A DNA stretch of 59,080 bases from Opitutales bacterium (GTDB lineage: Bacteria > Verrucomicrobiota > Verrucomicrobiia > Opitutales > Oceanipulchritudinaceae). The position numbers and the translations under genes are program-made. Shown here one piece after another: positions 1 through 59,080 of the stretch (position 1 is its first letter; each line of letters opens with the position of its first letter). The notes beneath the pieces were generated by a model that was not told where the DNA came from, made no database searches, and saw only the letters and a list, made by a program, of their open reading frames with translations. The DNA lies in contig JAFIGH010000021.1 of NCBI GenBank assembly GCA_020831525.1, forward strand, positions 1-59,080, in the 5' to 3' direction.

Positions 1-2
1 GG

Positions 3-341
3 GCTACGGCGGATCTGCGGGCGGAGGCGCGGGGTTACCGGAAGTTGTTGTATGGCGAGGCTGCGCGGACGCGGCGCGGGGCGGGCGCGGCGGTGAAACT
101 GGAGGAAGCGTGGGCGGTGGAGCGCGAGGGCGGGAAGCTGTCGCTGGCGGAGCTGCTGCGCTGCCGGGTGCGTTATTTGACGGACGGAGCGGTGATCGGA
201 GGCAAGGCGTGGATGGAGGCCTGGCTGCGGGCGAACGCGGAGACCTACGGGAAGCGCAAGACGCCGCCGAAGCGGATGCGCTTCGCGGACTGGGGCGGGC
301 TGTGCAGCCTGCGCGACTTGAAGAAGGATGTAATCGGGTAG
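3..341 (+). pseudogene. C-terminal part of REP-associated tyrosine transposase (cut by window edge)
   Basis: The frame is open from the left edge and ends at a stop codon at 339-341. It contains RCRVRYLTDGAVIGGKAW followed by a Lys/Arg-rich stretch and a W-G-G-L-C-S-L-R-D tail, the conserved C-terminal pattern of the IS200-like, REP-associated tyrosine transposases (RAYT) common in Verrucomicrobiota. The catalytic HUH and Tyr motifs would lie to the left of the window, so I cannot tell whether the gene is intact. A second, clearly broken piece of the same family follows at 497-640, and a third C-terminus enters at the right edge. RAYT proteins act on REP palindromes, which are present nearby. 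The family is fairly certain; the state of the gene is not. Confidence 0.7.
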
Positions 342-496
342 CGGCGGAGGCACGAGCACCGGTGCGAGCGACTGGCGCGGGGTGCGGACACAAGGTCTCT
401 CTTGCCTTTGACTACCGGGAGTGGGTGGCATCGCTCGGTTTCGGGAAGACTACAAACAAGGTAAATAACCATTCCAAGTACATAACCATTCCGACG

Positions 497-640
497 CGCC
501 GTGCGCTGTCGGTGGTGGGGGCGTATATTGATTTGAATCCGGTGCGGGCGGGGCTTGTGGAGGTTACCGTTTAAGCGGCTACGGTGAGACGGTGGCGCGG
601 CGGACGGCGGCGGGGGAGCGGCAGCGGACGTAGGCGGGGG
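497..640 (+). pseudogene. Frameshifted internal fragment of a second RAYT transposase
   Basis: One frame reads VVGAYIDLNPVRAGLVE and then hits a stop at 572-574. A different frame continues at once with GYRLSGYGETVARR. Intact RAYT proteins have these two segments joined in one frame (AYIDLNPVRAGLVE, a short linker, then Y-R-x-S-G-Y-G-E). The piece is therefore a decayed transposase with a frameshift near position 560. Neither the N-terminal catalytic part nor the C-terminus is present. Just upstream, ATAACCATTCC occurs twice (around 465-492), a short direct repeat that may mark a past rearrangement. Confidence 0.6.
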
Positions 641-707
641 CCATCCTGGCCCCCGGAACGGTGCGGAGGGAACGGGCGAGGAGGAACCGGGTTCCGGGAC
701 AACCCGG
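636..707. repeat. Two REP-like palindromes after the transposase remnant
   Basis: The first hairpin has arms GGGGGCCA (636-643) and TGGCCCCC (647-654) around a TCC loop. The second has arms CCGGGTT (687-693) and AACCCGG (701-707). The core GGCCATCCTGGC recurs in the palindrome-rich DNA at 23284-23351. Being next to RAYT remnants suggests these are REP elements rather than terminators; no T tract follows. Confidence 0.5.
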
Positions 708-712
708 AGGGC

Positions 713-1633
713 GGCTTGAAGGTAGACGACCCATCTCGCGTGACCAATCCGGCGGGCGCTCCCTGGGCGCGGCCTGCTTGCCAGATCCGCCTGCGCGGAG
801 CCAACGACACCCAGCTGGATGCCGATAACCGGGGGTCGACGATCCTTCAGTACGGGGGCGGGACCGTCCCGGAGGGCGAATACGAATACCTCCACGACTT
901 CGGTTGGTGGGTGCCCGGATTCAACGCTTCCGCTCTGGGCAAAGGCAATCATCCCAGTGGAAACGTCACTCCGCCTGGCGAGATGAGCCTGCCCTCGACC
1001 GAAGAGGCCCCTGAAATCGCGCGCCTTTGGGGCTATTACAACTACTTCGAACGTCTCGAAGGCCTGCGCCTGTCGTGGCGGGCGACATCATTGCCCCGCG
1101 ACCAAGTCATCGTCGACTTTGTGCGCGTTGAGGTCGAGAACTTCGAAACGCCCTTTGCGTATTGGATACGTCAATACTTTGACGCCGCTGTTGTGGAGGA
1201 CCCTGCCGCGATGAACCGCTTCGCGCCCGAGGGTGATGCCAGCGGCGACGGTCTGCGCAACCAAGCCGCCTATTTTTTCGGCCTCGAACCCGATAGACGG
1301 CACGATGCCGGGGCCGCCGTCCACGTTGAATTCGGGGACGATGAGGTCGTTGTTCAGTATCCGCGGTCCTGGTACGCCCACGGGCTGGGCGGCGGTGTCG
1401 AATGGTCGACCAATCTGACCGACTGGCATCGCCACGGGATCGCCGAGCGCCGCCTTGAAGACACGATTGACCCGGCCGACACCAACGCGGACGTGATCCA
1501 CCGCGAGACCTACTGCGACCGCCCGGAGGTTGTGCGCGGGGCCTGGACGATGGAGGCAACCCTTCCGCGCCCCGCGGACGGCGCGCCTGTTTTCGTGCGC
1601 ATTTGGACCGAGGACAGACCGGCGGCGGATTGA
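713..1633 (+). pseudogene. C-terminal fragment of a large secreted protein
   Basis: About 306 codons are open up to the stop at 1631-1633. There is no signal peptide, and the coding part begins right after the palindromes at 636-707, so the N-terminus seems to have been lost to the transposase/REP insertion. The frame is formally open from 584, but that part is repeat DNA. Near codon 175 it carries SGDGLRNQAAYFFGLEP, and it ends with a PVFVRIWTE-type strand. This is the DGL-x-N-x-x-x-Y-x-x-G-L-x-P C-terminal module seen on many secreted verrucomicrobial proteins; the giant lyase at 32052-39701 ends with a relative of it (APGEPRFLRLSIDLP). What the lost N-terminal part did cannot be told. A short active gene starting at a TTG near 716 is possible but less likely. 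Confidence 0.5.
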
Positions 1634-1730
1634 GCCCGGGTCTGACGTGATCCGGACACCTCGCAACCCTTGGCACGCAGCCGCGTGGCGATCTTGGATT
1701 TGAAAATGCGGGGGAGAACTACGGGTGCGG

Positions 1731-1760
1731 GGTGCGGAAGCGGGTTCGGACGGCGGCGGT
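1731..1760. repeat. Short intergenic repeat, copy 1 (pairs with 7796-7831)
   Basis: GTGCGGAAGCGGGTT followed by GGACGGCGGCGG is nearly the same as the sequence at 7796-7831. Both copies lie between convergent genes. The interval 1634-1784 holds nothing else I recognise. Confidence 0.4.
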
Positions 1761-1784
1761 GATCGAGGCCGACGGTTGTGCGGA

Positions 1785-4169
1785 TCAGAAGCGCAGGGTC
1801 GCGGTGAAGTTTGCCTTGAAGGGATCGCCTGCGGCGGTGTGGCCTTCGAGGTAGAGTTTGTCCGTGAGGTTCTCGAGGTTCAGGCTGAAGCGCCAGTCCC
1901 GCCCGCCGATCTCGCGGCTGTAGGCGATGAGTCCGTCAAAGACTGTGTAGGAGGGATTGACCATGGGGGAGGCACCGTCGCGCGGGTGGTGCCTCGAGGA
2001 GTGGCGGACGCCAACGCCGAGTTCAACGCCCGTGAGCGGTCCTTCGATAAAGGTGTATTTATTCCATACCGCGAGCTTATGGCGGGGCGCGTTGCGCAGG
2101 CGGCGCACGAATTGAAAGGAGTCGGGCGGCAGGTCGTCGTTGCGGATGAGGTTGGCCTTCCACATCCATGAGTAACTGAAGAGCAGCTGGTAGTTGCGCG
2201 TGGGGGTGTAGATCAGCTCCCACTCGGTCCCCTGCGTGCGCTGCAGCCCCGAGGTGGTGTACCAGGTGACGTTGTTGTTGGGGTTGTCGTCGAGATTGCG
2301 CGGGTCGTTGGCCGTGCGCTCGGCGTCCTGCGCGCGGATGTTTTGCCGCTCGAGGTTGAAAAAGGTGACCATGCCGGTAAGGCGCTCGTCGAAGAGTTCG
2401 CTCTTAAACCCGATATCGAAGCCGCTGCCGGTCTCCGGCGGCAGGGTCGAGCGGTCTTCGTCACGCACTCCCGGGCCTGTGATGTTGGCGCCGCGGTTGG
2501 GCATGAAGTTCTCGCTGTAGCTGGCGAAGAAATTGAGCCCTTCGATGACCTGTGCGGTGAAGCCGCCCATATAGGTGGTGCCGTTCACTTCCTGCGTGAC
2601 AGACCCGAAATCAAACTGGCGGTAGTCTTCGTGCCGTATACCCGCCATCGTATTGACGCGGCCGTTCCACAGCTCGGCCTGGTGTGAAAGATAGTATCCA
2701 TTGCGGGCGTTGGTCTGTTCCACGCTGGGCGAACCCCAACCGTCGAAAATGTCGCGCGGGCTCGGCTGGGGATCGAAGAAAGGGTAGTGGCGCGAGTACA
2801 TTTGCCGACCGCTGCGGGCCACGCCGTAGGGGTCGGGCAGTCCCTCGATATTGTCGAAACTGACGCGCATGGGCCAGTCGAAGCGCTTGTCGTCCACGCG
2901 CTCATAGCCCACGAGCACACGCTGGAAGACGCCCGCAAGGCGGAACTTGAACAAGGCGTCGGTCTGAAAGGTCGTGGTCTGGTTCCAGCCGCGCCCGCCG
3001 AGCGAACGGATGAGGTCGAGCGAGCCATCGGGGTATGGACGGTCGGCGGAGGGAAAGTTCTTTGCCGAGTTGCCGCTCTCATTCCAGTTGCCGCCGAGAC
3101 GCAGTTCCAGCCAGTCCTGCACGCGCTGGCGCACATCAAGGTTGAAGTCGTGTGTCTTGTAGCGCTGCGTGGCACCAAAACCGTTGCCGTTGAAAGCCCA
3201 CCCGCTCGGGTGAAGCTCCGGCATGTACTCCGTGTCGATGGGGATTGTCTCGCCGAAGGTCGAACGGTAGTCCTGGCGCCAGCGCTCGATGTTTACCTGC
3301 CGCCATGTGCGCTGGAGCAGTTCGAGGTTGTTGTTGTAGCGGGCAAGAATCTCCGGAGGCGGATCTTCATACCACTGCAAGGCGACGGGATTATAGAAGA
3401 TGTTCGCGTTGGCGTTGTTGAAGCGCCGCTTGCTGTGCTCGTATTCGATCAGAATCGTTGTGTCCCGGAAGGGCCGGTAGAGGACCGACGGGCTCACATA
3501 AAAGCCCTTCGTGTATTCGAAGTCGCGCCAGTCCTTGCTGTCCTCCGCGGAAAAGAAGATGCGCGCGGCCAGTTTGCCCTCGACCAGCTCGCGGTTCAGC
3601 TCGAAGCGTCCGCGTTTGCGGTCGTAGCTGCCGTAGGTGGCCGAGATCGAACCATGGTCATAGAAGTCCGGTTTCTTCGAAATGATGTTCGTGATCCCGC
3701 CCGGGGCGGCCTGTCCGAAGAACACCGATACAGGGCCCTTCACGACTTCAACGCGGTCCACATTCTCCATCGGGATGTTTGTGAAGCGGCGGTAGCCGTT
3801 GCGCAGGGTCCATGCCGTGGGAAAACCGCGCACCGTCGTGTTGCCGGAATCGCCCGGTGCCGTCAGCGTGTCTCCCGTGGTGGAACTGATGTAGCGCAGG
3901 GCATCGGAAAAGCTCTCAAGGCCGAGGTCGTCGACAAAGTCGCCGGTCACCACCTGAATGCTCAGGGGTGTTTCGCTCAGCGGCACCCCGATCCGCGTCG
4001 CCGTCATCGAGTGCGTCGCGCGGTAGCCGTAGTCGCGGCCCACACGCACCTCAAAGGCGGACAGCTCGTAGACGTCCATTTCGTCGGCATCGGCCTGTGC
4101 CTCGGCGGGCGGGACGGCGGCGTGATTCAAAAGCAATCCGCAGAGCGGTAGAATGAGGTATCGGTTCAT
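1785..4169 (-). CDS. TonB-dependent outer-membrane receptor (siderophore-receptor type)
   Basis: A protein of 794 residues that should sit in the outer membrane and take up a ligand using TonB energy. The start at 4169 is chosen because a signal peptide (MNRYLILPLCGLLLNHAAV, then A-x-A) begins there; the frame extends upstream without one. The mature protein opens with DVYELSAFEV, then a plug domain (about residues 45-165, including PLSIQVVTGDF and VKGPVSVFFGQAAPGGITN) and a long beta-barrel ending in Phe, as usual for outer-membrane barrels. The plug resembles siderophore receptors, but in this setting (a LacI gene and a CTCAA-N3-TTGAG operator 100 bp upstream) a sugar oligomer is a likelier ligand. 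It probably shares the substrate or regulon of the second receptor at 23551-26106. The ligand is inference. Confidence 0.9.
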   Translation of the reverse strand: MNRYLILPLCGLLLNHAAVPPAEAQADADEMDVYELSAFEVRVGRDYGYRATHSMTATRIGVPLSETPLSIQVVTGDFVDDLGLESFSDALRYISSTTGDTLTAPGDSGNTTVRGFPTAWTLRNGYRRFTNIPMENVDRVEVVKGPVSVFFGQAAPGGITNIISKKPDFYDHGSISATYGSYDRKRGRFELNRELVEGKLAARIFFSAEDSKDWRDFEYTKGFYVSPSVLYRPFRDTTILIEYEHSKRRFNNANANIFYNPVALQWYEDPPPEILARYNNNLELLQRTWRQVNIERWRQDYRSTFGETIPIDTEYMPELHPSGWAFNGNGFGATQRYKTHDFNLDVRQRVQDWLELRLGGNWNESGNSAKNFPSADRPYPDGSLDLIRSLGGRGWNQTTTFQTDALFKFRLAGVFQRVLVGYERVDDKRFDWPMRVSFDNIEGLPDPYGVARSGRQMYSRHYPFFDPQPSPRDIFDGWGSPSVEQTNARNGYYLSHQAELWNGRVNTMAGIRHEDYRQFDFGSVTQEVNGTTYMGGFTAQVIEGLNFFASYSENFMPNRGANITGPGVRDEDRSTLPPETGSGFDIGFKSELFDERLTGMVTFFNLERQNIRAQDAERTANDPRNLDDNPNNNVTWYTTSGLQRTQGTEWELIYTPTRNYQLLFSYSWMWKANLIRNDDLPPDSFQFVRRLRNAPRHKLAVWNKYTFIEGPLTGVELGVGVRHSSRHHPRDGASPMVNPSYTVFDGLIAYSREIGGRDWRFSLNLENLTDKLYLEGHTAAGDPFKANFTATLRF

Positions 4170-4261
4170 GGATTCGAATCGGTCGGGCGAGGGGTGCCGG
4201 GAGTTTCCAGTGTCTGCGCCTATCGACAACCGGGTCGCCTCCGGTTCGCAAGGCACCGCCT

Positions 4262-4276
4262 GCTCAATCGTTGAGC
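4262..4276. promoter_or_regulatory. LacI-type operator upstream of TonB receptor 1
   Basis: GCTCAATCGTTGAGC has complementary GCTCAA/TTGAGC arms around a 3-bp centre. It lies in the 124-bp gap between the lacI-like gene and the receptor start, centred 100 bp upstream of the ATG. The same arms recur at 17658, 23124, 23360 and 39964. Confidence 0.7.
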
Positions 4277-4293
4277 CGAGCCTTGGCCATCCC

Positions 4294-5403
4294 TCACGTC
4301 CGCGCCGTAACGGTATCCTGCGAATCGCCCCCCATGGCCGGCGTCACCCCGTGCTCCGGGTCGACTTCCACAGGGCAATTACGGCCCGGCATCCATGTTC
4401 CCTCGACCGTGAGCGTTTTCTGGAAGGCGGGAACGCCCGTCTCGTTGCGCCGCAGGTGGGCGTCGAGGATATCCATGCCCATAAAGCCGACGGTGCTGCG
4501 CTTCTGATCGATCCCGGCGTAGCCGGACATGCTCCCGAGGTAATCGATGTAGGCCCACATAAACGTGCGCCCGGCGGTGCGCGCCGCCTCCGCGCAAGTG
4601 CTCTCGTCGATGACGTAATCCGAAAGGACGAAATCGGGCTTCCACTCCTGGACGTAATGAGCGAGCAGGACCGGATTCACGTGATGCGGATCGCTCACGT
4701 TCAACATCGGCAGCCGGTCGGCGGGCGGGACCTCCTGGCGGAAAGCGCTGAAGGCCTGCGGATAGCCAAACCGCGCTCCCGGACGCCCTCCGCTGCGGTG
4801 GAGATACCCGATCCGTTTCAAGCCCGCCCGCCTCAACTGGTTGAGGATCTTGAATCCCGTGAAAGCGATGTTGCAGCCGACGGTGTGGAGGCGCTGGCCT
4901 ACCCGCGTCTGATTGAGCATCACGCCGACAAACGAATCCATCGGGAAATCAATATCGCGGTCGATGATCGTATCGAAAATAATCCCGCCAATACCGCGAG
5001 CCTCAAGCACCTGCCGCAGGCGCTTCCATGACATGCAGCGGTCCCCCATCCAGAACTCCTCGATCTTGTAGCCCAACTGGTCGGCGCGGTCGCAGAGCCC
5101 CTTCCACGTCGCTTCCGGCGGTCCGCCGAAACGATGCATCGCCGGTTTCTCAAACTGGTTCACATAGGCCACGACGGGGCGCGTCCGTCCGCGCGAGGCG
5201 GAGCGCAGGTAGCTCATTAGCTTGGAGAGCTGGGCGTCCTGCTGGTATCCTTGCTTGCGCGCGATCGCTTCGATCCGCCTGCGTGTGGCCACGGGTATGC
5301 TCGGATGCGCCCGGAGGGCGAGGGAAACGGCCGAGACGGAGACGCCCGCCTCCTTGGCGATGGAAGCTTGGGTGACGGGACGCTTTCGGGAAGGCTTGGC
5401 CAT
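4294..5403 (-). CDS. LacI-family transcriptional regulator
   Basis: A 369-residue cytoplasmic DNA-binding protein. The N-terminus (residues 10-58) is a LacI helix-turn-helix plus hinge (SIAKEAGVSVSAVSLALR, then I-P-V-A-T-R-R-R-I and A-R-K-Q-G-Y). Residues of about 65-350 form a periplasmic-binding-protein-like sensor domain (for example VVAYVNQF and GGIIFDTI). The ATG at 5401-5403 is used because it starts right before the HTH. Its gene precedes the TonB receptor on the same strand with a GCTCAATCGTTGAGC palindrome in between, and diverges from the DUF5703 enzyme gene. As the only LacI gene in the window it is the best candidate to bind the repeated operators. The region over its start codon has a degenerate copy (ATCAACCGTTGTT, 5404-5416), so self-control is possible. 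The effector is unknown; a sugar or oligosaccharide is expected for the family. Confidence 0.9.
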   Translation of the reverse strand: MAKPSRKRPVTQASIAKEAGVSVSAVSLALRAHPSIPVATRRRIEAIARKQGYQQDAQLSKLMSYLRSASRGRTRPVVAYVNQFEKPAMHRFGGPPEATWKGLCDRADQLGYKIEEFWMGDRCMSWKRLRQVLEARGIGGIIFDTIIDRDIDFPMDSFVGVMLNQTRVGQRLHTVGCNIAFTGFKILNQLRRAGLKRIGYLHRSGGRPGARFGYPQAFSAFRQEVPPADRLPMLNVSDPHHVNPVLLAHYVQEWKPDFVLSDYVIDESTCAEAARTAGRTFMWAYIDYLGSMSGYAGIDQKRSTVGFMGMDILDAHLRRNETGVPAFQKTLTVEGTWMPGRNCPVEVDPEHGVTPAMGGDSQDTVTART

Positions 5404-5456
5404 GATCAACCGTTGTTTTAAGCAAAGCGGCAGAGGCGACGGGGTCAACGATCAAG
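5404..5456. promoter_or_regulatory. Degenerate operator-like sites between lacI and the DUF5703 gene
   Basis: ATCAACCGTTGTT (5404-5416) and GTCAACGATCAAG (5444-5456) each match the CTCAA-N3-TTGAG pattern with two or three arm mismatches. They sit in the divergent promoter region of the LacI gene and the DUF5703 gene. They could be weak sites for self-control; chance resemblance is also possible. Confidence 0.3.
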
Positions 5457-5544
5457 TGGACGGCGCCGGCGAAAACGCCGCTTCCCTCTTGAGGTTTCGC
5501 TCCCGGACCGCTTCGCTTCTCCCGAATCCGCTTCATCCGCACCC

Positions 5545-7719
5545 ATGCATCCGCTCGAACGCATCCGCGCCCTCCACCCGCAGTGGTCTTCCCCCGGCGG
5601 CGAACCGGCCAATAGCCTTCCGGTTGGCAACGGCACCGTGGGAGCGAACCTTTGGACGACCGGCAACGGCGGACTCGGGATCTACATGGCGCGCACGGAC
5701 GCGTGGGACGACCTCGGCCGCCTCATCAAGCTGGGACGTTTGCATGTCCGGCCCGTCGGTCTCTCCACTCCGACCGACACACCGCACCACGAGGAGCTGT
5801 CCGTTGTCGACGCCACCTTTCATGCGCGGCACGGCGGTTTCGACTACACGGCATGGGTCGATGCTTTTTCGCCCGCGCTTCACATCGAGATCCGCCGGCC
5901 GCCGGACACGCCGGTCGAGGTCGTTCTCGACGACTGGCGGCCGCCGGGCGCGGGACCCTTGAACCCCGCGGATTGGCACAAGACTGACCTCAAGTGGGCC
6001 GACGATCCCGCGGACACTGGCGACACCTGTCTCGAACCCGCGCCCGGGACGCTCTTTCTGCACCGCCGCAACCGGGCTGCCACGGTATGGAGGAAGACGC
6101 TCGAAGCGCAATGGGGGAGCGACCTCGCCGACCCGGCGCGCGATCCGCTTGCCCGCAAATCCATGGGTCTCGCCGTGCACGGGCCGGGAGGGCGCGCCGT
6201 TTCACCCGCGCTCCTGCGCTTCGAGTCCGGGGTGGAATGTATCCGGATCATCATTCTCGCACCCGCGCCTGTTGACGCTGAGACCGCCGACTGGCGTGGA
6301 CAATGCGCTGAACAGCTCGGTGCGGTGCTCGCCGTCCCGTTTGAGCGTCGGCGCGCCGACCACAACCGGAACTGGGAGAACCTGTGGGACCGTAGTTGGA
6401 TATTCATCGACGGCGAGGGCTGGGAGCCCGGTGCCGTGACGCGGGCGTATCTGCTTCAGCGCTACATGAACCTCATCGGCGGGCGCGGTCCTTTTCCCGT
6501 CAAATTCAACGGCTCGATCTTCACCGCCGACTTCTCTTTGCCGGGCTTTCCGGAGCATGCCGATTTCCGGCAGTGGGGCGGGGCGTACTGGTTCCAGAAC
6601 ACGCGTCTGACCTACTGGTCGATGCCCGCGGCGGGCGACACCGACCTCATGCCGCCGCTCTTCGATACCTACCTCGCGGCCCTGCCTCTGCGCGAGGCGC
6701 ACAGTCGACGGCACTTCGGGCACGAAGGCGCCTACTTCCCCGAAACGATGTATTTCTGGGGGGCGTTTCTGATGTCGGACTACGACCGGAACCGCGACAC
6801 CCTGCCGCCGGGGGTGAACGGCAACCCCTACACCCGCCACTATTGGTGCGCGGGCCTCGAATTGGCCGCCCTTTTGCAGGCGCACATTGACCACTCCGGA
6901 GAAACGGAGCGCATTGAAACACAACTGCTGCCTCTCCTCCGCGCACACGCCCTCTTCTACCTCGGGCACTTCACCCGTTCCGCCGACGGCACCCTCGTCG
7001 TCGACCCGGCGCAGGCCCTTGAGCAGTTTCACGATGTCCGCGACCCCCTGCCGGATATCGCCGGTTGGGAGGCCGTCCTTGCATGGTGTGAGAAGCGGGG
7101 GACATGGTCGGCGGCGGCGGACCGCGACCTCTTCGGCGAACTGCGCAGTGCCCTTCCCCCGCTCCCGACGGGCCGGGATCACGAGGGTACCTACTTCCGT
7201 GCCGCCGCCGAAATCCGCGACACGCCGCAGAATACGGAGAACCCTGAGCTGTACTCGATCTTTCCCTACAAATTACACGGCGTCGGACTGCCCGGCCTCG
7301 ATACCGTCCGGCGCACTTTCCTTCGGCGCATCACCCAGGACTGCGGCGGCTGGCGGCAGGATCCTATTCAGGCGGCCCGCCTCGGTTGGGGGCCGATGGC
7401 GGCCTCAATGCTCACCCGCATGGCCAATGCCAACGCGCCCGGCACCCGCTTCCCCGCCTTCTGGGGGCCGAACTTCGACTGGGTGCCCGACCAGGACCAC
7501 GGCGCCGTCCTCATGACCGCTCTCCAGCAAATGCTCCTCCAGGAAGCCGAGGGTGAATTGATCGCCTTTCCCGCCTGGCCCGAGCACTGGAAAGTTTCCT
7601 TCCGCCTGCACGGTTCCGGCGGTGCCATCGTCGAGGGCTGCTTCGATGGAGAGACGCGTGAAGCCCGCGACACCACAACCGGTCGGTCCGTGCGCATCCA
7701 TCCTGAAGCGGACGGGTGA
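5545..7719 (+). CDS. DUF5703 / GH95-like glycoside hydrolase, cytoplasmic
   Basis: A 724-residue protein. The first 270 residues carry the DUF5703 pattern: SLPVGNGTVGANLWTTGNG, then YMARTDAWDD and LGRLHVRP. This domain is related to the N-terminal beta-sandwich of GH95 enzymes. The rest (from about residue 290, with PVKFNGSIFT, the WGGAYWFQN segment and FGHEGAYFPETMYFWG) fits an (alpha/alpha)6 toroid like GH95/GH65, and a small beta-domain closes the protein. GH95 enzymes include alpha-L-fucosidases and alpha-L-galactosidases, but no activity is established for DUF5703 proteins, so the substrate is unknown. There is no signal peptide, so it should act on imported oligosaccharides. It diverges from the lacI-like gene and converges on the FAD oxidoreductase gene. 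Confidence 0.75.
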   Translation: MHPLERIRALHPQWSSPGGEPANSLPVGNGTVGANLWTTGNGGLGIYMARTDAWDDLGRLIKLGRLHVRPVGLSTPTDTPHHEELSVVDATFHARHGGFDYTAWVDAFSPALHIEIRRPPDTPVEVVLDDWRPPGAGPLNPADWHKTDLKWADDPADTGDTCLEPAPGTLFLHRRNRAATVWRKTLEAQWGSDLADPARDPLARKSMGLAVHGPGGRAVSPALLRFESGVECIRIIILAPAPVDAETADWRGQCAEQLGAVLAVPFERRRADHNRNWENLWDRSWIFIDGEGWEPGAVTRAYLLQRYMNLIGGRGPFPVKFNGSIFTADFSLPGFPEHADFRQWGGAYWFQNTRLTYWSMPAAGDTDLMPPLFDTYLAALPLREAHSRRHFGHEGAYFPETMYFWGAFLMSDYDRNRDTLPPGVNGNPYTRHYWCAGLELAALLQAHIDHSGETERIETQLLPLLRAHALFYLGHFTRSADGTLVVDPAQALEQFHDVRDPLPDIAGWEAVLAWCEKRGTWSAAADRDLFGELRSALPPLPTGRDHEGTYFRAAAEIRDTPQNTENPELYSIFPYKLHGVGLPGLDTVRRTFLRRITQDCGGWRQDPIQAARLGWGPMAASMLTRMANANAPGTRFPAFWGPNFDWVPDQDHGAVLMTALQQMLLQEAEGELIAFPAWPEHWKVSFRLHGSGGAIVEGCFDGETREARDTTTGRSVRIHPEADG

Positions 7720-7795
7720 AGGGAGGCGCAATTGGCTTTAATCAAGGCCTTGAGGGTGTCGCAAGGACTCCGTGGCGGGCTGCGCCTGCGTTTCG

Positions 7796-7831
7796 GAGTG
7801 CGAAGCGGGTTGGACGGCGGCGGGCACCGCT
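7796..7831. repeat. Short intergenic repeat, copy 2
   Basis: GGAGTGCGAAGCGGGTTGGA and the GC-rich stretch after it match 1731-1760. It belongs to the 234-bp gap between the convergent DUF5703 and FAD-oxidoreductase genes. That gap also holds a 12-bp palindrome TCAAGGCCTTGA (7742-7753) and the hairpin at 7879-7902, and no gene. Confidence 0.4.
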
Positions 7832-7878
7832 GCCCTGTTGGAGTGGCTCGGTGGGATTTTCTGTTCGATGCGGGTTTG

Positions 7879-7902
7879 GACACAGACAAGAATGTCTGTG
7901 TC
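7879..7902. repeat. Perfect 10-bp-arm palindrome (REP-like, possible bidirectional terminator)
   Basis: GACACAGACA (7879-7888), loop AGAA, TGTCTGTGTC (7893-7902). There is no flanking T tract, but the site between two convergent genes fits a transcription barrier or a REP element. Palindromes of this CACAGACA-type are common between genes in Verrucomicrobiota and Planctomycetota. Confidence 0.5.
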
Positions 7903-7953
7903 ACGTTGGGCCGTCGGCACACTACGGCAGGGCGCTGTTAAGCTGCGGTCTTT

Positions 7954-10845
7954 TCAATTCCCGAGGGCGCGCCGGGCGAAGTTGGCGAGGGGTTTGCGGC
8001 TGTCCTGGAGGAACGCTTGCAGCGTCCGTGTTCCTTCATCGGCGCCGCAGCGTGCAAGTGCCCGTGCGATGCGCAGTTCGAGGAAAGCTTTCCGCTCCAT
8101 GAACCAATCGGCTTGGTGGGGGCCGGTGAAGACACTTTCGTGCCACAGCGGCTGGCGTAGCAGGTGTAGCAAGGCGGGAACGCAGGTTGGGCCGGCCAAC
8201 ACCTCGGCCAGTCGACAGATGGCGTCGACGTAATCAAAAAGTCCCGACTTAGTGCTGCGCAGGTCTTCCTCGGTGGCTTCGACGCGCCTGGCGAAGGCGT
8301 CGACCATGGGCAGGGCCTCGCGCGCGCCGCAGCGCGCGAGGGCGTAGAGGTAGCACACGCATTCGGGAAAGTTGCCTTGGTCCGGCGGGGGCTGGGTGTA
8401 GCGCACGGCCTTTTCGCTCGGCGGTAGGCCCGTCGTTTCCTTGAGACGACGTTCGAGTTCGCCGAGAAGGACGGAGGCGGCCTCGGCGCGCCGGTGCCAT
8501 GCGAGGGCGAGGGCCACGGTGACCCGCCGGGGCGAGTCCGCATCGGCCAACTCCTCAAGGAGCAGCGGGATGACGGCTTCGTCCGCGCAGCACAACTCAA
8601 CAAAGGAAATGGGGCCGTGGTGAACGTCGTTCATGGCCATGTCCTGATAGGCGCGGAGACCTGTCTCGTCATGCAGTTCCGCGATCCACGCACGCAGTTG
8701 CTCCGGTGTATGGGCGGTCTCGCTAGGCGGCTCATTCCGTGGAAGAATCCCCTTTTGCAAAAGGTTGTCGCGCAGGGTCCGTGCGTCGAACCGTCGCGGT
8801 TCGATACCGCCGCTTGCGCACCGTGCCGCCGCCATGCCGGTGGCGTAGCCGAGGTTTTCAAGGTCGGGCTGCATGCGCACGGCGGGCAGCGCCTCGGCGA
8901 TGGCGGAGAGGGCCTTGCCCGTGACAAGCAGCCCTTCCACCGCAATTGGGACGAGGGCACGGTAGGGCACCTCAATTTCGAGGTTGGGCGGGATGAGTCC
9001 GAAGCGGATCCATTCGCTCTCCGTGTAGCCCTTGACGTCATGGTTGGAGAAGGTCACCGCGACGGCGTCGTCCCAGTGGCGCTGCCGCAACTGATCGGTG
9101 AGGGTGAGAACAACCTCTCCGTGAATGTGGCGCGACTCCCGCGTTGAAAGCTGTTGGGCGTGGTCCCATGCGGTGTTGCGGTCGGGTTTGAATTCGCGCC
9201 GCCGCCCGGAAAGGATCGCGCGGGTGAGGTCGCGCGGGCAGCGCACGTCGACCCAACTCGTGAATTGGCTACTCGGGTTGCCCGGTTTGCTCACCGGCAC
9301 GAGGGCGAACCACATCGTCGCGCCGGTGTCCTCCGCTCCGTAGGTGTAGGGGACGCCCGCGGCGGCGGCGAGGTCGCCGTCACCCGTGGCATCGACGGTC
9401 ACTTTGGCGCACACCTCGATGAGCCCGGCGGGATCGGCAAAGACCGCGCCCGTCACGCGGTTGCCGGAGAGAAGGGGCGAAACCAGTACCGCCTGCGTGA
9501 ATACAGCCGCCCCCGAAGCGTCCGCCATTCCGGCAAGGAGGCGCGCTTTGCCATCGGGATTCCACTGACGGATATCCTCGGGCTTTTCGGGGGGGCGGGC
9601 ATCGTAACCACCCTGCCGCGCGAGCGATTGCGACAAGCGCTGATTGTGTCCGCCGCGCCTGCCGAACCAATAGCTGTTGATACCGCCCGCCGTCCCGACG
9701 CCGCCTAGACCGGCGTTGGCATCAGCCACGACGACACGCGCGCCCGCCTCTCCCGCGCCCATCGCCGCGCTCGCACCCGAAGTTCCCCCACCGGCGACGA
9801 GGACGTCCGTGTCCACACGCCGCAGCGGGAGGCTGCCCGAAGCACCGCCGCGCACGCGGTCTCCGGGAGCGTCTGCCACATCTTTGCCCACACGTTGCCC
9901 ATGGGCGAAGCGTTCCGCCGGAGAGCAAAGCCTCTCGTCAAGCGAGGCACCATCAATGGCGGAAGCCGTGCCTGCCATCCACACTCCGGGCAAAACCCGG
10001 TGGGCGTGGCCTTCGTGACTGCCGAAGCGCCGGGCCGGTTCTCCACACTCGACCGAAGAGAGACCACAGACCTTGGCCTTGGCAAAGGCGCGGTGCTCCG
10101 CCTTGAGGCGGTCGCGCACAGCATGCAATAGGGCGGCGGCATCGTGTTCGGCGCGGGCAAAATCCTCTGCCTCTCCACTCCAAGGACGCTCCATCGGCAC
10201 CACAACAAATCCGTGCCCGCCGTCATACGGACCGTCGATCCAGCGAAAGGCCGTTCCGTCCGGCAGACGGATTGCACTGCCTTCGTCCAAGGCCGCTGTA
10301 TCGACACGGGCCAGCTCAATGCGCCGGGTGACGTCTCCGCGCGCCGGGCGGACCGGTTCGGCGAAGGCCGAGACGAAGTCGCCGCTCATCGTGGCATCGA
10401 CAAAGCGGGCCGTCTCGACCATCCATGGGCCGCTTTTGCCCGCGAGTTCGAGCTGAAGTCGTCCGTCGTCCGCGCTCCGCCATGCGACGGGGCGCATGAG
10501 GTAGAGCAGATCGACGCCCGCATCAAGGAGCCGGTCTTCGAGGGCGCTCTTTGTGCGGCGCGGGTGGAGCCCTTTGCCGTTGTCGTGCGCGAGCGCGGAG
10601 GGTGAGAGACCGATGGCACCGGCCAATTCCTTCAACCGGTCTTCACTGAGACCGTAATCGAGTGTGGCGAAGCAGTCGGCGGCGGGAAAAGTGCGCCCCT
10701 CAAGGAGCAAAACCTGCAAGCCGCGCCCGGCGAGGGCGAGAGCGGCCCCGATACCGCCGAGCGTCGCTCCGTGGACGACGACATCCGGCGCCGCACCCGG
10801 CAGCGGACGGCTGCCGGGCGCGACGGGAAATGGATTCTCACTCAT
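7954..10845 (-). CDS. Tandem-domain FAD-dependent oxidoreductase with HEAT-like C-terminus
   Basis: A 963-residue protein. It holds two FAD_oxidored-type (PF12831-like) dinucleotide-binding folds. The first is at residues 20-50 (VVVHGATLGGIGAALALAGR, ending LLLEG). The second starts near 345 (DVLVAGGGTSGASAAMGAGE) and has the conserved GLGGVGTAGGINSYWFG patch. From about residue 730 the sequence becomes Ala/Leu-rich helical repeats like HEAT/PBS repeats. The ATG at 10843-10845 is preferred over an in-frame TTG three codons upstream. No signal peptide is visible. Proteins of this family often sit in polysaccharide or sugar-acid loci and may oxidise sugars or reduce unsaturated products, but the substrate is unknown. 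The first FAD domain lacks the usual G-x-G-x-x-G (it has G-x-x-x-G-G), so it may be degenerate. Confidence 0.8.
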   Translation of the reverse strand: MSENPFPVAPGSRPLPGAAPDVVVHGATLGGIGAALALAGRGLQVLLLEGRTFPAADCFATLDYGLSEDRLKELAGAIGLSPSALAHDNGKGLHPRRTKSALEDRLLDAGVDLLYLMRPVAWRSADDGRLQLELAGKSGPWMVETARFVDATMSGDFVSAFAEPVRPARGDVTRRIELARVDTAALDEGSAIRLPDGTAFRWIDGPYDGGHGFVVVPMERPWSGEAEDFARAEHDAAALLHAVRDRLKAEHRAFAKAKVCGLSSVECGEPARRFGSHEGHAHRVLPGVWMAGTASAIDGASLDERLCSPAERFAHGQRVGKDVADAPGDRVRGGASGSLPLRRVDTDVLVAGGGTSGASAAMGAGEAGARVVVADANAGLGGVGTAGGINSYWFGRRGGHNQRLSQSLARQGGYDARPPEKPEDIRQWNPDGKARLLAGMADASGAAVFTQAVLVSPLLSGNRVTGAVFADPAGLIEVCAKVTVDATGDGDLAAAAGVPYTYGAEDTGATMWFALVPVSKPGNPSSQFTSWVDVRCPRDLTRAILSGRRREFKPDRNTAWDHAQQLSTRESRHIHGEVVLTLTDQLRQRHWDDAVAVTFSNHDVKGYTESEWIRFGLIPPNLEIEVPYRALVPIAVEGLLVTGKALSAIAEALPAVRMQPDLENLGYATGMAAARCASGGIEPRRFDARTLRDNLLQKGILPRNEPPSETAHTPEQLRAWIAELHDETGLRAYQDMAMNDVHHGPISFVELCCADEAVIPLLLEELADADSPRRVTVALALAWHRRAEAASVLLGELERRLKETTGLPPSEKAVRYTQPPPDQGNFPECVCYLYALARCGAREALPMVDAFARRVEATEEDLRSTKSGLFDYVDAICRLAEVLAGPTCVPALLHLLRQPLWHESVFTGPHQADWFMERKAFLELRIARALARCGADEGTRTLQAFLQDSRKPLANFARRALGN

Positions 10846-10875
10846 GAATTGCAACGGGCGGAGGAAGGGCCGCGA

Positions 10876-11907
10876 TCAGAGTTGCTGCCACTCACTCTCG
10901 TTCACCGACCACATCCAGCCGACCCATGCCGACTCGATCTGTACCCAGCCGGAGTCCGGTGACCAAAGGATCATCGCGGCATCGTGGCTGCCCCCGGCAT
11001 GAAACCACCACCCCGTCCCGGCCTGATAGATCCACGGATACTCCGCGAACCAGACGAGACCGAGCCAGTCCATCATCCCCACCTCCGGTGTAAGCACTTC
11101 GATGGCACCGAAGACGGGATCGTCCTGCACGCCTGTCGCCCCGCCGTCGAGCGGGTAGGGGTTGTGCGGTGGCGGCTCGTCGTCTTCGCGCAGAAAGACG
11201 GCCGTGGCACGCCAGCCGACATTCTGCCCTTGGTTTTCGACGATGACGAAGTCGCCTTCACCGGTCGGGTTGACCTCGATGAAGGATGTGAAGCCGACAT
11301 TACCGTTTTCATTGCCCGGCCAGTTGAAATAGGTGTTTCCGCTGGCGAGCACCTCACCGTTGGCATTGTAGAGGGTGGCCGTCATGCGCTGGAATTCGTT
11401 GAGGCCGTGGTTCCACCAGTGCAGCACGGTGAAGGGCTGCCCGCCTGTTTCGATGCGCCATGTGAACACCGTGTCTCCGGCAATGTCTCCGCCCCATGCC
11501 ACGCCGAAGTATTCCGATTCGAAGAAACCGTCGAAGGTCTCCCCCGGGTCGGTCGCATCGTCGAAGGAAAAGAAGGTCAGCGGTTGGTTGCGAAGGGTGT
11601 TGCTTCCGCTCTGGCCCGGGGTCTCGAAAATGACCGATTGAATGAGATCTGCGCCCGCCTTTTGAAATGCGAGCGCGGGCGGACCGCCGGAAACGTCCGG
11701 GACATAGTAGTCGTCGTAATCGGTGAGGAAGACCGGATCGTAAGAGGTGGCGTCCGCCGGCCACCATCCGAAGCCCATGGGGTCGGTCACGACAAAGAGC
11801 CGCGCCGGATCGTCGTTTTCCGTTTCGAAGGTGGATCCGCCCGGGAGTTGGCCGGAGGCGGAGGCTCCGAGGAGTGCTCCGGCGAAAAAAAAGAGGATGT
11901 GTTTCAT
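10876..11907 (-). CDS. Secreted protein with tryptophan-rich C-terminal domain
   Basis: A 343-residue protein of unknown function. The start at 11907 is set by a signal peptide (MKHILFFFAGALLGASASGQ); the open frame upstream has none. The middle part is beta-rich and acidic. The last 70 residues are packed with Trp (WLGLVWFAEYPWIYQ, then G-W-W-F-H, I-L-W-S-P, W-M-W-S). This matches the C-terminal domain of the upstream giant protein at 11925-17477 (WVPWLGWVSDSAFPWVYLHD), so both probably use the same surface-attachment or export module. The two genes are 17 bp apart on the same strand, so they form an operon. The domain pattern is common at the ends of secreted verrucomicrobial proteins; its role is not established. 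Confidence 0.75.
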   Translation of the reverse strand: MKHILFFFAGALLGASASGQLPGGSTFETENDDPARLFVVTDPMGFGWWPADATSYDPVFLTDYDDYYVPDVSGGPPALAFQKAGADLIQSVIFETPGQSGSNTLRNQPLTFFSFDDATDPGETFDGFFESEYFGVAWGGDIAGDTVFTWRIETGGQPFTVLHWWNHGLNEFQRMTATLYNANGEVLASGNTYFNWPGNENGNVGFTSFIEVNPTGEGDFVIVENQGQNVGWRATAVFLREDDEPPPHNPYPLDGGATGVQDDPVFGAIEVLTPEVGMMDWLGLVWFAEYPWIYQAGTGWWFHAGGSHDAAMILWSPDSGWVQIESAWVGWMWSVNESEWQQL

Positions 11908-11924
11908 GATTGAGTGTATTGGTT

Positions 11925-14900
11925 TTACGGATTCAGGGTATGCCATGATCCGTCGGAGTAGAGAGCCTCTCCGTCTTCATCGAGGAGGCCCCAGCCTTCG
12001 AACGGACCGTCGAAAATAAAGAGCCAGCCGTGGTAATCCGGACCGCGCGCCGTCCATGCGTCGAGCACGGCATCAAAACCGATGGCTATAGTATCGTCGA
12101 CGGCGGCGAGATAGACCCACGTCTGTCCGTCGTGGAGATAGACCCACGGAAAGGCGGAATCGCTCACCCAGCCCAGCCACGGCACCCATGTGTTGAAGTC
12201 CGGGTGGGACTCGGCGCCCGCCAGCCACGGGGCGGACGGATTCCAGTCCAGATACAGGTCGAAGGGCACAGTGATGGAACTCAGCTCGGGGACATTCGTG
12301 CGGAAAAAAAGCTCGCCCGCGTAGAGGGCCGGATCGAGGTTGCCGGTGCGCAGAGTACCGGTCCATTCGAAGGAACCCCCGACCGGAATCGTGAAGGCAT
12401 CGGTATCGGCCATGACAATACCGGAGTAGGGGATGAGAACGGTGCCGCGGTCGCTGACGGCGTAGTCATCGGCGCCAAGTGTTAAGCCCTCGGCGGGATT
12501 GTCGCCCTGTAGGCCGACGACGTGGCGGACCGTCGTTTCATTGCTCCTGTAGGCGAAGTGCATCTGCCCGTCGACCGATAGCCGGACCTGCCATGTGGCG
12601 CGGCGGCGGGTGGGAATGCCCGGTTGCTGGTAGAGGCCCTCATAGGTGATGACAAAGGTCTCGCTGTCAACCGCCCGCGCGTAGACGGCGGAGTCGCCGT
12701 CCATGGCCCAATTGGCCCAGAAGGGCGCGATCATGTTGGGCGTGACGGACGAGCCCTCGGAGGGAAGGTTGACGGGCACGCGGAAGGTGTTCGCCGGATC
12801 GACCGGATCTTCAAGAAAGAGAACGCCGTTGCTGTGGATGCGGATGTCGCCGAAGGTCCGCTCGAAGAGGGGAAAATCAAAGCCCAGCGGAAGGGGATCG
12901 GTGATCCCGTCGTTGTTGGTGAGTGCCCAGTTGAAGGTAACGCGGTTCGCGCTTTGGGCGATATCGATCCAGGGCAGGTCTCCGTTCGCATAGATCTCAT
13001 CGTGCTCGAAGAACTCCGCACCGAGAGAATCTAGCGTTACCTCAAGGGGGGTGTCGGCCGGATTGCGGAAGGTCAGCGTGACGGGCATGTGCGGCGAGGC
13101 CGCGCTGCGCGACCACCGGAGGGCGTCGGGCTGGAGCGTCTCGGCATCGCGCACGGTGAAAACCGCCTCGGCGGGCGGCGCTGGCGCATAGTTGAGATCC
13201 GGATCGCGCTCCACCGTGAGGACGAGCGTTTGCGGCATTTGCAGAGTGCCGTCGGCGAGGATACGCACGGACAGCTCGACCGAAGACGCGCCTGCGGGAA
13301 TCGTGATCGAGCCCGGCAAGGCCTCGTAATCCACGCCTTCCTCGACATCGCCGTCTATGGCGTAAAACACGGTGACGGGCTCGTCCGTCGCGCCCGTGCG
13401 CTCGAAGCGTGCGAGCGGCACGAGGCGGTTGTCCTCGCGCAATTCGGTGCGCAGCGGATGAACGGAGACCAAGGGCAGTCCGGCTGTATCCGGATCGGTG
13501 ATCGTCAACTCGGCGGTATCCACCGTAGTGAGGAAGCCGCCTTCGCCCAGGCGGACACGGAGTAGCTCCGGTCCCTCCGGAACGCCGTCGGCGATCACCT
13601 CGAGGGGCAGATCGACCCATCCGGCCCCGGCCGGAACGGTGACGGATGCGGGCAACTCGCCCACGATGTCTCCGCTGTCGGCAAAGCCTGCGCCCTCCGC
13701 CCAGACAAGCGGCACAACCAAATCCTCGCTTCGGTCGAGGGCAATGCGGTGTATGCGGAAGGCCGCCGGTGTGGACTCACCCTCGTCGATACTCTCAACG
13801 ACCGCCTCCACGCGGACGAGCACCGGATCATCGAGATCGTAGTCCATGACGTGGCGGGAACGGGAATCGACGCGCGGATCGGCGGCGGTGCCGAAAGGAT
13901 TGTCGGCCACAGCCGCTTTCCACTCGTCGAAGGTGATCAATCCGCCGCCCCGGTTCATAAAGGCGTTGGCGTTCGGGCTGAGGTAGAGATTGTCGTTGTA
14001 GGCCACGCTCAGCGTGTCAAAGACCTGCGTCCAACCCGGAAGCTGGCCCGTCTGCGTGAAGAGACGCTGGTTTGATCCGGGCAGAGCTGCGACCACGGAG
14101 GCCTTGAGGACGAAATTGCCCGACGGCCCGCGCGTGTTGTATCCAAAACGTAGATTCGCTGTATGGTCGTAAATCAGGTTGTAGCGGCCGAGATAGTTTT
14201 CCTGCTCGACGACGAGAAACGCCTGGCCCCCGATCGACTCAATATCGAGCCCCTGTGCCCGTTCGCCGTTGCGGGCAAAGACACAGTTCTCCATGTGTAC
14301 GGTAACGGTTTCGCCGAGGCCGCTCGTCTGGTTGCGGTTGTTGTTTTCGAGGTAGATGCCGATGCGCAGGTTGTCGTGGACATGCACATGGTCCATCTTC
14401 ACCCCGCGAATTCCCGTATCCATCCAGACTCCGTGGCTGTAGTTTTCCTTCACGACAATGTTGCGCAGTGTCGAGTCGGCGAGAAAGCCGAATTTCAGCC
14501 CGGCGGGCGTCCATCCGGTGTAGCCCGCCGCCGCGCCGCGGCGGTTGCTGCCCGTGACGACGAGATCTTCGAGCAGGCAGTGCAGGGCCGGACCGCCGTT
14601 CAGGCCGGAGTTGGTGTTGTCGGCAAGGATGGAGCGGCGCACGGTGATGTAGTTGGCGTCGACCATGACGATGCCCGCGCTGTTGTTGTGGCGCGCGATG
14701 ATGTCCTCGACGAGGATGTTGGAGGCGTTGTGGATGTGCAGCCCGCCGCGCTGGAAGCCGCCCGAACCTTTTTCAAAGACGATGTTGCGCACGGCGATGT
14801 GCTGCCGGTGGACGGCGGTGGAAGCTCCCTTGATCCACATCGGAAAGTTGTTCTGGTCGGGCGTGTTCTGGCGGAACCGGCTGATCTCCACGAGATCCGT

Positions 14901-17477
14901 TTCCGGCGACGCGCCGGCGGGCGGCTTGAGGTAGATTTTGTTCGCAGCCTCATCGACAAAGATGCGCGCGTCGGGGCCGTCGAGCAACTCGGCGTAGCTC
15001 AGCTTGTGGTAGCAGGGGATGTCGTCGACAAAAAGCCACTCGAAGCGCAGGAGTTCGGGCGGGGTGGGGGTCGGGTCGTTGGCAAACGGGTCCGGTTGAA
15101 AGCCCCAGTTGTTGGTCCACTCGCGTTCGTAGACGCCGTCGGCGTTGAGGGTCCACCCGTCGATGGGTTCGACGGCGACGATGCGGACGTCCCCGGTGTT
15201 TGTTCCTGGTGACCAGCCTGCGCCTTCGATCAAAAGCGGAGCGTCGAAGCGCCCGCCGGGTACGATGATCTCCTCGGCGTAGGTCCCCGCTGCGATGATG
15301 ACGCGCGTGCCGATGCCCTGTGAAATGCGCTGCGCGGCGATGTCCAGACCGCGCTGTATCGTGCGCACCGGGCTCGCGGAGGAGCCGTCGTTGGCGTTGT
15401 CGCCGGTGGTGCCGTCGACAAAAATCTCCGCCGTGACGAGATCCTCGCGGATCGTGGCGCCAAAACCGCCGACGCCTTCCGCAGACCGCACGAAGCGTGG
15501 CGTGGCGTCGATGTCGGCCCGCACCGTGACGTGGGCCTCCACGCGCCAATCGATCTTGTGTTCCCAGCCGTCGAAGCGCCAGCCGGGCTCGGGCACGGGA
15601 CGGATAACCACTTCGGCCCCTTCGGCGTAGCCGGGTTGCGTCGGCTCCACTTCCACCGTGCCGCCTTCCGTCTCCGACCATGTGATCTGGTAGCCTTCGC
15701 TCTCGGAAATATAGACCGGTGTGACCTCGGTGTCGCGTGTCATGATAACCGTGAGCGGGTTTTGCGCGCTCTCGATGTCTCCCGTCCAGCGCGAGAAGAG
15801 ATAGCCGGCGTCGGCCACGGCCTGCACCGTCACGCTTGTTCCGTAGGCGTAACTCTCCGCCTCCGGTGTGACCACGACGGAGCCGCTGTCGCTTTCACCG
15901 ACGGTGAGGACGGGATTGCCCTCGACGACGGGAAGGACAGCCGCACGGTCCGTGCCAAGACGGAACTCGTCGAACACGGGGCCGTTCCATGAGGTGCCGA
16001 GGAGCACCCGTGTGCCGTTGAGACGACCGAAGTCCGTAGCCGCCGTATGAAAATCGGGCTCAGCCTCGGGCTCGTCGAGGCGCGGATTGACCCACACGGA
16101 GAGACTGTCGTCGCCGCCACCCCATGCGCCGCCGCCAGCCTCCGCCCGCACTAGGAGAAGGTAGGTTTCCCCGTCATGCATCTCCAGCCCCGTCGACTGC
16201 CATGCGAGGGCGGACGGATTCCAGTAGCGCACCACCTTCTGGTCGTCACCGATATCCATCCGGCCGATACGGAAGAGAGCACTGGAGTGGGCATCGGTGT
16301 GCGTTTCGTCGCCGATGGCAACAATGCTGTTGAATCGGTTATCGTGATGCAGGAGCACGCTGAAATAGAGAATAGGATCGTTGGGTGTCTCTTCGAGCAG
16401 GCGGTAGACCGTGCTCGCGCCCGTTCCGGCGGCGACGAAGAGTGCATTCCCTGAAACCCCGAGGTCCCCGCCGTTGGAGTAGCTGAGGCCCGGCTGGGTG
16501 GCAAAGCTATCGCCCCGTACGCCATGGCGCCACGGGCCGTCCCAACCGGAGCCGGTTCCGTTGCCTTCCACTTCCGTGGAAGCCGCCGAGAAGTCGAAAC
16601 TCTCCTCCGCGATCAGGCCCTCACGCTCGACAGGCAGCGAGGTTACCGCCGCCCACGAGGTCCCCACGCGGATCTCGTCAAAACCGCCCGTGACAACGCC
16701 CGAGGTCCTGGTGATGCGCACACTGCCGATTCCGCCCGAGGCGCTTCCGGGGATGGCGACCGCCGCATTGGCGCTCTCGTCGCGGAGGTCTTCCGGGTTG
16801 AGCCACACGTGGATGTCGCTCATTGTTCCACTCTCCATCGTGAAGCGGATGATGACGAAGTTGCTTCCGCCCACGCCGGACGCAACGCCTGTCACCGGTG
16901 TGTCGCTGCCCAGCCGGTACATCAGGTTGTTTGTGCCGTCTTCCGTGAACCCGACCTCGAGGATGCCCGCCTGCTGCCCCGCCTGGGTCAGACGGAAACG
17001 CGTCCGCCCCGTGCCCTCGGCGGTATCGTGCTCAAGGATCGCGCTCACGTAGTACGTGTCGTTGCCGAGCGGCTCGAGCGGGCGCGCCATGTCCCGGAAG
17101 GACGCCACCTGAATCGACCCGCCCGAGGCGGCGATCACGTCCTCGCCTGCGCTGTAGCCGAGCGAAGCCCCGCGGATGTTGCCGAAGTTCGCTTCGGTGT
17201 TCTGCCCCACCCAGGGCCCGGCCCAGCCGAAACCACCGTTCAGGGGCTGACCGTTGCTGTCGAGGACAGGATTGTTGAGGCCGCCCGTGAGGGACCCTTC
17301 CGGGTATGCAAAAGGCTCGTGTGCCAGCAGAATTGCGTCCGCCGCGGTGGCCGCGCTAAACAGGGCGCCCAGTGCGAGGAGCGCCGCGCGCCGCCATCCT
17401 GCGCGCCGGTTCTGCTGGTGCGCTTGGCGGTGCCTTCTGTCGGTGAGCGGAGTTGAAACGGGGGTACGGTTTTTCAT
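11925..17477 (-). CDS. Giant secreted right-handed beta-helix protein (possible polysaccharide lyase)
   Basis: An 1850-residue secreted protein. The start at 17477 precedes a long signal peptide (Arg-rich, then AALLALGALFSAATAADA). Domains in order: a lectin-like module (about 49-275) homologous to the PEP-CTERM proteins at 17745 and 22162; a diverged second copy (289-516); two InlB/Flg-type bacterial repeats (517-669, with GYLFSRWTGDI and GWRFDGWEHKI); a DUF1565/parallel beta-helix domain (676-1199, with VDGTTGDNANDGSSASPVRT and right-handed-helix repeats); two Calx-beta-like domains (1209-1449); a beta-sandwich; and a Trp-rich C-terminus (1749-1850). Many polysaccharide lyases and hydrolases have this beta-helix, so it may cut a polyuronate or sulfated glycan; catalytic residues cannot be assigned by eye. 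Two operator palindromes lie 137 and 187 bp upstream of its start. Confidence 0.85.
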   Translation of the reverse strand: MKNRTPVSTPLTDRRHRQAHQQNRRAGWRRAALLALGALFSAATAADAILLAHEPFAYPEGSLTGGLNNPVLDSNGQPLNGGFGWAGPWVGQNTEANFGNIRGASLGYSAGEDVIAASGGSIQVASFRDMARPLEPLGNDTYYVSAILEHDTAEGTGRTRFRLTQAGQQAGILEVGFTEDGTNNLMYRLGSDTPVTGVASGVGGSNFVIIRFTMESGTMSDIHVWLNPEDLRDESANAAVAIPGSASGGIGSVRITRTSGVVTGGFDEIRVGTSWAAVTSLPVEREGLIAEESFDFSAASTEVEGNGTGSGWDGPWRHGVRGDSFATQPGLSYSNGGDLGVSGNALFVAAGTGASTVYRLLEETPNDPILYFSVLLHHDNRFNSIVAIGDETHTDAHSSALFRIGRMDIGDDQKVVRYWNPSALAWQSTGLEMHDGETYLLLVRAEAGGGAWGGGDDSLSVWVNPRLDEPEAEPDFHTAATDFGRLNGTRVLLGTSWNGPVFDEFRLGTDRAAVLPVVEGNPVLTVGESDSGSVVVTPEAESYAYGTSVTVQAVADAGYLFSRWTGDIESAQNPLTVIMTRDTEVTPVYISESEGYQITWSETEGGTVEVEPTQPGYAEGAEVVIRPVPEPGWRFDGWEHKIDWRVEAHVTVRADIDATPRFVRSAEGVGGFGATIREDLVTAEIFVDGTTGDNANDGSSASPVRTIQRGLDIAAQRISQGIGTRVIIAAGTYAEEIIVPGGRFDAPLLIEGAGWSPGTNTGDVRIVAVEPIDGWTLNADGVYEREWTNNWGFQPDPFANDPTPTPPELLRFEWLFVDDIPCYHKLSYAELLDGPDARIFVDEAANKIYLKPPAGASPETDLVEISRFRQNTPDQNNFPMWIKGASTAVHRQHIAVRNIVFEKGSGGFQRGGLHIHNASNILVEDIIARHNNSAGIVMVDANYITVRRSILADNTNSGLNGGPALHCLLEDLVVTGSNRRGAAAGYTGWTPAGLKFGFLADSTLRNIVVKENYSHGVWMDTGIRGVKMDHVHVHDNLRIGIYLENNNRNQTSGLGETVTVHMENCVFARNGERAQGLDIESIGGQAFLVVEQENYLGRYNLIYDHTANLRFGYNTRGPSGNFVLKASVVAALPGSNQRLFTQTGQLPGWTQVFDTLSVAYNDNLYLSPNANAFMNRGGGLITFDEWKAAVADNPFGTAADPRVDSRSRHVMDYDLDDPVLVRVEAVVESIDEGESTPAAFRIHRIALDRSEDLVVPLVWAEGAGFADSGDIVGELPASVTVPAGAGWVDLPLEVIADGVPEGPELLRVRLGEGGFLTTVDTAELTITDPDTAGLPLVSVHPLRTELREDNRLVPLARFERTGATDEPVTVFYAIDGDVEEGVDYEALPGSITIPAGASSVELSVRILADGTLQMPQTLVLTVERDPDLNYAPAPPAEAVFTVRDAETLQPDALRWSRSAASPHMPVTLTFRNPADTPLEVTLDSLGAEFFEHDEIYANGDLPWIDIAQSANRVTFNWALTNNDGITDPLPLGFDFPLFERTFGDIRIHSNGVLFLEDPVDPANTFRVPVNLPSEGSSVTPNMIAPFWANWAMDGDSAVYARAVDSETFVITYEGLYQQPGIPTRRRATWQVRLSVDGQMHFAYRSNETTVRHVVGLQGDNPAEGLTLGADDYAVSDRGTVLIPYSGIVMADTDAFTIPVGGSFEWTGTLRTGNLDPALYAGELFFRTNVPELSSITVPFDLYLDWNPSAPWLAGAESHPDFNTWVPWLGWVSDSAFPWVYLHDGQTWVYLAAVDDTIAIGFDAVLDAWTARGPDYHGWLFIFDGPFEGWGLLDEDGEALYSDGSWHTLNP

Positions 17478-17607
17478 GTCTTTTATACTACGGGGTGATG
17501 TCAGGTAATGTGCGCTGCGACTCAAGCCCGGCCGCTTCTGCCCGGGCCTGCTCCTCAGGGTGTCTATACTTTCCGCGATTTCCATGCGCTCCGCAAAGCG
17601 CCCCCAA

Positions 17608-17620
17608 CTTGATCGTTGAG
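17608..17620. promoter_or_regulatory. LacI-type operator (diverged), divergent promoter region
   Basis: CTTGATCGTTGAG keeps one perfect arm (TTGAG) and differs at two bases in the other. Its centre is exactly 50 bp from that of the perfect site at 17658-17670, so the pair could support looping or cooperative binding between the divergent beta-helix and PEP-CTERM genes. Confidence 0.5.
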
Positions 17621-17657
17621 CCGGGGGGAGGGCCGCGGCGCAGCCGACGGGTGCTGG

Positions 17658-17670
17658 CTCAACGATTGAG
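17658..17670. promoter_or_regulatory. LacI-type operator, divergent promoter region
   Basis: CTCAACGATTGAG has perfect CTCAA and TTGAG arms. It is centred 81 bp upstream of the PEP-CTERM gene at 17745 and 187 bp upstream of the beta-helix gene. Apart from the two operators, the 267-bp gap between these genes shows nothing I recognise. Confidence 0.7.
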
Positions 17671-17744
17671 AAAGAGCGGTTTTGCGCCTTTCCGTGCCTG
17701 CTGGAAAACCTGTCGATCTCGATTAACCCATAATCCGTAACGCT

Positions 17745-18599
17745 ATGAAAAAAATGCTCAGAACACTCCTATTCTTCGGCCCGCTGCTTTTCGGAACGTC
17801 AGTTGCCACGGCCTCACTCCTTTCGTATGAGGGATTTGACTACGTCCAGGGTGCGATCACCGGTTCCAACGGGAATCCACTTCTGGACGTCAACGAGGAC
17901 ACACTGAACGGGGGCTTTGGCTGGAGCGACGTGTGGACAGCGCGCTGGCCTGACGGCGAGAATTACGGCAATATTCTCGATGGCTCCTTTGGATACAGCG
18001 ACGGCACGAACTCTGTCGTGACAACCGGCGGCGCGCTTCATCTTGCCTCCTTCCGTGACATCACGCGGACGTTCGAACCGCTGGGCGACAACACCTATTA
18101 CTTCAGTGTTCTCGTCAACAACAACGGCTCCGATGCCGCCGGGCGCACGCGGCTGCGTTTCACGCAGACCGGTCAGGCGACCCTCGGTATCTTCGAGGTG
18201 GGCTTTACCGACGACGGCACTAACAATCTTGTCTACCGAGTCGGCGGCGACACGCCGGTGACGGGAGTTGCGCCTGGATCGGCCGATGAAAATCTCATCA
18301 TCGGTCGCTTCACCCTTACCGATGGAACGATGAGCGACATTGCGCTCTGGCTCAATCCGTCGGACCTTGCGGGCGAGGGCGCCAATACGCCGATCAGCAT
18401 CGCGGGCACGCCCGGCGGCGGCGTTGGCGGCATTCTCCTGCACCGTCAGGGTGGCGGTGACAGCGGACGCTTTGACGAATTCCGCCTCGGCACCAGCTGG
18501 GACACCGCGATCACGGCCATTCCCGAGCCGTCCACCTACGCCGCAATTGCCGGACTCCTTGCTCTGGGCCTTGTCTGTCTTCGGCGTCGCCGTCCGTAA
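17745..18599 (+). CDS. PEP-CTERM surface protein, lectin-like
   Basis: A 284-residue secreted protein. It has a signal peptide (MKKMLRTLLFFGPLLFG, cleavage near ATA-S). The body (residues 25-255) has the pattern LLSYEGFDYVQG ... LNGGFGWSDVW ... FEVGFTDDGTNNLVYR ... FDEFRLGTSWD. The end is a classic PEP-CTERM tail: IPEPSTYA, a hydrophobic segment and a CLRRRRP cluster. PEP-CTERM tails are cut by an exosortase, not in this window, to place the protein on the surface or in exopolysaccharide. The body matches the N-terminal module of the giant beta-helix protein and the PEP-CTERM protein at 22162, so it may bind the same polymer. The GH2 gene follows 76 bp downstream, possibly in the same operon. 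Two operators lie upstream. Confidence 0.9.
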   Translation: MKKMLRTLLFFGPLLFGTSVATASLLSYEGFDYVQGAITGSNGNPLLDVNEDTLNGGFGWSDVWTARWPDGENYGNILDGSFGYSDGTNSVVTTGGALHLASFRDITRTFEPLGDNTYYFSVLVNNNGSDAAGRTRLRFTQTGQATLGIFEVGFTDDGTNNLVYRVGGDTPVTGVAPGSADENLIIGRFTLTDGTMSDIALWLNPSDLAGEGANTPISIAGTPGGGVGGILLHRQGGGDSGRFDEFRLGTSWDTAITAIPEPSTYAAIAGLLALGLVCLRRRRP

Positions 18600-18675
18600 C
18601 AGCAGCGTGTACGCCGCAAAGCACTGATTTCCGCAGGGCGGTGGGGTCTCCGGCCTCACCGCCTTTGTCTTCCCC

Positions 18676-21600
18676 ATGGCCAACGACAGTTCAAAGGTAT
18701 TGAAGAACCGCGACACCGCACTGCTTGTGGATGCGGCCAAGCCCGTCGGCAAGCAGCGGAACGGCGCATCTCCGTTTGCCAGCGGGCCGGACCCAAGTGC
18801 GCATACGCCTCTGGAGACCGGTTGGGAGACGGCTTTGGGCGACTTCGCGGAACCGCCGCGGTCCGGTTGGCGGGCGGTGACGCTCCCGCACAATTGGGAG
18901 GACTACCATGGGTATGCCCGCGAGTCGCACGGCAACCTCCACGGCACAGCGTGGTACCGGCTCAAGTGGACCCTTCCGGAGGTCGGGCCGGACCGTGAAC
19001 TTTTCCTCTTCTTTGAAGGGGTGGGCAGCTACGCCGATGTGTGGTTGAACGGCTGTCATGTCGGCAGCCACGCCGGCGGACGCACAACATTCACCGTCCG
19101 TCTCACCCATGCGCTCAAGACCGGCGTACGGCAAGATCTGCTGGTTCGCGCCCACCATCCGGAAAAGATCGACGACCTGCCCTTTGTCTGCGGCGGTTGC
19201 TGGGGCGCTCCATATTCCGAAGGTTCCCAGCCCTTCGGCATCTTCCGGCCTGTCTCCGCCTACACCACGGGGACGGCATGGCTTGCACCCTTCGGGCTTT
19301 ACGCATGGACCGACACGCTCGCGGCGGGCCGCGCGCGGATCTGTGCGCGCTTTGAGGTGAAGACCTTCGGACCCGGCGGGGCCGCCGCCCCGCGCTTTAT
19401 CTGGCGGCTCACGAATGCCCGGGACAGAGAAGTCGCCGGCGGTGAGCTTGCATGGAGCCCGCTGGGAGAGAGAGAGCACACCGAGTGGTCATTTGACGTC
19501 GAGGATCCCGTCCTATGGAGTGCGGAAGATCCGCACCTCTACACGCTCTCCGCGCGACTTGTCGGCAAGACCGGAAAGCTCCTCAGCACGGACAGCGTGC
19601 CACTGGGCATCCGCCGCTTCCACTGGCCGCAGATCGCCCGTCCCAACGAGCCCAAGGATGTCCGCTCTCCCTCGCGGCGCGGACGCCTCATCGACGATGG
19701 GCGAGCCCCCGTAGACGCCGGCAACAACGGTTTCACGCGCGAGACCTTCCGTCACCCCGAATGCCCCCTCGGCGCGATGGAGGCGGAGTCGGTGATCCTC
19801 CGCAGAGTCACCGCCGACCGCAACAATTTCATCCTTGGGTGTTCCATCCGTGCCGCGCACACCGCCGCCGCACCGGTTCCGCTATCACTGTGGGGTGAGG
19901 TCTGCAACGAAGCCGGCACAGTGTTTCACCACCACTTTTCCGATACAACGGAAGCTCAGCCGGGCAAGGAGATCCGGCTCGACTGGAAGTCCGGGAACCT
20001 CGCTTTTCCCCGCTACTGGAAGCCCGGGGAGCATGCCGTCCACCGCATAACGATTGAGTGGACCCGTCCCGTCGACGGCGAACTCATGCTGCGCACGGAA
20101 ACCACCTTCGGCTTCCAGGACACTGACGAGCCCCTCAATCTCGCGCCGCCCGTCTACGAGACCACGGCCGCCGCCGAACCCGAAGACAGCCCCGACGGCG
20201 TTCTCCGTTGGAATGACCGCCCCTTTTTCATCAACGGTACGGGCGAGTACGAAACTCGCCTCGGGCAGGACCATGCCTTCGAGGCCGCCGAAGTCCGTGC
20301 CCGTGTCGCGCAGATCCGCGCCGCCGGGTTCAATGCCTTCCGCGACGCGCACCACCCCCACAATCTGCGCTACTACCGCGAACTCGACGCCGCCGGACTG
20401 CCGTGCTGGACGCAGATGGGCAGTAACATTTATTTCGATACCGACGCCTTCCGCGAAAACTACCGCTGTCTCCTCATCGAGTGGGTGCGCGAGCGCCGCG
20501 CCCATCCCTGTGTTTTCCTCTGGGGTTTGCAAAACGAGTCGGCGCTGCCCGACGCCTTCGCGCGGGCGATGACCGGGGTGATCGCCGAACTTGATCCCTC
20601 CACAGGGCGCGACCGTCTTGTCACCACGTGCAACGGCGGTACGGGCAGCCATTGGAACGTCCCCCAGGAGTGGTCCGGCACCTACGGCGGAAACTGCGCC
20701 GACTACAACCTGCGCGCCCTCCAGATGGTGGGCGAATACGGCGCATGGCGGCAATTCGGGGTGCACCGCGACGTCGATTACGAAGGCGACGAAAACGACC
20801 GCTCCGAGTCGTGGGCCTGCCACGCCATGGAAACAAAAATCCGCCTTGCGGAAGCGCACCGCGACAAGGCTGTCGGGCACTGGCACTGGATTTTCAACAG
20901 CTTTCCCAACCCCGGTCGCTCGCCGCAGGTCACGGAAGGTCCTGGGAATCACGCCATCGGTCCCGTCAACAACAAGGGGCTCGTCACGGCATGGGGACAA
21001 CCGAGTGATCTCTTCCACCTCTTCCGGGCGAATTACTGCGACGCTTCCGCGGCACCCATGGTCTACATCGTCTCGCCCACATGGCCCGACCGGTGGAAGG
21101 GACCCGGCCGCTACGGCAACATCCGCGTCTATAGCAACTGCGACGAGGTCGAACTTTACAACGACATCGGCGACCGCTCCCTCGGCGTCCGGCAGCACCC
21201 CGGCCGCGGCCGCCACTTCCGGTGGGACGACGTGTCCATTCGCAAGAATGTCCTCTATGCCGAGGGCCGGGTGAACGGGCGCGTGGTCGCCCGGCACACC
21301 GTTGTTCTCCGCAACCTGTCCGAAGCGCCGGGCTTGGCCGCCTTCCGCGCTGATAACGCCCGCCTGCACCTTCCCCTCAAGAGTGAATGCGTCCTGCGCG
21401 TGAACTGCGGCGCAAGGGAAGCCCATACCGACGCTTACGGCCAGGTGTGGGCCGCCGACGCGCCGACCGCACCCGGTCGCACCGGCTGGCATTCATGGGC
21501 CGAAGCCAATCCGCGCCTCGATTCCGACCTCGCCTCCGTGGGGGCCTTCACCCATCCCGTGGCGGGGGCCGGGCCGGACCAGGCGCTATGGCAATCCTAT

Positions 21601-21915
21601 CGCTACGGACGTCATCGCCTTGCCTACAGTCTCACCGCGTCCGCGGGTCGCTACCGCATTCAAATTTTCACGACCGAACCGTGGTACGGCGAGGGCGGCG
21701 GCATGGACTGCGCCGGTTGGCGTCTCTTCGACATAGCCGTGAACGGGCGGACCCTCGCCCGCGATGTCGACGTCTGGAAAGCCGTAGGCGCGTTTTCGGC
21801 CCACCGCCTAGACCTCGACACCGATCACCAAGGCGGAAGCCTCCGTATCCATTTTCCCCGCACAGCTGCTGCGCAAGCTCTTGTTTGTGCCATTGCGGTT
21901 TACCGAATGGGATGA
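18676..21915 (+). CDS. Glycoside hydrolase family 2 enzyme with malectin-like C-terminal domain
   Basis: A 1079-residue enzyme of the beta-galactosidase/beta-glucuronidase clan. Residues 45-200 form the sugar-binding jelly roll (LPHNWEDY, GTAWYRLKW, YADVWLNGCHVGSHAGG), followed by Ig-like domains and a TIM barrel. The acid/base is Glu621 in WGLQNES and the likely nucleophile is Glu687 in MVGEYGAW, so the catalytic pair is present. From about residue 910 a malectin-like carbohydrate-binding domain follows (YRIQIFTTEPWYGEGG, FDIAVNGRTLARDVDV). No signal peptide is visible, so it should act in the cytoplasm on imported oligosaccharides. It probably shares the promoter of the PEP-CTERM gene upstream and hence the LacI-type operators. 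GH2 covers galactosidases, glucuronidases, mannosidases and others; the exact substrate is open. Confidence 0.9.
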   Translation: MANDSSKVLKNRDTALLVDAAKPVGKQRNGASPFASGPDPSAHTPLETGWETALGDFAEPPRSGWRAVTLPHNWEDYHGYARESHGNLHGTAWYRLKWTLPEVGPDRELFLFFEGVGSYADVWLNGCHVGSHAGGRTTFTVRLTHALKTGVRQDLLVRAHHPEKIDDLPFVCGGCWGAPYSEGSQPFGIFRPVSAYTTGTAWLAPFGLYAWTDTLAAGRARICARFEVKTFGPGGAAAPRFIWRLTNARDREVAGGELAWSPLGEREHTEWSFDVEDPVLWSAEDPHLYTLSARLVGKTGKLLSTDSVPLGIRRFHWPQIARPNEPKDVRSPSRRGRLIDDGRAPVDAGNNGFTRETFRHPECPLGAMEAESVILRRVTADRNNFILGCSIRAAHTAAAPVPLSLWGEVCNEAGTVFHHHFSDTTEAQPGKEIRLDWKSGNLAFPRYWKPGEHAVHRITIEWTRPVDGELMLRTETTFGFQDTDEPLNLAPPVYETTAAAEPEDSPDGVLRWNDRPFFINGTGEYETRLGQDHAFEAAEVRARVAQIRAAGFNAFRDAHHPHNLRYYRELDAAGLPCWTQMGSNIYFDTDAFRENYRCLLIEWVRERRAHPCVFLWGLQNESALPDAFARAMTGVIAELDPSTGRDRLVTTCNGGTGSHWNVPQEWSGTYGGNCADYNLRALQMVGEYGAWRQFGVHRDVDYEGDENDRSESWACHAMETKIRLAEAHRDKAVGHWHWIFNSFPNPGRSPQVTEGPGNHAIGPVNNKGLVTAWGQPSDLFHLFRANYCDASAAPMVYIVSPTWPDRWKGPGRYGNIRVYSNCDEVELYNDIGDRSLGVRQHPGRGRHFRWDDVSIRKNVLYAEGRVNGRVVARHTVVLRNLSEAPGLAAFRADNARLHLPLKSECVLRVNCGAREAHTDAYGQVWAADAPTAPGRTGWHSWAEANPRLDSDLASVGAFTHPVAGAGPDQALWQSYRYGRHRLAYSLTASAGRYRIQIFTTEPWYGEGGGMDCAGWRLFDIAVNGRTLARDVDVWKAVGAFSAHRLDLDTDHQGGSLRIHFPRTAAAQALVCAIAVYRMG

Positions 21916-21920
21916 TCGGC

Positions 21921-22055
21921 TCTCCGTGGCGCGATCCCATTCTGGGGTCAGCGCGGGGGGTGGGCGGCGTTCTCGGGCCGTGCGTATTCTCCATGCGCCG
22001 TCGGTCCGGGCGGCAGCCCCAAAGCCGAGGGCCAAAATGGCCGCCCGGCCACGGT
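21921..22055. repeat. Palindrome-rich repeat, left copy (inverted relative to 23169-23351)
   Basis: This 135-bp stretch begins CCGTGGCGCGATCCCATTCT and contains GGGGTCAGCGCG, CGTGCGTATTC and GGCCGCCCGGCCACGG. The first 100 bp are a close inverted copy of 23169-23268, and the last 65 bp are an inverted copy of 23284-23351. The copies flank the PEP-CTERM gene 22162-23019. GGGTCAGCGCG also recurs on the minus strand near 39857-39869. Confidence 0.65.
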
Positions 22056-22080
22056 TTGCCCTTTCCAGTCGTATAAAAAA

Positions 22081-22108
22081 ACGCCCGGCGGTATTTCCCG
22101 CCGGGCGT
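22081..22108 (-). terminator. Rho-independent terminator of the PEP-CTERM gene
   Basis: ACGCCCGGCGG (22081-22091), loop TATTTC, CCGCCGGGCGT (22098-22108): a perfect 11-bp stem. On the minus strand it is followed by a run of seven T (22075-22081 as A). It lies 54 bp beyond the stop codon of the gene at 22162. Confidence 0.85.
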
Positions 22109-22161
22109 GATGTAACCCCTAATTACCCCAAAAAGTTTGCGGCCTTCCGATGCGTCGACAT

Positions 22162-23019
22162 TCAGCGGCGACGGCGCAGAACCAGCAGAGCGGCAAGGAC
22201 TCCCGCGAAGAGTGCGTAAGTCGATGGCTCGGGCACGGCGACGACGTCCCAGGTTGTACCGAAACGAACCTCGTCGAAGACGCCCGAAGTGCCGCCGCCG
22301 GTACGCGTCAGGCGAACGCCGCCGGCACCACCGCCAATGGACGGATCAATCGCAACGGTTGGCGTATTGGCGGCCTCGCTAGATAGGTCGTCCGGATTGA
22401 GCCACACCGAGATGTTGCTCATTGTGCCGGTTTCAGAGAGATCGAACTTGCCCACGATGAAATTGGTACCGCTGATTCCGGTGCCAGCACCGGTCACGGG
22501 TGTATCTCCTCCGGTCCGGTAAACAAGGCTGGCGGCGGGACTGCCCCCATATCCGAAGCCCACTTCAAACACACCGTTCTGGCTCCCGTCCTGGGTGATG
22601 CGAAAGCGCGTGCGCTCATCACCGCTGGAGTCACCGATTCCGAGGAGAACGCTGAAATAGTAGGTTCCTTCCCCTAGGGCCGAGTCGAAGTCGCGGGAGA
22701 CATCACGGAAGGAGGCGACCTGGAAGCGGTTTCCTGCGGTGGCGAGGTCGATGGAGCCGTCGGAGTAGGACAACGAATCGGCCACAATGTTGGCGAAGTT
22801 CGTCTCGGCATTCCGTCCGACCCATGCCCCGGACCAGCCGGTGCCGCCGTTCATGGGGCTGCCGTCGACGGACAGAGTGGTTCCGTTGCCGCCGGAGACA
22901 CTGCCGGTACCGTAATCAAAACCCTCATACAATATAATGGTGGCACTGGCGGAGGACGCGGTGAAGACCGCGGCGGCGGTCAGGGCGACCGCGAAGGAGC
23001 GAGATAACTGTTTTCTCAT
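22162..23019 (-). CDS. PEP-CTERM surface protein, paralogue of 17745-18599
   Basis: A 285-residue secreted protein. The ATG at 23017-23019 is chosen because the signal peptide starts there (MRKQLSRSFAVALTAAAVFT, then SASA). The body (about 30-255) repeats the module of the protein at 17745: ILYEGFDYGTG, MNGGTGWSGAWVGRN, VASFRDVSRDF, VFEVGFG, FDEVRFGTTWD. It is also close to the N-terminal module of the giant beta-helix protein. It ends with VPEPSTYALFAG, a hydrophobic stretch and RRRR, a PEP-CTERM sorting signal. An operator (23124-23138) lies 112 bp upstream and a strong terminator downstream, so it is a single-gene unit divergent from TonB receptor 2. It is flanked by inverted palindromic repeats. 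Confidence 0.9.
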   Translation of the reverse strand: MRKQLSRSFAVALTAAAVFTASSASATIILYEGFDYGTGSVSGGNGTTLSVDGSPMNGGTGWSGAWVGRNAETNFANIVADSLSYSDGSIDLATAGNRFQVASFRDVSRDFDSALGEGTYYFSVLLGIGDSSGDERTRFRITQDGSQNGVFEVGFGYGGSPAASLVYRTGGDTPVTGAGTGISGTNFIVGKFDLSETGTMSNISVWLNPDDLSSEAANTPTVAIDPSIGGGAGGVRLTRTGGGTSGVFDEVRFGTTWDVVAVPEPSTYALFAGVLAALLVLRRRR

Positions 23020-23123
23020 CGTTAGCAGGAGTTGTGGATGCATTTTCCGGACACGGGGACCATCCCCGCGGCGAAAACGAATTCACCCTCGCCGCCTCGC
23101 TGAGCGCGCTCAATATGCCGGTA

Positions 23124-23138
23124 GCTCAATCGTTGAGC
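23124..23138. promoter_or_regulatory. LacI-type operator upstream of PEP-CTERM gene
   Basis: GCTCAATCGTTGAGC is identical over all 15 bp to the operator at 4262-4276. It is centred 112 bp upstream of the start at 23019. Confidence 0.75.
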
Positions 23139-23168
23139 GGTGCCACGGCAAGCCGCCACCCGCCTAGT

Positions 23169-23268
23169 TCCGGCTGCCGTCCGGGCGGAGGCGCATGGTG
23201 AATACGCACGGCTGGTGAACTCCGCACACCCCACGCGCTGACCCCAGGATGGGGTCGCGCCACGGGAA
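23169..23268. repeat. Palindrome-rich repeat, right copy 1
   Basis: About 100 bp that match the reverse complement of 21921-22020 at most positions (shared blocks include GTGGCGCGA, CTGGGGTCAGCGCG and CCGTGCGTATTC). It contains a hairpin GACCCCA-GGA-TGGGGTC (23239-23255). Confidence 0.65.
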
Positions 23269-23283
23269 GGCACCGACTCCATT

Positions 23284-23351
23284 TCCGTGGCCGGGCGGCC
23301 ATCCTGGCTCCCGGCTCTTCGGGTGCCGCCCGGGCGGAGGTGCATGGAGAG
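23284..23351. repeat. Palindrome-rich repeat, right copy 2
   Basis: CCGTGGCCGGGCGGCCATCC and the following bases match the reverse complement of 21990-22055, including TGCCGCCC and GCATGGAGA. The core GGCCATCCTGGC is shared with the hairpin at 636-654. It lies just before the operator of TonB receptor 2. Confidence 0.6.
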
Positions 23352-23359
23352 TCCGTTAT

Positions 23360-23372
23360 CTCAACGATTGAG
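23360..23372. promoter_or_regulatory. LacI-type operator upstream of TonB receptor 2
   Basis: CTCAACGATTGAG is identical to the site at 17658-17670. It is centred 185 bp upstream of the receptor start at 23551. Confidence 0.7.
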
Positions 23373-23550
23373 TGAAAGGCCGGTTGCCGCCTCCTCCGCG
23401 TATTGGAACCATTCGCTGTGATCGGCGGCAAACGCATGCACTCCTTTTCCGGTGGGAACCGAGCGGGTCCAACCTGGTGCGCGCGACAAGCGCGACCTGC
23501 TTCGTCCCCTTACCGGTCCTGCCGCCCCAACTCCAACCAACCATCCAAAC

Positions 23551-26106
23551 ATGAGAAACCACTGGAAAACCCTCTTCCTTGTTCCCGTGCTCACGGCGGG
23601 CGCGGCGGCGCAAACAACCAATGAGGACGGAGAGGAAATCTTTGTCCTCAGTCCGTTTGAAGTCACGGCCCAGGAGGGCTGGGTGGCGACAAATTCCATC
23701 GCGGCGACGAAGTTCGAGGCCGACCTGCGGGAGATCCCGCTGACCATCAACGTGGTAACGTCGGACTTCATCCGCGACATCGGCGCGACGACGCTGAGCG
23801 ACGCCATGCGGTACACCACCGGGATTATCACACAGCCGATCAATGCCTCCGGGACCTCAGGCCTCGGGCAGGGCTTCAATACGGAGTACGTCATGCGCGG
23901 GCAGAACGTGCGCTTCGTCTACCGCGACGGCGTGCGGCGCTGGCGCGGCGACGAACCCTTCTTCATGGACCGCGTCGAGGTCATCAAGGGCCCGACGGCC
24001 ATGCTCTACGGGCAGGCGCAGCCGGGCGGCACGCTCAACTACATTGCCAAGCGACCGCTCTTCGACCCGCAGGGCGAAATCGGCTTCCGCGTGACCAATC
24101 ACGGCGGCTACCGCGTGCAGCTCGACGCCACCGGTCCCATCGGTGAGTCCAAGCGGGTCGCCTTCCGTTTCGCCACAGCCTATGAAGGCGGCAAGACATG
24201 GATCGACTGGGAAGAAGTTGAATACCGTCCGTTCTACGGTATCGTGACCTTCCGTCCGTGGGACGGTACGCTGCTCACGGTCTCTTCGGAGTACCTCGAC
24301 CGCCGGGTCGACAACCTGCAATCTAACGGCACAGTGGCTTGGCGCGGACCGGAAAACCGCGGTGGCTCGAATCTCAGCGCGGCAGGACCGGCCGATCCCG
24401 AAGGCAGCGGCGGCCAGCCGATCGGCATCCACCCGCTTGCCGATCCTTCGAACAACCCCTACGGCTCGCCGGGACTGGGCAACTTCTTCAACAACACGTC
24501 CTCCACGCATAGCGTTATCCTCGACCAGAACATCACTGATGGACTCGACTTCCGCACGGCCTTCTTCCGCACCGAGGTCAACGCACGCGGCCTCTTCAAC
24601 GGCAACAACGACGTAAACGCCCTGCAGCTGACCGTCCGCGACGAAAACGGCAATCCCTACACCGGGGCGCCAGGCGAGACATGGACCAATCCCTACAGCG
24701 GGCAGACCTTTGTCATTGGCAGCAGCCACAACATGAACGCCAACACGGTCGAGGACGCCACGCCGGGCGTCTTTCGCGGAGGCGTGCGGCAGATCGCGCT
24801 GGCCGCGCCCCCCGGCGGCGGCAACCTCACTTTCGTGGGCAACTCGCTGGCTTCGGAAGACTTCTTCAACCCGAATGTGGTCGGCCCGCGCCCGCTCTCG
24901 CCGTTCGGCACGGTGAACACCGACAGCGTTTGGCAGAACGACCTCGTCTACCGTATCGAGACGGATACCGCCGAGCACCGAATCCTCCTTGGCTTCGAAT
25001 ACATCCGCTCCACCTTCGACCAGCAGCGCACCTCGCCGAACCCCGACTGGACAAGCCGCGGCGGCAACAGCCTCTCCGGCAGCGATCCCAACTTCTTCGG
25101 CGTGGCTTACGACGTGGAGCGCCGCATGACGGTGGACATCTTCGGCAATGAGTGGACCGGGCCCGGACCGACAAACAACAACGTGACGAGCGGCCGCAAC
25201 CGCCAATACAGCGGAACCAACTCTTGGTATGGCTCCTATACCGGCGCGTTCTTCGAGCGGCGCCTGCATGTTCTCGCGGGCGGCCGTGAGACGCGCGTCT
25301 TCCGCCAACCGGTGGGAGCCGACGAACGCGAATACCAGTCGAAGTTCGTCCCGCAGTTCGGTGCGCTCTACCAGGTCATCGACGAGGTCTCTGTCTATGC
25401 CAGCTATTCGGAGTCTTTTCTCAACACGAACGCGCGCTTCACCTCACAGGAGCCGGCCGTTCCGGGAACGTACACCCCCGGCGCGCCCTTTCCGCCCGAA
25501 AGCGGTACCGGTATTGACGTGGGCCTGAAGTTCGAACTGGCGGGCGGCGCCCTCTCCGGCAACCTCACCTACTTCGACATCGAACGCGACCAGATCGAAA
25601 TTGTCGACCCGGACGTGCTCAATGTGCAGGGCAATCCCGTGCGTTTTCCGAGCGGCGAGGAACGCAGCAAGGGATTTGAGCTGGAACTTTTTTACGCGCC
25701 CAGCCGCGCGCTCACCCTCACCGCCGGCATCACGCACGCGGACAGCAAGTTCACCCGCGTGAGCCGCGACCAGGAATACCTCGTCGGCGAGCAGCGCTTC
25801 GGATCTACGAAGTGGCAGGGGTCGCTCTTCGCCAAATACACCTTCCTCGACGGGGGCATGGAAGGCCTCACCGTAGGAGGCGGTGCCTACTACGTGGGAC
25901 CCCGCGAGATTGATCCGGGCCGTCCCTTCCGCAACGGTTCCTACACCGTCTTCGACGCGCTCGTATCCTACCGTCACGAAGTCGCCGGTTTCCACCTCGT
26001 GCACTCCCTCAACATCAACAACGTGTTCGACCGCGAATACTATCAGGGATTCACCAACGGCTTCGCGCCGAGGACTTTCCTGCTATCCTCGCGTATGGAG
26101 TTCTGA
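23551..26106 (+). CDS. TonB-dependent outer-membrane receptor 2
   Basis: An 851-residue outer-membrane receptor. The ATG at 23551 starts a signal peptide (MRNHWKTLFLVPVLTAGAAA); the frame is open further upstream but without one. The mature N-terminus reads EIFVLSPFEVTAQEG, matching DVYELSAFEV of receptor 1. The plug follows (residues 45-165, PLTINVVTSDFIRDIGAT and VIKGPTAMLYGQAQPGGTLN), then a barrel ending in Phe (SSRMEF). It diverges from the PEP-CTERM gene, with two identical-type operators and palindromic repeats in the shared 531-bp region. Like receptor 1 it resembles siderophore receptors in the plug, but its operators tie it to glycan use. The ligand is not known. Confidence 0.9.
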   Translation: MRNHWKTLFLVPVLTAGAAAQTTNEDGEEIFVLSPFEVTAQEGWVATNSIAATKFEADLREIPLTINVVTSDFIRDIGATTLSDAMRYTTGIITQPINASGTSGLGQGFNTEYVMRGQNVRFVYRDGVRRWRGDEPFFMDRVEVIKGPTAMLYGQAQPGGTLNYIAKRPLFDPQGEIGFRVTNHGGYRVQLDATGPIGESKRVAFRFATAYEGGKTWIDWEEVEYRPFYGIVTFRPWDGTLLTVSSEYLDRRVDNLQSNGTVAWRGPENRGGSNLSAAGPADPEGSGGQPIGIHPLADPSNNPYGSPGLGNFFNNTSSTHSVILDQNITDGLDFRTAFFRTEVNARGLFNGNNDVNALQLTVRDENGNPYTGAPGETWTNPYSGQTFVIGSSHNMNANTVEDATPGVFRGGVRQIALAAPPGGGNLTFVGNSLASEDFFNPNVVGPRPLSPFGTVNTDSVWQNDLVYRIETDTAEHRILLGFEYIRSTFDQQRTSPNPDWTSRGGNSLSGSDPNFFGVAYDVERRMTVDIFGNEWTGPGPTNNNVTSGRNRQYSGTNSWYGSYTGAFFERRLHVLAGGRETRVFRQPVGADEREYQSKFVPQFGALYQVIDEVSVYASYSESFLNTNARFTSQEPAVPGTYTPGAPFPPESGTGIDVGLKFELAGGALSGNLTYFDIERDQIEIVDPDVLNVQGNPVRFPSGEERSKGFELELFYAPSRALTLTAGITHADSKFTRVSRDQEYLVGEQRFGSTKWQGSLFAKYTFLDGGMEGLTVGGGAYYVGPREIDPGRPFRNGSYTVFDALVSYRHEVAGFHLVHSLNINNVFDREYYQGFTNGFAPRTFLLSSRMEF

Positions 26107-26286
26107 GCGGCACGCTCTTGACGAGTAGTAAGACGCAGTGCGCGCGGGTAGAGCGCCCAGACACGGAATCCAAGGGGGTTGAACCTCCCGTGCTTTGGAC
26201 GTGTGCCCTTTGTCGTGCGTGCGCGCCAAGTGCCGGGACCGTCCCGTCCCGCATCGCACGGCACGGGACTCCAACGGGGCGCTCGA

Positions 26287-26373
26287 TTACGGCAGCTCAA
26301 TGGACAAGCGGAGGAGGGGGGCGAGGGTGTCTTCGCCTGCTAGGTTGGCTGGGACGGTGCTTGAGCGCTGCAT
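26287..26373 (-). pseudogene. C-terminal remnant of a secreted protein (28 codons)
   Basis: The short frame ends LAPLLRLSIELP and a stop, almost the same as the end of the giant lyase (FLRLSIDLP and a stop). A stop codon lies directly before its ATG, so this is most likely the last piece of a lost gene. The rest of the 312-bp gap between TonB receptor 2 and the sulfatase holds only a small palindrome, CGGGAC-C-GTCCCG (26234-26246), and nothing else I recognise. Confidence 0.4.
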
Positions 26374-26418
26374 TCAAGAGCGGCGGCGCGGCTACGAGTT
26401 TGTCGTCGACTAAACCCT

Positions 26419-27831
26419 TCAGTGCCAACCCAACGGATTGGTTCCGCGCAGGGTTGCCCGGTCGGTCTTTGGGCGGCCGGCATTGACGAGTTGGCCGTCG
26501 GCGCAGGCGGGGTTGCCTTCGGACGTTAAATGCGAAATGAGCCGTTCCCGCAGGGGTTCAACCTCTGCGGGGTCGTCGGAGAGATCGGTATCGTCGCGCC
26601 GGTCGCCGGTCATATCAAACACCTGCTCCGCGCCGTCCTCCCCATAATAGAGGTATTTGCGGGTTTTGGTGCGGATCATGTGGTGCTCCCCCTGCTGGCC
26701 ATGGAGGAATTCCCGCACATCCGGGGCGGCATCGCGGATGAGGGGCATGAGGCTCACGCCGTCGATTCCCGCCGGGAGGGGCAACCCCGCGGCCTCCAGC
26801 AGGGTGGGATAGAGATCGACCAGGTCCACGAGGGCTTCACTGGTCCGGCCCGGCGGCAAGCCCCAGGCACGGGGAAACCGGATGATGAGCGGAATCCGCG
26901 CCGAGCCCTCGTAAAAGCTGCACTTGTGCGCGTCGTGGTAATCTCCGAGCTGTTCCCCGTGGTCGGAGGTGTAGACGATGAGGGTATTGTCCCACAGACC
27001 GTTGCGCTTCAGGCGCCCGAAGATGCGCTGTATCTGGTGGTCGATGTAGGTGATCATGCCGTAGTAGACGCTTCGCGCCTTGCGGATTTGGGCAGGGCTC
27101 ATCGGACCGGGATTGAACATCCAGCGGTGGTCGTGAAGCCATGCGGGGCACCGATCCGAATCGAGCCAGGCGGGAATGACGGGATCGGGGATCGGCGCGT
27201 TGTCGTACATCGAGTAGTAGGGCTCGTATGCCGTCAGGGGAGGGTGCGGGTTGTGGAGGGAAGCCCAGAGGAAAAAAGGCTGGCTGCGTTGCCGGGTTTC
27301 GAGGAACTCAAGACTTCGGTCCACCACCCAGTCGGTCAGGTGCAGGTGACGGGGTTCGGTGCACAATGTTGGGTGGAGTTCGTTAAAGCCCAAACCGTCA
27401 ACGAACGGGGCGGGCCGGTTGAGTTCCTGCATTCGCTGCCGGTGTAACTGGTCATAGGGGGTGATGTGCTCGAAGCCCGCACGGTCATCGGGATCAAGAA
27501 ACCAGTGGGTTTTGCCGATCAGCTCGGTCTGGTATCCACCTCTGGTGAGAAGAGAGGCGAGAAAGAGGTTGCGGTCGTGCCCGACACGGAACTCCGGCAT
27601 CCAGTCGGCGCATCCAAAATTGTGGCCGTGCCGTCCGGTGATGAGGGCCGTTCGGGCGGGGATACAAAGGGGACAGTCGACATAGGCACTGGTAAAGTTG
27701 ACCCCCTCGTAGGCCAGCTGGTCCATGTGGGGTGTCTGGATGCAGGGATGCCCGCTGCAGCCCAGAGTGTCGCCGCGGTGTTGATCGGCGGTGATGAAAA
27801 GGATGTTCGGCCCCGTGGGTGCGCTGTTCAT
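26419..27831 (-). CDS. Sulfatase (type I, formylglycine-dependent), cytoplasmic
   Basis: A 470-residue arylsulfatase-superfamily enzyme that hydrolyses sulfate esters. The metal-binding start NILFITADQHRGD and the sulfatase signature with Cys56 in CPLCIPARTAL are present; Cys56 must be converted to formylglycine by a maturase not seen in this window. Later motifs include GKTHWF, HNPHPP and YTSDHGEQLGD with its metal ligands. No signal peptide is visible, so it should desulfate imported oligosaccharides. It is the last gene of an rpiB - ADP-ribosylglycohydrolase-like - sulfatase operon (49 bp after the preceding gene). The sulfated sugar cannot be told from sequence by eye. Confidence 0.9.
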   Translation of the reverse strand: MNSAPTGPNILFITADQHRGDTLGCSGHPCIQTPHMDQLAYEGVNFTSAYVDCPLCIPARTALITGRHGHNFGCADWMPEFRVGHDRNLFLASLLTRGGYQTELIGKTHWFLDPDDRAGFEHITPYDQLHRQRMQELNRPAPFVDGLGFNELHPTLCTEPRHLHLTDWVVDRSLEFLETRQRSQPFFLWASLHNPHPPLTAYEPYYSMYDNAPIPDPVIPAWLDSDRCPAWLHDHRWMFNPGPMSPAQIRKARSVYYGMITYIDHQIQRIFGRLKRNGLWDNTLIVYTSDHGEQLGDYHDAHKCSFYEGSARIPLIIRFPRAWGLPPGRTSEALVDLVDLYPTLLEAAGLPLPAGIDGVSLMPLIRDAAPDVREFLHGQQGEHHMIRTKTRKYLYYGEDGAEQVFDMTGDRRDDTDLSDDPAEVEPLRERLISHLTSEGNPACADGQLVNAGRPKTDRATLRGTNPLGWH

Positions 27832-27880
27832 TTTTGCCGTCTGTCGATGATGAAGGGAATGCCTGATCCGGACCTTCTGT

Positions 27881-28963
27881 TTACGACAGGCCCTTCGGTT
27901 CCGGACGTATCAAGTTTTCCATGACGGCGACACGGGCCACCAGTTTGTCCACCTTGCCCCGGTAGGCCTCGATCATTCCCTCCGCCGTTTCCTTGATGGT
28001 CAATCTTGAGTTGGTGTAGGGGTTTTCGCGGGTGGCGGCATCCACCTCTTCGATCCATCGGGAAGGGATGGTTTCCGGTCCCGCGAAGGCCGCCGCCAGG
28101 CCCGCTGCACTGGCCGCCGTGCAATCGGTGTCGCGTCCAAAATTGACCCCCGTGATGATTGCGGACCGCACGTCCCCGTGGCATTTATGGAAGATCGCCA
28201 GAGATTTCGTCACGTTCTCATCGATCCACGACAAGGGGTATGAACCGCTGCGGTTATCATAGAGCCGGTTGACCTCACGGCGCATATCCAGCGGGTCATC
28301 ATATTTACCGGCAATGGCGAGGACCTGCCCGATTTGCTCCCGCATTCCGGCATCGGCAAACTTCATTCCCGCTTCGAGGACGGAATCCGGCGTCGCACCG
28401 GGGGTTAAGGCTTCAACCATGGCCGCGTTGTAGACTTTTCCCCACGGAAAAGCGAGGCTGTTGGGATGCTGGTAGACACCGCCAATCTCGTATAAATCCT
28501 CCATCATTCCGGCAAGATCGCCCGCGTTGATAAGGGGTATCGCGTGAAATGACCGGCCTGTCGTGTTGATATGGAAATGGGGACAAAATCTTCCCAGCTC
28601 ATTCGCCGGGACCAGACCGCTCTGCGCAATCTGGAAGAGCTGGACATCAAACCCTTCCGTCATGAAAGGCATCTTTTCGGGGTCGAGCACCTTTCGCCAC
28701 CAGGCGATCAAATCTGCGGCGGTGATGCGGTCCTGTTTGTCCATGATGGCCCCGCACATCAGTTTCTGACGCTCGATGCCGTCTTCGGTCGTGCCCGGAA
28801 CGCGTTTCCACCCCGTATTGTAGTGCTCATAGGAATCCAATCTTTCGAGCACCCCGTATTTCTCCTCAATCTGGTCGATCGACCAGCATTCCACGACCGC
28901 GCCCATTGCCGAAGCGATGCGTGTTGCGGCGATGGTGGCGTAAAATTTTTCGTACAGGACCAT
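27881..28963 (-). CDS. ADP-ribosylglycohydrolase-family protein
   Basis: A 360-residue protein. The start at 28963 is supported by a GGGAGG ribosome-binding site 10 bases upstream; the frame continues further without a better start. It has the helical ADP-ribosylglycohydrolase pattern: an N-terminal GAVVE and, about residue 275, GVNFGRDTDCTAASAAGLAAA, whose D-T-D binds magnesium in this family. The canonical role is cleaving ADP-ribose from proteins. Relatives inside sugar-degradation operons, as here between an RpiB-type isomerase and a sulfatase, may instead cleave a glycosidic or nucleoside-like bond. It lies 23 bp after rpiB, so they are co-transcribed. The substrate is unknown. Confidence 0.8.
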   Translation of the reverse strand: MVLYEKFYATIAATRIASAMGAVVECWSIDQIEEKYGVLERLDSYEHYNTGWKRVPGTTEDGIERQKLMCGAIMDKQDRITAADLIAWWRKVLDPEKMPFMTEGFDVQLFQIAQSGLVPANELGRFCPHFHINTTGRSFHAIPLINAGDLAGMMEDLYEIGGVYQHPNSLAFPWGKVYNAAMVEALTPGATPDSVLEAGMKFADAGMREQIGQVLAIAGKYDDPLDMRREVNRLYDNRSGSYPLSWIDENVTKSLAIFHKCHGDVRSAIITGVNFGRDTDCTAASAAGLAAAFAGPETIPSRWIEEVDAATRENPYTNSRLTIKETAEGMIEAYRGKVDKLVARVAVMENLIRPEPKGLS

Positions 28964-28986
28964 TGTCTGTAATCCTCCCGGATGCT

Positions 28987-29460
28987 TTATCTGTTGCGAA
29001 GAGAAAACTGTTCGTGCGCCCACTGTTCCAGTGCGTGCAACTTCTCCACTCTGCGGCGGCAATCCTCATTCTCGGAAAACGTTGCCGCCAGAAATGCATG
29101 GACAATTTCTTCGGCGAGCTTCACGCCCACAATCCAGTGTCCGATACACAGAACATTGGCGTTGTCGTGCTCGACACATTGGTGTGCGCAATGGGTATCG
29201 TGGCAGAGCGCGGCCCGCATGGAGGGTATCTTGTTGACGGCGATCGAAGCACCCACACCGGTTCCGCAGCACATTATCCCGCGGTCCGCACGGTCGTTCA
29301 GGATTTCGGTGCACAACGCCCGCGCCAGGTCCGGAAAGTCGACAGGATCCTCGCTGAAAGTCCCGACGTCGGTGACCTGGTGTCCCCGTTCGACAAGGTA
29401 TGCCTTTATCTTCTCTTTCAAAGGGAAACCGGCATGGTCGCCGGCGATGACAACTTTCAT
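28987..29460 (-). CDS. rpiB: RpiB/LacAB-family sugar isomerase
   Basis: A 157-residue protein. The start at 29460 follows an AAGGAG-type ribosome-binding site. It opens MKVVIAGDHAGFPLKEKI and has the catalytic Cys65 in CCGTGVG with the NKIPSMRAAL anion-binding segment, the hallmarks of ribose-5-phosphate isomerase B. In the operon with a sulfatase and an ADP-ribosylglycohydrolase-like gene it need not act on ribose 5-phosphate. Members of this family also isomerise galactose 6-phosphate or allose 6-phosphate. In streptococcal glycosaminoglycan loci an RpiB relative (DhuI) isomerises the unsaturated uronate released by lyases, which would suit the lyases of this window. Family certain, substrate open. 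Confidence 0.85.
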   Translation of the reverse strand: MKVVIAGDHAGFPLKEKIKAYLVERGHQVTDVGTFSEDPVDFPDLARALCTEILNDRADRGIMCCGTGVGASIAVNKIPSMRAALCHDTHCAHQCVEHDNANVLCIGHWIVGVKLAEEIVHAFLAATFSENEDCRRRVEKLHALEQWAHEQFSLRNR

Positions 29461-29627
29461 AGGAGTAATCTCCTTCCCGTGCGGTTGGAATCGGGGTGAT
29501 CGCAATGGGTGAAGGGGCAGGAAGTGGCTTTCTGCATGGGGGATTTTCGGAGTTTGTGATCGGGGCAAGCCTGTTTGAAGGAGGCCGGATGGAGCCCCGG
29601 GTGTCAAGGCGAGGTTTGCGGAGCGGC

Positions 29628-29735
29628 CTACGGGATCACATTCACCCCGCGTAGACCGAAGAGCGGGGCGGCAGCGAGGAGGTGCTTGTCGGCGTGGAGG
29701 TCTTCGGGAAAGGACTTGATGACAAGTGCTGGCAT
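29628..29735 (-). pseudogene. Fused remnant of a type II toxin-antitoxin pair (antitoxin start, PIN toxin end)
   Basis: A 35-codon frame reads MPALVIKSFPEDLHA, the typical start of a FitA/VapB-like ribbon-helix-helix antitoxin, and then directly DKHLLAAAPLFGLRGV and NVIP, the typical end of a PIN-domain toxin. The natural pair would be about 200 codons, so an in-frame deletion seems to have joined the first antitoxin codons to the last toxin codons. It is too short to be active. It occupies part of the 400-bp gap between the divergent rpiB operon and the gene at 29861; the rest of that gap shows nothing I recognise. Confidence 0.45.
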
Positions 29736-29860
29736 GGTAACAAAAAGGTAGCGTATTGCTTCCGTTACACAAGTGCTTTTTGAAGCCGTGCTACGGGATT
29801 TTGGTTTTGCCGCGAAGAGAGATTGATTCCAGGTATTTCTGGACGGGAGAAATAAACCAC

Positions 29861-30673
29861 ATGCCCACCGGACCCCTCACGCCCTCACTTCTCAAGCACA
29901 TCGGTGTCATACCGTCGTTTCCCGCGGCACCGGGTTTCGATCCGGCTGCGCCCTATGTAAACAGGTATCGGATCTGGAGCATCACCTCGTTGGAGCCCGA
30001 AAATCACCTCGCCCGTGAAACCGGAATGCTCCGCATCGAACGATTGCCCATGCAGGAAAACTGTCTCAGTTTCCGGATTCTTCACCGGATTCTCCTTGAG
30101 GAATCGAACGGGTATGGGGGGCACAATGATGTGACCGTTGAGGTTCTGTGCGCAAACGATGCCCTGTCGACCCCGCTGGAGTGGAAACTGGAAAGCACTT
30201 TTACAATCGCCAATTCAGAACGCGACAACCTCTCCAGCAGAGAGACCGGGAAGTTTTCAAACCGGCAACTGACGCGTAGCGTCAATGGCATTGAATACAC
30301 CTTTGATATCAGCGGACGCCTTGCCGCCAACTGGTGTCTCTTCGACGCCCTTCAGCGGTCCATTTCCGACTCCCACGAGCCGTTCACGTTGTTTGAAGGG
30401 TTCAATCTTATTCGGGAGGGCCACCGGGTTCGCCGCCGTCCCGATCTCGATGAAGCGTTTGATACCGCTACCGGGAACCTCCGGTGCAGCACACAACTGG
30501 GCCGGGGAATTTTACCTTATGAATACTGGCTCGACAGCTCCAACCGCCTTGTCGCGGCTATAAGCGGAACCCGCATTTATTTTCTGGATGACAAGGCTGA
30601 AGAAGCCATTGCCGACCGGGAACACAACCAATTCATCTATTCGGGACGTGGCGCATGGATACCGAAAATTTAA
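29861..30673 (+). CDS. Conserved hypothetical protein coupled to a sulfatase
   Basis: A 270-residue protein I do not recognise. The ATG at 29861 is supported by a GGGAGA ribosome-binding site 11 bases upstream. There is no signal peptide or membrane segment. It is a soluble, mixed beta-rich protein with motifs such as YRIWSITSLEPENHLARETG, LEESNGYGGHND and LPYEYWLDSSNRLV. The last 19 bases overlap the start of the downstream sulfatase gene, so the two are translationally coupled and likely work together. The N-terminal half resembles a carbohydrate-binding or lyase-like beta-sheet only in a general way. It diverges from the rpiB/sulfatase operon. No function should be assumed. Confidence 0.8.
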   Translation: MPTGPLTPSLLKHIGVIPSFPAAPGFDPAAPYVNRYRIWSITSLEPENHLARETGMLRIERLPMQENCLSFRILHRILLEESNGYGGHNDVTVEVLCANDALSTPLEWKLESTFTIANSERDNLSSRETGKFSNRQLTRSVNGIEYTFDISGRLAANWCLFDALQRSISDSHEPFTLFEGFNLIREGHRVRRRPDLDEAFDTATGNLRCSTQLGRGILPYEYWLDSSNRLVAAISGTRIYFLDDKAEEAIADREHNQFIYSGRGAWIPKI

Positions 30674-31977
30674 GAAGCGAATCTCCGGATAACCGGCCCA
30701 ATATCCTGTTTGTCTTCACCGACCAGCAGCATTTTAATGCCGTTTCCGCATTCGGAAACCCGCACCTGCACACGCCATCAATGGACTGGATCACGCGGGA
30801 GGGTGTCCGGTTTACCAACTGCTACGCCACCGATCCTGTATGCGCGCCCTGCCGGTCCTCCATCTTTTTCGGGCGCATGCCCTGCGAGACGGGAGTCTAT
30901 AAAAATGAGCTCTGGCCCCTGGAGACGCTTCCCACCGTTGGGACGTGGCTCTCGCAAAACGCTGGCTACCGGAGTGTCTACTGTGGCAAGTGGCACCTTT
31001 TCCAGAGTGAAACATTTTCAATTCCCGGCTTCGAAGTCATTGGAACGGGTGCCAATTGTGAAGGGAATTTCACGGATTCCATCATTACACGGGCCTGCGA
31101 TGCCTTTTTGCACAGCCGCACCGGTGACGAGCCCTTCTTTCTCGTGGCCTCCTACCAGCAGCCCCACGATATCTGCGGATGGATCGATTTGAATCAGTAC
31201 AATGCGGAAAGGCTTCGGTACCCGGAAATCGCGCCCGAACTTCCACCGCTTTCGCCCACGCTCCGGGTCAGCCATGCGGAACCGGAGCTGATGCGCGAGA
31301 GGCGGGAAAACAATGCCGGTTGGAAAAACAACTGGAGTGAAGAGCATTGGAGATATTACGAATGGAGCTACAACCGTCAGGTGGAGATGGTCGATGCGGA
31401 GATTGGTCGCTTGTTCGAATCGCTTTTGCAAAGTCCACACGCCCGGAATACCGTAGTCATCTTCACCTCCGATCACGGAGAGGGACTCGGGCGGCACGGC
31501 TTTCAGGGAAAATCAGTGCTGTACGATGAAGCTGCCCGGTTGCCTTTCGTGATATGGCGTCCGGGCCACCTGCCACAGGGGGCCACCGCGCACCAACTGA
31601 TTTCCGCGCTCGATTTCATGCCCACCGTGTGCGGACTGGCCGGCATCTCACCTCCGGAAGATATGCGCCTTGGCCGGTCGATCATTCCTTTCGCCGCCAA
31701 CCCGTCGGCACCCTCACCAGAGTTCGTGGTCGCGGCCTGTCAAGCCAACCGGGGTCGGATGGTTCGGTCCATGAAAATGAAATATATCGTGTTCTCCAAT
31801 GATCCCGTCGAGATGCTCTTCGATATGGAAGCGGATGCCGGTGAAACCGTCAATCTGGCCGACAACCCCGATTATTCCGAAGAACTCCAGTGGCATAGAG
31901 ATACATTGGTGAAGTGGGAGCGGGAAATGGTTTACGCACCGGGTGTTCCACCTTTTGTCATGCCCTTTCCGCATTGA
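30655..31977 (+). CDS. Sulfatase 2 with an unusual CAPCR active-site motif
   Basis: A 440-residue type I sulfatase. It opens with the metal-binding NILFVFTDQQHFNAVSAFG and later has CGKWHLF, SYQQPHD and FTSDHGEGLGRHG, the remaining active-site blocks. The formylglycine site is Cys63 in VCAPCRSSIFFG. This fits C-x-P-x-R but has Cys where most sulfatases have Ser or Ala. There is no signal peptide, so it should act in the cytoplasm. Its start lies within the last codons of the unknown protein upstream. It converges on the giant lyase gene, whose terminator lies in the 74-bp gap. Maturation of the Cys63 site by an anaerobic or FGE-type maturase is expected from the family; the sugar is not known. 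Confidence 0.9.
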   Translation: MDTENLRSESPDNRPNILFVFTDQQHFNAVSAFGNPHLHTPSMDWITREGVRFTNCYATDPVCAPCRSSIFFGRMPCETGVYKNELWPLETLPTVGTWLSQNAGYRSVYCGKWHLFQSETFSIPGFEVIGTGANCEGNFTDSIITRACDAFLHSRTGDEPFFLVASYQQPHDICGWIDLNQYNAERLRYPEIAPELPPLSPTLRVSHAEPELMRERRENNAGWKNNWSEEHWRYYEWSYNRQVEMVDAEIGRLFESLLQSPHARNTVVIFTSDHGEGLGRHGFQGKSVLYDEAARLPFVIWRPGHLPQGATAHQLISALDFMPTVCGLAGISPPEDMRLGRSIIPFAANPSAPSPEFVVAACQANRGRMVRSMKMKYIVFSNDPVEMLFDMEADAGETVNLADNPDYSEELQWHRDTLVKWEREMVYAPGVPPFVMPFPH

Positions 31978-32012
31978 CCCTCCGCACCTTCGCAAATGCC
32001 GAACAAAAAAAA

Positions 32013-32037
32013 ACGGACCCGCGCTTGGCGGGTCCGT
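32013..32037 (-). terminator. Rho-independent terminator of the giant lyase gene
   Basis: ACGGACCCGC (32013-32022), loop GCTTG, GCGGGTCCGT (32028-32037): a perfect 10-bp stem. On the minus strand it is followed by a run of nine T (A at 32005-32013). It lies 14 bp beyond the stop codon at 32052. Confidence 0.9.
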
Positions 32038-32051
32038 TGGGGAGGAAGGGC

Positions 32052-35000
32052 TCAGGGGAGGTCGATGGACAGGCGGAGGAAGCGGGGCTCGCCGGGGGCG
32101 AGGTCGGCGGTGTCTTCGATGGTGACTTCGCCTTCGGTGTTGGCTGCGCCGGTGGAGGTCCAGATGGGCTCCCCGCCCCAGTCGACAAGATCGGCGCTGG
32201 CCCAGACGGCATAGATGAGAGCCGGGTCGGCGATGCGGTCGAAGGTGAGGGTGGCGCGGAGACCGTCGGCGGTCAGGTGGTGGCCGGGCCGGGGGGCGAG
32301 GGCACCGGCGGGTGTGGTGGCGTCGCCCCCGAGGGCGTAGCGCTGGAGGTTGGGGACGCCCAAAGTGAGGTCGGCCGGTCCGCCGGAGATGTTGTTGTTG
32401 GCGACCCAATCGGCGAATCCACCACCACCGGGTGCGGCGGGGAGGAGGCGCAGGGCGGCTTCGAAGCGGTCGAAGACAAGGGCTTCGGGCGCGGGCGCAC
32501 CCATGTCGCGGCCAAGGAGGATACCGACGGCGGTGATGTCGGCGAATTTCTTCTCTTCCCAGGCGGCTTCCGCGGCCTCAAAGCGCAGGCCGGTGAGGGG
32601 ATTCCATTGGGCGAAGCGGCCGTCGGCGCGGTGGCTGGCGAAGGTCAGCTCGGGTGAGCCGGAGGCGGTCGTGGAGACGGCTTCGGAGACCCAGAACGAA
32701 CCCGCACCCTCTCGCACAAGCCAGCGCACATCGGCGGGCGCGCCGGGCACTTCGAGGCCGACGAGGCGGAGGAAGCTGTCGTCGCTGAAGACGGCGGTGG
32801 CGTCGTCGCCGCCGTTGAGGAAGTTGTCCTTTGTCCAGAGGGCGGCGAGGTGGAATTGGAAGAGGGGCTCGGGGAGGCCGGGCCGGACGTTGAAGCCGAA
32901 GATGCGCACGCTGCGGCCCTGATTGGTGGCGACGCGTTCGCCGTAGAGGCCGATGGCGGTGATGTTGCCGAAGACGCGGCTCTCGAAATCGAGCTGGGCG
33001 AGGGGGGCGACGGTATCGGTGCCGATGACGTTGGCGAAGAGCCGCACGGGGTCGCCGTGGACAGGGTTGTAGGGTGCCCACTGGATCGCATCGAGGGAGG
33101 CGATGTCGATTTGGCCGGGCTGGCCGAGGTACCATTGGTCGCCGTCGCGCACGGCGATGGCCCAGGATTGGGCTCCGCCGACGAGGGCTTCGACTTCGAG
33201 GGGGACGGCCGCCGCGTTGTGAGGTTCCTCCAGTTCCCACCAGACGAGACTGGCCCCGTGGTTGGAACCGCTGGCGGTGTTGTTGAGAAGGATGTGGTCG
33301 CCATCGGTTCCGCGCCCTTCAACGCGAAGGTGCATGTTGGGAGCGCTGCCCGCTTGCCACTCGGCAAGGGCATACCCGAAGTGGGGGCTCTCGGGCGGGT
33401 CGTCATAGTTCGTGTTGGTGACGACGGCGCTGGTGTGGGAGCGGTAGCGGAAGGTGCCTTCGGTGCCGCCAATGGAACCGGCGGGGGTGCTCGTAGCGGT
33501 GCTGCCGATACTCACGAAGCGGTTGTCGAGGATTTCGGATGAGGGACCCCAGGAGACGCGGGTGTTGGAACCGGCGGCGGGACCGCCCGCTTCTGGGAGG
33601 AGGCGGAAGCTGCCGCCGAAGGCGCGTTCGACGAGGACGACTTCATCCTGTGCGAGGGCCCCGACGCGGAGGCCGCCGTAAACGGGCACATCGCTGTAAT
33701 CGCCTGCCGTGGTGGTGAGGGGCGTGGTGAGGCTGAAGGGGAATTCAAGGAGAAGGTCGTCGGCCACGCCGTTGCCGGAAAGGTCGACGGCGCTCGCGAC
33801 GGGATCGGCTCCACCGCGGATGAGGCCGGGATGGGCGGTGCGCCCCCAGTCGACGACGAGGCGGCTGTCGGGATCTTCCGCCGTGACGGTCACGTGGATG
33901 AGGGCCTCGGTGTGGTCGCCGTCGTCATCGGTGAGGCGCAGGCGGATGGTGTATTCGCCGGGATCGGAGAAGCTGGCGGTGGCGAGCGGTCCGGTGGCGT
34001 CAAATGTGCCGTTGTTCGTGAAGTCCCATTCGAAGGCGACGATCTCGCCGTCGGGGTCGGAGGAGCCGGAGGCATCGAGCTGGACGGCGTGCGGGGCCTG
34101 GCCAATGAGGCGGCTGGTTTCGACGACGGCCACGGGCGGCTGGTTCGGCGGGGGTTCGCCGGTGACGACGACTTCGCGGGTCGTCACGTCGCTGTCTCCG
34201 CGATTGTCGGTCACGCGGAGGGCGGGTTCGTAGGTGCCGGGGAAGAGGTAGGTGAACTGGGCGGTGACGTCGCCCTCGACCCATGAGCCGTCGCCGAGGA
34301 AGTCCCATTCGTAGGTCTCGATGAAGCCGTCGGGATCCGTCGAGGCGGAGGCATCGAAGGTCACCGTGACGGGGGCCTGGCCGGAGGTGGGCGTGAGGGC
34401 AAAGGCGGCCGTCGGGCGGAGGTTGGCCCCCTCGGCGGAGACGATCTGGATGCCGGACGCGCCGGGGTCGCTCATCTGATCGAAGGTGATGACGAGATTG
34501 GCGGCGGAGACATCGCGGAAGACGACATAGGCGGGGCCATCGACGGCCTGGGCCGCGCCCGTGGCAGTGGATTCTTCCAGGATGCCGTTCCAGCCGCCGG
34601 TGTCGTCGCGGATGAATTTGGAGACGCCGCCAACGGTGATGCGCTGGGTGCGCGGAGGGCTGCCGCGGGCCCCGCCGAAGTAGATGTAGACGTCGTAGAG
34701 GGTGTAGGGGACGTCGGCGATGGTGTAGGTGGCGTTGGTGCCGTTGGCAAACCACTGGGTGCCGAGCATGCGGGCGAGCCCGTTGTCGACGGGTTGGGTG
34801 GCGTTGCGGAACTGGCGGGTGCCGGAGGCTTGCACGGAGACGGGCACGGTTTGGCCGAGGTTATCGGTCAGGTTGCCCGCTGCGGTGTTGCCCGTGAGGT
34901 TGTTCCAATTCCGGGCGGGCCGGGCACCGGCGTATTCGTAGGGCTGGAGATGGACGGGGAGGACGTTGGTCGTGAAGTTGAGGTTGATCGAGGGAATCTC

Positions 35001-38000
35001 GACCGGCGGGCGGGCGTCGACCATTTTGGAAACGGTGGCGCGGCCCCCGCGGTCGTCCGTCACGGTGAGGGTGACGGCATAGAGGCCGGGGGTGAAATTG
35101 TGGCTGGTGAGGGCTCCGACGGAGGCGATGCCGTTGCCGAAGTCCCAGCGGAACTCGATGGGATCGCCGTCGGGATCAAAGGAGGCGGAGGCATCGAAGT
35201 GGAAGAGGCCGCCCAAGTCCGTGATCTCAAAGGTGGCCACGGGATCGTTGTTCGTGAGGGGGCCGACGGCAATGGTGTGGGCGGGCGCGGCGGTAAGGTT
35301 GCCGAGGGTGTCGCGCACATGGAGGCGGGCCTCGAAGTTGCCTTCGGCGAAGTAGCGGTGGGTGACCACAGGGTTGGCCGTGTGGAGGGTCTGGCCGTCG
35401 CCGAAGTCCCAGAAATAGACCAGCGGGTAGCCGTCGGGGCTGATCGCGGCGCGGGCGTCGAAGGTCACGGGCTGGCGGCGCTCGGCGTCGGCCGGGGCGT
35501 CGAAGGCGGCAATGGGCGCGCGGATCTCGGGCTGGGCGGCGGCATCACCGAAAATCCCGATTTCATGGAGTTCCACAAACCAGCCCTGGGGAGACTGGGC
35601 ATGCGGCACGATGTCCCAGCGATAGCCGGAGTAGGCCGTTGAATTTTCCACCGGGAAGGATTTTGTGTAGCGGGTGAGGCCGCCCCAGTCGATGTCGTTG
35701 CGGACGTCGATCACTTCCCACGTGACCCCGTCGAGGGTGCCGCTGAAGACAACATCCTTTGGGTCGCGGTCGTTCCAGGCGGGGGGATTGGTGAGGGCGT
35801 ATTCATTGATCACGTAGGCATGGCGTTTGCCGGCGTGTTCGAAGTGCAGCTCGACGAAGCCCTCCTCGGCGTCGACGAGCCAGCGCCCGTTGTTGGGGTC
35901 GCCCCGGAAGAGCATATCCGGGCCGGTTGTGGGGAGGTATTGGCCATTCGCCGCGACGCGCTTGGCGTGGGTGCGGCTGTAGTCGAGGCGCGCGGGCGGG
36001 GCGACCACACGGAGGGTGCGCCCCACCGTGAACATGGCCCCCGAATCCGTCTGCACCGTCAGCGTGACGACATGGGTGCCGGCTCCGAAACTGTGCGATG
36101 CCGTGCGCCCGGCCCCGACAGCTCCGCCGCCAAAGTCCCAAAGGTAGTTGGTGATGGCACCGCCCGGGACGGAGGACGGGCCGGCCTCGAAGTTGAGGAG
36201 GACCGGTTGGCCGGGGGCCGGTTGGTGGAAGGTCTGCGTGCCCGGCGGATCATCGGGAACAAAGTTGACCGTCTCCGGCACAATCATCTGCGCGCGGTCG
36301 GGGCTGACGAGAAAGTCGATTTCAGGAAGGCCGGGTGCCCAGAAGAGATCCTCCGGCATGAAAGCGCGCAGGTCGAACTCCGGGCCGCCCCAGGCCATCT
36401 CGAGGAGCGGAAACCACTGCGCGGAGAGCGAATCGCTCGTGTGGAAGGCGATCTCAAAAGCGTGGTATCCGGCGGCGAGGCCGACGGTGGCTTGTTGGGT
36501 CACGGGGGCACCGTGCTTTTTTCCGCGCCCGGTGTCGATCACAGTGAGGCCGCCGAGGCGGAAAATGACGTTGTCGCGTACCCGCGCTTGGAAGGTGTGG
36601 GCGCCGCTTTCGGGCACCTTGAGGTAGCCGGTGAAACGGTAAGCGAAGCGATCGCTGGGTCCGCCGCGGATGTCGACATTGGGGATGACGCCCTGGTTGA
36701 GTGGGCTGAGGGTGTTGATGTTGCCCATCGTGCGGCCCCAGTCGGCGGCGTTGTAGACCTGGAAGACAACGCCCGGGAGGAGGGCCGGATCGGGCTCGGG
36801 GGAGAGGGGCAGCTCGGGCGCGCGCCGGCCCTGAGCGTCAAGCACGCTGAGGGGCTTCACGAGGACGGCGGACCCGCCCTGCGGATCGCTTACGGTGAGG
36901 CGCACCTGCGTATTGATGGCTTCGGTGTAGGTGTGGGTGGGGGTCGGGCCGGTGGCGGTGGCCCCGTCGCCGAATTCCCATGCAAAGGACAGTGGCTGAC
37001 CCTCGGGATCACTGCTTGCGGAGGCATTGAAGCTAATGGCCAGGGGGGCGTTGCCGCTCTCCGGGGAGAACGTAAAGGCGGGCACTGGGGGAAGATTTTG
37101 GATACGGATCGTGCGCGCGGTCGAGCGGATGTTGCCCTGCCCGTCGTCCACCGTGAGAACGACCTCGAAATTGCCGAAGGCGGTGAAGGTGTGGGAGGGC
37201 TGGACGCCGGTGCCGGTCTGGCCATCGCCGAAGTCCCAGGAGTAGGTGAGCGGATCGCCCTCCGGATCGCTGCTTCCGGAGGCATCGAAATTGACCGTCA
37301 CCGGGGGTAGACCGGCGGTGGAGCTGTGCGTGAAGGCGGGCGTGGGGGCCTGGTTGCCCACCTCAATGCGCTGGACCGCGCCGCCTGTGCCACCGTGACC
37401 GTCGGTTACGGTGAGGGCGGCGAAATAGGTGCCCTGCACCGTGTAGGTGTGGGACGCGGTGATACCCGTGGCGGGCGGCGAACCGTCCCCGAAGTCCCAG
37501 CTGAACTCAAGCGCGTGGCCGTCGGCGTCGGTGCTGGCGGAGGCGTCGAAGGTGACCGTGAGGGGCTCGTCGCCCTTGTCGGGGGTGGCCGTGAAAGATG
37601 CAAGGGGCGCGGTGTTGCGGGCGTCGAGGTAGTGGGTCGCGCGGGTTGTGGCACCCCCGCTGTGCTCGACCGTGAGGGTGACGGGCCAGACGCCGCCGGT
37701 GGCAAACGTGTGCGTGGGGTTGGTTGCGGTGGAGGTGTGGCCATCGCCGAAATCCCAGTGGTAGGCAGTCCCGCCGGGCGTCGGGGTGAAGTCGACGGCG
37801 AGGGGCACAGTGCCTCCGCGCGGATTCATCGTGAAACCGGCCACGGGATCTTCCGCCGATTCGATCTGCATACGCCCGGCGGCTTCGTTCCAGAGGATGC
37901 GCCGCCCGCCGAGGATCAGTTCGGCTTCGAGCCCTTCGCCGGTGATGCGCGCCTCCGGGGCGGCCCCTTTGCCCATGGCCATGACGACCCAGATGTCGGC

Positions 38001-39701
38001 GTCGTTGGCCTCAAAGGTGTAGGCGAGGGGATTGCCCTCGGAGAGCGTGCCGCCCGCCGGGTTGAGCACCCAGCCCTTGAGGTAGCCGTCGTCCTCACCG
38101 CGCAGGGTGAAGGTGGGCACGCCATTTTCCTCGCCCGTGAAGAGCGGCAGGGCCTGCTCGTTCAGCTGCCAGGCGTAGGTGCGCAGTTGCACGGAGGAGA
38201 GTTCGTCCAAGGTGGCGACGATGGCGATGTTGTCGTCGTCCGGATACGAGACCATGAGGTGGCGGCGGCTCTCGCTGAGGCCGAGGGCACTGAACTTGTT
38301 GCCCCCTCCGGCGATAGCGTAGCCGCCCTCTTCGTCCACTTCAAAGAATATCGCCTGGCCGGTGTTGGACTGTGCGGCGCGGGCCTGGCCGTCGACCGTG
38401 ACCTGCGAAAAGAAGCGCGCATCGCGCGAAGTGCCGGGTCCGCCCGCAAACTTGCTCCCGAAGCCCATGATGTTGACCTGGAGAGCGTCGGCCTCATTCC
38501 ATGCGGCGCCGTGCGAGGCGGTGTCGGTGGCGAGGGAGACGATGAGGTCGTCGGCGTCGTTCCAACTGCTGCGGAACCAATAGCCGCCGCGGTTATCGTG
38601 CAATCCATGGGGGAGCACGGTGGCCGGATCAACGGGCGGAACGTCTTGCGGGTAGAACATCATGGCGAGCACGGTGCCGGCGGAGTTTGGTTCGAACCGG
38701 GACGCCGGCGGGGCGGGGTTGAGGAGCCCGCGGTGGCGGTCGTAAAACCATCGGTAAGCCCCCAGCTTTTCTTCCGGCACGATCGCCATGAGCGCGGCGG
38801 TCCAGCCCTCGCGGCCAAAAGTGGCCCCGCCCACGCCCCACTCCGTGGACTGCTGCCGCGCATCAAACATGCCCCCGTACATCGGCAACAAGTGCATGTT
38901 TTTCTCCGCCGTGCGGGCGTCCAGGCGCGTGTCGCCGATCCGGCGAAGAGCGTGGATGGCGGGCACGAGGTAGAGCTGCGCGTAGGTCACGTAGTAATTG
39001 CCTTCCTGGGACCAGCCCGCGTTGCCGTAGTGGCTCATGTGCGTGTTCAGGCGGCTGACGATTGTGGAAAGGTGGCTTGCCCGTGCGTCCTGCTCGCCGA
39101 TAGCGATCATCTGTTGAATCTGCGAACCGTAGACGACGGCGTTCCAGTTGGAGGCATAGGGGCTTGCGTCGTTGTCGAAGCGCGATCCGGCCCCTTGCCA
39201 GTAGTCCAGGGAGGACTGGATTTTCCCCCGCACGAAGGCGCGCTGCTCCTCCGTCCAGCTATTGTAGGCCAGGTCATAGGCGAGGGCGAAGCTCCGGCCC
39301 ACATCCGCCCGCTCCAGACCCTTGCCCCCGGCACCATCCGGCAAAACGTTGCCGCTCAACGGGTCTGTATACATCACCGCCAACGCCTCGTAGGCGATAT
39401 CGGCGTAGGTCGGAATCTCCGTGACCGCGTAGACCATGGCCGCGCGCGCCGCGAGGTGGCCCCGCGCGTAATTGCGCGAGGGAAGCCCCCGTTCACCCCC
39501 GTCGATCACATCGAGGTAGTTCGCATCCACCTCTGCCTGAAGCAGGGCGAGCATTTCCGCGTGGCTGCTCCCCGGCTCCGCCGAGGCCTGCCGGATTTCG
39601 TCCAACCGGTCCGCTGAAATGAGCAGTCGGGGAAAGGTCTGGCCTGCAAGCGAGGCCACGGAAAACGCAAACAACAGAAAGGAAGCTATGAAGGATCTCA
39701 C
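32052..39701 (-). CDS. Giant secreted heparinase-like lyase with about nine PKD domains
   Basis: A 2549-residue secreted protein. GTG at 39699-39701 is used because the signal peptide begins there (VRSFIASFLLFAFSVASLAG, read Met); upstream in-frame codons run through the promoter region. Residues 25-350 form an (alpha/alpha) toroid (NSWTEEQRAFV, WSQEGNYYVTYAQLYLV) and 370-600 a heparinase II/III-type beta-sandwich (GGYWFRSSWNDADD, AWNEADALQVNI). PKD domains (WDFGDG-type cores) lie near 649, 735, 825, 910, 1190, 1433, 1520, 1800 and 1890. Between them are a PA14-like (987-1120), a discoidin-like (1237-1387) and a malectin/LamG-like (1570-1750) domain. A C-terminal FLRLSIDLP module ends it. The family cleaves uronate-containing polymers by elimination; the exact substrate (heparin-like, alginate, ulvan, fucoidan-type) is open. 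It ends in a strong terminator and diverges from the uxa operon. Confidence 0.85.
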   Translation of the reverse strand: MRSFIASFLLFAFSVASLAGQTFPRLLISADRLDEIRQASAEPGSSHAEMLALLQAEVDANYLDVIDGGERGLPSRNYARGHLAARAAMVYAVTEIPTYADIAYEALAVMYTDPLSGNVLPDGAGGKGLERADVGRSFALAYDLAYNSWTEEQRAFVRGKIQSSLDYWQGAGSRFDNDASPYASNWNAVVYGSQIQQMIAIGEQDARASHLSTIVSRLNTHMSHYGNAGWSQEGNYYVTYAQLYLVPAIHALRRIGDTRLDARTAEKNMHLLPMYGGMFDARQQSTEWGVGGATFGREGWTAALMAIVPEEKLGAYRWFYDRHRGLLNPAPPASRFEPNSAGTVLAMMFYPQDVPPVDPATVLPHGLHDNRGGYWFRSSWNDADDLIVSLATDTASHGAAWNEADALQVNIMGFGSKFAGGPGTSRDARFFSQVTVDGQARAAQSNTGQAIFFEVDEEGGYAIAGGGNKFSALGLSESRRHLMVSYPDDDNIAIVATLDELSSVQLRTYAWQLNEQALPLFTGEENGVPTFTLRGEDDGYLKGWVLNPAGGTLSEGNPLAYTFEANDADIWVVMAMGKGAAPEARITGEGLEAELILGGRRILWNEAAGRMQIESAEDPVAGFTMNPRGGTVPLAVDFTPTPGGTAYHWDFGDGHTSTATNPTHTFATGGVWPVTLTVEHSGGATTRATHYLDARNTAPLASFTATPDKGDEPLTVTFDASASTDADGHALEFSWDFGDGSPPATGITASHTYTVQGTYFAALTVTDGHGGTGGAVQRIEVGNQAPTPAFTHSSTAGLPPVTVNFDASGSSDPEGDPLTYSWDFGDGQTGTGVQPSHTFTAFGNFEVVLTVDDGQGNIRSTARTIRIQNLPPVPAFTFSPESGNAPLAISFNASASSDPEGQPLSFAWEFGDGATATGPTPTHTYTEAINTQVRLTVSDPQGGSAVLVKPLSVLDAQGRRAPELPLSPEPDPALLPGVVFQVYNAADWGRTMGNINTLSPLNQGVIPNVDIRGGPSDRFAYRFTGYLKVPESGAHTFQARVRDNVIFRLGGLTVIDTGRGKKHGAPVTQQATVGLAAGYHAFEIAFHTSDSLSAQWFPLLEMAWGGPEFDLRAFMPEDLFWAPGLPEIDFLVSPDRAQMIVPETVNFVPDDPPGTQTFHQPAPGQPVLLNFEAGPSSVPGGAITNYLWDFGGGAVGAGRTASHSFGAGTHVVTLTVQTDSGAMFTVGRTLRVVAPPARLDYSRTHAKRVAANGQYLPTTGPDMLFRGDPNNGRWLVDAEEGFVELHFEHAGKRHAYVINEYALTNPPAWNDRDPKDVVFSGTLDGVTWEVIDVRNDIDWGGLTRYTKSFPVENSTAYSGYRWDIVPHAQSPQGWFVELHEIGIFGDAAAQPEIRAPIAAFDAPADAERRQPVTFDARAAISPDGYPLVYFWDFGDGQTLHTANPVVTHRYFAEGNFEARLHVRDTLGNLTAAPAHTIAVGPLTNNDPVATFEITDLGGLFHFDASASFDPDGDPIEFRWDFGNGIASVGALTSHNFTPGLYAVTLTVTDDRGGRATVSKMVDARPPVEIPSINLNFTTNVLPVHLQPYEYAGARPARNWNNLTGNTAAGNLTDNLGQTVPVSVQASGTRQFRNATQPVDNGLARMLGTQWFANGTNATYTIADVPYTLYDVYIYFGGARGSPPRTQRITVGGVSKFIRDDTGGWNGILEESTATGAAQAVDGPAYVVFRDVSAANLVITFDQMSDPGASGIQIVSAEGANLRPTAAFALTPTSGQAPVTVTFDASASTDPDGFIETYEWDFLGDGSWVEGDVTAQFTYLFPGTYEPALRVTDNRGDSDVTTREVVVTGEPPPNQPPVAVVETSRLIGQAPHAVQLDASGSSDPDGEIVAFEWDFTNNGTFDATGPLATASFSDPGEYTIRLRLTDDDGDHTEALIHVTVTAEDPDSRLVVDWGRTAHPGLIRGGADPVASAVDLSGNGVADDLLLEFPFSLTTPLTTTAGDYSDVPVYGGLRVGALAQDEVVLVERAFGGSFRLLPEAGGPAAGSNTRVSWGPSSEILDNRFVSIGSTATSTPAGSIGGTEGTFRYRSHTSAVVTNTNYDDPPESPHFGYALAEWQAGSAPNMHLRVEGRGTDGDHILLNNTASGSNHGASLVWWELEEPHNAAAVPLEVEALVGGAQSWAIAVRDGDQWYLGQPGQIDIASLDAIQWAPYNPVHGDPVRLFANVIGTDTVAPLAQLDFESRVFGNITAIGLYGERVATNQGRSVRIFGFNVRPGLPEPLFQFHLAALWTKDNFLNGGDDATAVFSDDSFLRLVGLEVPGAPADVRWLVREGAGSFWVSEAVSTTASGSPELTFASHRADGRFAQWNPLTGLRFEAAEAAWEEKKFADITAVGILLGRDMGAPAPEALVFDRFEAALRLLPAAPGGGGFADWVANNNISGGPADLTLGVPNLQRYALGGDATTPAGALAPRPGHHLTADGLRATLTFDRIADPALIYAVWASADLVDWGGEPIWTSTGAANTEGEVTIEDTADLAPGEPRFLRLSIDLP

Positions 39702-39874
39702 GGGGAATGAATTTTCGGGGGGTGGGGGATAAAGAAACCGGCGGGCCGGAAAAACCGCGTCCGCAGGGTAGAGAAATTTTGTTTGTAGGTGCGGGGGCCT
39801 TTGGCGTCCAGCGAAAAAGAACGGCGCCCTGCGCATCCGGTCTCTCCGCCCGCATCGCGCGCGCTGACCCATCC

Positions 39875-39895
39875 GTGCGACGGTCGCCGTCGCAC
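39875..39895. repeat. Palindrome with 9-bp arms in the lyase/uxa promoter region
   Basis: GTGCGACGG (39875-39883), TCG, CCGTCGCAC (39887-39895). On the minus strand it is followed by GGGTCAGCGCG, a block shared with the repeats at 21921 and 23169, so it is probably a further relative of that REP-like family. The 374-bp gap between the lyase and the uxa operon also holds the operator at 39964 and nothing else I recognise. Confidence 0.45.
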
Positions 39896-39963
39896 CGCCG
39901 GTATTTTGGGACTGGACAGTATGGGCGGTAACCAAGTTCCGGATGTCTTCGATACGTCCTTCG

Positions 39964-39976
39964 CTCAACTGTTGAG
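39964..39976. promoter_or_regulatory. LacI-type operator between giant lyase and uxa operon
   Basis: CTCAACTGTTGAG has perfect CTCAA and TTGAG arms. It is centred 106 bp upstream of the first uxa gene (40076) and 269 bp upstream of the lyase start (39701). A further half-site (GGTTGAGC) follows at 39987. Confidence 0.7.
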
Positions 39977-40075
39977 TGAGGGTTCGGTTGAGCATGGAAG
40001 CGGCGACCGGGCAGGATTGCGGGCTTCAAACACGTTCCGCGCGATCCCCGCGAAGGGCGCTCACCCCGTGTATTC

Positions 40076-40390
40076 ATGAAACCGGTCAACACAGTTCTGC
40101 TCGCTTCCGGGGACAATGTCGTGGTGCTTGCCGCCAGTGCGGCGGCAGGAGACCGGGTGCGGCTTTCCGGACGGGAGCTTGCGCTGCCGGAACCGTTGGG
40201 GCTCGGGCACAAGCTCGCCGCCCACAACATCCCCGACGGCGAAAAGATCATCAAATACGGCGCTCCCATAGGCTCCGCCACCCGTGCCATATCCGCCGGT
40301 GAGCATGTCCACCTCCACAATATGCAAAGCGATTATCTACCGACGTACACGTTGGATGCGGAGCACCAGTTTCATTCCGCCAAATCATGA
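40076..40390 (+). CDS. UxaA-type dehydratase, small (SAF-domain) subunit
   Basis: A 104-residue protein with the SAF-type domain of the altronate/galactarate-dehydratase family: LSGRELALPEPLGLGHKLAA, DGEKIIKYGAPIGSATRAI and an HLHN motif that binds substrate or metal. In Escherichia coli UxaA this is the N-terminal part of one chain; here it is a separate gene. Its stop overlaps the start of the large subunit by ATGA, so the two are coupled. The gene starts the four-gene operon of dehydratase, SDR and aldolase and lies downstream of an operator. The substrate would be a sugar acid; L-fuconate is inferred from the third gene. SuyA (sulfolactate lyase) is a relative but the neighbours do not support it. 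Confidence 0.85.
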   Translation: MKPVNTVLLASGDNVVVLAASAAAGDRVRLSGRELALPEPLGLGHKLAAHNIPDGEKIIKYGAPIGSATRAISAGEHVHLHNMQSDYLPTYTLDAEHQFHSAKS

Positions 40391-41592
40391 CCCCTCCCAT
40401 CCATGGGTATCTCCGCAATGACGGTCGCAAGGGCATTCGCAACAATGTCGTCATCGCCTACCTCGTGGAGTGTGCCCACCACGTTGCCCGCGAGATCCAA
40501 TTGCCCTACCGCGACCGTGGTGTCCACCTCATCGGGTTCAGTGGCTGTTACCCCAATGAATATTCCTTTCGCATGATGCAGGCGCTTTGCACGCATTCGA
40601 ATGTGGGTACGGTTTTGCTTGTCTCGCTGGGCTGCGAGGGCTTCGACCGAAAGGGGCTCCTGAGCACGATACGGGAGAGCGGTCGCCCGGCGGAGCTACT
40701 CGTCATCCAGGACAACCGCGGCACCCGCGCCACCATTGCGGACGGGCGCGAATGGGTGGAGCGCGCGCTTGCTTCCCTTGCGGAGACACCGCGTGTTCCC
40801 ATGCCAATGGAGGAACTCGTGCTGGGCACGGTTTGCGGCGGCAGTGACGGTACCAGCGGCATCACGGCCAATCCCGGCATCGGGCGGGCTTTTGACCGCA
40901 TGGTGCAATCCGGAGCGACCTGTATATTCGAGGAAACCGGCGAACTCATCGGCTGCGAGCACATTATGGCGGCGCGGGCGGCGACGCCGGAGCTTGCCCG
41001 TGAGCTGAAGGCCTCGGTGGCCAAAGCAGCCCGGTATTACGCCACCCTCGGCCACGGCAGTTTCGCTCCCGGCAATGCCGACGGCGGGCTCACGACGCAG
41101 GAGGAGAAAAGCATGGGCGCTTACTCAAAGAGCGGCTCCTCGCCCATCTCCGGACTCATCAAGCCGGGCGACGTTCCCCGCGCGGGTGGTCTGTATCTGC
41201 TTGATGTGGTTCCGGACGGCGAGGTGCGCTTCGGCTTTCCGAACATCAACGACAATGCCGAAATCGCCGAACTGATGGCGTGCGGTGCGCACATCACCCT
41301 CTTTTCCACCGGACGTGGTTCAGTCGTGGGCTCCGCGATCGCTCCGGTTCTCAAAGTCTGTGCGAATCCCGAGACCTATCGACGGCTCACCGGGGACATG
41401 GATATCGATGCCGGGCGCATCCTTGAGGGCCGGGCCACCCTTGATGAGGTCGGCGACGAAATCTGCGAGCGTATTCTCGCTGTTGCGGGTGGAGAGTTGA
41501 CGGCTTCGGAGTCTCTCGGCCACCAGGAGTTTGTTCTTGGATACAAGAGCTTCGAGCCGGTGGGGCCCGCCTGCCACCCGACGTATCAGTAA
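40387..41592 (+). CDS. UxaA-type dehydratase, large subunit
   Basis: A 401-residue protein matching the large domain of altronate dehydratase UxaA and D-galactarate dehydratase. It opens GYLRNDGRKGIRNNVVIAYLV and has VLGTVCGGSDGTSGITANP, CIFEETGELIGCEH, GNADGGLTTQEEKSMGAYSK and FSTGRGSVVGSAIAPVLKVC. Conserved Cys residues in the family bind an iron-sulfur cluster or metal used to remove water from an aldonate, giving a 2-keto-3-deoxy acid. Length fits a separate large subunit (UxaA is about 495 residues with the SAF part fused). The 4-bp overlap with the small-subunit gene shows they are made together. It feeds, by inference, the SDR and RraA-type aldolase encoded next. Confidence 0.9.
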   Translation: MTPPIHGYLRNDGRKGIRNNVVIAYLVECAHHVAREIQLPYRDRGVHLIGFSGCYPNEYSFRMMQALCTHSNVGTVLLVSLGCEGFDRKGLLSTIRESGRPAELLVIQDNRGTRATIADGREWVERALASLAETPRVPMPMEELVLGTVCGGSDGTSGITANPGIGRAFDRMVQSGATCIFEETGELIGCEHIMAARAATPELARELKASVAKAARYYATLGHGSFAPGNADGGLTTQEEKSMGAYSKSGSSPISGLIKPGDVPRAGGLYLLDVVPDGEVRFGFPNINDNAEIAELMACGAHITLFSTGRGSVVGSAIAPVLKVCANPETYRRLTGDMDIDAGRILEGRATLDEVGDEICERILAVAGGELTASESLGHQEFVLGYKSFEPVGPACHPTYQ

Positions 41593-41622
41593 CCTTCACC
41601 CAACTCCGCACATCACCTCTTC

Positions 41623-42429
41623 ATGGATCTACAACTCAAAGACAAAGTCGTCATTGTCACCGGCGGGGCGCGGGGCATTGGCGAGGGGATCACCCGTGCC
41701 TTTGCCGCCGAAGGAGCGGTCGTCGCCATCTTCGGGCGCAATCCCGACGACGCCGCCAAAGTCGTGGGCCAGCTCGCTGCCAAGGGGCAGCGGGCCGAGT
41801 CGCATCCCGTCGAGATGACCGATGAGGCGGCCGTAAAGAAGGCCGTGGCGACCGTTGTCAAGCGACACGGGCGCATCGACATCGTCGTCAACAATGCCGG
41901 GGGGAACGATGCCGTCAGCCTGCGCCACCCCATCGAAGCGTTCCGCGCTTCGCTTGAAAACAACATTGTGCAATGCTTTTCCCTCGTGCACCACGCCCTC
42001 GACCATCTTATTGCCGCGCGCGGATGTGTTATCAATATCGGTTCAAAATGCGCCGCAACAGGACAGGGGGGGACCAGCGGATACGCCGCCAGCAAGGGGG
42101 CCATGAACGCGTTGACCCGTGAGTGGGCCCTCGACCTTGGCCGCCACGGCGTGCGCGTCAACTGTGTCATTCCAGCCGAGGTGATCACGCCGCTCTACGA
42201 ACGCTGGTTGGCGCAGGCCCCCGATCCGGAGGCTGCGCGGGCCCAATTGGAACAAACCATTCCCTTCGAACGGCGCACCACGACGGTTGAGGAAATTGCC
42301 GATACAGTCGTCTTCGCGGCTTCGCCTCGCTCGTCGCACACCACCGGGCAATTGCTTTTTGTCGATGGCGGCTATGTCCACCTCGACCGGGCCTGCACCC
42401 AACCCACCTCCCACCTCAAACAATCCTGA
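41623..42429 (+). CDS. SDR oxidoreductase, probable L-fucose dehydrogenase
   Basis: A 268-residue short-chain dehydrogenase. It has the NAD(P) motif TGGARGIG (13-20), NNAG (90-93), and the catalytic set Ser141, Tyr154 and Lys158 (GYAASKGA). Several blocks match the L-fucose dehydrogenases of the Burkholderia type, as recalled by eye: NIGSKCAATGQGGTSGYAAS, VRVNCVIPAEVITPLYERW and SHTTGQLLFVDGGYVHLDRA. These enzymes oxidise L-fucose (also L-galactose or D-arabinose) to the lactone. In the operon it follows the dehydratase by 30 bp and precedes the aldolase by 10 bp. A lactonase for the next step is not present here. A 2-keto-3-deoxy-acid dehydrogenase is an alternative role for the SDR. Confidence 0.85.
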   Translation: MDLQLKDKVVIVTGGARGIGEGITRAFAAEGAVVAIFGRNPDDAAKVVGQLAAKGQRAESHPVEMTDEAAVKKAVATVVKRHGRIDIVVNNAGGNDAVSLRHPIEAFRASLENNIVQCFSLVHHALDHLIAARGCVINIGSKCAATGQGGTSGYAASKGAMNALTREWALDLGRHGVRVNCVIPAEVITPLYERWLAQAPDPEAARAQLEQTIPFERRTTTVEEIADTVVFAASPRSSHTTGQLLFVDGGYVHLDRACTQPTSHLKQS

Positions 42430-42439
42430 CCCCCCCGCC

Positions 42440-43147
42440 ATGGACGCTGATAGCAACCCTGCCCCGGACCCCGCCAAGGCCGATTCAAAGGTGAACTACG
42501 CCGACGGCTATGCCGAGCGTTTGGAGGCCTGCTATAGCGGAGCGGTTTACGACGTGCTTCGCGGCATGGGTCTGCCCGACCAGATTCTCCCCCGCACCAT
42601 CCGTCCCCTTGATCCGGCCCGCGCACTCGCCGGGCGTATTTTCACCTTCAGCGGCCATGCCGACCATACGGTGGACGGGCACACGACCCTGCTCCAGTGG
42701 ACGCGCATGCTCTCGCGCGCTCCCTCGGGCAGTGTTGTGGTCTGCCAGCCCAATGATGACACCCTCGCCCACATGGGCGAACTCAGTGCCGAAACTTTCG
42801 TCTTCAAAGGTGTGCGCGGCTACCTCTGCGACGGAGGGTGCCGGGACACCGTGCGCATCCTCGAAACCGGCCTGCGGGTGTGGTCCCGCTACCAAACGCC
42901 ACGCGACGTCGTCGGGCGCTGGCTGCCGGACCGCTTCGGCGAACCCATCGTCATCGGCGGTGTGACCATCCGCACGGGCGACTACCTGATGGCCGACCGC
43001 GATGGTGCTTTGGTGATTCCCGCCGAGGCCATCGAAGAAGTCACCGCCAAGGTCGAAGAGGTGCTCAGCACGGAGAACAAAGTGCGCACGGCGATTCTTC
43101 AGGGAGTCGACCCGGTGGACGCTTACCTGAAATTCCGAAAGTTCTAA
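42440..43147 (+). CDS. RraA/HMG-aldolase-family pyruvate aldolase
   Basis: A 235-residue protein of the RraA-like fold that includes 4-hydroxy-4-methyl-2-oxoglutarate aldolases. It has the substrate- and metal-binding GYLCDGGCRD, with Arg135 and Asp136, which true aldolases keep. It lacks the features of the RNase E inhibitor RraA, so a class II pyruvate aldolase is likely. The ATG at 42440 lies 10 bp after the SDR stop. In the operon it could split the 2-keto-3-deoxy acid made by the UxaA-type pair into pyruvate and an aldehyde; for L-fuconate-derived acid that is L-lactaldehyde. This assignment is inference from order and family. Confidence 0.85.
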   Translation: MDADSNPAPDPAKADSKVNYADGYAERLEACYSGAVYDVLRGMGLPDQILPRTIRPLDPARALAGRIFTFSGHADHTVDGHTTLLQWTRMLSRAPSGSVVVCQPNDDTLAHMGELSAETFVFKGVRGYLCDGGCRDTVRILETGLRVWSRYQTPRDVVGRWLPDRFGEPIVIGGVTIRTGDYLMADRDGALVIPAEAIEEVTAKVEEVLSTENKVRTAILQGVDPVDAYLKFRKF

Positions 43148-43252
43148 CCCTTGGCTGGTCATGATCTCTCCCTGCGCGAGCGGTCTGCGGGCGGATGTGT
43201 GATTTTCTTGCGGCTTGCCTCGGTGCGGGAAAGCCGTGCCTTTGCTTGACCC

Positions 43253-43849
43253 ATGGGAGACGATTATGCGGCCTATCTGGAGGAGCGGAGCGCGCGGGTG
43301 GTGCGCCTGCGGTCATGGATCGCGGCGGAGCTGGGCGGGGCGGACGCGGTGACGCTCGAGTTCGGTTGCGGGCACGGGCATTTTCTCGCGGGCTACGCGG
43401 CGGAACGTCCCGAAGAATGGTGCGTTGGGCTCGACCTGCGCACGCGGCGCATCCGTCTTGCGGAGGCGAAGGCGCGCAAGCGGGGGCTGGACCGCACGCG
43501 CTTTGTGAAGGCTGAGGCGATGGAGTTTCTCGACGCGCTGGAGGGCGGGCCGCGGGTCGGGCGCGCCTTCATGCTCTTTCCCGATCCATGGCCGAAGAAG
43601 CGGCACCGCAAGCACCGCATGCTCCAGGCGGCGTTTCTGGCCCGGCTCGCGGATCTGGCTGCGCCGGGGGCGTGCCTGCACTTCCGCACCGACCACGCGG
43701 AGAATTTTGCGTGGGCGCTGGAGCAGGTGGCGGAGCACCCGCGCTGGACGCTGCGCCCCGACGCGCCATGGCCGCACGAGACCGGGACGTATTTTCAGGA
43801 GGTCACCGGCGGCCGCTACCAGTCGTTCACTGCGCAAGCCAGTAAATGA
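43253..43849 (+). CDS. trmB: tRNA (guanine-N7-)-methyltransferase, TrmB-like
   Basis: A 198-residue SAM-dependent methyltransferase. It shows the SAM loop LEFGCGHGHFLAGYA, the acidic GLDLR, and the TrmB signature FPDPWPKKRHRKHRM, then the conserved HFRTDH and a C-terminal E-T-G-T-Y. TrmB methylates G46 in the variable loop of tRNA. It is slightly short for the family, which lacks only the variable N-terminal extension. It lies 105 bp beyond the uxa operon and converges with a small membrane-protein gene whose last 23 bp overlap it. A housekeeping gene. Confidence 0.9.
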   Translation: MGDDYAAYLEERSARVVRLRSWIAAELGGADAVTLEFGCGHGHFLAGYAAERPEEWCVGLDLRTRRIRLAEAKARKRGLDRTRFVKAEAMEFLDALEGGPRVGRAFMLFPDPWPKKRHRKHRMLQAAFLARLADLAAPGACLHFRTDHAENFAWALEQVAEHPRWTLRPDAPWPHETGTYFQEVTGGRYQSFTAQASK

Positions 43850-44069
43850 GCAGCCCCTGCCCGAGGATGAAGGCGACGGTCGCCGTCCATGCGAAGTAGG
43901 TGAAGGGCTCGAAGCGCATGCGGCGGGTCGGGGCGGCGGCTTCTTCGTGCTGTTTGCGCGCCCGGCGGCGGCTCAACGCCCGCCCGCGCAGCGGCGGCGG
44001 CGAGGCCTTTTTCGGCTTGCGGTTGTGGAGGCGGTAGAGGTCGCCGGTGATGTCTTTTGCGTTGGGCAC
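43827..44069 (-). CDS. Small membrane protein, unknown
   Basis: An 80-residue protein of unknown function. Residues 1-50 are polar and basic (MPNAKDITGDLYRLHNRK, then an Arg-rich part). A single membrane helix follows (about 54-76, YFAWTATVAFILGQGLLIYW). It converges on trmB with a 23-bp overlap. Start, length and helix look natural, but nothing else supports a role. Confidence 0.55.
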   Translation of the reverse strand: MPNAKDITGDLYRLHNRKPKKASPPPLRGRALSRRRARKQHEEAAAPTRRMRFEPFTYFAWTATVAFILGQGLLIYWLAQ

Positions 44070-44140
44070 TGCGGGGATAAGAGGTTGGGCACAACCAAGG
44101 TTGCGTCAAGGGCGGGGAAGGGCGGGACCGCGACATGAAA

Positions 44141-44169
44141 AGAGCGCCCCGGATTGACCGGGACGCTCT
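44141..44169 (-). terminator. Terminator left behind by a decayed PfpI gene
   Basis: AGAGCGCCCCGG (44141-44152), loop ATTGA, CCGGGACGCTCT (44158-44169): a 12-bp stem with one mismatch, followed on the minus strand by four T. It lies 50 bp beyond the PfpI remnant stop codon. Confidence 0.6.
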
Positions 44170-44219
44170 GAATCAATTCGCTTGGAGTTTGTTTTGCCGG
44201 GCGAAGCCCGTGGCTTCCC

Positions 44220-44372
44220 TCAGTAGCCGCTACCCGCCAAGGCGTTGACAATGGCTTTGTTGAAGGCGGGAAGGTCCTTGGGCAGGCGCGAGGTGATGAA
44301 CTGCCCGTCGATCCTCACTTCGCGGTCGACGTGGCGTGCACCGGCCCCAATTTGGATTGTCCGGGCAGTGCG
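44220..44372 (-). pseudogene. C-terminal remnant of a DJ-1/PfpI-family protein
   Basis: The frame ending at the stop 44220-44222 reads GAGARHVDREVRIDGQFITS, then RLPKDLPAFNKAIVNAL. This is the highly typical end of PfpI/YhbO-type glyoxalase-deglycase proteins (normally about 170-190 residues). Upstream of GAGARHVD the sequence no longer matches the family, and the nucleophile Cys region is missing. The thioesterase gene starts on the other strand 20 bp away, so a deletion or rearrangement removed the front of the gene. Its terminator is still in place. Confidence 0.65.
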
Positions 44373-44391
44373 GGATTGCGAAAGTGGCGCC

Positions 44392-44808
44392 GTGAAACCT
44401 AAGATCGATCCAGAGGCCTTTTCCTTTCGTCTGCCGTTCGAGGTGCGCGACTACGAGTGCGACATGGAGGGCATCGTTAACAACGCCGTTTACCAGAACT
44501 ACCTTGAACACACTCGCCACGTCTTCATGCGCGGGCGCGGGGTGGATTTCGCGGCGCTGGTGCGGGAGGGCGTGCATCTCGTCGTCACGCGGATCGAGAT
44601 CGACTATCTGTGGCCGCTGCGGGCCGGCGACACGTTCTGGGTCGGGGTCTCGGTCGAACGGATGTCGCCGATCCGCGCGCGCTTCCACCAAGGGATCTTC
44701 CGCGAGCCGGACAACCGGCCCGTGCTGAAGGCGCTCGTCACCGGTGCCTCGCTCGACGTGCAGGGCCGCCCCGCCCGCACCGGCGTGCTCGCGAAACTGT
44801 TTGATTGA
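44392..44808 (+). CDS. Acyl-CoA thioesterase, hot-dog fold (FadM/YbgC-like)
   Basis: A 138-residue protein. The GTG at 44392 is the likely start: it begins the family-like sequence VKPKIDPEAFSFRLPFEVRD; the open frame upstream runs through the PfpI remnant. The motif YECDMEGIVNNAVYQNYLEH (with Asp24) is the 4HBT/FadM active-site helix, and IEIDYLWPLRAGD follows. Such enzymes hydrolyse acyl-CoA thioesters in the cytoplasm. No operon partner is visible; the 276-bp gap to the next gene shows nothing I recognise. Confidence 0.85.
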   Translation: MKPKIDPEAFSFRLPFEVRDYECDMEGIVNNAVYQNYLEHTRHVFMRGRGVDFAALVREGVHLVVTRIEIDYLWPLRAGDTFWVGVSVERMSPIRARFHQGIFREPDNRPVLKALVTGASLDVQGRPARTGVLAKLFD

Positions 44809-45084
44809 GATGTCGGGACGGGGAGACGGAGGCACCTTTTCCCGCCGCTGGGCGGGTAAGTTCCGTCCCGCCGGAAAGCGCGATACACGCTACGGGCGGC
44901 TTGAGAAGAAATATGATCTCCGGTCCGGGCGGTCACCCCGAAGGAAGCGTGCACCGTGCCTGGCTTGAGTTGAAGCGACGAGCGCAGCCCGCCGGTTTCG
45001 CGGGGAAGTTCATTGTAGGGCGGCCGGCGCGGCGCGTGGGTTTTGCCGGGGGTTTTGTCCGGTCGACGGGGAAATGCCGCTCCT

Positions 45085-45912
45085 TCAGCGTCGGCGGCGG
45101 ACGGCGAGGAAAAGTGCGCCGAGGCCGAGCAGCGCGGCGTAGAGCGAGGGCTCGGGGATGACCGAGAGACTGTCGATGTCGAAGTTCACCGGCCCTTCGT
45201 CGCCCCCGCTGTTCATCGTGAACGTGCCGGAAACGGCGAGGCCTTGGCTGCGGAAGCGGGCGTCCATGTAGGTGACGCTGCCGCCGCCGCTGAGGTCTTC
45301 GATAACGGTGTCGTAGCGGCCCGCGGCGGGCCGGACGGAAATGGTAATGAGGTATTCATTGCCGGTGACGACGTTATCAAAATCGCCCGACATGTCCTGT
45401 TGGCCGTTGAAGAAACCTGTCCCGAAGTCGCTGTCGAAGACGCGGAACTGATCTTCCTCGGAGACGAGGATAATCCAGTTGGCGCTGCCGCCGAGATTGC
45501 CGCCGCCGGCGGTGTCGTAAATACGCGCTTGGCCGGTATCCGTGTTCTTGCGGAAAAGGAACTGGATCTGGTGGGGCTCGGAGAGGTCGAGTCCTCCAAT
45601 ATCTCCGTAGGAGCGGCTGACCGCGCCTTGGTTGTTGATGTCGCCGCCGGTGAGACCGTCGGTCGTGGCGAAGTTCAGGTAGGTGGATCCCGAGCCGTTG
45701 ACGAACGGGGCGGTGCTCTGAATGCCGGCTTCGTAGACGGGCGAACCATTGACGAGGTTGGCCGTGTTGTTCCATGCGGAGGTCCAGCCGCCGCCGGGGG
45801 TTCCGGGATAGCCGTCGATGTCCGTCGGATCGCCGGAAAACGTGAGCGTGGTGGTTTGCGCCAGCGCCAGCGCGGGCAGCAGTGCGGGCAGTAGCAGGGA
45901 GGGGAGTTTCAT
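45085..45912 (-). CDS. PEP-CTERM surface protein (unrelated to the operator-linked family)
   Basis: A 275-residue secreted protein. It has a signal peptide (MKLPSLLLPALLPALALAQ) and a beta-rich body with GWTSAWNNTANLVNG, ADNA-poor acidic loops and DFGTGFFNGQQDMSGDFDN. The tail is VIPEPSLYA, a Leu/Ala-rich helix and AVRRRR, so it is an exosortase substrate. The body does not share the FDEFRLGTSW module of the two PEP-CTERM proteins at 17745 and 22162, and no operator palindrome is seen upstream. A role in the surface layer or exopolysaccharide is expected from the tail only. Confidence 0.85.
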   Translation of the reverse strand: MKLPSLLLPALLPALALAQTTTLTFSGDPTDIDGYPGTPGGGWTSAWNNTANLVNGSPVYEAGIQSTAPFVNGSGSTYLNFATTDGLTGGDINNQGAVSRSYGDIGGLDLSEPHQIQFLFRKNTDTGQARIYDTAGGGNLGGSANWIILVSEEDQFRVFDSDFGTGFFNGQQDMSGDFDNVVTGNEYLITISVRPAAGRYDTVIEDLSGGGSVTYMDARFRSQGLAVSGTFTMNSGGDEGPVNFDIDSLSVIPEPSLYAALLGLGALFLAVRRRR

Positions 45913-46124
45913 AACTTCTGTTCCGGGTTGTGGGTTTTGGACTGGATGATATGAATCACGGGATGGGAGGTGACTATCCCCCCGTGAATTGCGGAGAAGT
46001 AAGGCCGTAGCTTGAAAAGATTACGACCTCGTAAATGCAGTGGTGCAAGACAATATCGCAACTATACATGAGTTGGATGGTCGTGTCTTGCCCTATCCGC
46101 GTATTAGATTTCCCGATTTGCGAA

Positions 46125-46142
46125 GGCATGGTTTGCCATGCC
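46125..46142. repeat. Palindrome, possible terminator or REP element
   Basis: GGCATGG (46125-46131), loop TTTG, CCATGCC (46136-46142). It lies 62 bp beyond the stop of the PfkB gene, without a T tract. The rest of the 292-bp gap (45913-46204) holds nothing I recognise. Confidence 0.4.
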
Positions 46143-46204
46143 GTGTCCGGTATCTTTTCAGTACGGCCTGGCTCGTTGCCAGTTCCCCTTCATCAGCCCG
46201 CGCC

Positions 46205-47194
46205 TCAGCGCCGGGCCATGCGCACGGGTGCGATGCTCTCCTCGGGCAGTTCGGCGCCGAGGACTTGCACGGCGGCGGCCCCGAGCTTGGAAGCAATTTT
46301 GCCGCAGTCTTCCAGCGACTCGCCGTTGAGCCAACCGTAGAGGAAGCCGGCGGCCCATTGGTCGCCCGCGCCGGTGGTGTCGACGAGGCGCGCGACCGGT
46401 TCGGCGGGGACGTGGACGCAGGTGTCGCCTTGGGCGAGATGCGCTCCGTCTTTGCCCACCTTGACGGCGGCGACGGAGCAGAGGCGGGCGAGGGCGCGCG
46501 CCTGTTCCGGGTAGCCGAGGTGATTGCCGAGGAGGGTGGCGGCTTCTTCTTCGTTGGCGAAGACGACATCGACGTAGGTCTCGAGGATTTCCGGCAGATC
46601 GGCCTTTGCCGCGCGCACGACTTCGAAAGAGGCGAGGTCGAGGCTCACGGTGCAGCCGGTCTCTTTGGCGCAGCGCAGGACCTTGAGGAGGAGGTCGGGA
46701 TTGAAGAGCAGATAGCCTTCGACGTGGGCGTGGCGGCAGCCGCGGAAGTCGTCCACGGAGACGTCATCCGGGGCGAGGGTCATGGCCGCGCCGAGGAAGG
46801 TGCGCATGGTGCGCTCGGAGTCCGGCGTGATGAGCGAGAGGCACTGGCCGTTGGGCAGGTCGCCGCCCTTGAAGCGGGAGGTGTCGCCCCCGTATTCGGC
46901 AAAGCGCTCGCGGTAGAAGGTGCCGAGTGGGTCGTTGCCTGTCTTGCCGAGGTAGGCGCAGCGCAGGCCGAGCCGGGTCGCCGTGAAGGTGGTGTTGCCG
47001 GCGGAGCCGCCGGGCGCTTGCGTGACCTCGCCCGGGAGGGAGGCGCGCAGGGCGGCGAGGGCGTCGCCGTCGACAAGGACCATGCCGCCCTTTTCGGCGG
47101 CGATTTGCGCGAGGAACGTGTCCTCGACGTGCGTGAGAAGGTCGACGACGGGATTTCCGACGCCGATGAGTTGGCAGGTGTTTTCTGAATCCAT
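46205..47194 (-). CDS. PfkB-family sugar/nucleoside kinase (adenosine-kinase-like)
   Basis: A 329-residue kinase. The ATG at 47194 is preferred to a TTG two codons upstream. It begins with a typical Rossmann-like GVGNPVVDLL and has GGSAGNTTFTATRLG near residue 65, and the catalytic anion-hole motif DTTGAGDQWAAGFLYG with its Asp base near residue 285. The layout fits adenosine kinase or another ribokinase-like enzyme; the exact substrate is uncertain. It is the last gene of a minus-strand operon (AI-2E-type transporter, amidase, DUF6941 protein, kinase) with gaps of 18, 41 and 27 bp. Confidence 0.85.
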   Translation of the reverse strand: MDSENTCQLIGVGNPVVDLLTHVEDTFLAQIAAEKGGMVLVDGDALAALRASLPGEVTQAPGGSAGNTTFTATRLGLRCAYLGKTGNDPLGTFYRERFAEYGGDTSRFKGGDLPNGQCLSLITPDSERTMRTFLGAAMTLAPDDVSVDDFRGCRHAHVEGYLLFNPDLLLKVLRCAKETGCTVSLDLASFEVVRAAKADLPEILETYVDVVFANEEEAATLLGNHLGYPEQARALARLCSVAAVKVGKDGAHLAQGDTCVHVPAEPVARLVDTTGAGDQWAAGFLYGWLNGESLEDCGKIASKLGAAAVQVLGAELPEESIAPVRMARR

Positions 47195-47221
47195 AAACAA
47201 ATTCGGGAGGAACCGGACGGC

Positions 47222-47608
47222 TCAGCCGCTCACGCCGAGGTTGGTCGTGAGGATGGGGTCGCCGTCGACCTCGATGAGAATCACATAGTTGCCCTCGTTC
47301 TGGAAGGGCAGGTTGTGCATGTCGTTGATGAGATTGATCTTGTGCAGCGGGCTCTTCGATTCAAAGGGGCGCTCGATGATCTTTTTTATGTTCTCCATGT
47401 CCATGCCGATGGAGACGCGCAGGGTGTGCTTGCCCACGGGGGCGTCGGTGAGGGTGAGGAACCAGACCATGCGGCGGTGGACGGTGGGGAACTGGCGCGC
47501 GCGGATGTTGGAGAAGCACCCGAGGAGGTAGTGCTTCCCCGTGGCCGGGTCGATGTGGACGGCGTCGCACATCTGCCAGCACAGGACTTGTGGTTTGGCT
47601 GCGCTCAT
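47222..47608 (-). CDS. DUF6941-like conserved hypothetical protein
   Basis: A 128-residue protein. LCWQMCDAVHIDPATGKHYL followed by LLGCFSNI and R-M-V-W-F-L-T-L-T resembles DUF6941-type proteins, small proteins of unknown role with an all-beta fold. No signal peptide or membrane helix is present. It lies between the amidase and PfkB genes in a likely operon. No function can be given. Confidence 0.65.
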   Translation of the reverse strand: MSAAKPQVLCWQMCDAVHIDPATGKHYLLGCFSNIRARQFPTVHRRMVWFLTLTDAPVGKHTLRVSIGMDMENIKKIIERPFESKSPLHKINLINDMHNLPFQNEGNYVILIEVDGDPILTTNLGVSG

Positions 47609-47649
47609 TATGGTCGAGCGAACGCGGGTGCCGGGGGGAAGTCAAAACC

Positions 47650-48915
47650 TTACGTCCCGCAGAGCGCCGCAAGCCGACCTTCCGCCTCGTGCGGGACGAG
47701 GACTTGCAGCCCGCCGGAGAGCCCGCCGGGCAGCGGTACGGGCACGGTGAGGGCGGGCAGGCGGGCGAGGCTCGCGGGGGCGGTGTGGCGCAGGATGGCG
47801 CCGCGCGCGGCATCGTCGTCGTCGTCCGCGCGGTGGGCGGGAAACGGGGTGGCGGGGAGAACGAGGGCGTCGGCCTCCCGCCACAGCGCGGCGAAGAAGG
47901 CGTCCATTCTCTGCCGGAAAGCACCGGCGTCGTCGATTTGGCGGGGCGTCCAGTCGCGGGCGCGGGCGATGCGCTGCCACACGGCGGGATCGTAGAGCGG
48001 TTTGCGGCGGTCGATCCAGCTGGCGTGGATTTGCAGGGCCTCCGCGCTTTGGAGGACGGCAAAGTGGGCGGGGGCTTCGGCGGCGAGGTGCATGAAGTCG
48101 CGCGCAATGTCGGCGGGCACCGGAGCGGCTCCCATTGTGCGCGCGGCGCTGACATGGGCGGAATGGAAGGCGGGATCGGTCTCGTCCGGGGTGAGCGGAT
48201 CGGTGAGGGCGAAGACGCGCTCACTCCGGACAGACTCCGGCGGGCCTGTCATGATGCGCAGGAGACGGGCCATGTCCGCACCCGAGGCGGTGAACCAACC
48301 GGCGGTGTCAAAGCCCGGCGCGAGTGGAAAGCATCCGTCGCGGGCCCAGTCCCCGTGCGTCAGGCGCACGCCGTAGAGCCCGCAAAAGGCGGCGGGCACG
48401 CGGATCGAGCCGCCCGTATCGGTGCCGAGGGCGAAGGGGACGAGCCCTTTGCCGACGGCCCATGCCGAGCCGCTGCTCGACCCGCCCGCGACACGGTCGG
48501 CGAAGAGGGGGTGGGGCACCGTGCCGAAGTGCGGGTTCACGCCGGAAAACCCGTAGGCGAACTCGTGCAGGTGCGTCTTGCCCGCACACACGGCCCCGCG
48601 CGCGCTGAGGTCGCGGACGAGGGCGGCGTCGGCCCGCGGCGCGGTACGTTCTTCCGTGAGAAAGCGGGAGGAGGCCGCCGTGGGCCAGCCCGCCACGTCG
48701 TAGAGATCTTTGGCAAAATAGGGCACGCCCGCGAGCGGGCCGCCCCGTTCGAGCGCGGCGGCAAATGCTTGCTCCCATGCATCGGCGGGCGGGAGGAAAG
48801 CGATGGCTGTGGCACGCTCCGCCGGCGCCAGTGCGTCGAACCGTGCGCGGAGCGCGGCGGCCCGTTCCGCCGCACCGTCGGCGTGGAGCCAGTCGTCGAT
48901 GGATAAGGGTACCAT
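47650..48915 (-). CDS. Amidase (amidase-signature family)
   Basis: A 421-residue hydrolase of the amidase-signature family. The catalytic Ser-cisSer-Lys triad is visible: Lys69 in YFAKDLYDV, the cis-Ser in GGSSSGSAW (about 146-148) and the nucleophile Ser170 in GTDTGGSIRVPAAFCGLYG. It starts 18 bp after the transporter gene and so is probably co-transcribed with it. Family members cut amides or amide-linked compounds, and GatA is one of them, but this protein is shorter than GatA and lacks its neighbours. The substrate is unknown. Confidence 0.85.
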   Translation of the reverse strand: MVPLSIDDWLHADGAAERAAALRARFDALAPAERATAIAFLPPADAWEQAFAAALERGGPLAGVPYFAKDLYDVAGWPTAASSRFLTEERTAPRADAALVRDLSARGAVCAGKTHLHEFAYGFSGVNPHFGTVPHPLFADRVAGGSSSGSAWAVGKGLVPFALGTDTGGSIRVPAAFCGLYGVRLTHGDWARDGCFPLAPGFDTAGWFTASGADMARLLRIMTGPPESVRSERVFALTDPLTPDETDPAFHSAHVSAARTMGAAPVPADIARDFMHLAAEAPAHFAVLQSAEALQIHASWIDRRKPLYDPAVWQRIARARDWTPRQIDDAGAFRQRMDAFFAALWREADALVLPATPFPAHRADDDDDAARGAILRHTAPASLARLPALTVPVPLPGGLSGGLQVLVPHEAEGRLAALCGT

Positions 48916-48933
48916 GGCGCGCCGGAGCCTGCT

Positions 48934-50022
48934 TCAGCCCGGGGAGGGTCCGTTCTCAGGCACCGGGGTGACGAGGCCGTGGCGCGGCCATGCCTGGAGG
49001 ACCGCCTGCACGAGCGTGGCAAGCGGGATGGAAAAGAAGACGCCCCAAAAGCCCCAGATCCCTCCGAAGAAAAGCACGGCAAGGATGATCGCGGCGGGGT
49101 GCAGGGAGACCGCGCGCGAGAAGAGGATCGGCACAAGAACGTTGGCGTCGAGCGCCTGAATGATGAAGTAGACGATCAACACCGTGGTCAGCTCCCACGT
49201 CGGCCCGAACTGGAAGTAGGCCACCGCCAGCACCGGAAAGGTCATGAGGGTGGCCCCGACCCACGGGATGAGGACGGAGAGGCCTGTGAAGACCGCAAGG
49301 AGGAGCGCGAAATTGAGGCCGAGGATGAGAAAGGCGATGTAAGTGACCACCGCGACGATGAGGATTTCCCAGAATTTTCCGCGGATGTAGTTGGCCAGTT
49401 GCTTGTTGGTCTTGTGCCACACCACAGTAGCCAGTTCCCGCTGCGCGGGGAGGAAGCTCGTGAACCATGCGAGGATGCGCGCCTTGTCCGCGAGGAGGAA
49501 GAAGGCGAGGAACGGCACGAGAATCAGGTAGACAATGAGGATGATGAGCGACGGAACGACCGCCACCGAGCCCCGCAGAATGCGTTCCGCCGCCAGTCCC
49601 GCCTCGTTGCGGAGATTCGCTGCGATGTCGGTCACCTGCCGCTCCGAGAAAATCTCCGGAAACCGCTCCGGCAGCCTAAGGACAAACTGCTCCAGCTCCC
49701 CGATCATCATCGGCAACTGCTGCAGGAGCTGCCCCGCCTGCCGGTACACCAGCGGTACAAGGAAAAAGACCGCGAGGAGCATGGAGAAAACAAAGATGAT
49801 GCAGACCGACGGCACCGCGAAGTTGCGCTTCACACCGTAGTGCACGAGCCGCTCCACGATCCCGTCCATGAGGTAGGCGAGCACAAGCGCCGCCAGCACG
49901 GGAGTGAGGATTCTGCCGAAGAACAGAATCGTCAGGCCGAAAACAAGCAGCAACAACACGAGGATCACCACTTGCGGATCGGAAAAGTGGCGGTTCCAAG
50001 CCGTTTTCAGGTATTCGATCAT
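48934..50022 (-). CDS. AI-2E-family (PerM/TqsA-like) membrane transporter
   Basis: A 362-residue polytopic membrane protein. Eight or so helices are visible (for example VILVLLLLVFGLTILFFG, VCIIFVFSMLLAVFFLVP, ILIVAVVTYIAFLILGL). It has the family motif GLSVLIPWVGA near residue 250 and a C-terminal F-F-G-G-I-W-G-F-W-G segment. Members of this family export small molecules; the link to autoinducer 2 is historical and unproven for most. It opens the operon with amidase, DUF6941 and PfkB genes. Confidence 0.85.
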   Translation of the reverse strand: MIEYLKTAWNRHFSDPQVVILVLLLLVFGLTILFFGRILTPVLAALVLAYLMDGIVERLVHYGVKRNFAVPSVCIIFVFSMLLAVFFLVPLVYRQAGQLLQQLPMMIGELEQFVLRLPERFPEIFSERQVTDIAANLRNEAGLAAERILRGSVAVVPSLIILIVYLILVPFLAFFLLADKARILAWFTSFLPAQRELATVVWHKTNKQLANYIRGKFWEILIVAVVTYIAFLILGLNFALLLAVFTGLSVLIPWVGATLMTFPVLAVAYFQFGPTWELTTVLIVYFIIQALDANVLVPILFSRAVSLHPAAIILAVLFFGGIWGFWGVFFSIPLATLVQAVLQAWPRHGLVTPVPENGPSPG

Positions 50023-50294
50023 GGGTTAGGTCAGGGAAACTCGGGAGCGGGCCCGCGCGACAGCGGACGGCGCGGGACCCATCGTCGCGCCACACCCTAC
50101 GCTACCCGCGTCCGCTGACAATCTTGTTCTCGGCCTGCCGAGAAGAGCGGACACGAACTTCGATTTGGCGTTGCTCCGTTCCTCGTAACATTTCCGCGGC
50201 ATATGGCCCCCGTAAGGCGGTTTGGCGTCGGAAGAACCCTGTTGTCGTCGCGGAAGGCGAAAATGCGCCGACTCCGCCGCATGCTGGGGGTGCG

Positions 50295-50333
50295 GTGTCA
50301 CTGAATGCAAATTCAGTTTGCATATAGTGCCAC
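50295..50333. repeat. 17-bp-arm imperfect inverted repeat in AT-rich patch
   Basis: GTGTCACTGAATGCAAA (50295-50311), spacer TTCAG, TTTGCATATAGTGCCAC (50317-50333); 14 of 17 positions pair. A second palindrome, ATAGTG-C-CACTAT (50324-50336), overlaps it. The AT content stands out from the GC-rich surroundings. It lies just before a truncated DUF4143 gene, so it could be the end of a small mobile element or the gene's operator. The rest of the gap 50023-50294 shows nothing I recognise. Confidence 0.5.
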
Positions 50334-50354
50334 TATTCACAAATCTGTTTGCGT

Positions 50355-51056
50355 ATGGTAACGCGAAGGCTTTGGCTTCCGGAAGCCGATTTCGCAGAGT
50401 GGATGGATGCCTTCTGGGCGCGCGACATTCAGGAATTGTTTCGGCTGGAGAAGCGTGACACGTTTTTGCGGTTGCTTGAGCTGCTTCTCGTGCAGAGCGG
50501 CGGATTGTGCGAGTTGAACAGCCTCACTTCGCCGTGCCGGTCCAACCGCCAGACGCTGGCGAACTATTTGCGGGTGCTGGAGGCCACGGGCGCGGTCCAT
50601 GTTCTGCGCCCTTTCTCGACCAACGCGCAGCGGGAAATCACGGCAATGCCCAAGGTGTATGGTTTCGACACGGGATTCGTGTGCCATGCGCGCGGATGGC
50701 GTTCGCTCCGGCGGGAGGATTGTGGTTTACTTTGGGAGCACCTCGTCCTCGACGAACTGCGGCACCGCTTTCCGTCGGCGGATTTGCACCACTGGCGCGA
50801 CAAACGGAAACATGAAATCGATTTCGTGCTCGCCGGGCGGGCCAAACCGCCGGTTGCGGTCGAGTGCAAGTGGAAGTTGTCCGGAGGTTTCGAAACACAC
50901 TTCCGTTCATTCAAGAGTCTATACCCGGACGCGCGCTTGGTGGTGGTGTCGACGGATTCGGATGAACCGCGCCGAAACCGGAAAGCGGATTGCATCGAAA
51001 CCGGTTTAGGCAGAATTGAGGAAGCCGTGGGTCTCGCCCGGGGTCCGGAAAACTGA
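50355..51056 (+). pseudogene. AAA ATPase/DUF4143 protein lacking its ATPase half
   Basis: A 233-codon frame that is only the C-terminal half of a DUF4143-type ATPase. The recognisable part begins WMDAFWARDIQELFRLEK, then LLLVQSGGLCELNSL, KVYGFDTGFVCHARGWRS, LLWEHLVLDELRHRFP and HHWRDKRKHEIDFVLAGRAK with the nuclease-like E-C-K-W. Intact family members start with about 170-190 more residues holding the Walker A and B motifs, which are absent, and a stop codon lies just upstream (50325-50327). It is therefore a truncated remnant, though the shortened protein could still be made. It converges on argH, 8 bp apart. Confidence 0.7.
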
Positions 51057-51064
51057 GTGATTTA

Positions 51065-52471
51065 TCACGTTCTGCCGAGGCGGGCGCGCCATGCCGCGAT
51101 CTCGCCGGCCACGGCCTTGGGTCCGGGCATGCCCGGCATCTCCCGCGCGGCAAGGGCCTTCCCGAGGTCGAAACACTCTTTCCAGTCGGGCGTGAGGAGG
51201 GAGGAAACGGCGGCTGCGTCGGCGTCGGGCAGCTGGTCGAGCGGCACGCCCTTGTCCTCGGCGAGTGCGACGAGCGCGCCCACGGCGTGGTGGGCGTCGC
51301 GGAACGGCATGCCCTTGCGCACAAGGTAGTCGGCCACGTCGGTCGCGAGGAGCAGCGGATCGGCCACGGCCGCGGCGCACCGCTCCGGATTCGGGTGCGC
51401 GCCCGCGAGCGTTCCGGCAAGTATGTCGAGGCAGGCGAGGGTCGTGTCGAGGCAGTCGAAGACCGGGGGTTTGTCCTCCTGCAGGTCGCGGTTGTAGGTC
51501 AGGGGCAGACCCTTGCAGAGTGTGAGGAGGGTGGAGAGGGCGCCGTGTGCGCGGGCGCTCTTGCCGCGTATGAGTTCGAGGGCGTCGGGATTCTTCTTCT
51601 GCGGCATGAGGCTGGAGCCTGTAGTGAAGCCGTCGGAGAAGGTGATAAATCCGAACTCGCTGCTGTTCCAGAGAATGAAATCTTCCGCCGCGCGGGAGAG
51701 GTGTGTGGCGCAGATGGCACAGGCGGTGGCGAACTCAATAAAGTGGTCGCGGTCGGAGACGGCATCGAGGCTGTTGCGCGTCAGGCGGGGCGTACCGTCT
51801 GCGTCGACAAAGCCAAGGAGCTTCGCCGTGTGTTCGCGGTCGATGGGCAGGGTCGTACCGGCGAGCGCTCCGGCCCCGAGGGGACACACGTTGGCACGCT
51901 CGGCGAAGGCGGCGAAGCGCTCGCGGTCGCGCCCGAACATCTCCGTGTAGGCCAGAAAATGGTGCGCCATGGAGACAGGCTGGGCGCGTTGGAGATGCGT
52001 GTAGCCGGGTATGTGGACTGTCTGTGTGGCCTCCGCTTGGTCAAGGAGGGCGGTGAGCAGAATGTCCAGCGCACCCTGCACGCGCTCCGCCGCGTCGCGG
52101 AAGAAGAGCCGCATGGCCGTGGCCACTTGGTCGTTGCGGCTGCGCGCGGTGTGCAGCTTGGCTGCCGCCGGCACGCGCTCACGCAGGGCCTGCTCGACGT
52201 TCATGTGCACGTCTTCGAGGGCGGGATCCCAAGTGAAGCCGCCCGCTTCGATCTCGCCGAGCAGTTCGTCCAGTCCCGCGCAAATGGCCTCCGCCTCCGC
52301 CTTCTCAATGAGTCCGGCGTGCGCGAGCATGCGTGCGTGCGCCTGGCTCCCGCGGATGTCAAAGGGCGCCAGCCGCTTGTCAAACGACACCGACTCGCTG
52401 AACCGCACCATGCGCGGGTCCGGCCCCGCGCGGAACCGACCGCCCCACGTCGCCTGCTTCTTCTCTGCCAT
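51065..52471 (-). CDS. argH: Argininosuccinate lyase
   Basis: A 468-residue enzyme that splits argininosuccinate to arginine and fumarate, the last step of arginine synthesis. The start at 52471 begins [20 protein letters not shown]; the upstream in-frame codons do not fit the family. Visible motifs are [24 protein letters not shown], the fumarase/aspartase-family signature [12 protein letters not shown] near residue 286, and [16 protein letters not shown]. Length is normal. It diverges from the phosphofructokinase gene. Confidence 0.95.
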
Positions 52472-52623
52472 CCCCGGAGAGGCTTGCCACTCCTTTCCCC
52501 GGCGCAACGGGAAAATGGAGACTGGGTCTTCGCCCGGCGGTGCAGGTGATCTTCCGTGCTGCTTGCTTGACGCCGGGGATGCGCACTCAAAGTCTCTCCG
52601 ACCTCGATAAAGGAAAATCTGCC

Positions 52624-53850
52624 ATGAAACCGAAAAAAGTCGCCATCCTTACCGCCGGGGGCCTCGCCCCCTGCCTCAACACTGCCGTCGCCGGCCTCAT
52701 CCGCCGCTATACGGAAACAGATCCTACCATTGAGATCCTCTGCTACCGCAGCGGCTACAAAGGCCTCCTCCTCGGCGACAGCTACACGGTCACCGAAGAG
52801 GTGCGTGAGAATGTCGATGCGCTCTTCGCCCTCGGCGGCAGTGCCATCGGCAACAGCCGCGTCAAGCTCACCAATGTGAAAGACTGCGTGAAGCGCGGCC
52901 TCGTGAAGGAGGGCGAAGACCCGCAGAAAAAGGCCGCCGACCAGCTCATCAAAGCCGACGTCGACGTACTCCACACCATCGGGGGCGACGACACCAACAC
53001 CGCCGCCGCCGACCTCGCCGCTTTTCTCAAGAAAAACGACTACAACCTCACCGTCATCGGCCTGCCCAAGACGATCGACAACGACGTCGTACCCATTAAA
53101 CAATCACTCGGTGCGTGGACCGCCGCCGAAGAGGGCGCGCACTTCTTCGCCAACGTCGTGAACGAGTTCAACGCCAACCCGCGCATGCTCATCGTCCACG
53201 AGGTCATGGGGCGAAACTGCGGATGGCTCACCGCCGCCACCGCGCGCTGCTACCGCGACCTCGTCGACCACGACGAATACCTGCCCGAACTCGGCGTCTC
53301 CATGGACAACCTCGACGTCCACGCCGTCTTCGTCCCGGAGATGGACATCGACATCGATGCCGAGGCCGACCGTCTCAAGGAAGTCATGGACGAACTCGAC
53401 AACGTGAATATCTTCATCTCCGAGGGCGCGGGGGTCGACGCCATCGTCAAGAAGAAGGAAGCGGCGGGCGAGGAAGTTCCGCGCGACGCCTTCGGCCATG
53501 TGAAGCTCGACGCCGTCAATCCCGGCAAATACTTCGCCGAGAAGTTCGCCGAGCGCATCGGCGCGGAAAAAGTCCTCGTGCAGAAGAGCGGCTACTACTC
53601 CCGCGCCGCCGCCAGCAACGAGCAGGACCTCCGTCTCATCCAGAGCTGTGTCGACACCGCCGTGGAGTGCGCCTTCCGCGGCGAGGGCGGAGTCGTCGGC
53701 CACGACGAGGAGCGCGGCGGCGTCCTCCGCGCCATCGAGTTCGACCGCATCAAGGGCGGAAAGCCCTTCGACATCGACACCGCATGGTTCGAGGAACTCC
53801 TCATCGACATCGGCCAGCCCAAAGGCGCCAAGCTCGACGTGAAGCACTGA
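52624..53850 (+). CDS. pfp: Pyrophosphate-type 6-phosphofructokinase
   Basis: A 408-residue enzyme. The ATG at 52624 follows an AAAGGA ribosome-binding site by 9 bp and starts [19 protein letters not shown]. It has GGDDTNTAA (about 120-128), where Asp replaces the Gly of ATP-dependent enzymes, and PKTIDND (about 148-154); both mark pyrophosphate-dependent phosphofructokinases. [14 protein letters not shown] and the [10 protein letters not shown] region bind the sugar phosphate. It would phosphorylate fructose 6-phosphate with pyrophosphate in glycolysis, reversibly. It is a single gene divergent from argH. Confidence 0.9.
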
Positions 53851-53858
53851 GGGCGGCG

Positions 53859-54128
53859 TCAGACATCCGGTGTTGACGGAAGGCCGACCAATGAGAGAAC
53901 GCGGTAGCGGAAATCCGCGAACTCGTCGGATTTCCTGTCGAGAAGGGCGCTGATTCGGTAGAAGCGGTGGGTGCTGGGTGATTCGTTCTTCGCCATCGAA
54001 AGATCGATGTTGTTCACGTTGACCATCGTCCAGCATTCGACAAACCCTGCGGCGCGGGCTTTTTGGTGGCTCTTTTCCGCTTCACCTATCCGGTTGTGGA
54101 TGTTGGAAAAGTCTGTCCACGGCCAATG
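53859..54128 (-). pseudogene. Unrecognised coding remnant after the DNA methyltransferase gene
   Basis: A frame of 89 codons open to a stop at 53859, without a good start: its upstream part overlaps the methyltransferase 3' end in another frame. It reads like protein (for example NRIGEAEKSHQKARAAGFVE, NNIDLSMAKNESPSTHRFYR, SALLDRKSDEFADFRYRVLS). Its place directly downstream of a DNA methyltransferase suggests the tail of a cognate restriction endonuclease, but I do not recognise a nuclease motif. A short 55-codon gene from the ATG at 54024-54026 is an alternative. Confidence 0.35.
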
Positions 54129-54956
54129 TCACGTAATCCGGATTCAACTCGACTCCGATATAGCGTCGCCCCAGCTCCTGGGCGACGACGCCGACAGTCC
54201 CGGAACCGAAGAACGGATCGAGCACGTAGTCCCCCGGTTTTGACCCCGCGAGGATGCACGGCTCCACAAGTTTACGCGGGAAGGTCGCAAAATGCGCGTT
54301 CTTGATCGGCTCTGTGTTGACGTTCCACACGGACCTTTTGTTGCGTGTGCCGCGCCCGTCGTCGCGGGGTTCCCGCGTCGCTTCGACATCGTAGTGATAG
54401 CGTTCGCTTTTAGAGAAGAGGAAAAGGAACTCATGGCTTCGCGAGGGTCGGTCTTTCACGCTTTCCGGCATGGCGTTGGGCTTGTTCCACACAATGTCGC
54501 TGCGAAGGTACCAACCGTCTTCCTGCAGCGCAAAAGCCAGTCGCCATGGGATCCCTAGTAAGTCCTTGGGTTTCAGCCCCTCCGGAGTATCCGGACGCAC
54601 GCTCATGGCGCGGGCGCGGTTCTTCTTGTCCGGTGCGCGCCATCCTCGGTTTCCGCTCGTGTATCCGTCGCCGATATTCAGCCAAAACACGCCGTCGGGT
54701 CTCAGCACGCGCCTGACTTCCTGAAAGACCGTGATGAGGCGGTTGATGAACTGCGGCATCGTAGGTTCAAGCCCGATTTGTCCGCCGACCGCATAGTCCC
54801 GCAAGCCCCAGTAGGGGGGGAGGTCACAACGCACTGAACAGAATCAGCCGGCAACCGCGAAAGGACGCGCTGCGCATCCCCGACGAGAAGCATCGCGCCT
54901 TCGAGGCGGATTGGGTTATACGGGCCTTCCGCACACTCGTTGACAATTAAGTCCAT
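54082..54956 (-). pseudogene. Beta-class DNA methyltransferase, frameshifted in a G7 run
   Basis: Two frames together encode a full beta-class N4-cytosine/N6-adenine methyltransferase of about 291 residues. The first starts at 54956 (GAMLLVGDAQRVLSRLPADS, VQCVVTSPP). The second continues YWGLRDYAVGGQ, LRPDGVFWLNIGDGYTSGNR, GIPWRLAFALQEDGWYLRSD and ends DPFFGSGTVGVVAQELGRRY, IGVELNPDYV. The catalytic TSPPYW is split: seven G occupy 54814-54820 on the plus strand where eight would restore the frame. The order (catalytic motif first, SAM motif last) defines the beta class. The gene is off in this sequence, either by real slippage, by decay or by a sequencing error. The recognition site is unknown. 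Confidence 0.8.
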
Positions 54957-55050
54957 CGGCCCATTCAGAATGGGATGCCGGGGGAAGGAGAGTCAAGGGG
55001 GCAGTATGGCCCCGCGCGCAGGTCATTTGCGATTCCGGCATTCCGCCTGC

Positions 55051-56358
55051 CTACACGGCAAAGCGCTGGACGAGGCCTTCGAGGCGGGGGGGGATGCTGC
55101 CGACGATGTGGATGCCGTCGTCTTCGGCGCGTTCGTGGCGGACGACACCGGCGGCGTGGAGGCGGGCGACAATCTCGTAGTGGTCGTGGGGGATGAGGAA
55201 TTCGCGGACGTCGAGTTGCTCGCGCAGGACGTCGTCGATGCGCTCGCACAGGGTATCGAGGCCGCCGCCGGTGACGGCGCTGACGCGGAAGGTGTCGGGC
55301 TTGCCGTTGGCACCGTAGCGGGGCTTGCCGTCGGTTTCGCCGTGTCCGGAAGGCTCGCCGGGCGGGGCGATGCGGTCGGCTTTGTTGTAGACGGTGAGGA
55401 TGCGTTTGTCTCCGGCGCCGAGTTCCTTGAGGACGGCAAGGGTGGTCTCGGCGTGCTGTTCGACTTCAGAATTGGAGGCGTCGAGAACGTGGATGAGGAT
55501 GTCGGCGACGACGGCTTCCTCGAGGGTGGCTTTGAAGGCGTCGACGAGTTGGTGGGGCAGGCGGCGGACGAAGCCGACGGTGTCAGTGAGGAGAATTTTC
55601 TGACCGCTGGGGAGGGCGCACTTGCGCGTGGTGGGATCGAGCGTGGCGAAGAGTTTATCCTCGACGAGAACGGTGGCACCGGTGAGGGCGTTGAGGAGGG
55701 TCGATTTGCCCGCGTTGGTGTAGCCGACGATGGCGGCGGTGGGCACGGGGACGCGCTCGCGCAGCTTGCGCTGGGTATCGCGGTGGCGAACGACATCGGT
55801 CAGCTCGCGCTTGAGCCGGGCGATGCGCTGCCGGACCATGCGCGAGTCGAGTTCGATCTGGGCTTCGCCCTCGCCGCGCTGGGTGACGCTCCCGCCCCCG
55901 CGCTGGCGGCTGAGGTGGGTCCATGCGTTCTTGAGGCGCGGGAGGGAGTGCTCTGCGCGCGCGAGGGCGACCTGGAGGACCGCCTCGCGGGTGCGGGCGC
56001 GTTCGGAAAAGATGTCGAGGATGACTTCCTGGCGGTCGATGACGCACATGCCGCTCTCGCTCTCCCAATTGCGCTGCTGGGCGGGGCTTAGTTCGACGTC
56101 GAAGACAAGGCAGTCGCCGCCGAGGGCTTTGGCTTCGGCGATGATCCCGGCGGCTTTTCCGCTGCCGAGGAAGAGGCGCGGGCTGGGCTCGCGGATGCGG
56201 GCGACGGTCGAGCCGGTGACGCCTATGCCCAGCGTATGGACAAGTTCGGAAAGCTCGGCGAGCAGTTGCCGGACGGATTCATCCGCGTCCGAAGGTCTCT
56301 GGACGCCAATAAGGAAGGCCCGCTCGACCATTTTCGGTTTTTCGCGGACTTCGATCAT
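55051..56358 (-). CDS. hflX: Ribosome-associated GTPase HflX
   Basis: A 435-residue GTPase. The N-terminal HflX domain has GSGKAAGIIAEA and DVELSPAQQRNWE, followed by a coiled helical linker with the conserved RGGGSVTQRGEGE. The G domain has G1 GYTNAGKSTLLNALT (near residue 215), G3 DTVGFVRRLPHQLVDAFKAT and G4 NKAD. HflX binds the 50S subunit and splits stalled ribosomes, especially after heat stress. The start is fixed by a TGAATG junction with a 30-codon frame directly upstream, so it is likely translated by re-initiation in the operon with the FlgO-TPR gene. Confidence 0.95.
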   Translation of the reverse strand: MIEVREKPKMVERAFLIGVQRPSDADESVRQLLAELSELVHTLGIGVTGSTVARIREPSPRLFLGSGKAAGIIAEAKALGGDCLVFDVELSPAQQRNWESESGMCVIDRQEVILDIFSERARTREAVLQVALARAEHSLPRLKNAWTHLSRQRGGGSVTQRGEGEAQIELDSRMVRQRIARLKRELTDVVRHRDTQRKLRERVPVPTAAIVGYTNAGKSTLLNALTGATVLVEDKLFATLDPTTRKCALPSGQKILLTDTVGFVRRLPHQLVDAFKATLEEAVVADILIHVLDASNSEVEQHAETTLAVLKELGAGDKRILTVYNKADRIAPPGEPSGHGETDGKPRYGANGKPDTFRVSAVTGGGLDTLCERIDDVLREQLDVREFLIPHDHYEIVARLHAAGVVRHERAEDDGIHIVGSIPPRLEGLVQRFAV

Positions 56359-56451
56359 TCAGGGTTCGACTGGGGCGTCAGGGACTTCGGCATTGTTAAT
56401 TTCGTATTCGTAATAAACCCGGCGACGGCCTTTTGTCAATGTCGTGCGCAT
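56359..56451 (-). CDS. Possible 30-residue protein between FlgO-TPR gene and hflX
   Basis: MRTTLTKGRRRVYYEYEINN and ten more residues. The ATG comes 2 bp after the stop of the upstream gene and the stop directly abuts the hflX ATG, so the frame fills the gap exactly. The composition (basic, then acidic) is natural but nothing is recognised. It may act only to couple translation of hflX. Confidence 0.35.
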   Translation of the reverse strand: MRTTLTKGRRRVYYEYEINNAEVPDAPVEP

Positions 56452-56453
56452 GA

Positions 56454-58673
56454 TCAGCCGTCGAGGAGGCGGGGAAAGTGCTCCTGGACGATTTTGTAGT
56501 GGTGCGGGCTGGCGCGCAGTTTGTCGCGGAAGGCGGGTTCGTCGAATAGCCGGACCCACAGCAGTGGGAACGCGACGACCGTCTCGAAGGTGATCCCGGG
56601 AATCTCACGCGTCTGCTCGCGGCGGTAGATTGCGAGGGCGCGTTCGGGATGGCGCAGGACTTCGGCGCGCACGAGGGGACTGCGCAGGTCTGCTTGGGCC
56701 ATTGCGTCCCGCGACTCCGCCTCGTAGACCGCTTCGATCCGCGAAAGGGCTTCGTCGGCGTCCGCTGTTTTGCCCGACCGCATGGCAAGGACGAGCCGAA
56801 GGGTGTCGACCCAGACCCGGAACTGGGCGTTGTCGAAGTCTTTGACGAGGGGAAAGAGGACCTCGGCGTCGGTCTGCAGGCGCTCGAGGTGGCGGGCGGC
56901 CGCCGCGTCGTCGCGGCGGAACTCGGCTTCGATAAGGAGGGAAAAGGTGAGGGCGGCGTGGAAGCCGGGTCCGAAGTTTTCGGGCATTTTCTCGGCAAAG
57001 CGACGCATGTTTTCCGCGCGGGCGGTCTCGCCCGCAACGAGAAACGCCGTTGCAGCGTTGAGGAGCGTATCAAAGTTGGTCAAATCCCCGGCTTCGGCGG
57101 CGGATTCCTGGCGGCGCGCCCAGTCGAGAATGCTTTCGATCTCGGGCCGGAGCATCATCCGAAGGCCGAAGAGCTGTTCGTCGAGGAATGGGTTGTCCGG
57201 ATACATCGCGCGGATGCGCTGGCCGACTTCGAGGGCTTCGTTCATGCGCCCCATGCGCTGGAGGTGCATAAAGATCTCGTGAAGCAGCCCCGTGTTGCGG
57301 GGATCGAGGCGGGCGGCTTCGCGGAGGCGGTCGAGACTGTCGGCGATGCGTCCGACGCGGCGCAGGACGTAGGCCTCGGCCGAGAGTAGCTCGGCTTGTC
57401 CAGGCTCGCGGCGGATGGCCTCGCCGAGAACGGCGAGCGCGCTCTCGTAGTCGCGGCGACCGTGGTAGTGCACGTAGGACTCCGCAAGGAGTGTTTCCAT
57501 CCGGTCGGGGGCGAGCGCTTTGGCGCGGGCGAGGGCGCGTTCGGCGGCGGCGAGGTGTTCGTCGGCATCGCCGAATTCGAAGTGCACGTGGGAGGCATGG
57601 AGCCACGCAAGACGGCTCCATGCGTCGGCGAAGTCCGGATCGATGCGCGTTGCTTCGCGCAGGTGTTCGACCGCCGCGGCGTAGCGGGCACGCCGTTCGT
57701 GGATGCCGCGCATGGACTCGCGTGCCTTGAGATAAAGGTCGTAGGCTTCGACGCTGCGTGTCGGGGCATCGCGGATCTCAAGGCGTTCCGCGGGTGTCAG
57801 CTCGGTACGCAGGGCGGCGGCGATTTCGTCGGCAAGCTGGCTTTGGATAGCGAAGATGTCGTCAAGGTCGCGGTCGTAACGTTCGGCCCAGAGGTGCTCG
57901 TCGTTGGCGGCGTCGATGAGCTGGGCGGTCACGCGGACGCGCCCGCCCATGCGGCGGACGGAGCCCTCGATGATGTGCGAGGCACCGAGTTCGCCCGCTA
58001 TCTGGCGCACATTGTGTGCGCCGCCGGCGTAGTTCATCACGGATGTGCGTGAGATGACGCGCAATTGCGAGATGCGCGAAAGGTTGGTGAGCAGATCTTC
58101 GTGAACGCCGTCGGCGAAGAAGGCGTTGTCGGCGTCCGGGCTCATGTTGACAAACGGAAGAACGGCTAGCACGGGACTTGCCGCGACGGCGGGGGAGACG
58201 ACGTCCGCCGCAGGCGGCGGGGGGGCGGACGGTCCGGTGGATCGACTGAGAAAGCCGATGCCCACGGCACCAAGGATGATCCCGAGGGCAAAGGCCGGGA
58301 TCAGCGCGCCCACGAGGATAGCGAGGCGGTTGCGGCGGCGCTGTATGCTTGGCTGTGCCTTTTCGCCGCCTGCCTCGTCGCGCGCACGGCGTGTGGTCTT
58401 GACCCCGTCAGGCGTCAGCTCAAAGGCCCACGCAAGCACGAGGGCAATGGGAAAGCCCATGGCCACGAGGAGGATGACAAAGCGGCCCGCCCATGCCGGC
58501 ACCTCGAATTGCGGAAATACCGCCACGGCAAACTGTATCACCAACCAGCCGACGACGAGATACGTCCCCGCCACTTGAAAGACCTTCCGGCGCTTCAGCT
58601 CTTTAAGGAACGAGCGGTCTTCGGCGGGCGGGCCGGGCGGGGGCTCCGCATCAGGCTGTTCGGGAGACGGCAT
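56454..58673 (-). CDS. Membrane protein with FlgO-like domain and TPR repeats
   Basis: A 739-residue inner-membrane protein. An N-terminal ELKRRKVFQVAGTYLVVGWL begins two membrane helices and ends with ALVLAWAFELTPDGVK, a pattern shared with many adenylate-cyclase/TPR regulators. A third helix (LAILVGALIPAFALGIIL) follows. The FlgO-like domain (about 170-290) has VLAVLPFVNMSPDADNAFFA, ISRTSVM, GASHIIEGSV and LWAERYDRDL. From about 300 to the end there are TPR-type helical repeats (for example RIDPDFADAWSRLAWLHASH). Relatives carry a DNA-binding or cyclase domain at the N-terminus; none is seen here, so it is probably a protein-interaction scaffold. Its role is not known. Confidence 0.8.
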   Translation of the reverse strand: MPSPEQPDAEPPPGPPAEDRSFLKELKRRKVFQVAGTYLVVGWLVIQFAVAVFPQFEVPAWAGRFVILLVAMGFPIALVLAWAFELTPDGVKTTRRARDEAGGEKAQPSIQRRRNRLAILVGALIPAFALGIILGAVGIGFLSRSTGPSAPPPPAADVVSPAVAASPVLAVLPFVNMSPDADNAFFADGVHEDLLTNLSRISQLRVISRTSVMNYAGGAHNVRQIAGELGASHIIEGSVRRMGGRVRVTAQLIDAANDEHLWAERYDRDLDDIFAIQSQLADEIAAALRTELTPAERLEIRDAPTRSVEAYDLYLKARESMRGIHERRARYAAAVEHLREATRIDPDFADAWSRLAWLHASHVHFEFGDADEHLAAAERALARAKALAPDRMETLLAESYVHYHGRRDYESALAVLGEAIRREPGQAELLSAEAYVLRRVGRIADSLDRLREAARLDPRNTGLLHEIFMHLQRMGRMNEALEVGQRIRAMYPDNPFLDEQLFGLRMMLRPEIESILDWARRQESAAEAGDLTNFDTLLNAATAFLVAGETARAENMRRFAEKMPENFGPGFHAALTFSLLIEAEFRRDDAAAARHLERLQTDAEVLFPLVKDFDNAQFRVWVDTLRLVLAMRSGKTADADEALSRIEAVYEAESRDAMAQADLRSPLVRAEVLRHPERALAIYRREQTREIPGITFETVVAFPLLWVRLFDEPAFRDKLRASPHHYKIVQEHFPRLLDG

Positions 58674-58829
58674 TTCCGTGCGTTGGCGTTTCGCTGTGGC
58701 GGTGGACGAGGCGTATGCAAAGGAATCGTCGGGATGACACTACTATCGAATGTATCGCCTTGCGGGCGGTCCGGAGCAAGACTGAAGACATCTCCGGCAA
58801 GCGCTGGATTCACGCAAGAATCGGGCCGC

Positions 58830-59080
58830 TTATGAACCGCGCTGCCAGGTCCACTGCCGCGCGCAGGCAAGCGTCTCTTCCCCTGCGGGCGACGGCACCG
58901 GCTTGGGCGCGCGCTTGCGCCGGTAGCGCAGGCCTTCGTCCCCGCACAGTGCCGCCTCCACGAAGGCTTTAGTGCCAAGCACCAGCCCCTCGTTGAACGG
59001 ACGCGTCTTGCGCAAAAGCAGTTCATGCGCGGGCAGACGGCCCCCGCGCTCACGCGCCTCCGCCGCAACGTGGTCCGGCA
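58830..59080 (-). CDS. C-terminal part of a transposase (RAYT-like), cut by window edge
   Basis: The frame is open from the right edge to a stop at 58830. It reads RLPAHELLLRKTRPFNEGLV, LGTKAFVEAALCGDEGL and RYRRKRAPKPV, which fits the end of an IS200-like REP-associated transposase: a R-x-F-x-x-G-x-x-L-G-T-x-x-F-V-E core and a basic tail. It differs in sequence from the left-edge copy, so it is a different subfamily. The catalytic part lies outside the window. Confidence 0.6.
   Translation of the reverse strand, partial: PDHVAAEARERGGRLPAHELLLRKTRPFNEGLVLGTKAFVEAALCGDEGLRYRRKRAPKPVPSPAGEETLACARQWTWQRGS

Follow-up and report, generated by a model that had tools for sequence, protein, structure and literature searches.

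A predicted non-phosphorylative L-fucose operon of an Opitutales bacterium with a putative RraA-fold pyruvate aldolase

Four adjacent genes in a 59,080-nt stretch of DNA from an Opitutales bacterium (the window, meaning the whole stretch analysed) probably encode three steps in the non-phosphorylative breakdown of L-fucose, in which an RraA-fold protein would serve as a class II pyruvate aldolase. The gene families, their linkage, the conserved residues and the predicted fold are observations; we infer the substrates and reactions, and put the probability of this reading at roughly 60%. The operon consists of the following genes:

40076..40390, + strand, SAF small subunit of 104 aa (PF08666)
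40387..41592, + strand, UxaA/GarD-type large subunit ('UxaC') of 401 aa (PF04295, PF20629)
41623..42429, + strand, SDR dehydrogenase of 268 aa (NF052481)
42440..43147, + strand, RraA-fold protein of 235 aa (PF03737)

All four genes start with ATG and contain no internal stops, and their GC content is 0.70-0.78 at the third codon position versus 0.45-0.49 at the second. The first two genes overlap by 4 bp and the following gaps are 30 and 10 bp, so that the coordinates and spacing of the first-pass annotation were reproduced. A promoter scan found 0 candidates (shuffle mean 0.6), a terminator scan found 3, not above the shuffle mean of 2.9, and RNA folding of the 30-bp gap was not unusual (z 1.34). 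Neither a regulator, a transporter nor a lactonase lies within the four-gene operon, and one lactonase query gave 0 matches in the window at E 1e-5, in agreement with the earlier statement that the window has no lactonase.

In the proposed pathway, the SDR would convert L-fucose to L-fucono-lactone, which would yield L-fuconate by spontaneous opening or by the action of an amidohydrolase whose gene lies outside the operon, elsewhere in the genome. The SAF/UxaA-type pair would then dehydrate L-fuconate to L-2-keto-3-deoxyfuconate, from which RraA, with a divalent metal, would release pyruvate and L-lactaldehyde. The latter may be processed in the microcompartment encoded by this genome, with its aldehyde dehydrogenase.

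The SDR passed the L-fucose dehydrogenase equivalog NF052481 (FucosDh) at 352.2 bits against a cut-off of 300, as the earlier reading of its likeness to such enzymes had led one to expect, and it alone exceeded this cut-off among the 21 matches in its own genome. It also scored 364.4 bits with the general model PRK08628 ('SDR family oxidoreductase'), over a cut-off of 307, and its best PDB relative was 4gkb (288.6 bits, residues 1-258). The SDR is probably an L-fucose 1-dehydrogenase, as predicted from its family. Together with the conserved neighbours described below, the SDR family model lends good support to the L-fucose substrate and supports the non-phosphorylative route to pyruvate and L-lactaldehyde that had been suggested before.

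The small subunit matched the SAF domain PF08666 (29 bits, cut-off 21), and the large subunit matched GD_AH_second and GD_AH_C (PF04295 and PF20629) over cut-off at 95.4 and 268.5 bits. The SAF, second and C-terminal domains of the UxaA/GarD superfamily are all present and divided between two genes, which bears out the split UxaA-type dehydratase proposed originally. Two findings would fit an ordinary altronate/galactarate operon, in which the pair would act in the breakdown of hexuronates or hexarates and the SDR would be a generic sugar dehydrogenase: galactarate and altronate give the pair's Pfam and NCBIfam families their names, and a single PDB relative was found, the galactarate dehydratase 6u7l (139.6 bits). 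However, the pair scored 188.9 and 29.1 bits against the galactarate dehydratase equivalog TIGR03248 (cut-off 730.85), a model of one long chain, so that the score of a split pair is divided, and fucose-type genes recur in the neighbourhoods of relatives. A plain altronate/galactarate operon was rejected because the equivalog was missed, and we regard this explanation as highly improbable. The large subunit was also 63.5-71.3% identical to proteins of five plasmid clusters, opened out of nine plasmid records matching it at ≥59% identity, and a FucP gene or homologue was present in two of the five. As the pair adjoins the candidate L-fucose dehydrogenase in the window, it belongs to a fucose gene cluster by the predicted families, and it is probably a two-subunit L-fuconate dehydratase.

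Both route I of L-fucose breakdown and the occurrence of split UxaA-type enzymes in L-fucose gene clusters are already published. Gene context in Paraburkholderia mimosarum led to the proposal of a two-subunit L-fuconate dehydratase for L-fucose, A19U_RS0100650/655, which like the window pair is heteromeric and belongs to the altronate/galactarate dehydratase superfamily (excerpts of PMC6336799). In Campylobacter jejuni, an L-fucose cluster includes the split altronate-dehydratase-type pair Cj0482/Cj0483 (PMC12566272, PMC9100392). These two cases contradict, as a general rule, the first-pass annotation's statement that L-fucose routes known from bacteria have an enolase-type fuconate dehydratase (PMC12566272, PMC9100392, PMC6336799). 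The novelty that it claimed is accordingly narrower: UxaA-type dehydratases in L-fucose routes were in print, but an RraA-type end enzyme was absent from the literature searched. Counting against our reading, a Cj0483 knockout is reported in excerpts of PMC9100392 to use fucose without the need of Cj0483. The enolase-type dehydratase was rejected as an operon member since it is absent from the operon; the genome carries one enolase-type homologue of L-fuconate dehydratase on contig C54, next to an SDR and a rhaM-type mutarotase, which reaches no NCBIfam equivalog.

The operon might alternatively act on a sugar sharing the C2-C4 configuration of L-fucose, such as L-galactose or D-arabinose, from which RraA would yield L-glyceraldehyde or glycolaldehyde. 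Taking its activity on D-arabinonate as 100%, a UxaA-family dehydratase reached 12% on D-altronate, 5.6% on L-fuconate and 2.4% on L-galactonate, its altronate product being other than the normal dehydration product (PMC6336799), and C. jejuni FucX accepts D-arabinose as well as L-fucose (PMC12566272). In addition, the C54 enolase-type homologue could handle fucose in this genome. Such a substrate is nevertheless quite unlikely, given that GH29/GH95 fucosidases and FucP adjoin the RraA and large-subunit genes in Bacteroidota and other relatives and that the SDR's model bears the name of L-fucose dehydrogenase.

The assignment of L-fucose as substrate was further compared with the rest of the genome. 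FucP is strongly matched (553 bits), and there are four GH29 fucosidase matches and two rhaM-type mutarotase matches, while the lactonase (amidohydrolase) homologue scored 129.1 bits, far under the equivalog cut-off of 400. A single FAH homologue was found (46% identity over residues 63-279), and contig C117 carries shell genes, an aldehyde dehydrogenase and a class II aldolase together. Against our reading, a DHDPS-family aldolase is encoded on contig C150 beside a shell-protein gene and is 77% identical to the one at locus L051. Since this aldolase and the C54 homologue lie on other contigs, the operon need not be the sole route.

The RraA-fold protein matched PF03737 at 91.1 bits (cut-off 24.5). 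Its AlphaFold model has a pLDDT of 93.4, and the twelve best entries listed in a structure search with the model were all RraA-like. The model matched the HMG/CHA aldolase 3noj (Z 24.1; 204 residues at an rmsd of 2.1). R135-D136 align with Arg-123 and Asp-124 of 3noj, which stabilize the enolate and bind the metal in that enzyme (excerpts of PMC5065237); the Arg-Asp pair noticed earlier is present, and the Arg and Asp of the metal/enolate site of a class II pyruvate aldolase are retained. E114, R135 and D136 were invariant in 62/62 rows of the structure alignment (the window protein and 61 of 76 usable GTDB relatives), and a Glu-x20-Arg-Asp motif occurred in all 77 RraA relatives of at least 200 residues, 4 of 81 rows being shorter and excluded from the tree and the motif count. 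The window protein and 3noj share the fold and the Arg-Asp pair but only 24-25% identity, and the substrate proposed here differs from that of 3noj. Three observations count against an aldolase: E114 replaces the aligned aspartate of 3noj by Glu; no NCBIfam RraA-type model was reached at cut-off, including the HMG/CHA aldolase equivalogs TIGR02798 (LigK; 55.5 vs 304.5 bits) and NF006731 (69.8 vs 179); and excerpts of PMC8563752 describe an RraA-like enzyme from alginate degradation as a dehydratase/decarboxylase and no aldolase. On balance of fold and site residues, the protein is probably a metal-dependent (class II) L-2-keto-3-deoxyfuconate aldolase. An RraA-family end enzyme for an L-fucose route was not reported in the literature searched.

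To place this protein in context, we surveyed the loci of the best 80 of 234 confirmed RraA relatives, chosen for their similarity to the window protein, so that close relatives are over-represented; organism names are those on the records, many of which are metagenome bins. A large subunit of ≥50% identity lay within 4 kb of the RraA gene at 35 of these 80 loci, from several phyla, always on the same strand (35/35), and a SAF homologue directly adjoined RraA at 30 of the 35. At 28 control loci with other RraA-family genes from the same phylum, whose flanks span ~0.25-1.5 kb, no large subunit was found; at equal reach the counts were 32/80 and 0/28. The linkage of RraA with the large subunit exceeds chance. 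At least one homologue of an L-fucose-dehydrogenase-like SDR, lactonase, FucP, GH29 or GH95 was nearby at 29/35 linked versus 8/45 unlinked loci of the best 80 of 234, or 29/35 versus 6/45 at a stricter threshold. Representative loci contain the FucP equivalog, GH29, GH95, an amidohydrolase and a mutarotase, and locus L042 encodes mutarotase, RraA, SAF, large subunit, SDR and lactonase consecutively, and its 13.7 kb contain no further end enzyme of the types looked for. Against our reading, 45 of the 80 loci lack a large subunit within 4 kb, partly owing to contig ends, and a relative on a Microvirga plasmid (53.6%) sits amid other sugar-acid genes; the RraA subfamily therefore extends beyond fucose. 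Close RraA homologues were also rare in a sample of 288 genomes of the phylum, being found only in the window's own genome, in G194 (57%) and, as a fragment, in G015.

These neighbourhoods bear on whether RraA itself cleaves the keto-deoxy acid. Another end enzyme accompanied RraA at 10 of the 35 linked loci among the best 80 of 234: a DHDPS-family aldolase with a shell gene at 3, an FAH-type hydrolase together with a close homologue of the dehydrogenase that partners it (the route III pair) at 5, and the hydrolase without such a dehydrogenase at 2. Because DHDPS aldolases or route III enzymes replace RraA in some clusters yet adjoin it in these ten, the RraA reaction stays putative. RraA could instead be a helper of the L-fucose pathway, opening the ring of the keto-deoxy acid or tautomerizing its enol, in the way that YhcH serves sialic acid aldolase, or a cleaver of side products, with cleavage left to a DHDPS-family aldolase encoded elsewhere. 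The persistence of RraA beside the dehydratase genes whichever end enzyme is present, the shell-associated DHDPS-family aldolase of its own genome and a published anomerase that aids an aldolase (PMC8141875) are consistent with such a role. However, in the best 80 of 234, 25/35 linked loci lacked every other end enzyme that was looked for, as did 19 of the 24 linked loci whose flanks reach 4 kb or more on each side, and the pyruvate-aldolase residues are retained. Furthermore, G194 has RraA without a DHDPS homologue at E 1e-30. In G143 the same operon carries a DHDPS-family aldolase, and RraA is not matched there at E 1e-20; hence no indispensable helper step is implied. We consider a helper role unlikely and favor RraA as the aldolase.

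With the notion of microcompartment-targeting peptides in mind, a helical-moment test was applied to five DHDPS C-termini, for which 5, 70, 100, 131 and 240 of 500 shuffles scored as high; this is unconvincing alone. A similar tail motif on these C-termini was seen by eye. Our wider proposal, to which we give even odds, is that RraA-fold metal-dependent L-2-keto-3-deoxyfuconate aldolases are an unrecognized end enzyme in Verrucomicrobiota, Bacteroidota, Acidobacteriota and other phyla, and that homologous operons exchange them for a DHDPS-family aldolase, whose tail and neighboring shell gene would suggest release of L-lactaldehyde inside a microcompartment.

L-fucose is a sugar of seaweed and mucus; fucose-rich sulfated algal polysaccharides resist breakdown, and Verrucomicrobiota are described as specialists (PMC8857213). 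Naming the end enzyme would make the route recognizable in genomes now annotated with just an 'RraA family protein', and, if the role of RraA holds true, would provide a further type of pyruvate aldolase for synthesis. Since RraA is exchanged for a shell-associated DHDPS-type aldolase between otherwise similar operons, one can directly test why lactaldehyde is compartmentalized.

Among known pathways, route I (FucA, FucB, FucC and FucH), a non-phosphorylating L-fucose pathway that Watanabe reportedly described in 2020 with Veillonella ratti as an example, ends with FucH, a DHDPS-family aldolase. By family only, the window has the dehydrogenase and the dehydratase of this route in one cluster; RraA takes the place of the DHDPS-family aldolase, and the operon contains neither the L-KDF dehydrogenase nor the FAH-type hydrolase of route III. 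The proposed L-lactaldehyde intermediate is common to the PVM microcompartment pathway for fucose and rhamnose of Planctomycetota and Verrucomicrobiota. That pathway, however, proceeds via L-fuculose-1-phosphate and a PF00596 aldolase (PMC8857213, PMC8217296), whereas the window's genome gave no match to FucI. The C. jejuni cluster cj0481-cj0490 is similar to the window in its SDR-type L-fucose dehydrogenase, its two-gene altronate-dehydratase-type enzyme and its proposed products, pyruvate and L-lactaldehyde (PMC12566272, PMC11199699, PMC9100392). The difference lies in the last step, for which route I has the L-KDF aldolase FucH and the window an RraA-fold protein; C. jejuni carries dapA, whose annotation is putative dihydrodipicolinate synthase (PMC12566272).

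The tightly packed four-gene layout described in the first-pass annotation was borne out:

40076-43147, plus strand: four-gene operon with a 4-bp overlap and gaps of 30 and 10 bp

Family models assign the first two genes to the SAF-domain and UxaA/GarD-type large subunits, the third to an SDR and the last to an RraA-fold protein. The SDR scored 352.2 bits against the NCBI L-fucose dehydrogenase equivalog (cut-off 300), and its residues 1-258 align with 4gkb (288.6 bits). Galactarate dehydratase was rejected as an assignment for the SAF/large-subunit pair (188.9 and 29.1 bits versus 730.85 in the NCBI model). The RraA-fold protein exceeds the PF03737 cut-off and matched seven NCBIfam models, reaching the cut-off of none. 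The genes upstream of the operon encode a TonB-dependent receptor (23452-26106), two sulfatases (26419-27831 and 30655-31977) and, at 32052-39995, a PA14-domain protein of very large size that carries nine PKD_4 stretches. This set would fit with sulfated polysaccharide breakdown.

The predicted structure of the RraA-fold protein is confident (pLDDT 93.4), and its best matches are RraA-like structures including the HMG/CHA aldolase 3noj (Foldseek E 1.2e-17; Z 24.1, rmsd 2.1 over 204 residues). The Arg-Asp pair noted in the first pass is indeed kept: R135-D136 aligned with Arg-123 and Asp-124 of 3noj, to which an excerpt of PMC5065237 assigns enolate stabilisation and metal binding. All 77 relatives of at least 200 residues share the Arg-Asp pair within a Gly-Glu-x20-Arg-Asp motif, whereas 3noj has Asp where the window protein and its relatives have Glu. 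Based on the fold match, the aligned R135-D136 and the conserved motif, aldol cleavage would be the likeliest chemistry of this protein.

For its relatives, GTDB genomes were scanned with a two-sequence RraA alignment, and the best 80 of 234 confirmed loci were kept. The large subunit (at least 50% identity, within 4 kb) was encoded at 35 of these 80 loci, always on the same strand (35/35). The RraA gene precedes in 34 of the 35 and directly adjoins the SAF gene in 30, whereas it is the last gene in the window operon, which suggests that the order changed while the genes were kept together. The large subunit was absent from the neighbourhood of all 28 other RraA-family loci of the same phylum (about 32-39% identical); with flanks of equal reach, the counts are 32/80 for the family and 0/28 for these loci. 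Mapped onto a tree of 78 RraA proteins, the presence of both large subunit and dehydrogenase requires 8 changes, of which well-supported branches force 6; shuffled labels on the same tree gave a mean of 14.0 (0/500 as low as 8). These results indicate that the linkage is clustered, yet spread over more than one lineage. Close RraA relatives are rare among 288 sampled genomes of the phylum, occurring in the window's own genome, in G194 (57%) and as a 58-residue match in G015, on a 4.2-kb contig where no large subunit was seen. The RraA subfamily was also observed without the UxaA pair in Chloroflexota including SAR202 (L095, L100, L101, L104, L105, L106, L108, L111 and L114), in some cases with enolase-superfamily genes nearby.

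Of the 35 large-subunit loci, 14 also encode an SDR that shares at least 50% identity with that of the window. Fucose markers were defined as this SDR or a lactonase-type amidohydrolase, FucP, GH29 or GH95 homologue within 8 kb, at thresholds of 70 and 120 bits. At least one marker was found in 29/35 large-subunit loci at either threshold; for the 45 loci lacking this subunit, the count fell from 8 (70 bits) to 6 (120 bits). The six large-subunit loci lacking a marker are L038, L048, L059, L072, L091 and L115; a nearby contig end cuts L038, L115 and L048, the last of which still shows a truncated SDR at 64%. Representative neighbours identified by family models are the FucP equivalog, PF01120 and GH95 fucosidases, PF05336 mutarotase, PF01557 hydrolase and an IclR regulator, together with a PF04909 amidohydrolase at 127.9 bits, under the fuconolactonase equivalog cut-off of 400.

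The RraA-fold protein is proposed as the aldolase of the last step, acting on L-2-keto-3-deoxyfuconate. RraA is the sole end enzyme of the kinds searched in 25/35 large-subunit loci; among the 24 whose flanks reach at least 4 kb either way, the count is 19. At three of the 35 loci (L039, L051 and L089), a DHDPS-family protein is encoded together with a tandem-BMC shell protein; at five, an FAH-type hydrolase is joined by a close route III second-dehydrogenase homologue, and at two (L049 and L050) the hydrolase is accompanied by a distant SDR only. The route III labels derive from gene order and an FAH protein at 352.6 bits versus 500 in the didehydro-deoxyrhamnonate hydrolase model. Genome G143, of the same order, encodes in a row the SAF and large subunits, SDR, FucP, lactonase, DHDPS aldolase and shell protein, with no RraA match at E 1e-20. 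In G194, which encodes RraA, the SAF/large-subunit pair and a FucP homologue, no DHDPS homologue was found at E 1e-30. Five plasmid clusters opened via the large subunit had no RraA of the window type within 7 kb (0/5). FAH-type hydrolases occur in the Ponticoccus and Caballeronia clusters, and second-dehydrogenase-like SDRs (37-43%) in those of Ponticoccus, Sphingomonas and Sphingobium; the Rhizobium cluster carries an RraA-family protein of another kind:

L144 (Rhizobium plasmid locus), 6026-6649: RraA-family gene next to the pair, 30% identity, PF03737 119 bits

By eye, further RraA-family proteins stand beside dehydrogenase genes (L058, 11095-11763) and an SDR gene (L063, 14640-15338). The association of RraA-fold proteins with sugar-acid genes may therefore have more than one origin.

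Less probably, RraA would assist at this step while another enzyme, a DHDPS-family aldolase, cleaves L-2-keto-3-deoxyfuconate, as some loci carry two end enzymes and the window's own genome has a DHDPS protein. The pattern across loci, which looks like an exchange of end enzymes within a common pathway, favours RraA as the aldolase itself.

In the window's own genome (5.30 Mb, 184 contigs), shell genes are found on C117 and C150:

L149 (C117), 9414-16054: microcompartment locus with three BMC-domain genes and an EutN-type vertex gene
L150 (C150), 6259-8230, minus strand: gene for a DHDPS-family aldolase, adjacent to one for a tandem-BMC shell protein

The C117 genes stand with acetate-kinase-like, aldehyde dehydrogenase, class II aldolase and lactate/malate dehydrogenase genes. 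By eye, the L150 DHDPS frame opens with sequence resembling both termini of a lactonase, which would fit a preceding lactonase gene that lost its middle; the order lactonase, DHDPS, shell is found in L039 and G143. FucP is encoded on C76 (553 bits, cut-off 280.4), GH29 has four matches (the last barely above cut-off) and rhaM-type proteins two; FucI (TIGR01089) had no match in this genome. An enolase-superfamily homologue of L-fuconate dehydratase on C54, accompanied by an SDR and a mutarotase, scored 341 bits to 2hne and 353 bits to 4a35, mitochondrial enolase superfamily member 1. A lactonase homologue on C167, 49% identical to the L042 protein (129.1 bits versus the fuconolactonase equivalog cut-off of 400), adjoins CoA-transferase, MaoC, Gfo/Idh, solute-binding-like and IclR homologues. 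This set (class III CoA-transferase, MaoC-type protein, Gfo/Idh oxidoreductase, solute-binding-like protein and IclR regulator) recurs with lactonase, rhaM-type or UxaA-type genes in L127 (C167, 6501-12323), L042 and L141 (Ponticoccus plasmid).

In the excerpts available, published accounts cover an L-fucose route scheme (PMC11199699), altronate-hydrolase-type genes cj0482-cj0483 in a C. jejuni L-fucose cluster with dapA (PMC12566272), a proposed two-subunit L-fuconate dehydratase in P. mimosarum (PMC6336799) and verrucomicrobial fucose use via a microcompartment pathway (PMC8857213). In the main text of a microcompartment catalogue (PMC8217296), PF00701 or DHDPS was unmatched. As cited in PMC12263773, a 2020 paper on sponge Verrucomicrobia is said to report the non-phosphorylated route, and a 2024 paper concerns, by its title, a novel L-fuconate dehydratase; the DHDPS-plus-shell arrangement may already be described in these. 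In alginate breakdown, an RraA-like protein acts as a dehydratase/decarboxylase (excerpt of PMC8563752), unlike the aldolase chemistry proposed here. Since the split dehydratase and the route are in print and the literature searched, outside which most subscription papers lie, contained no report of an RraA-type enzyme in an L-fucose pathway, the pathway is known and what is new is RraA in the end-enzyme slot.
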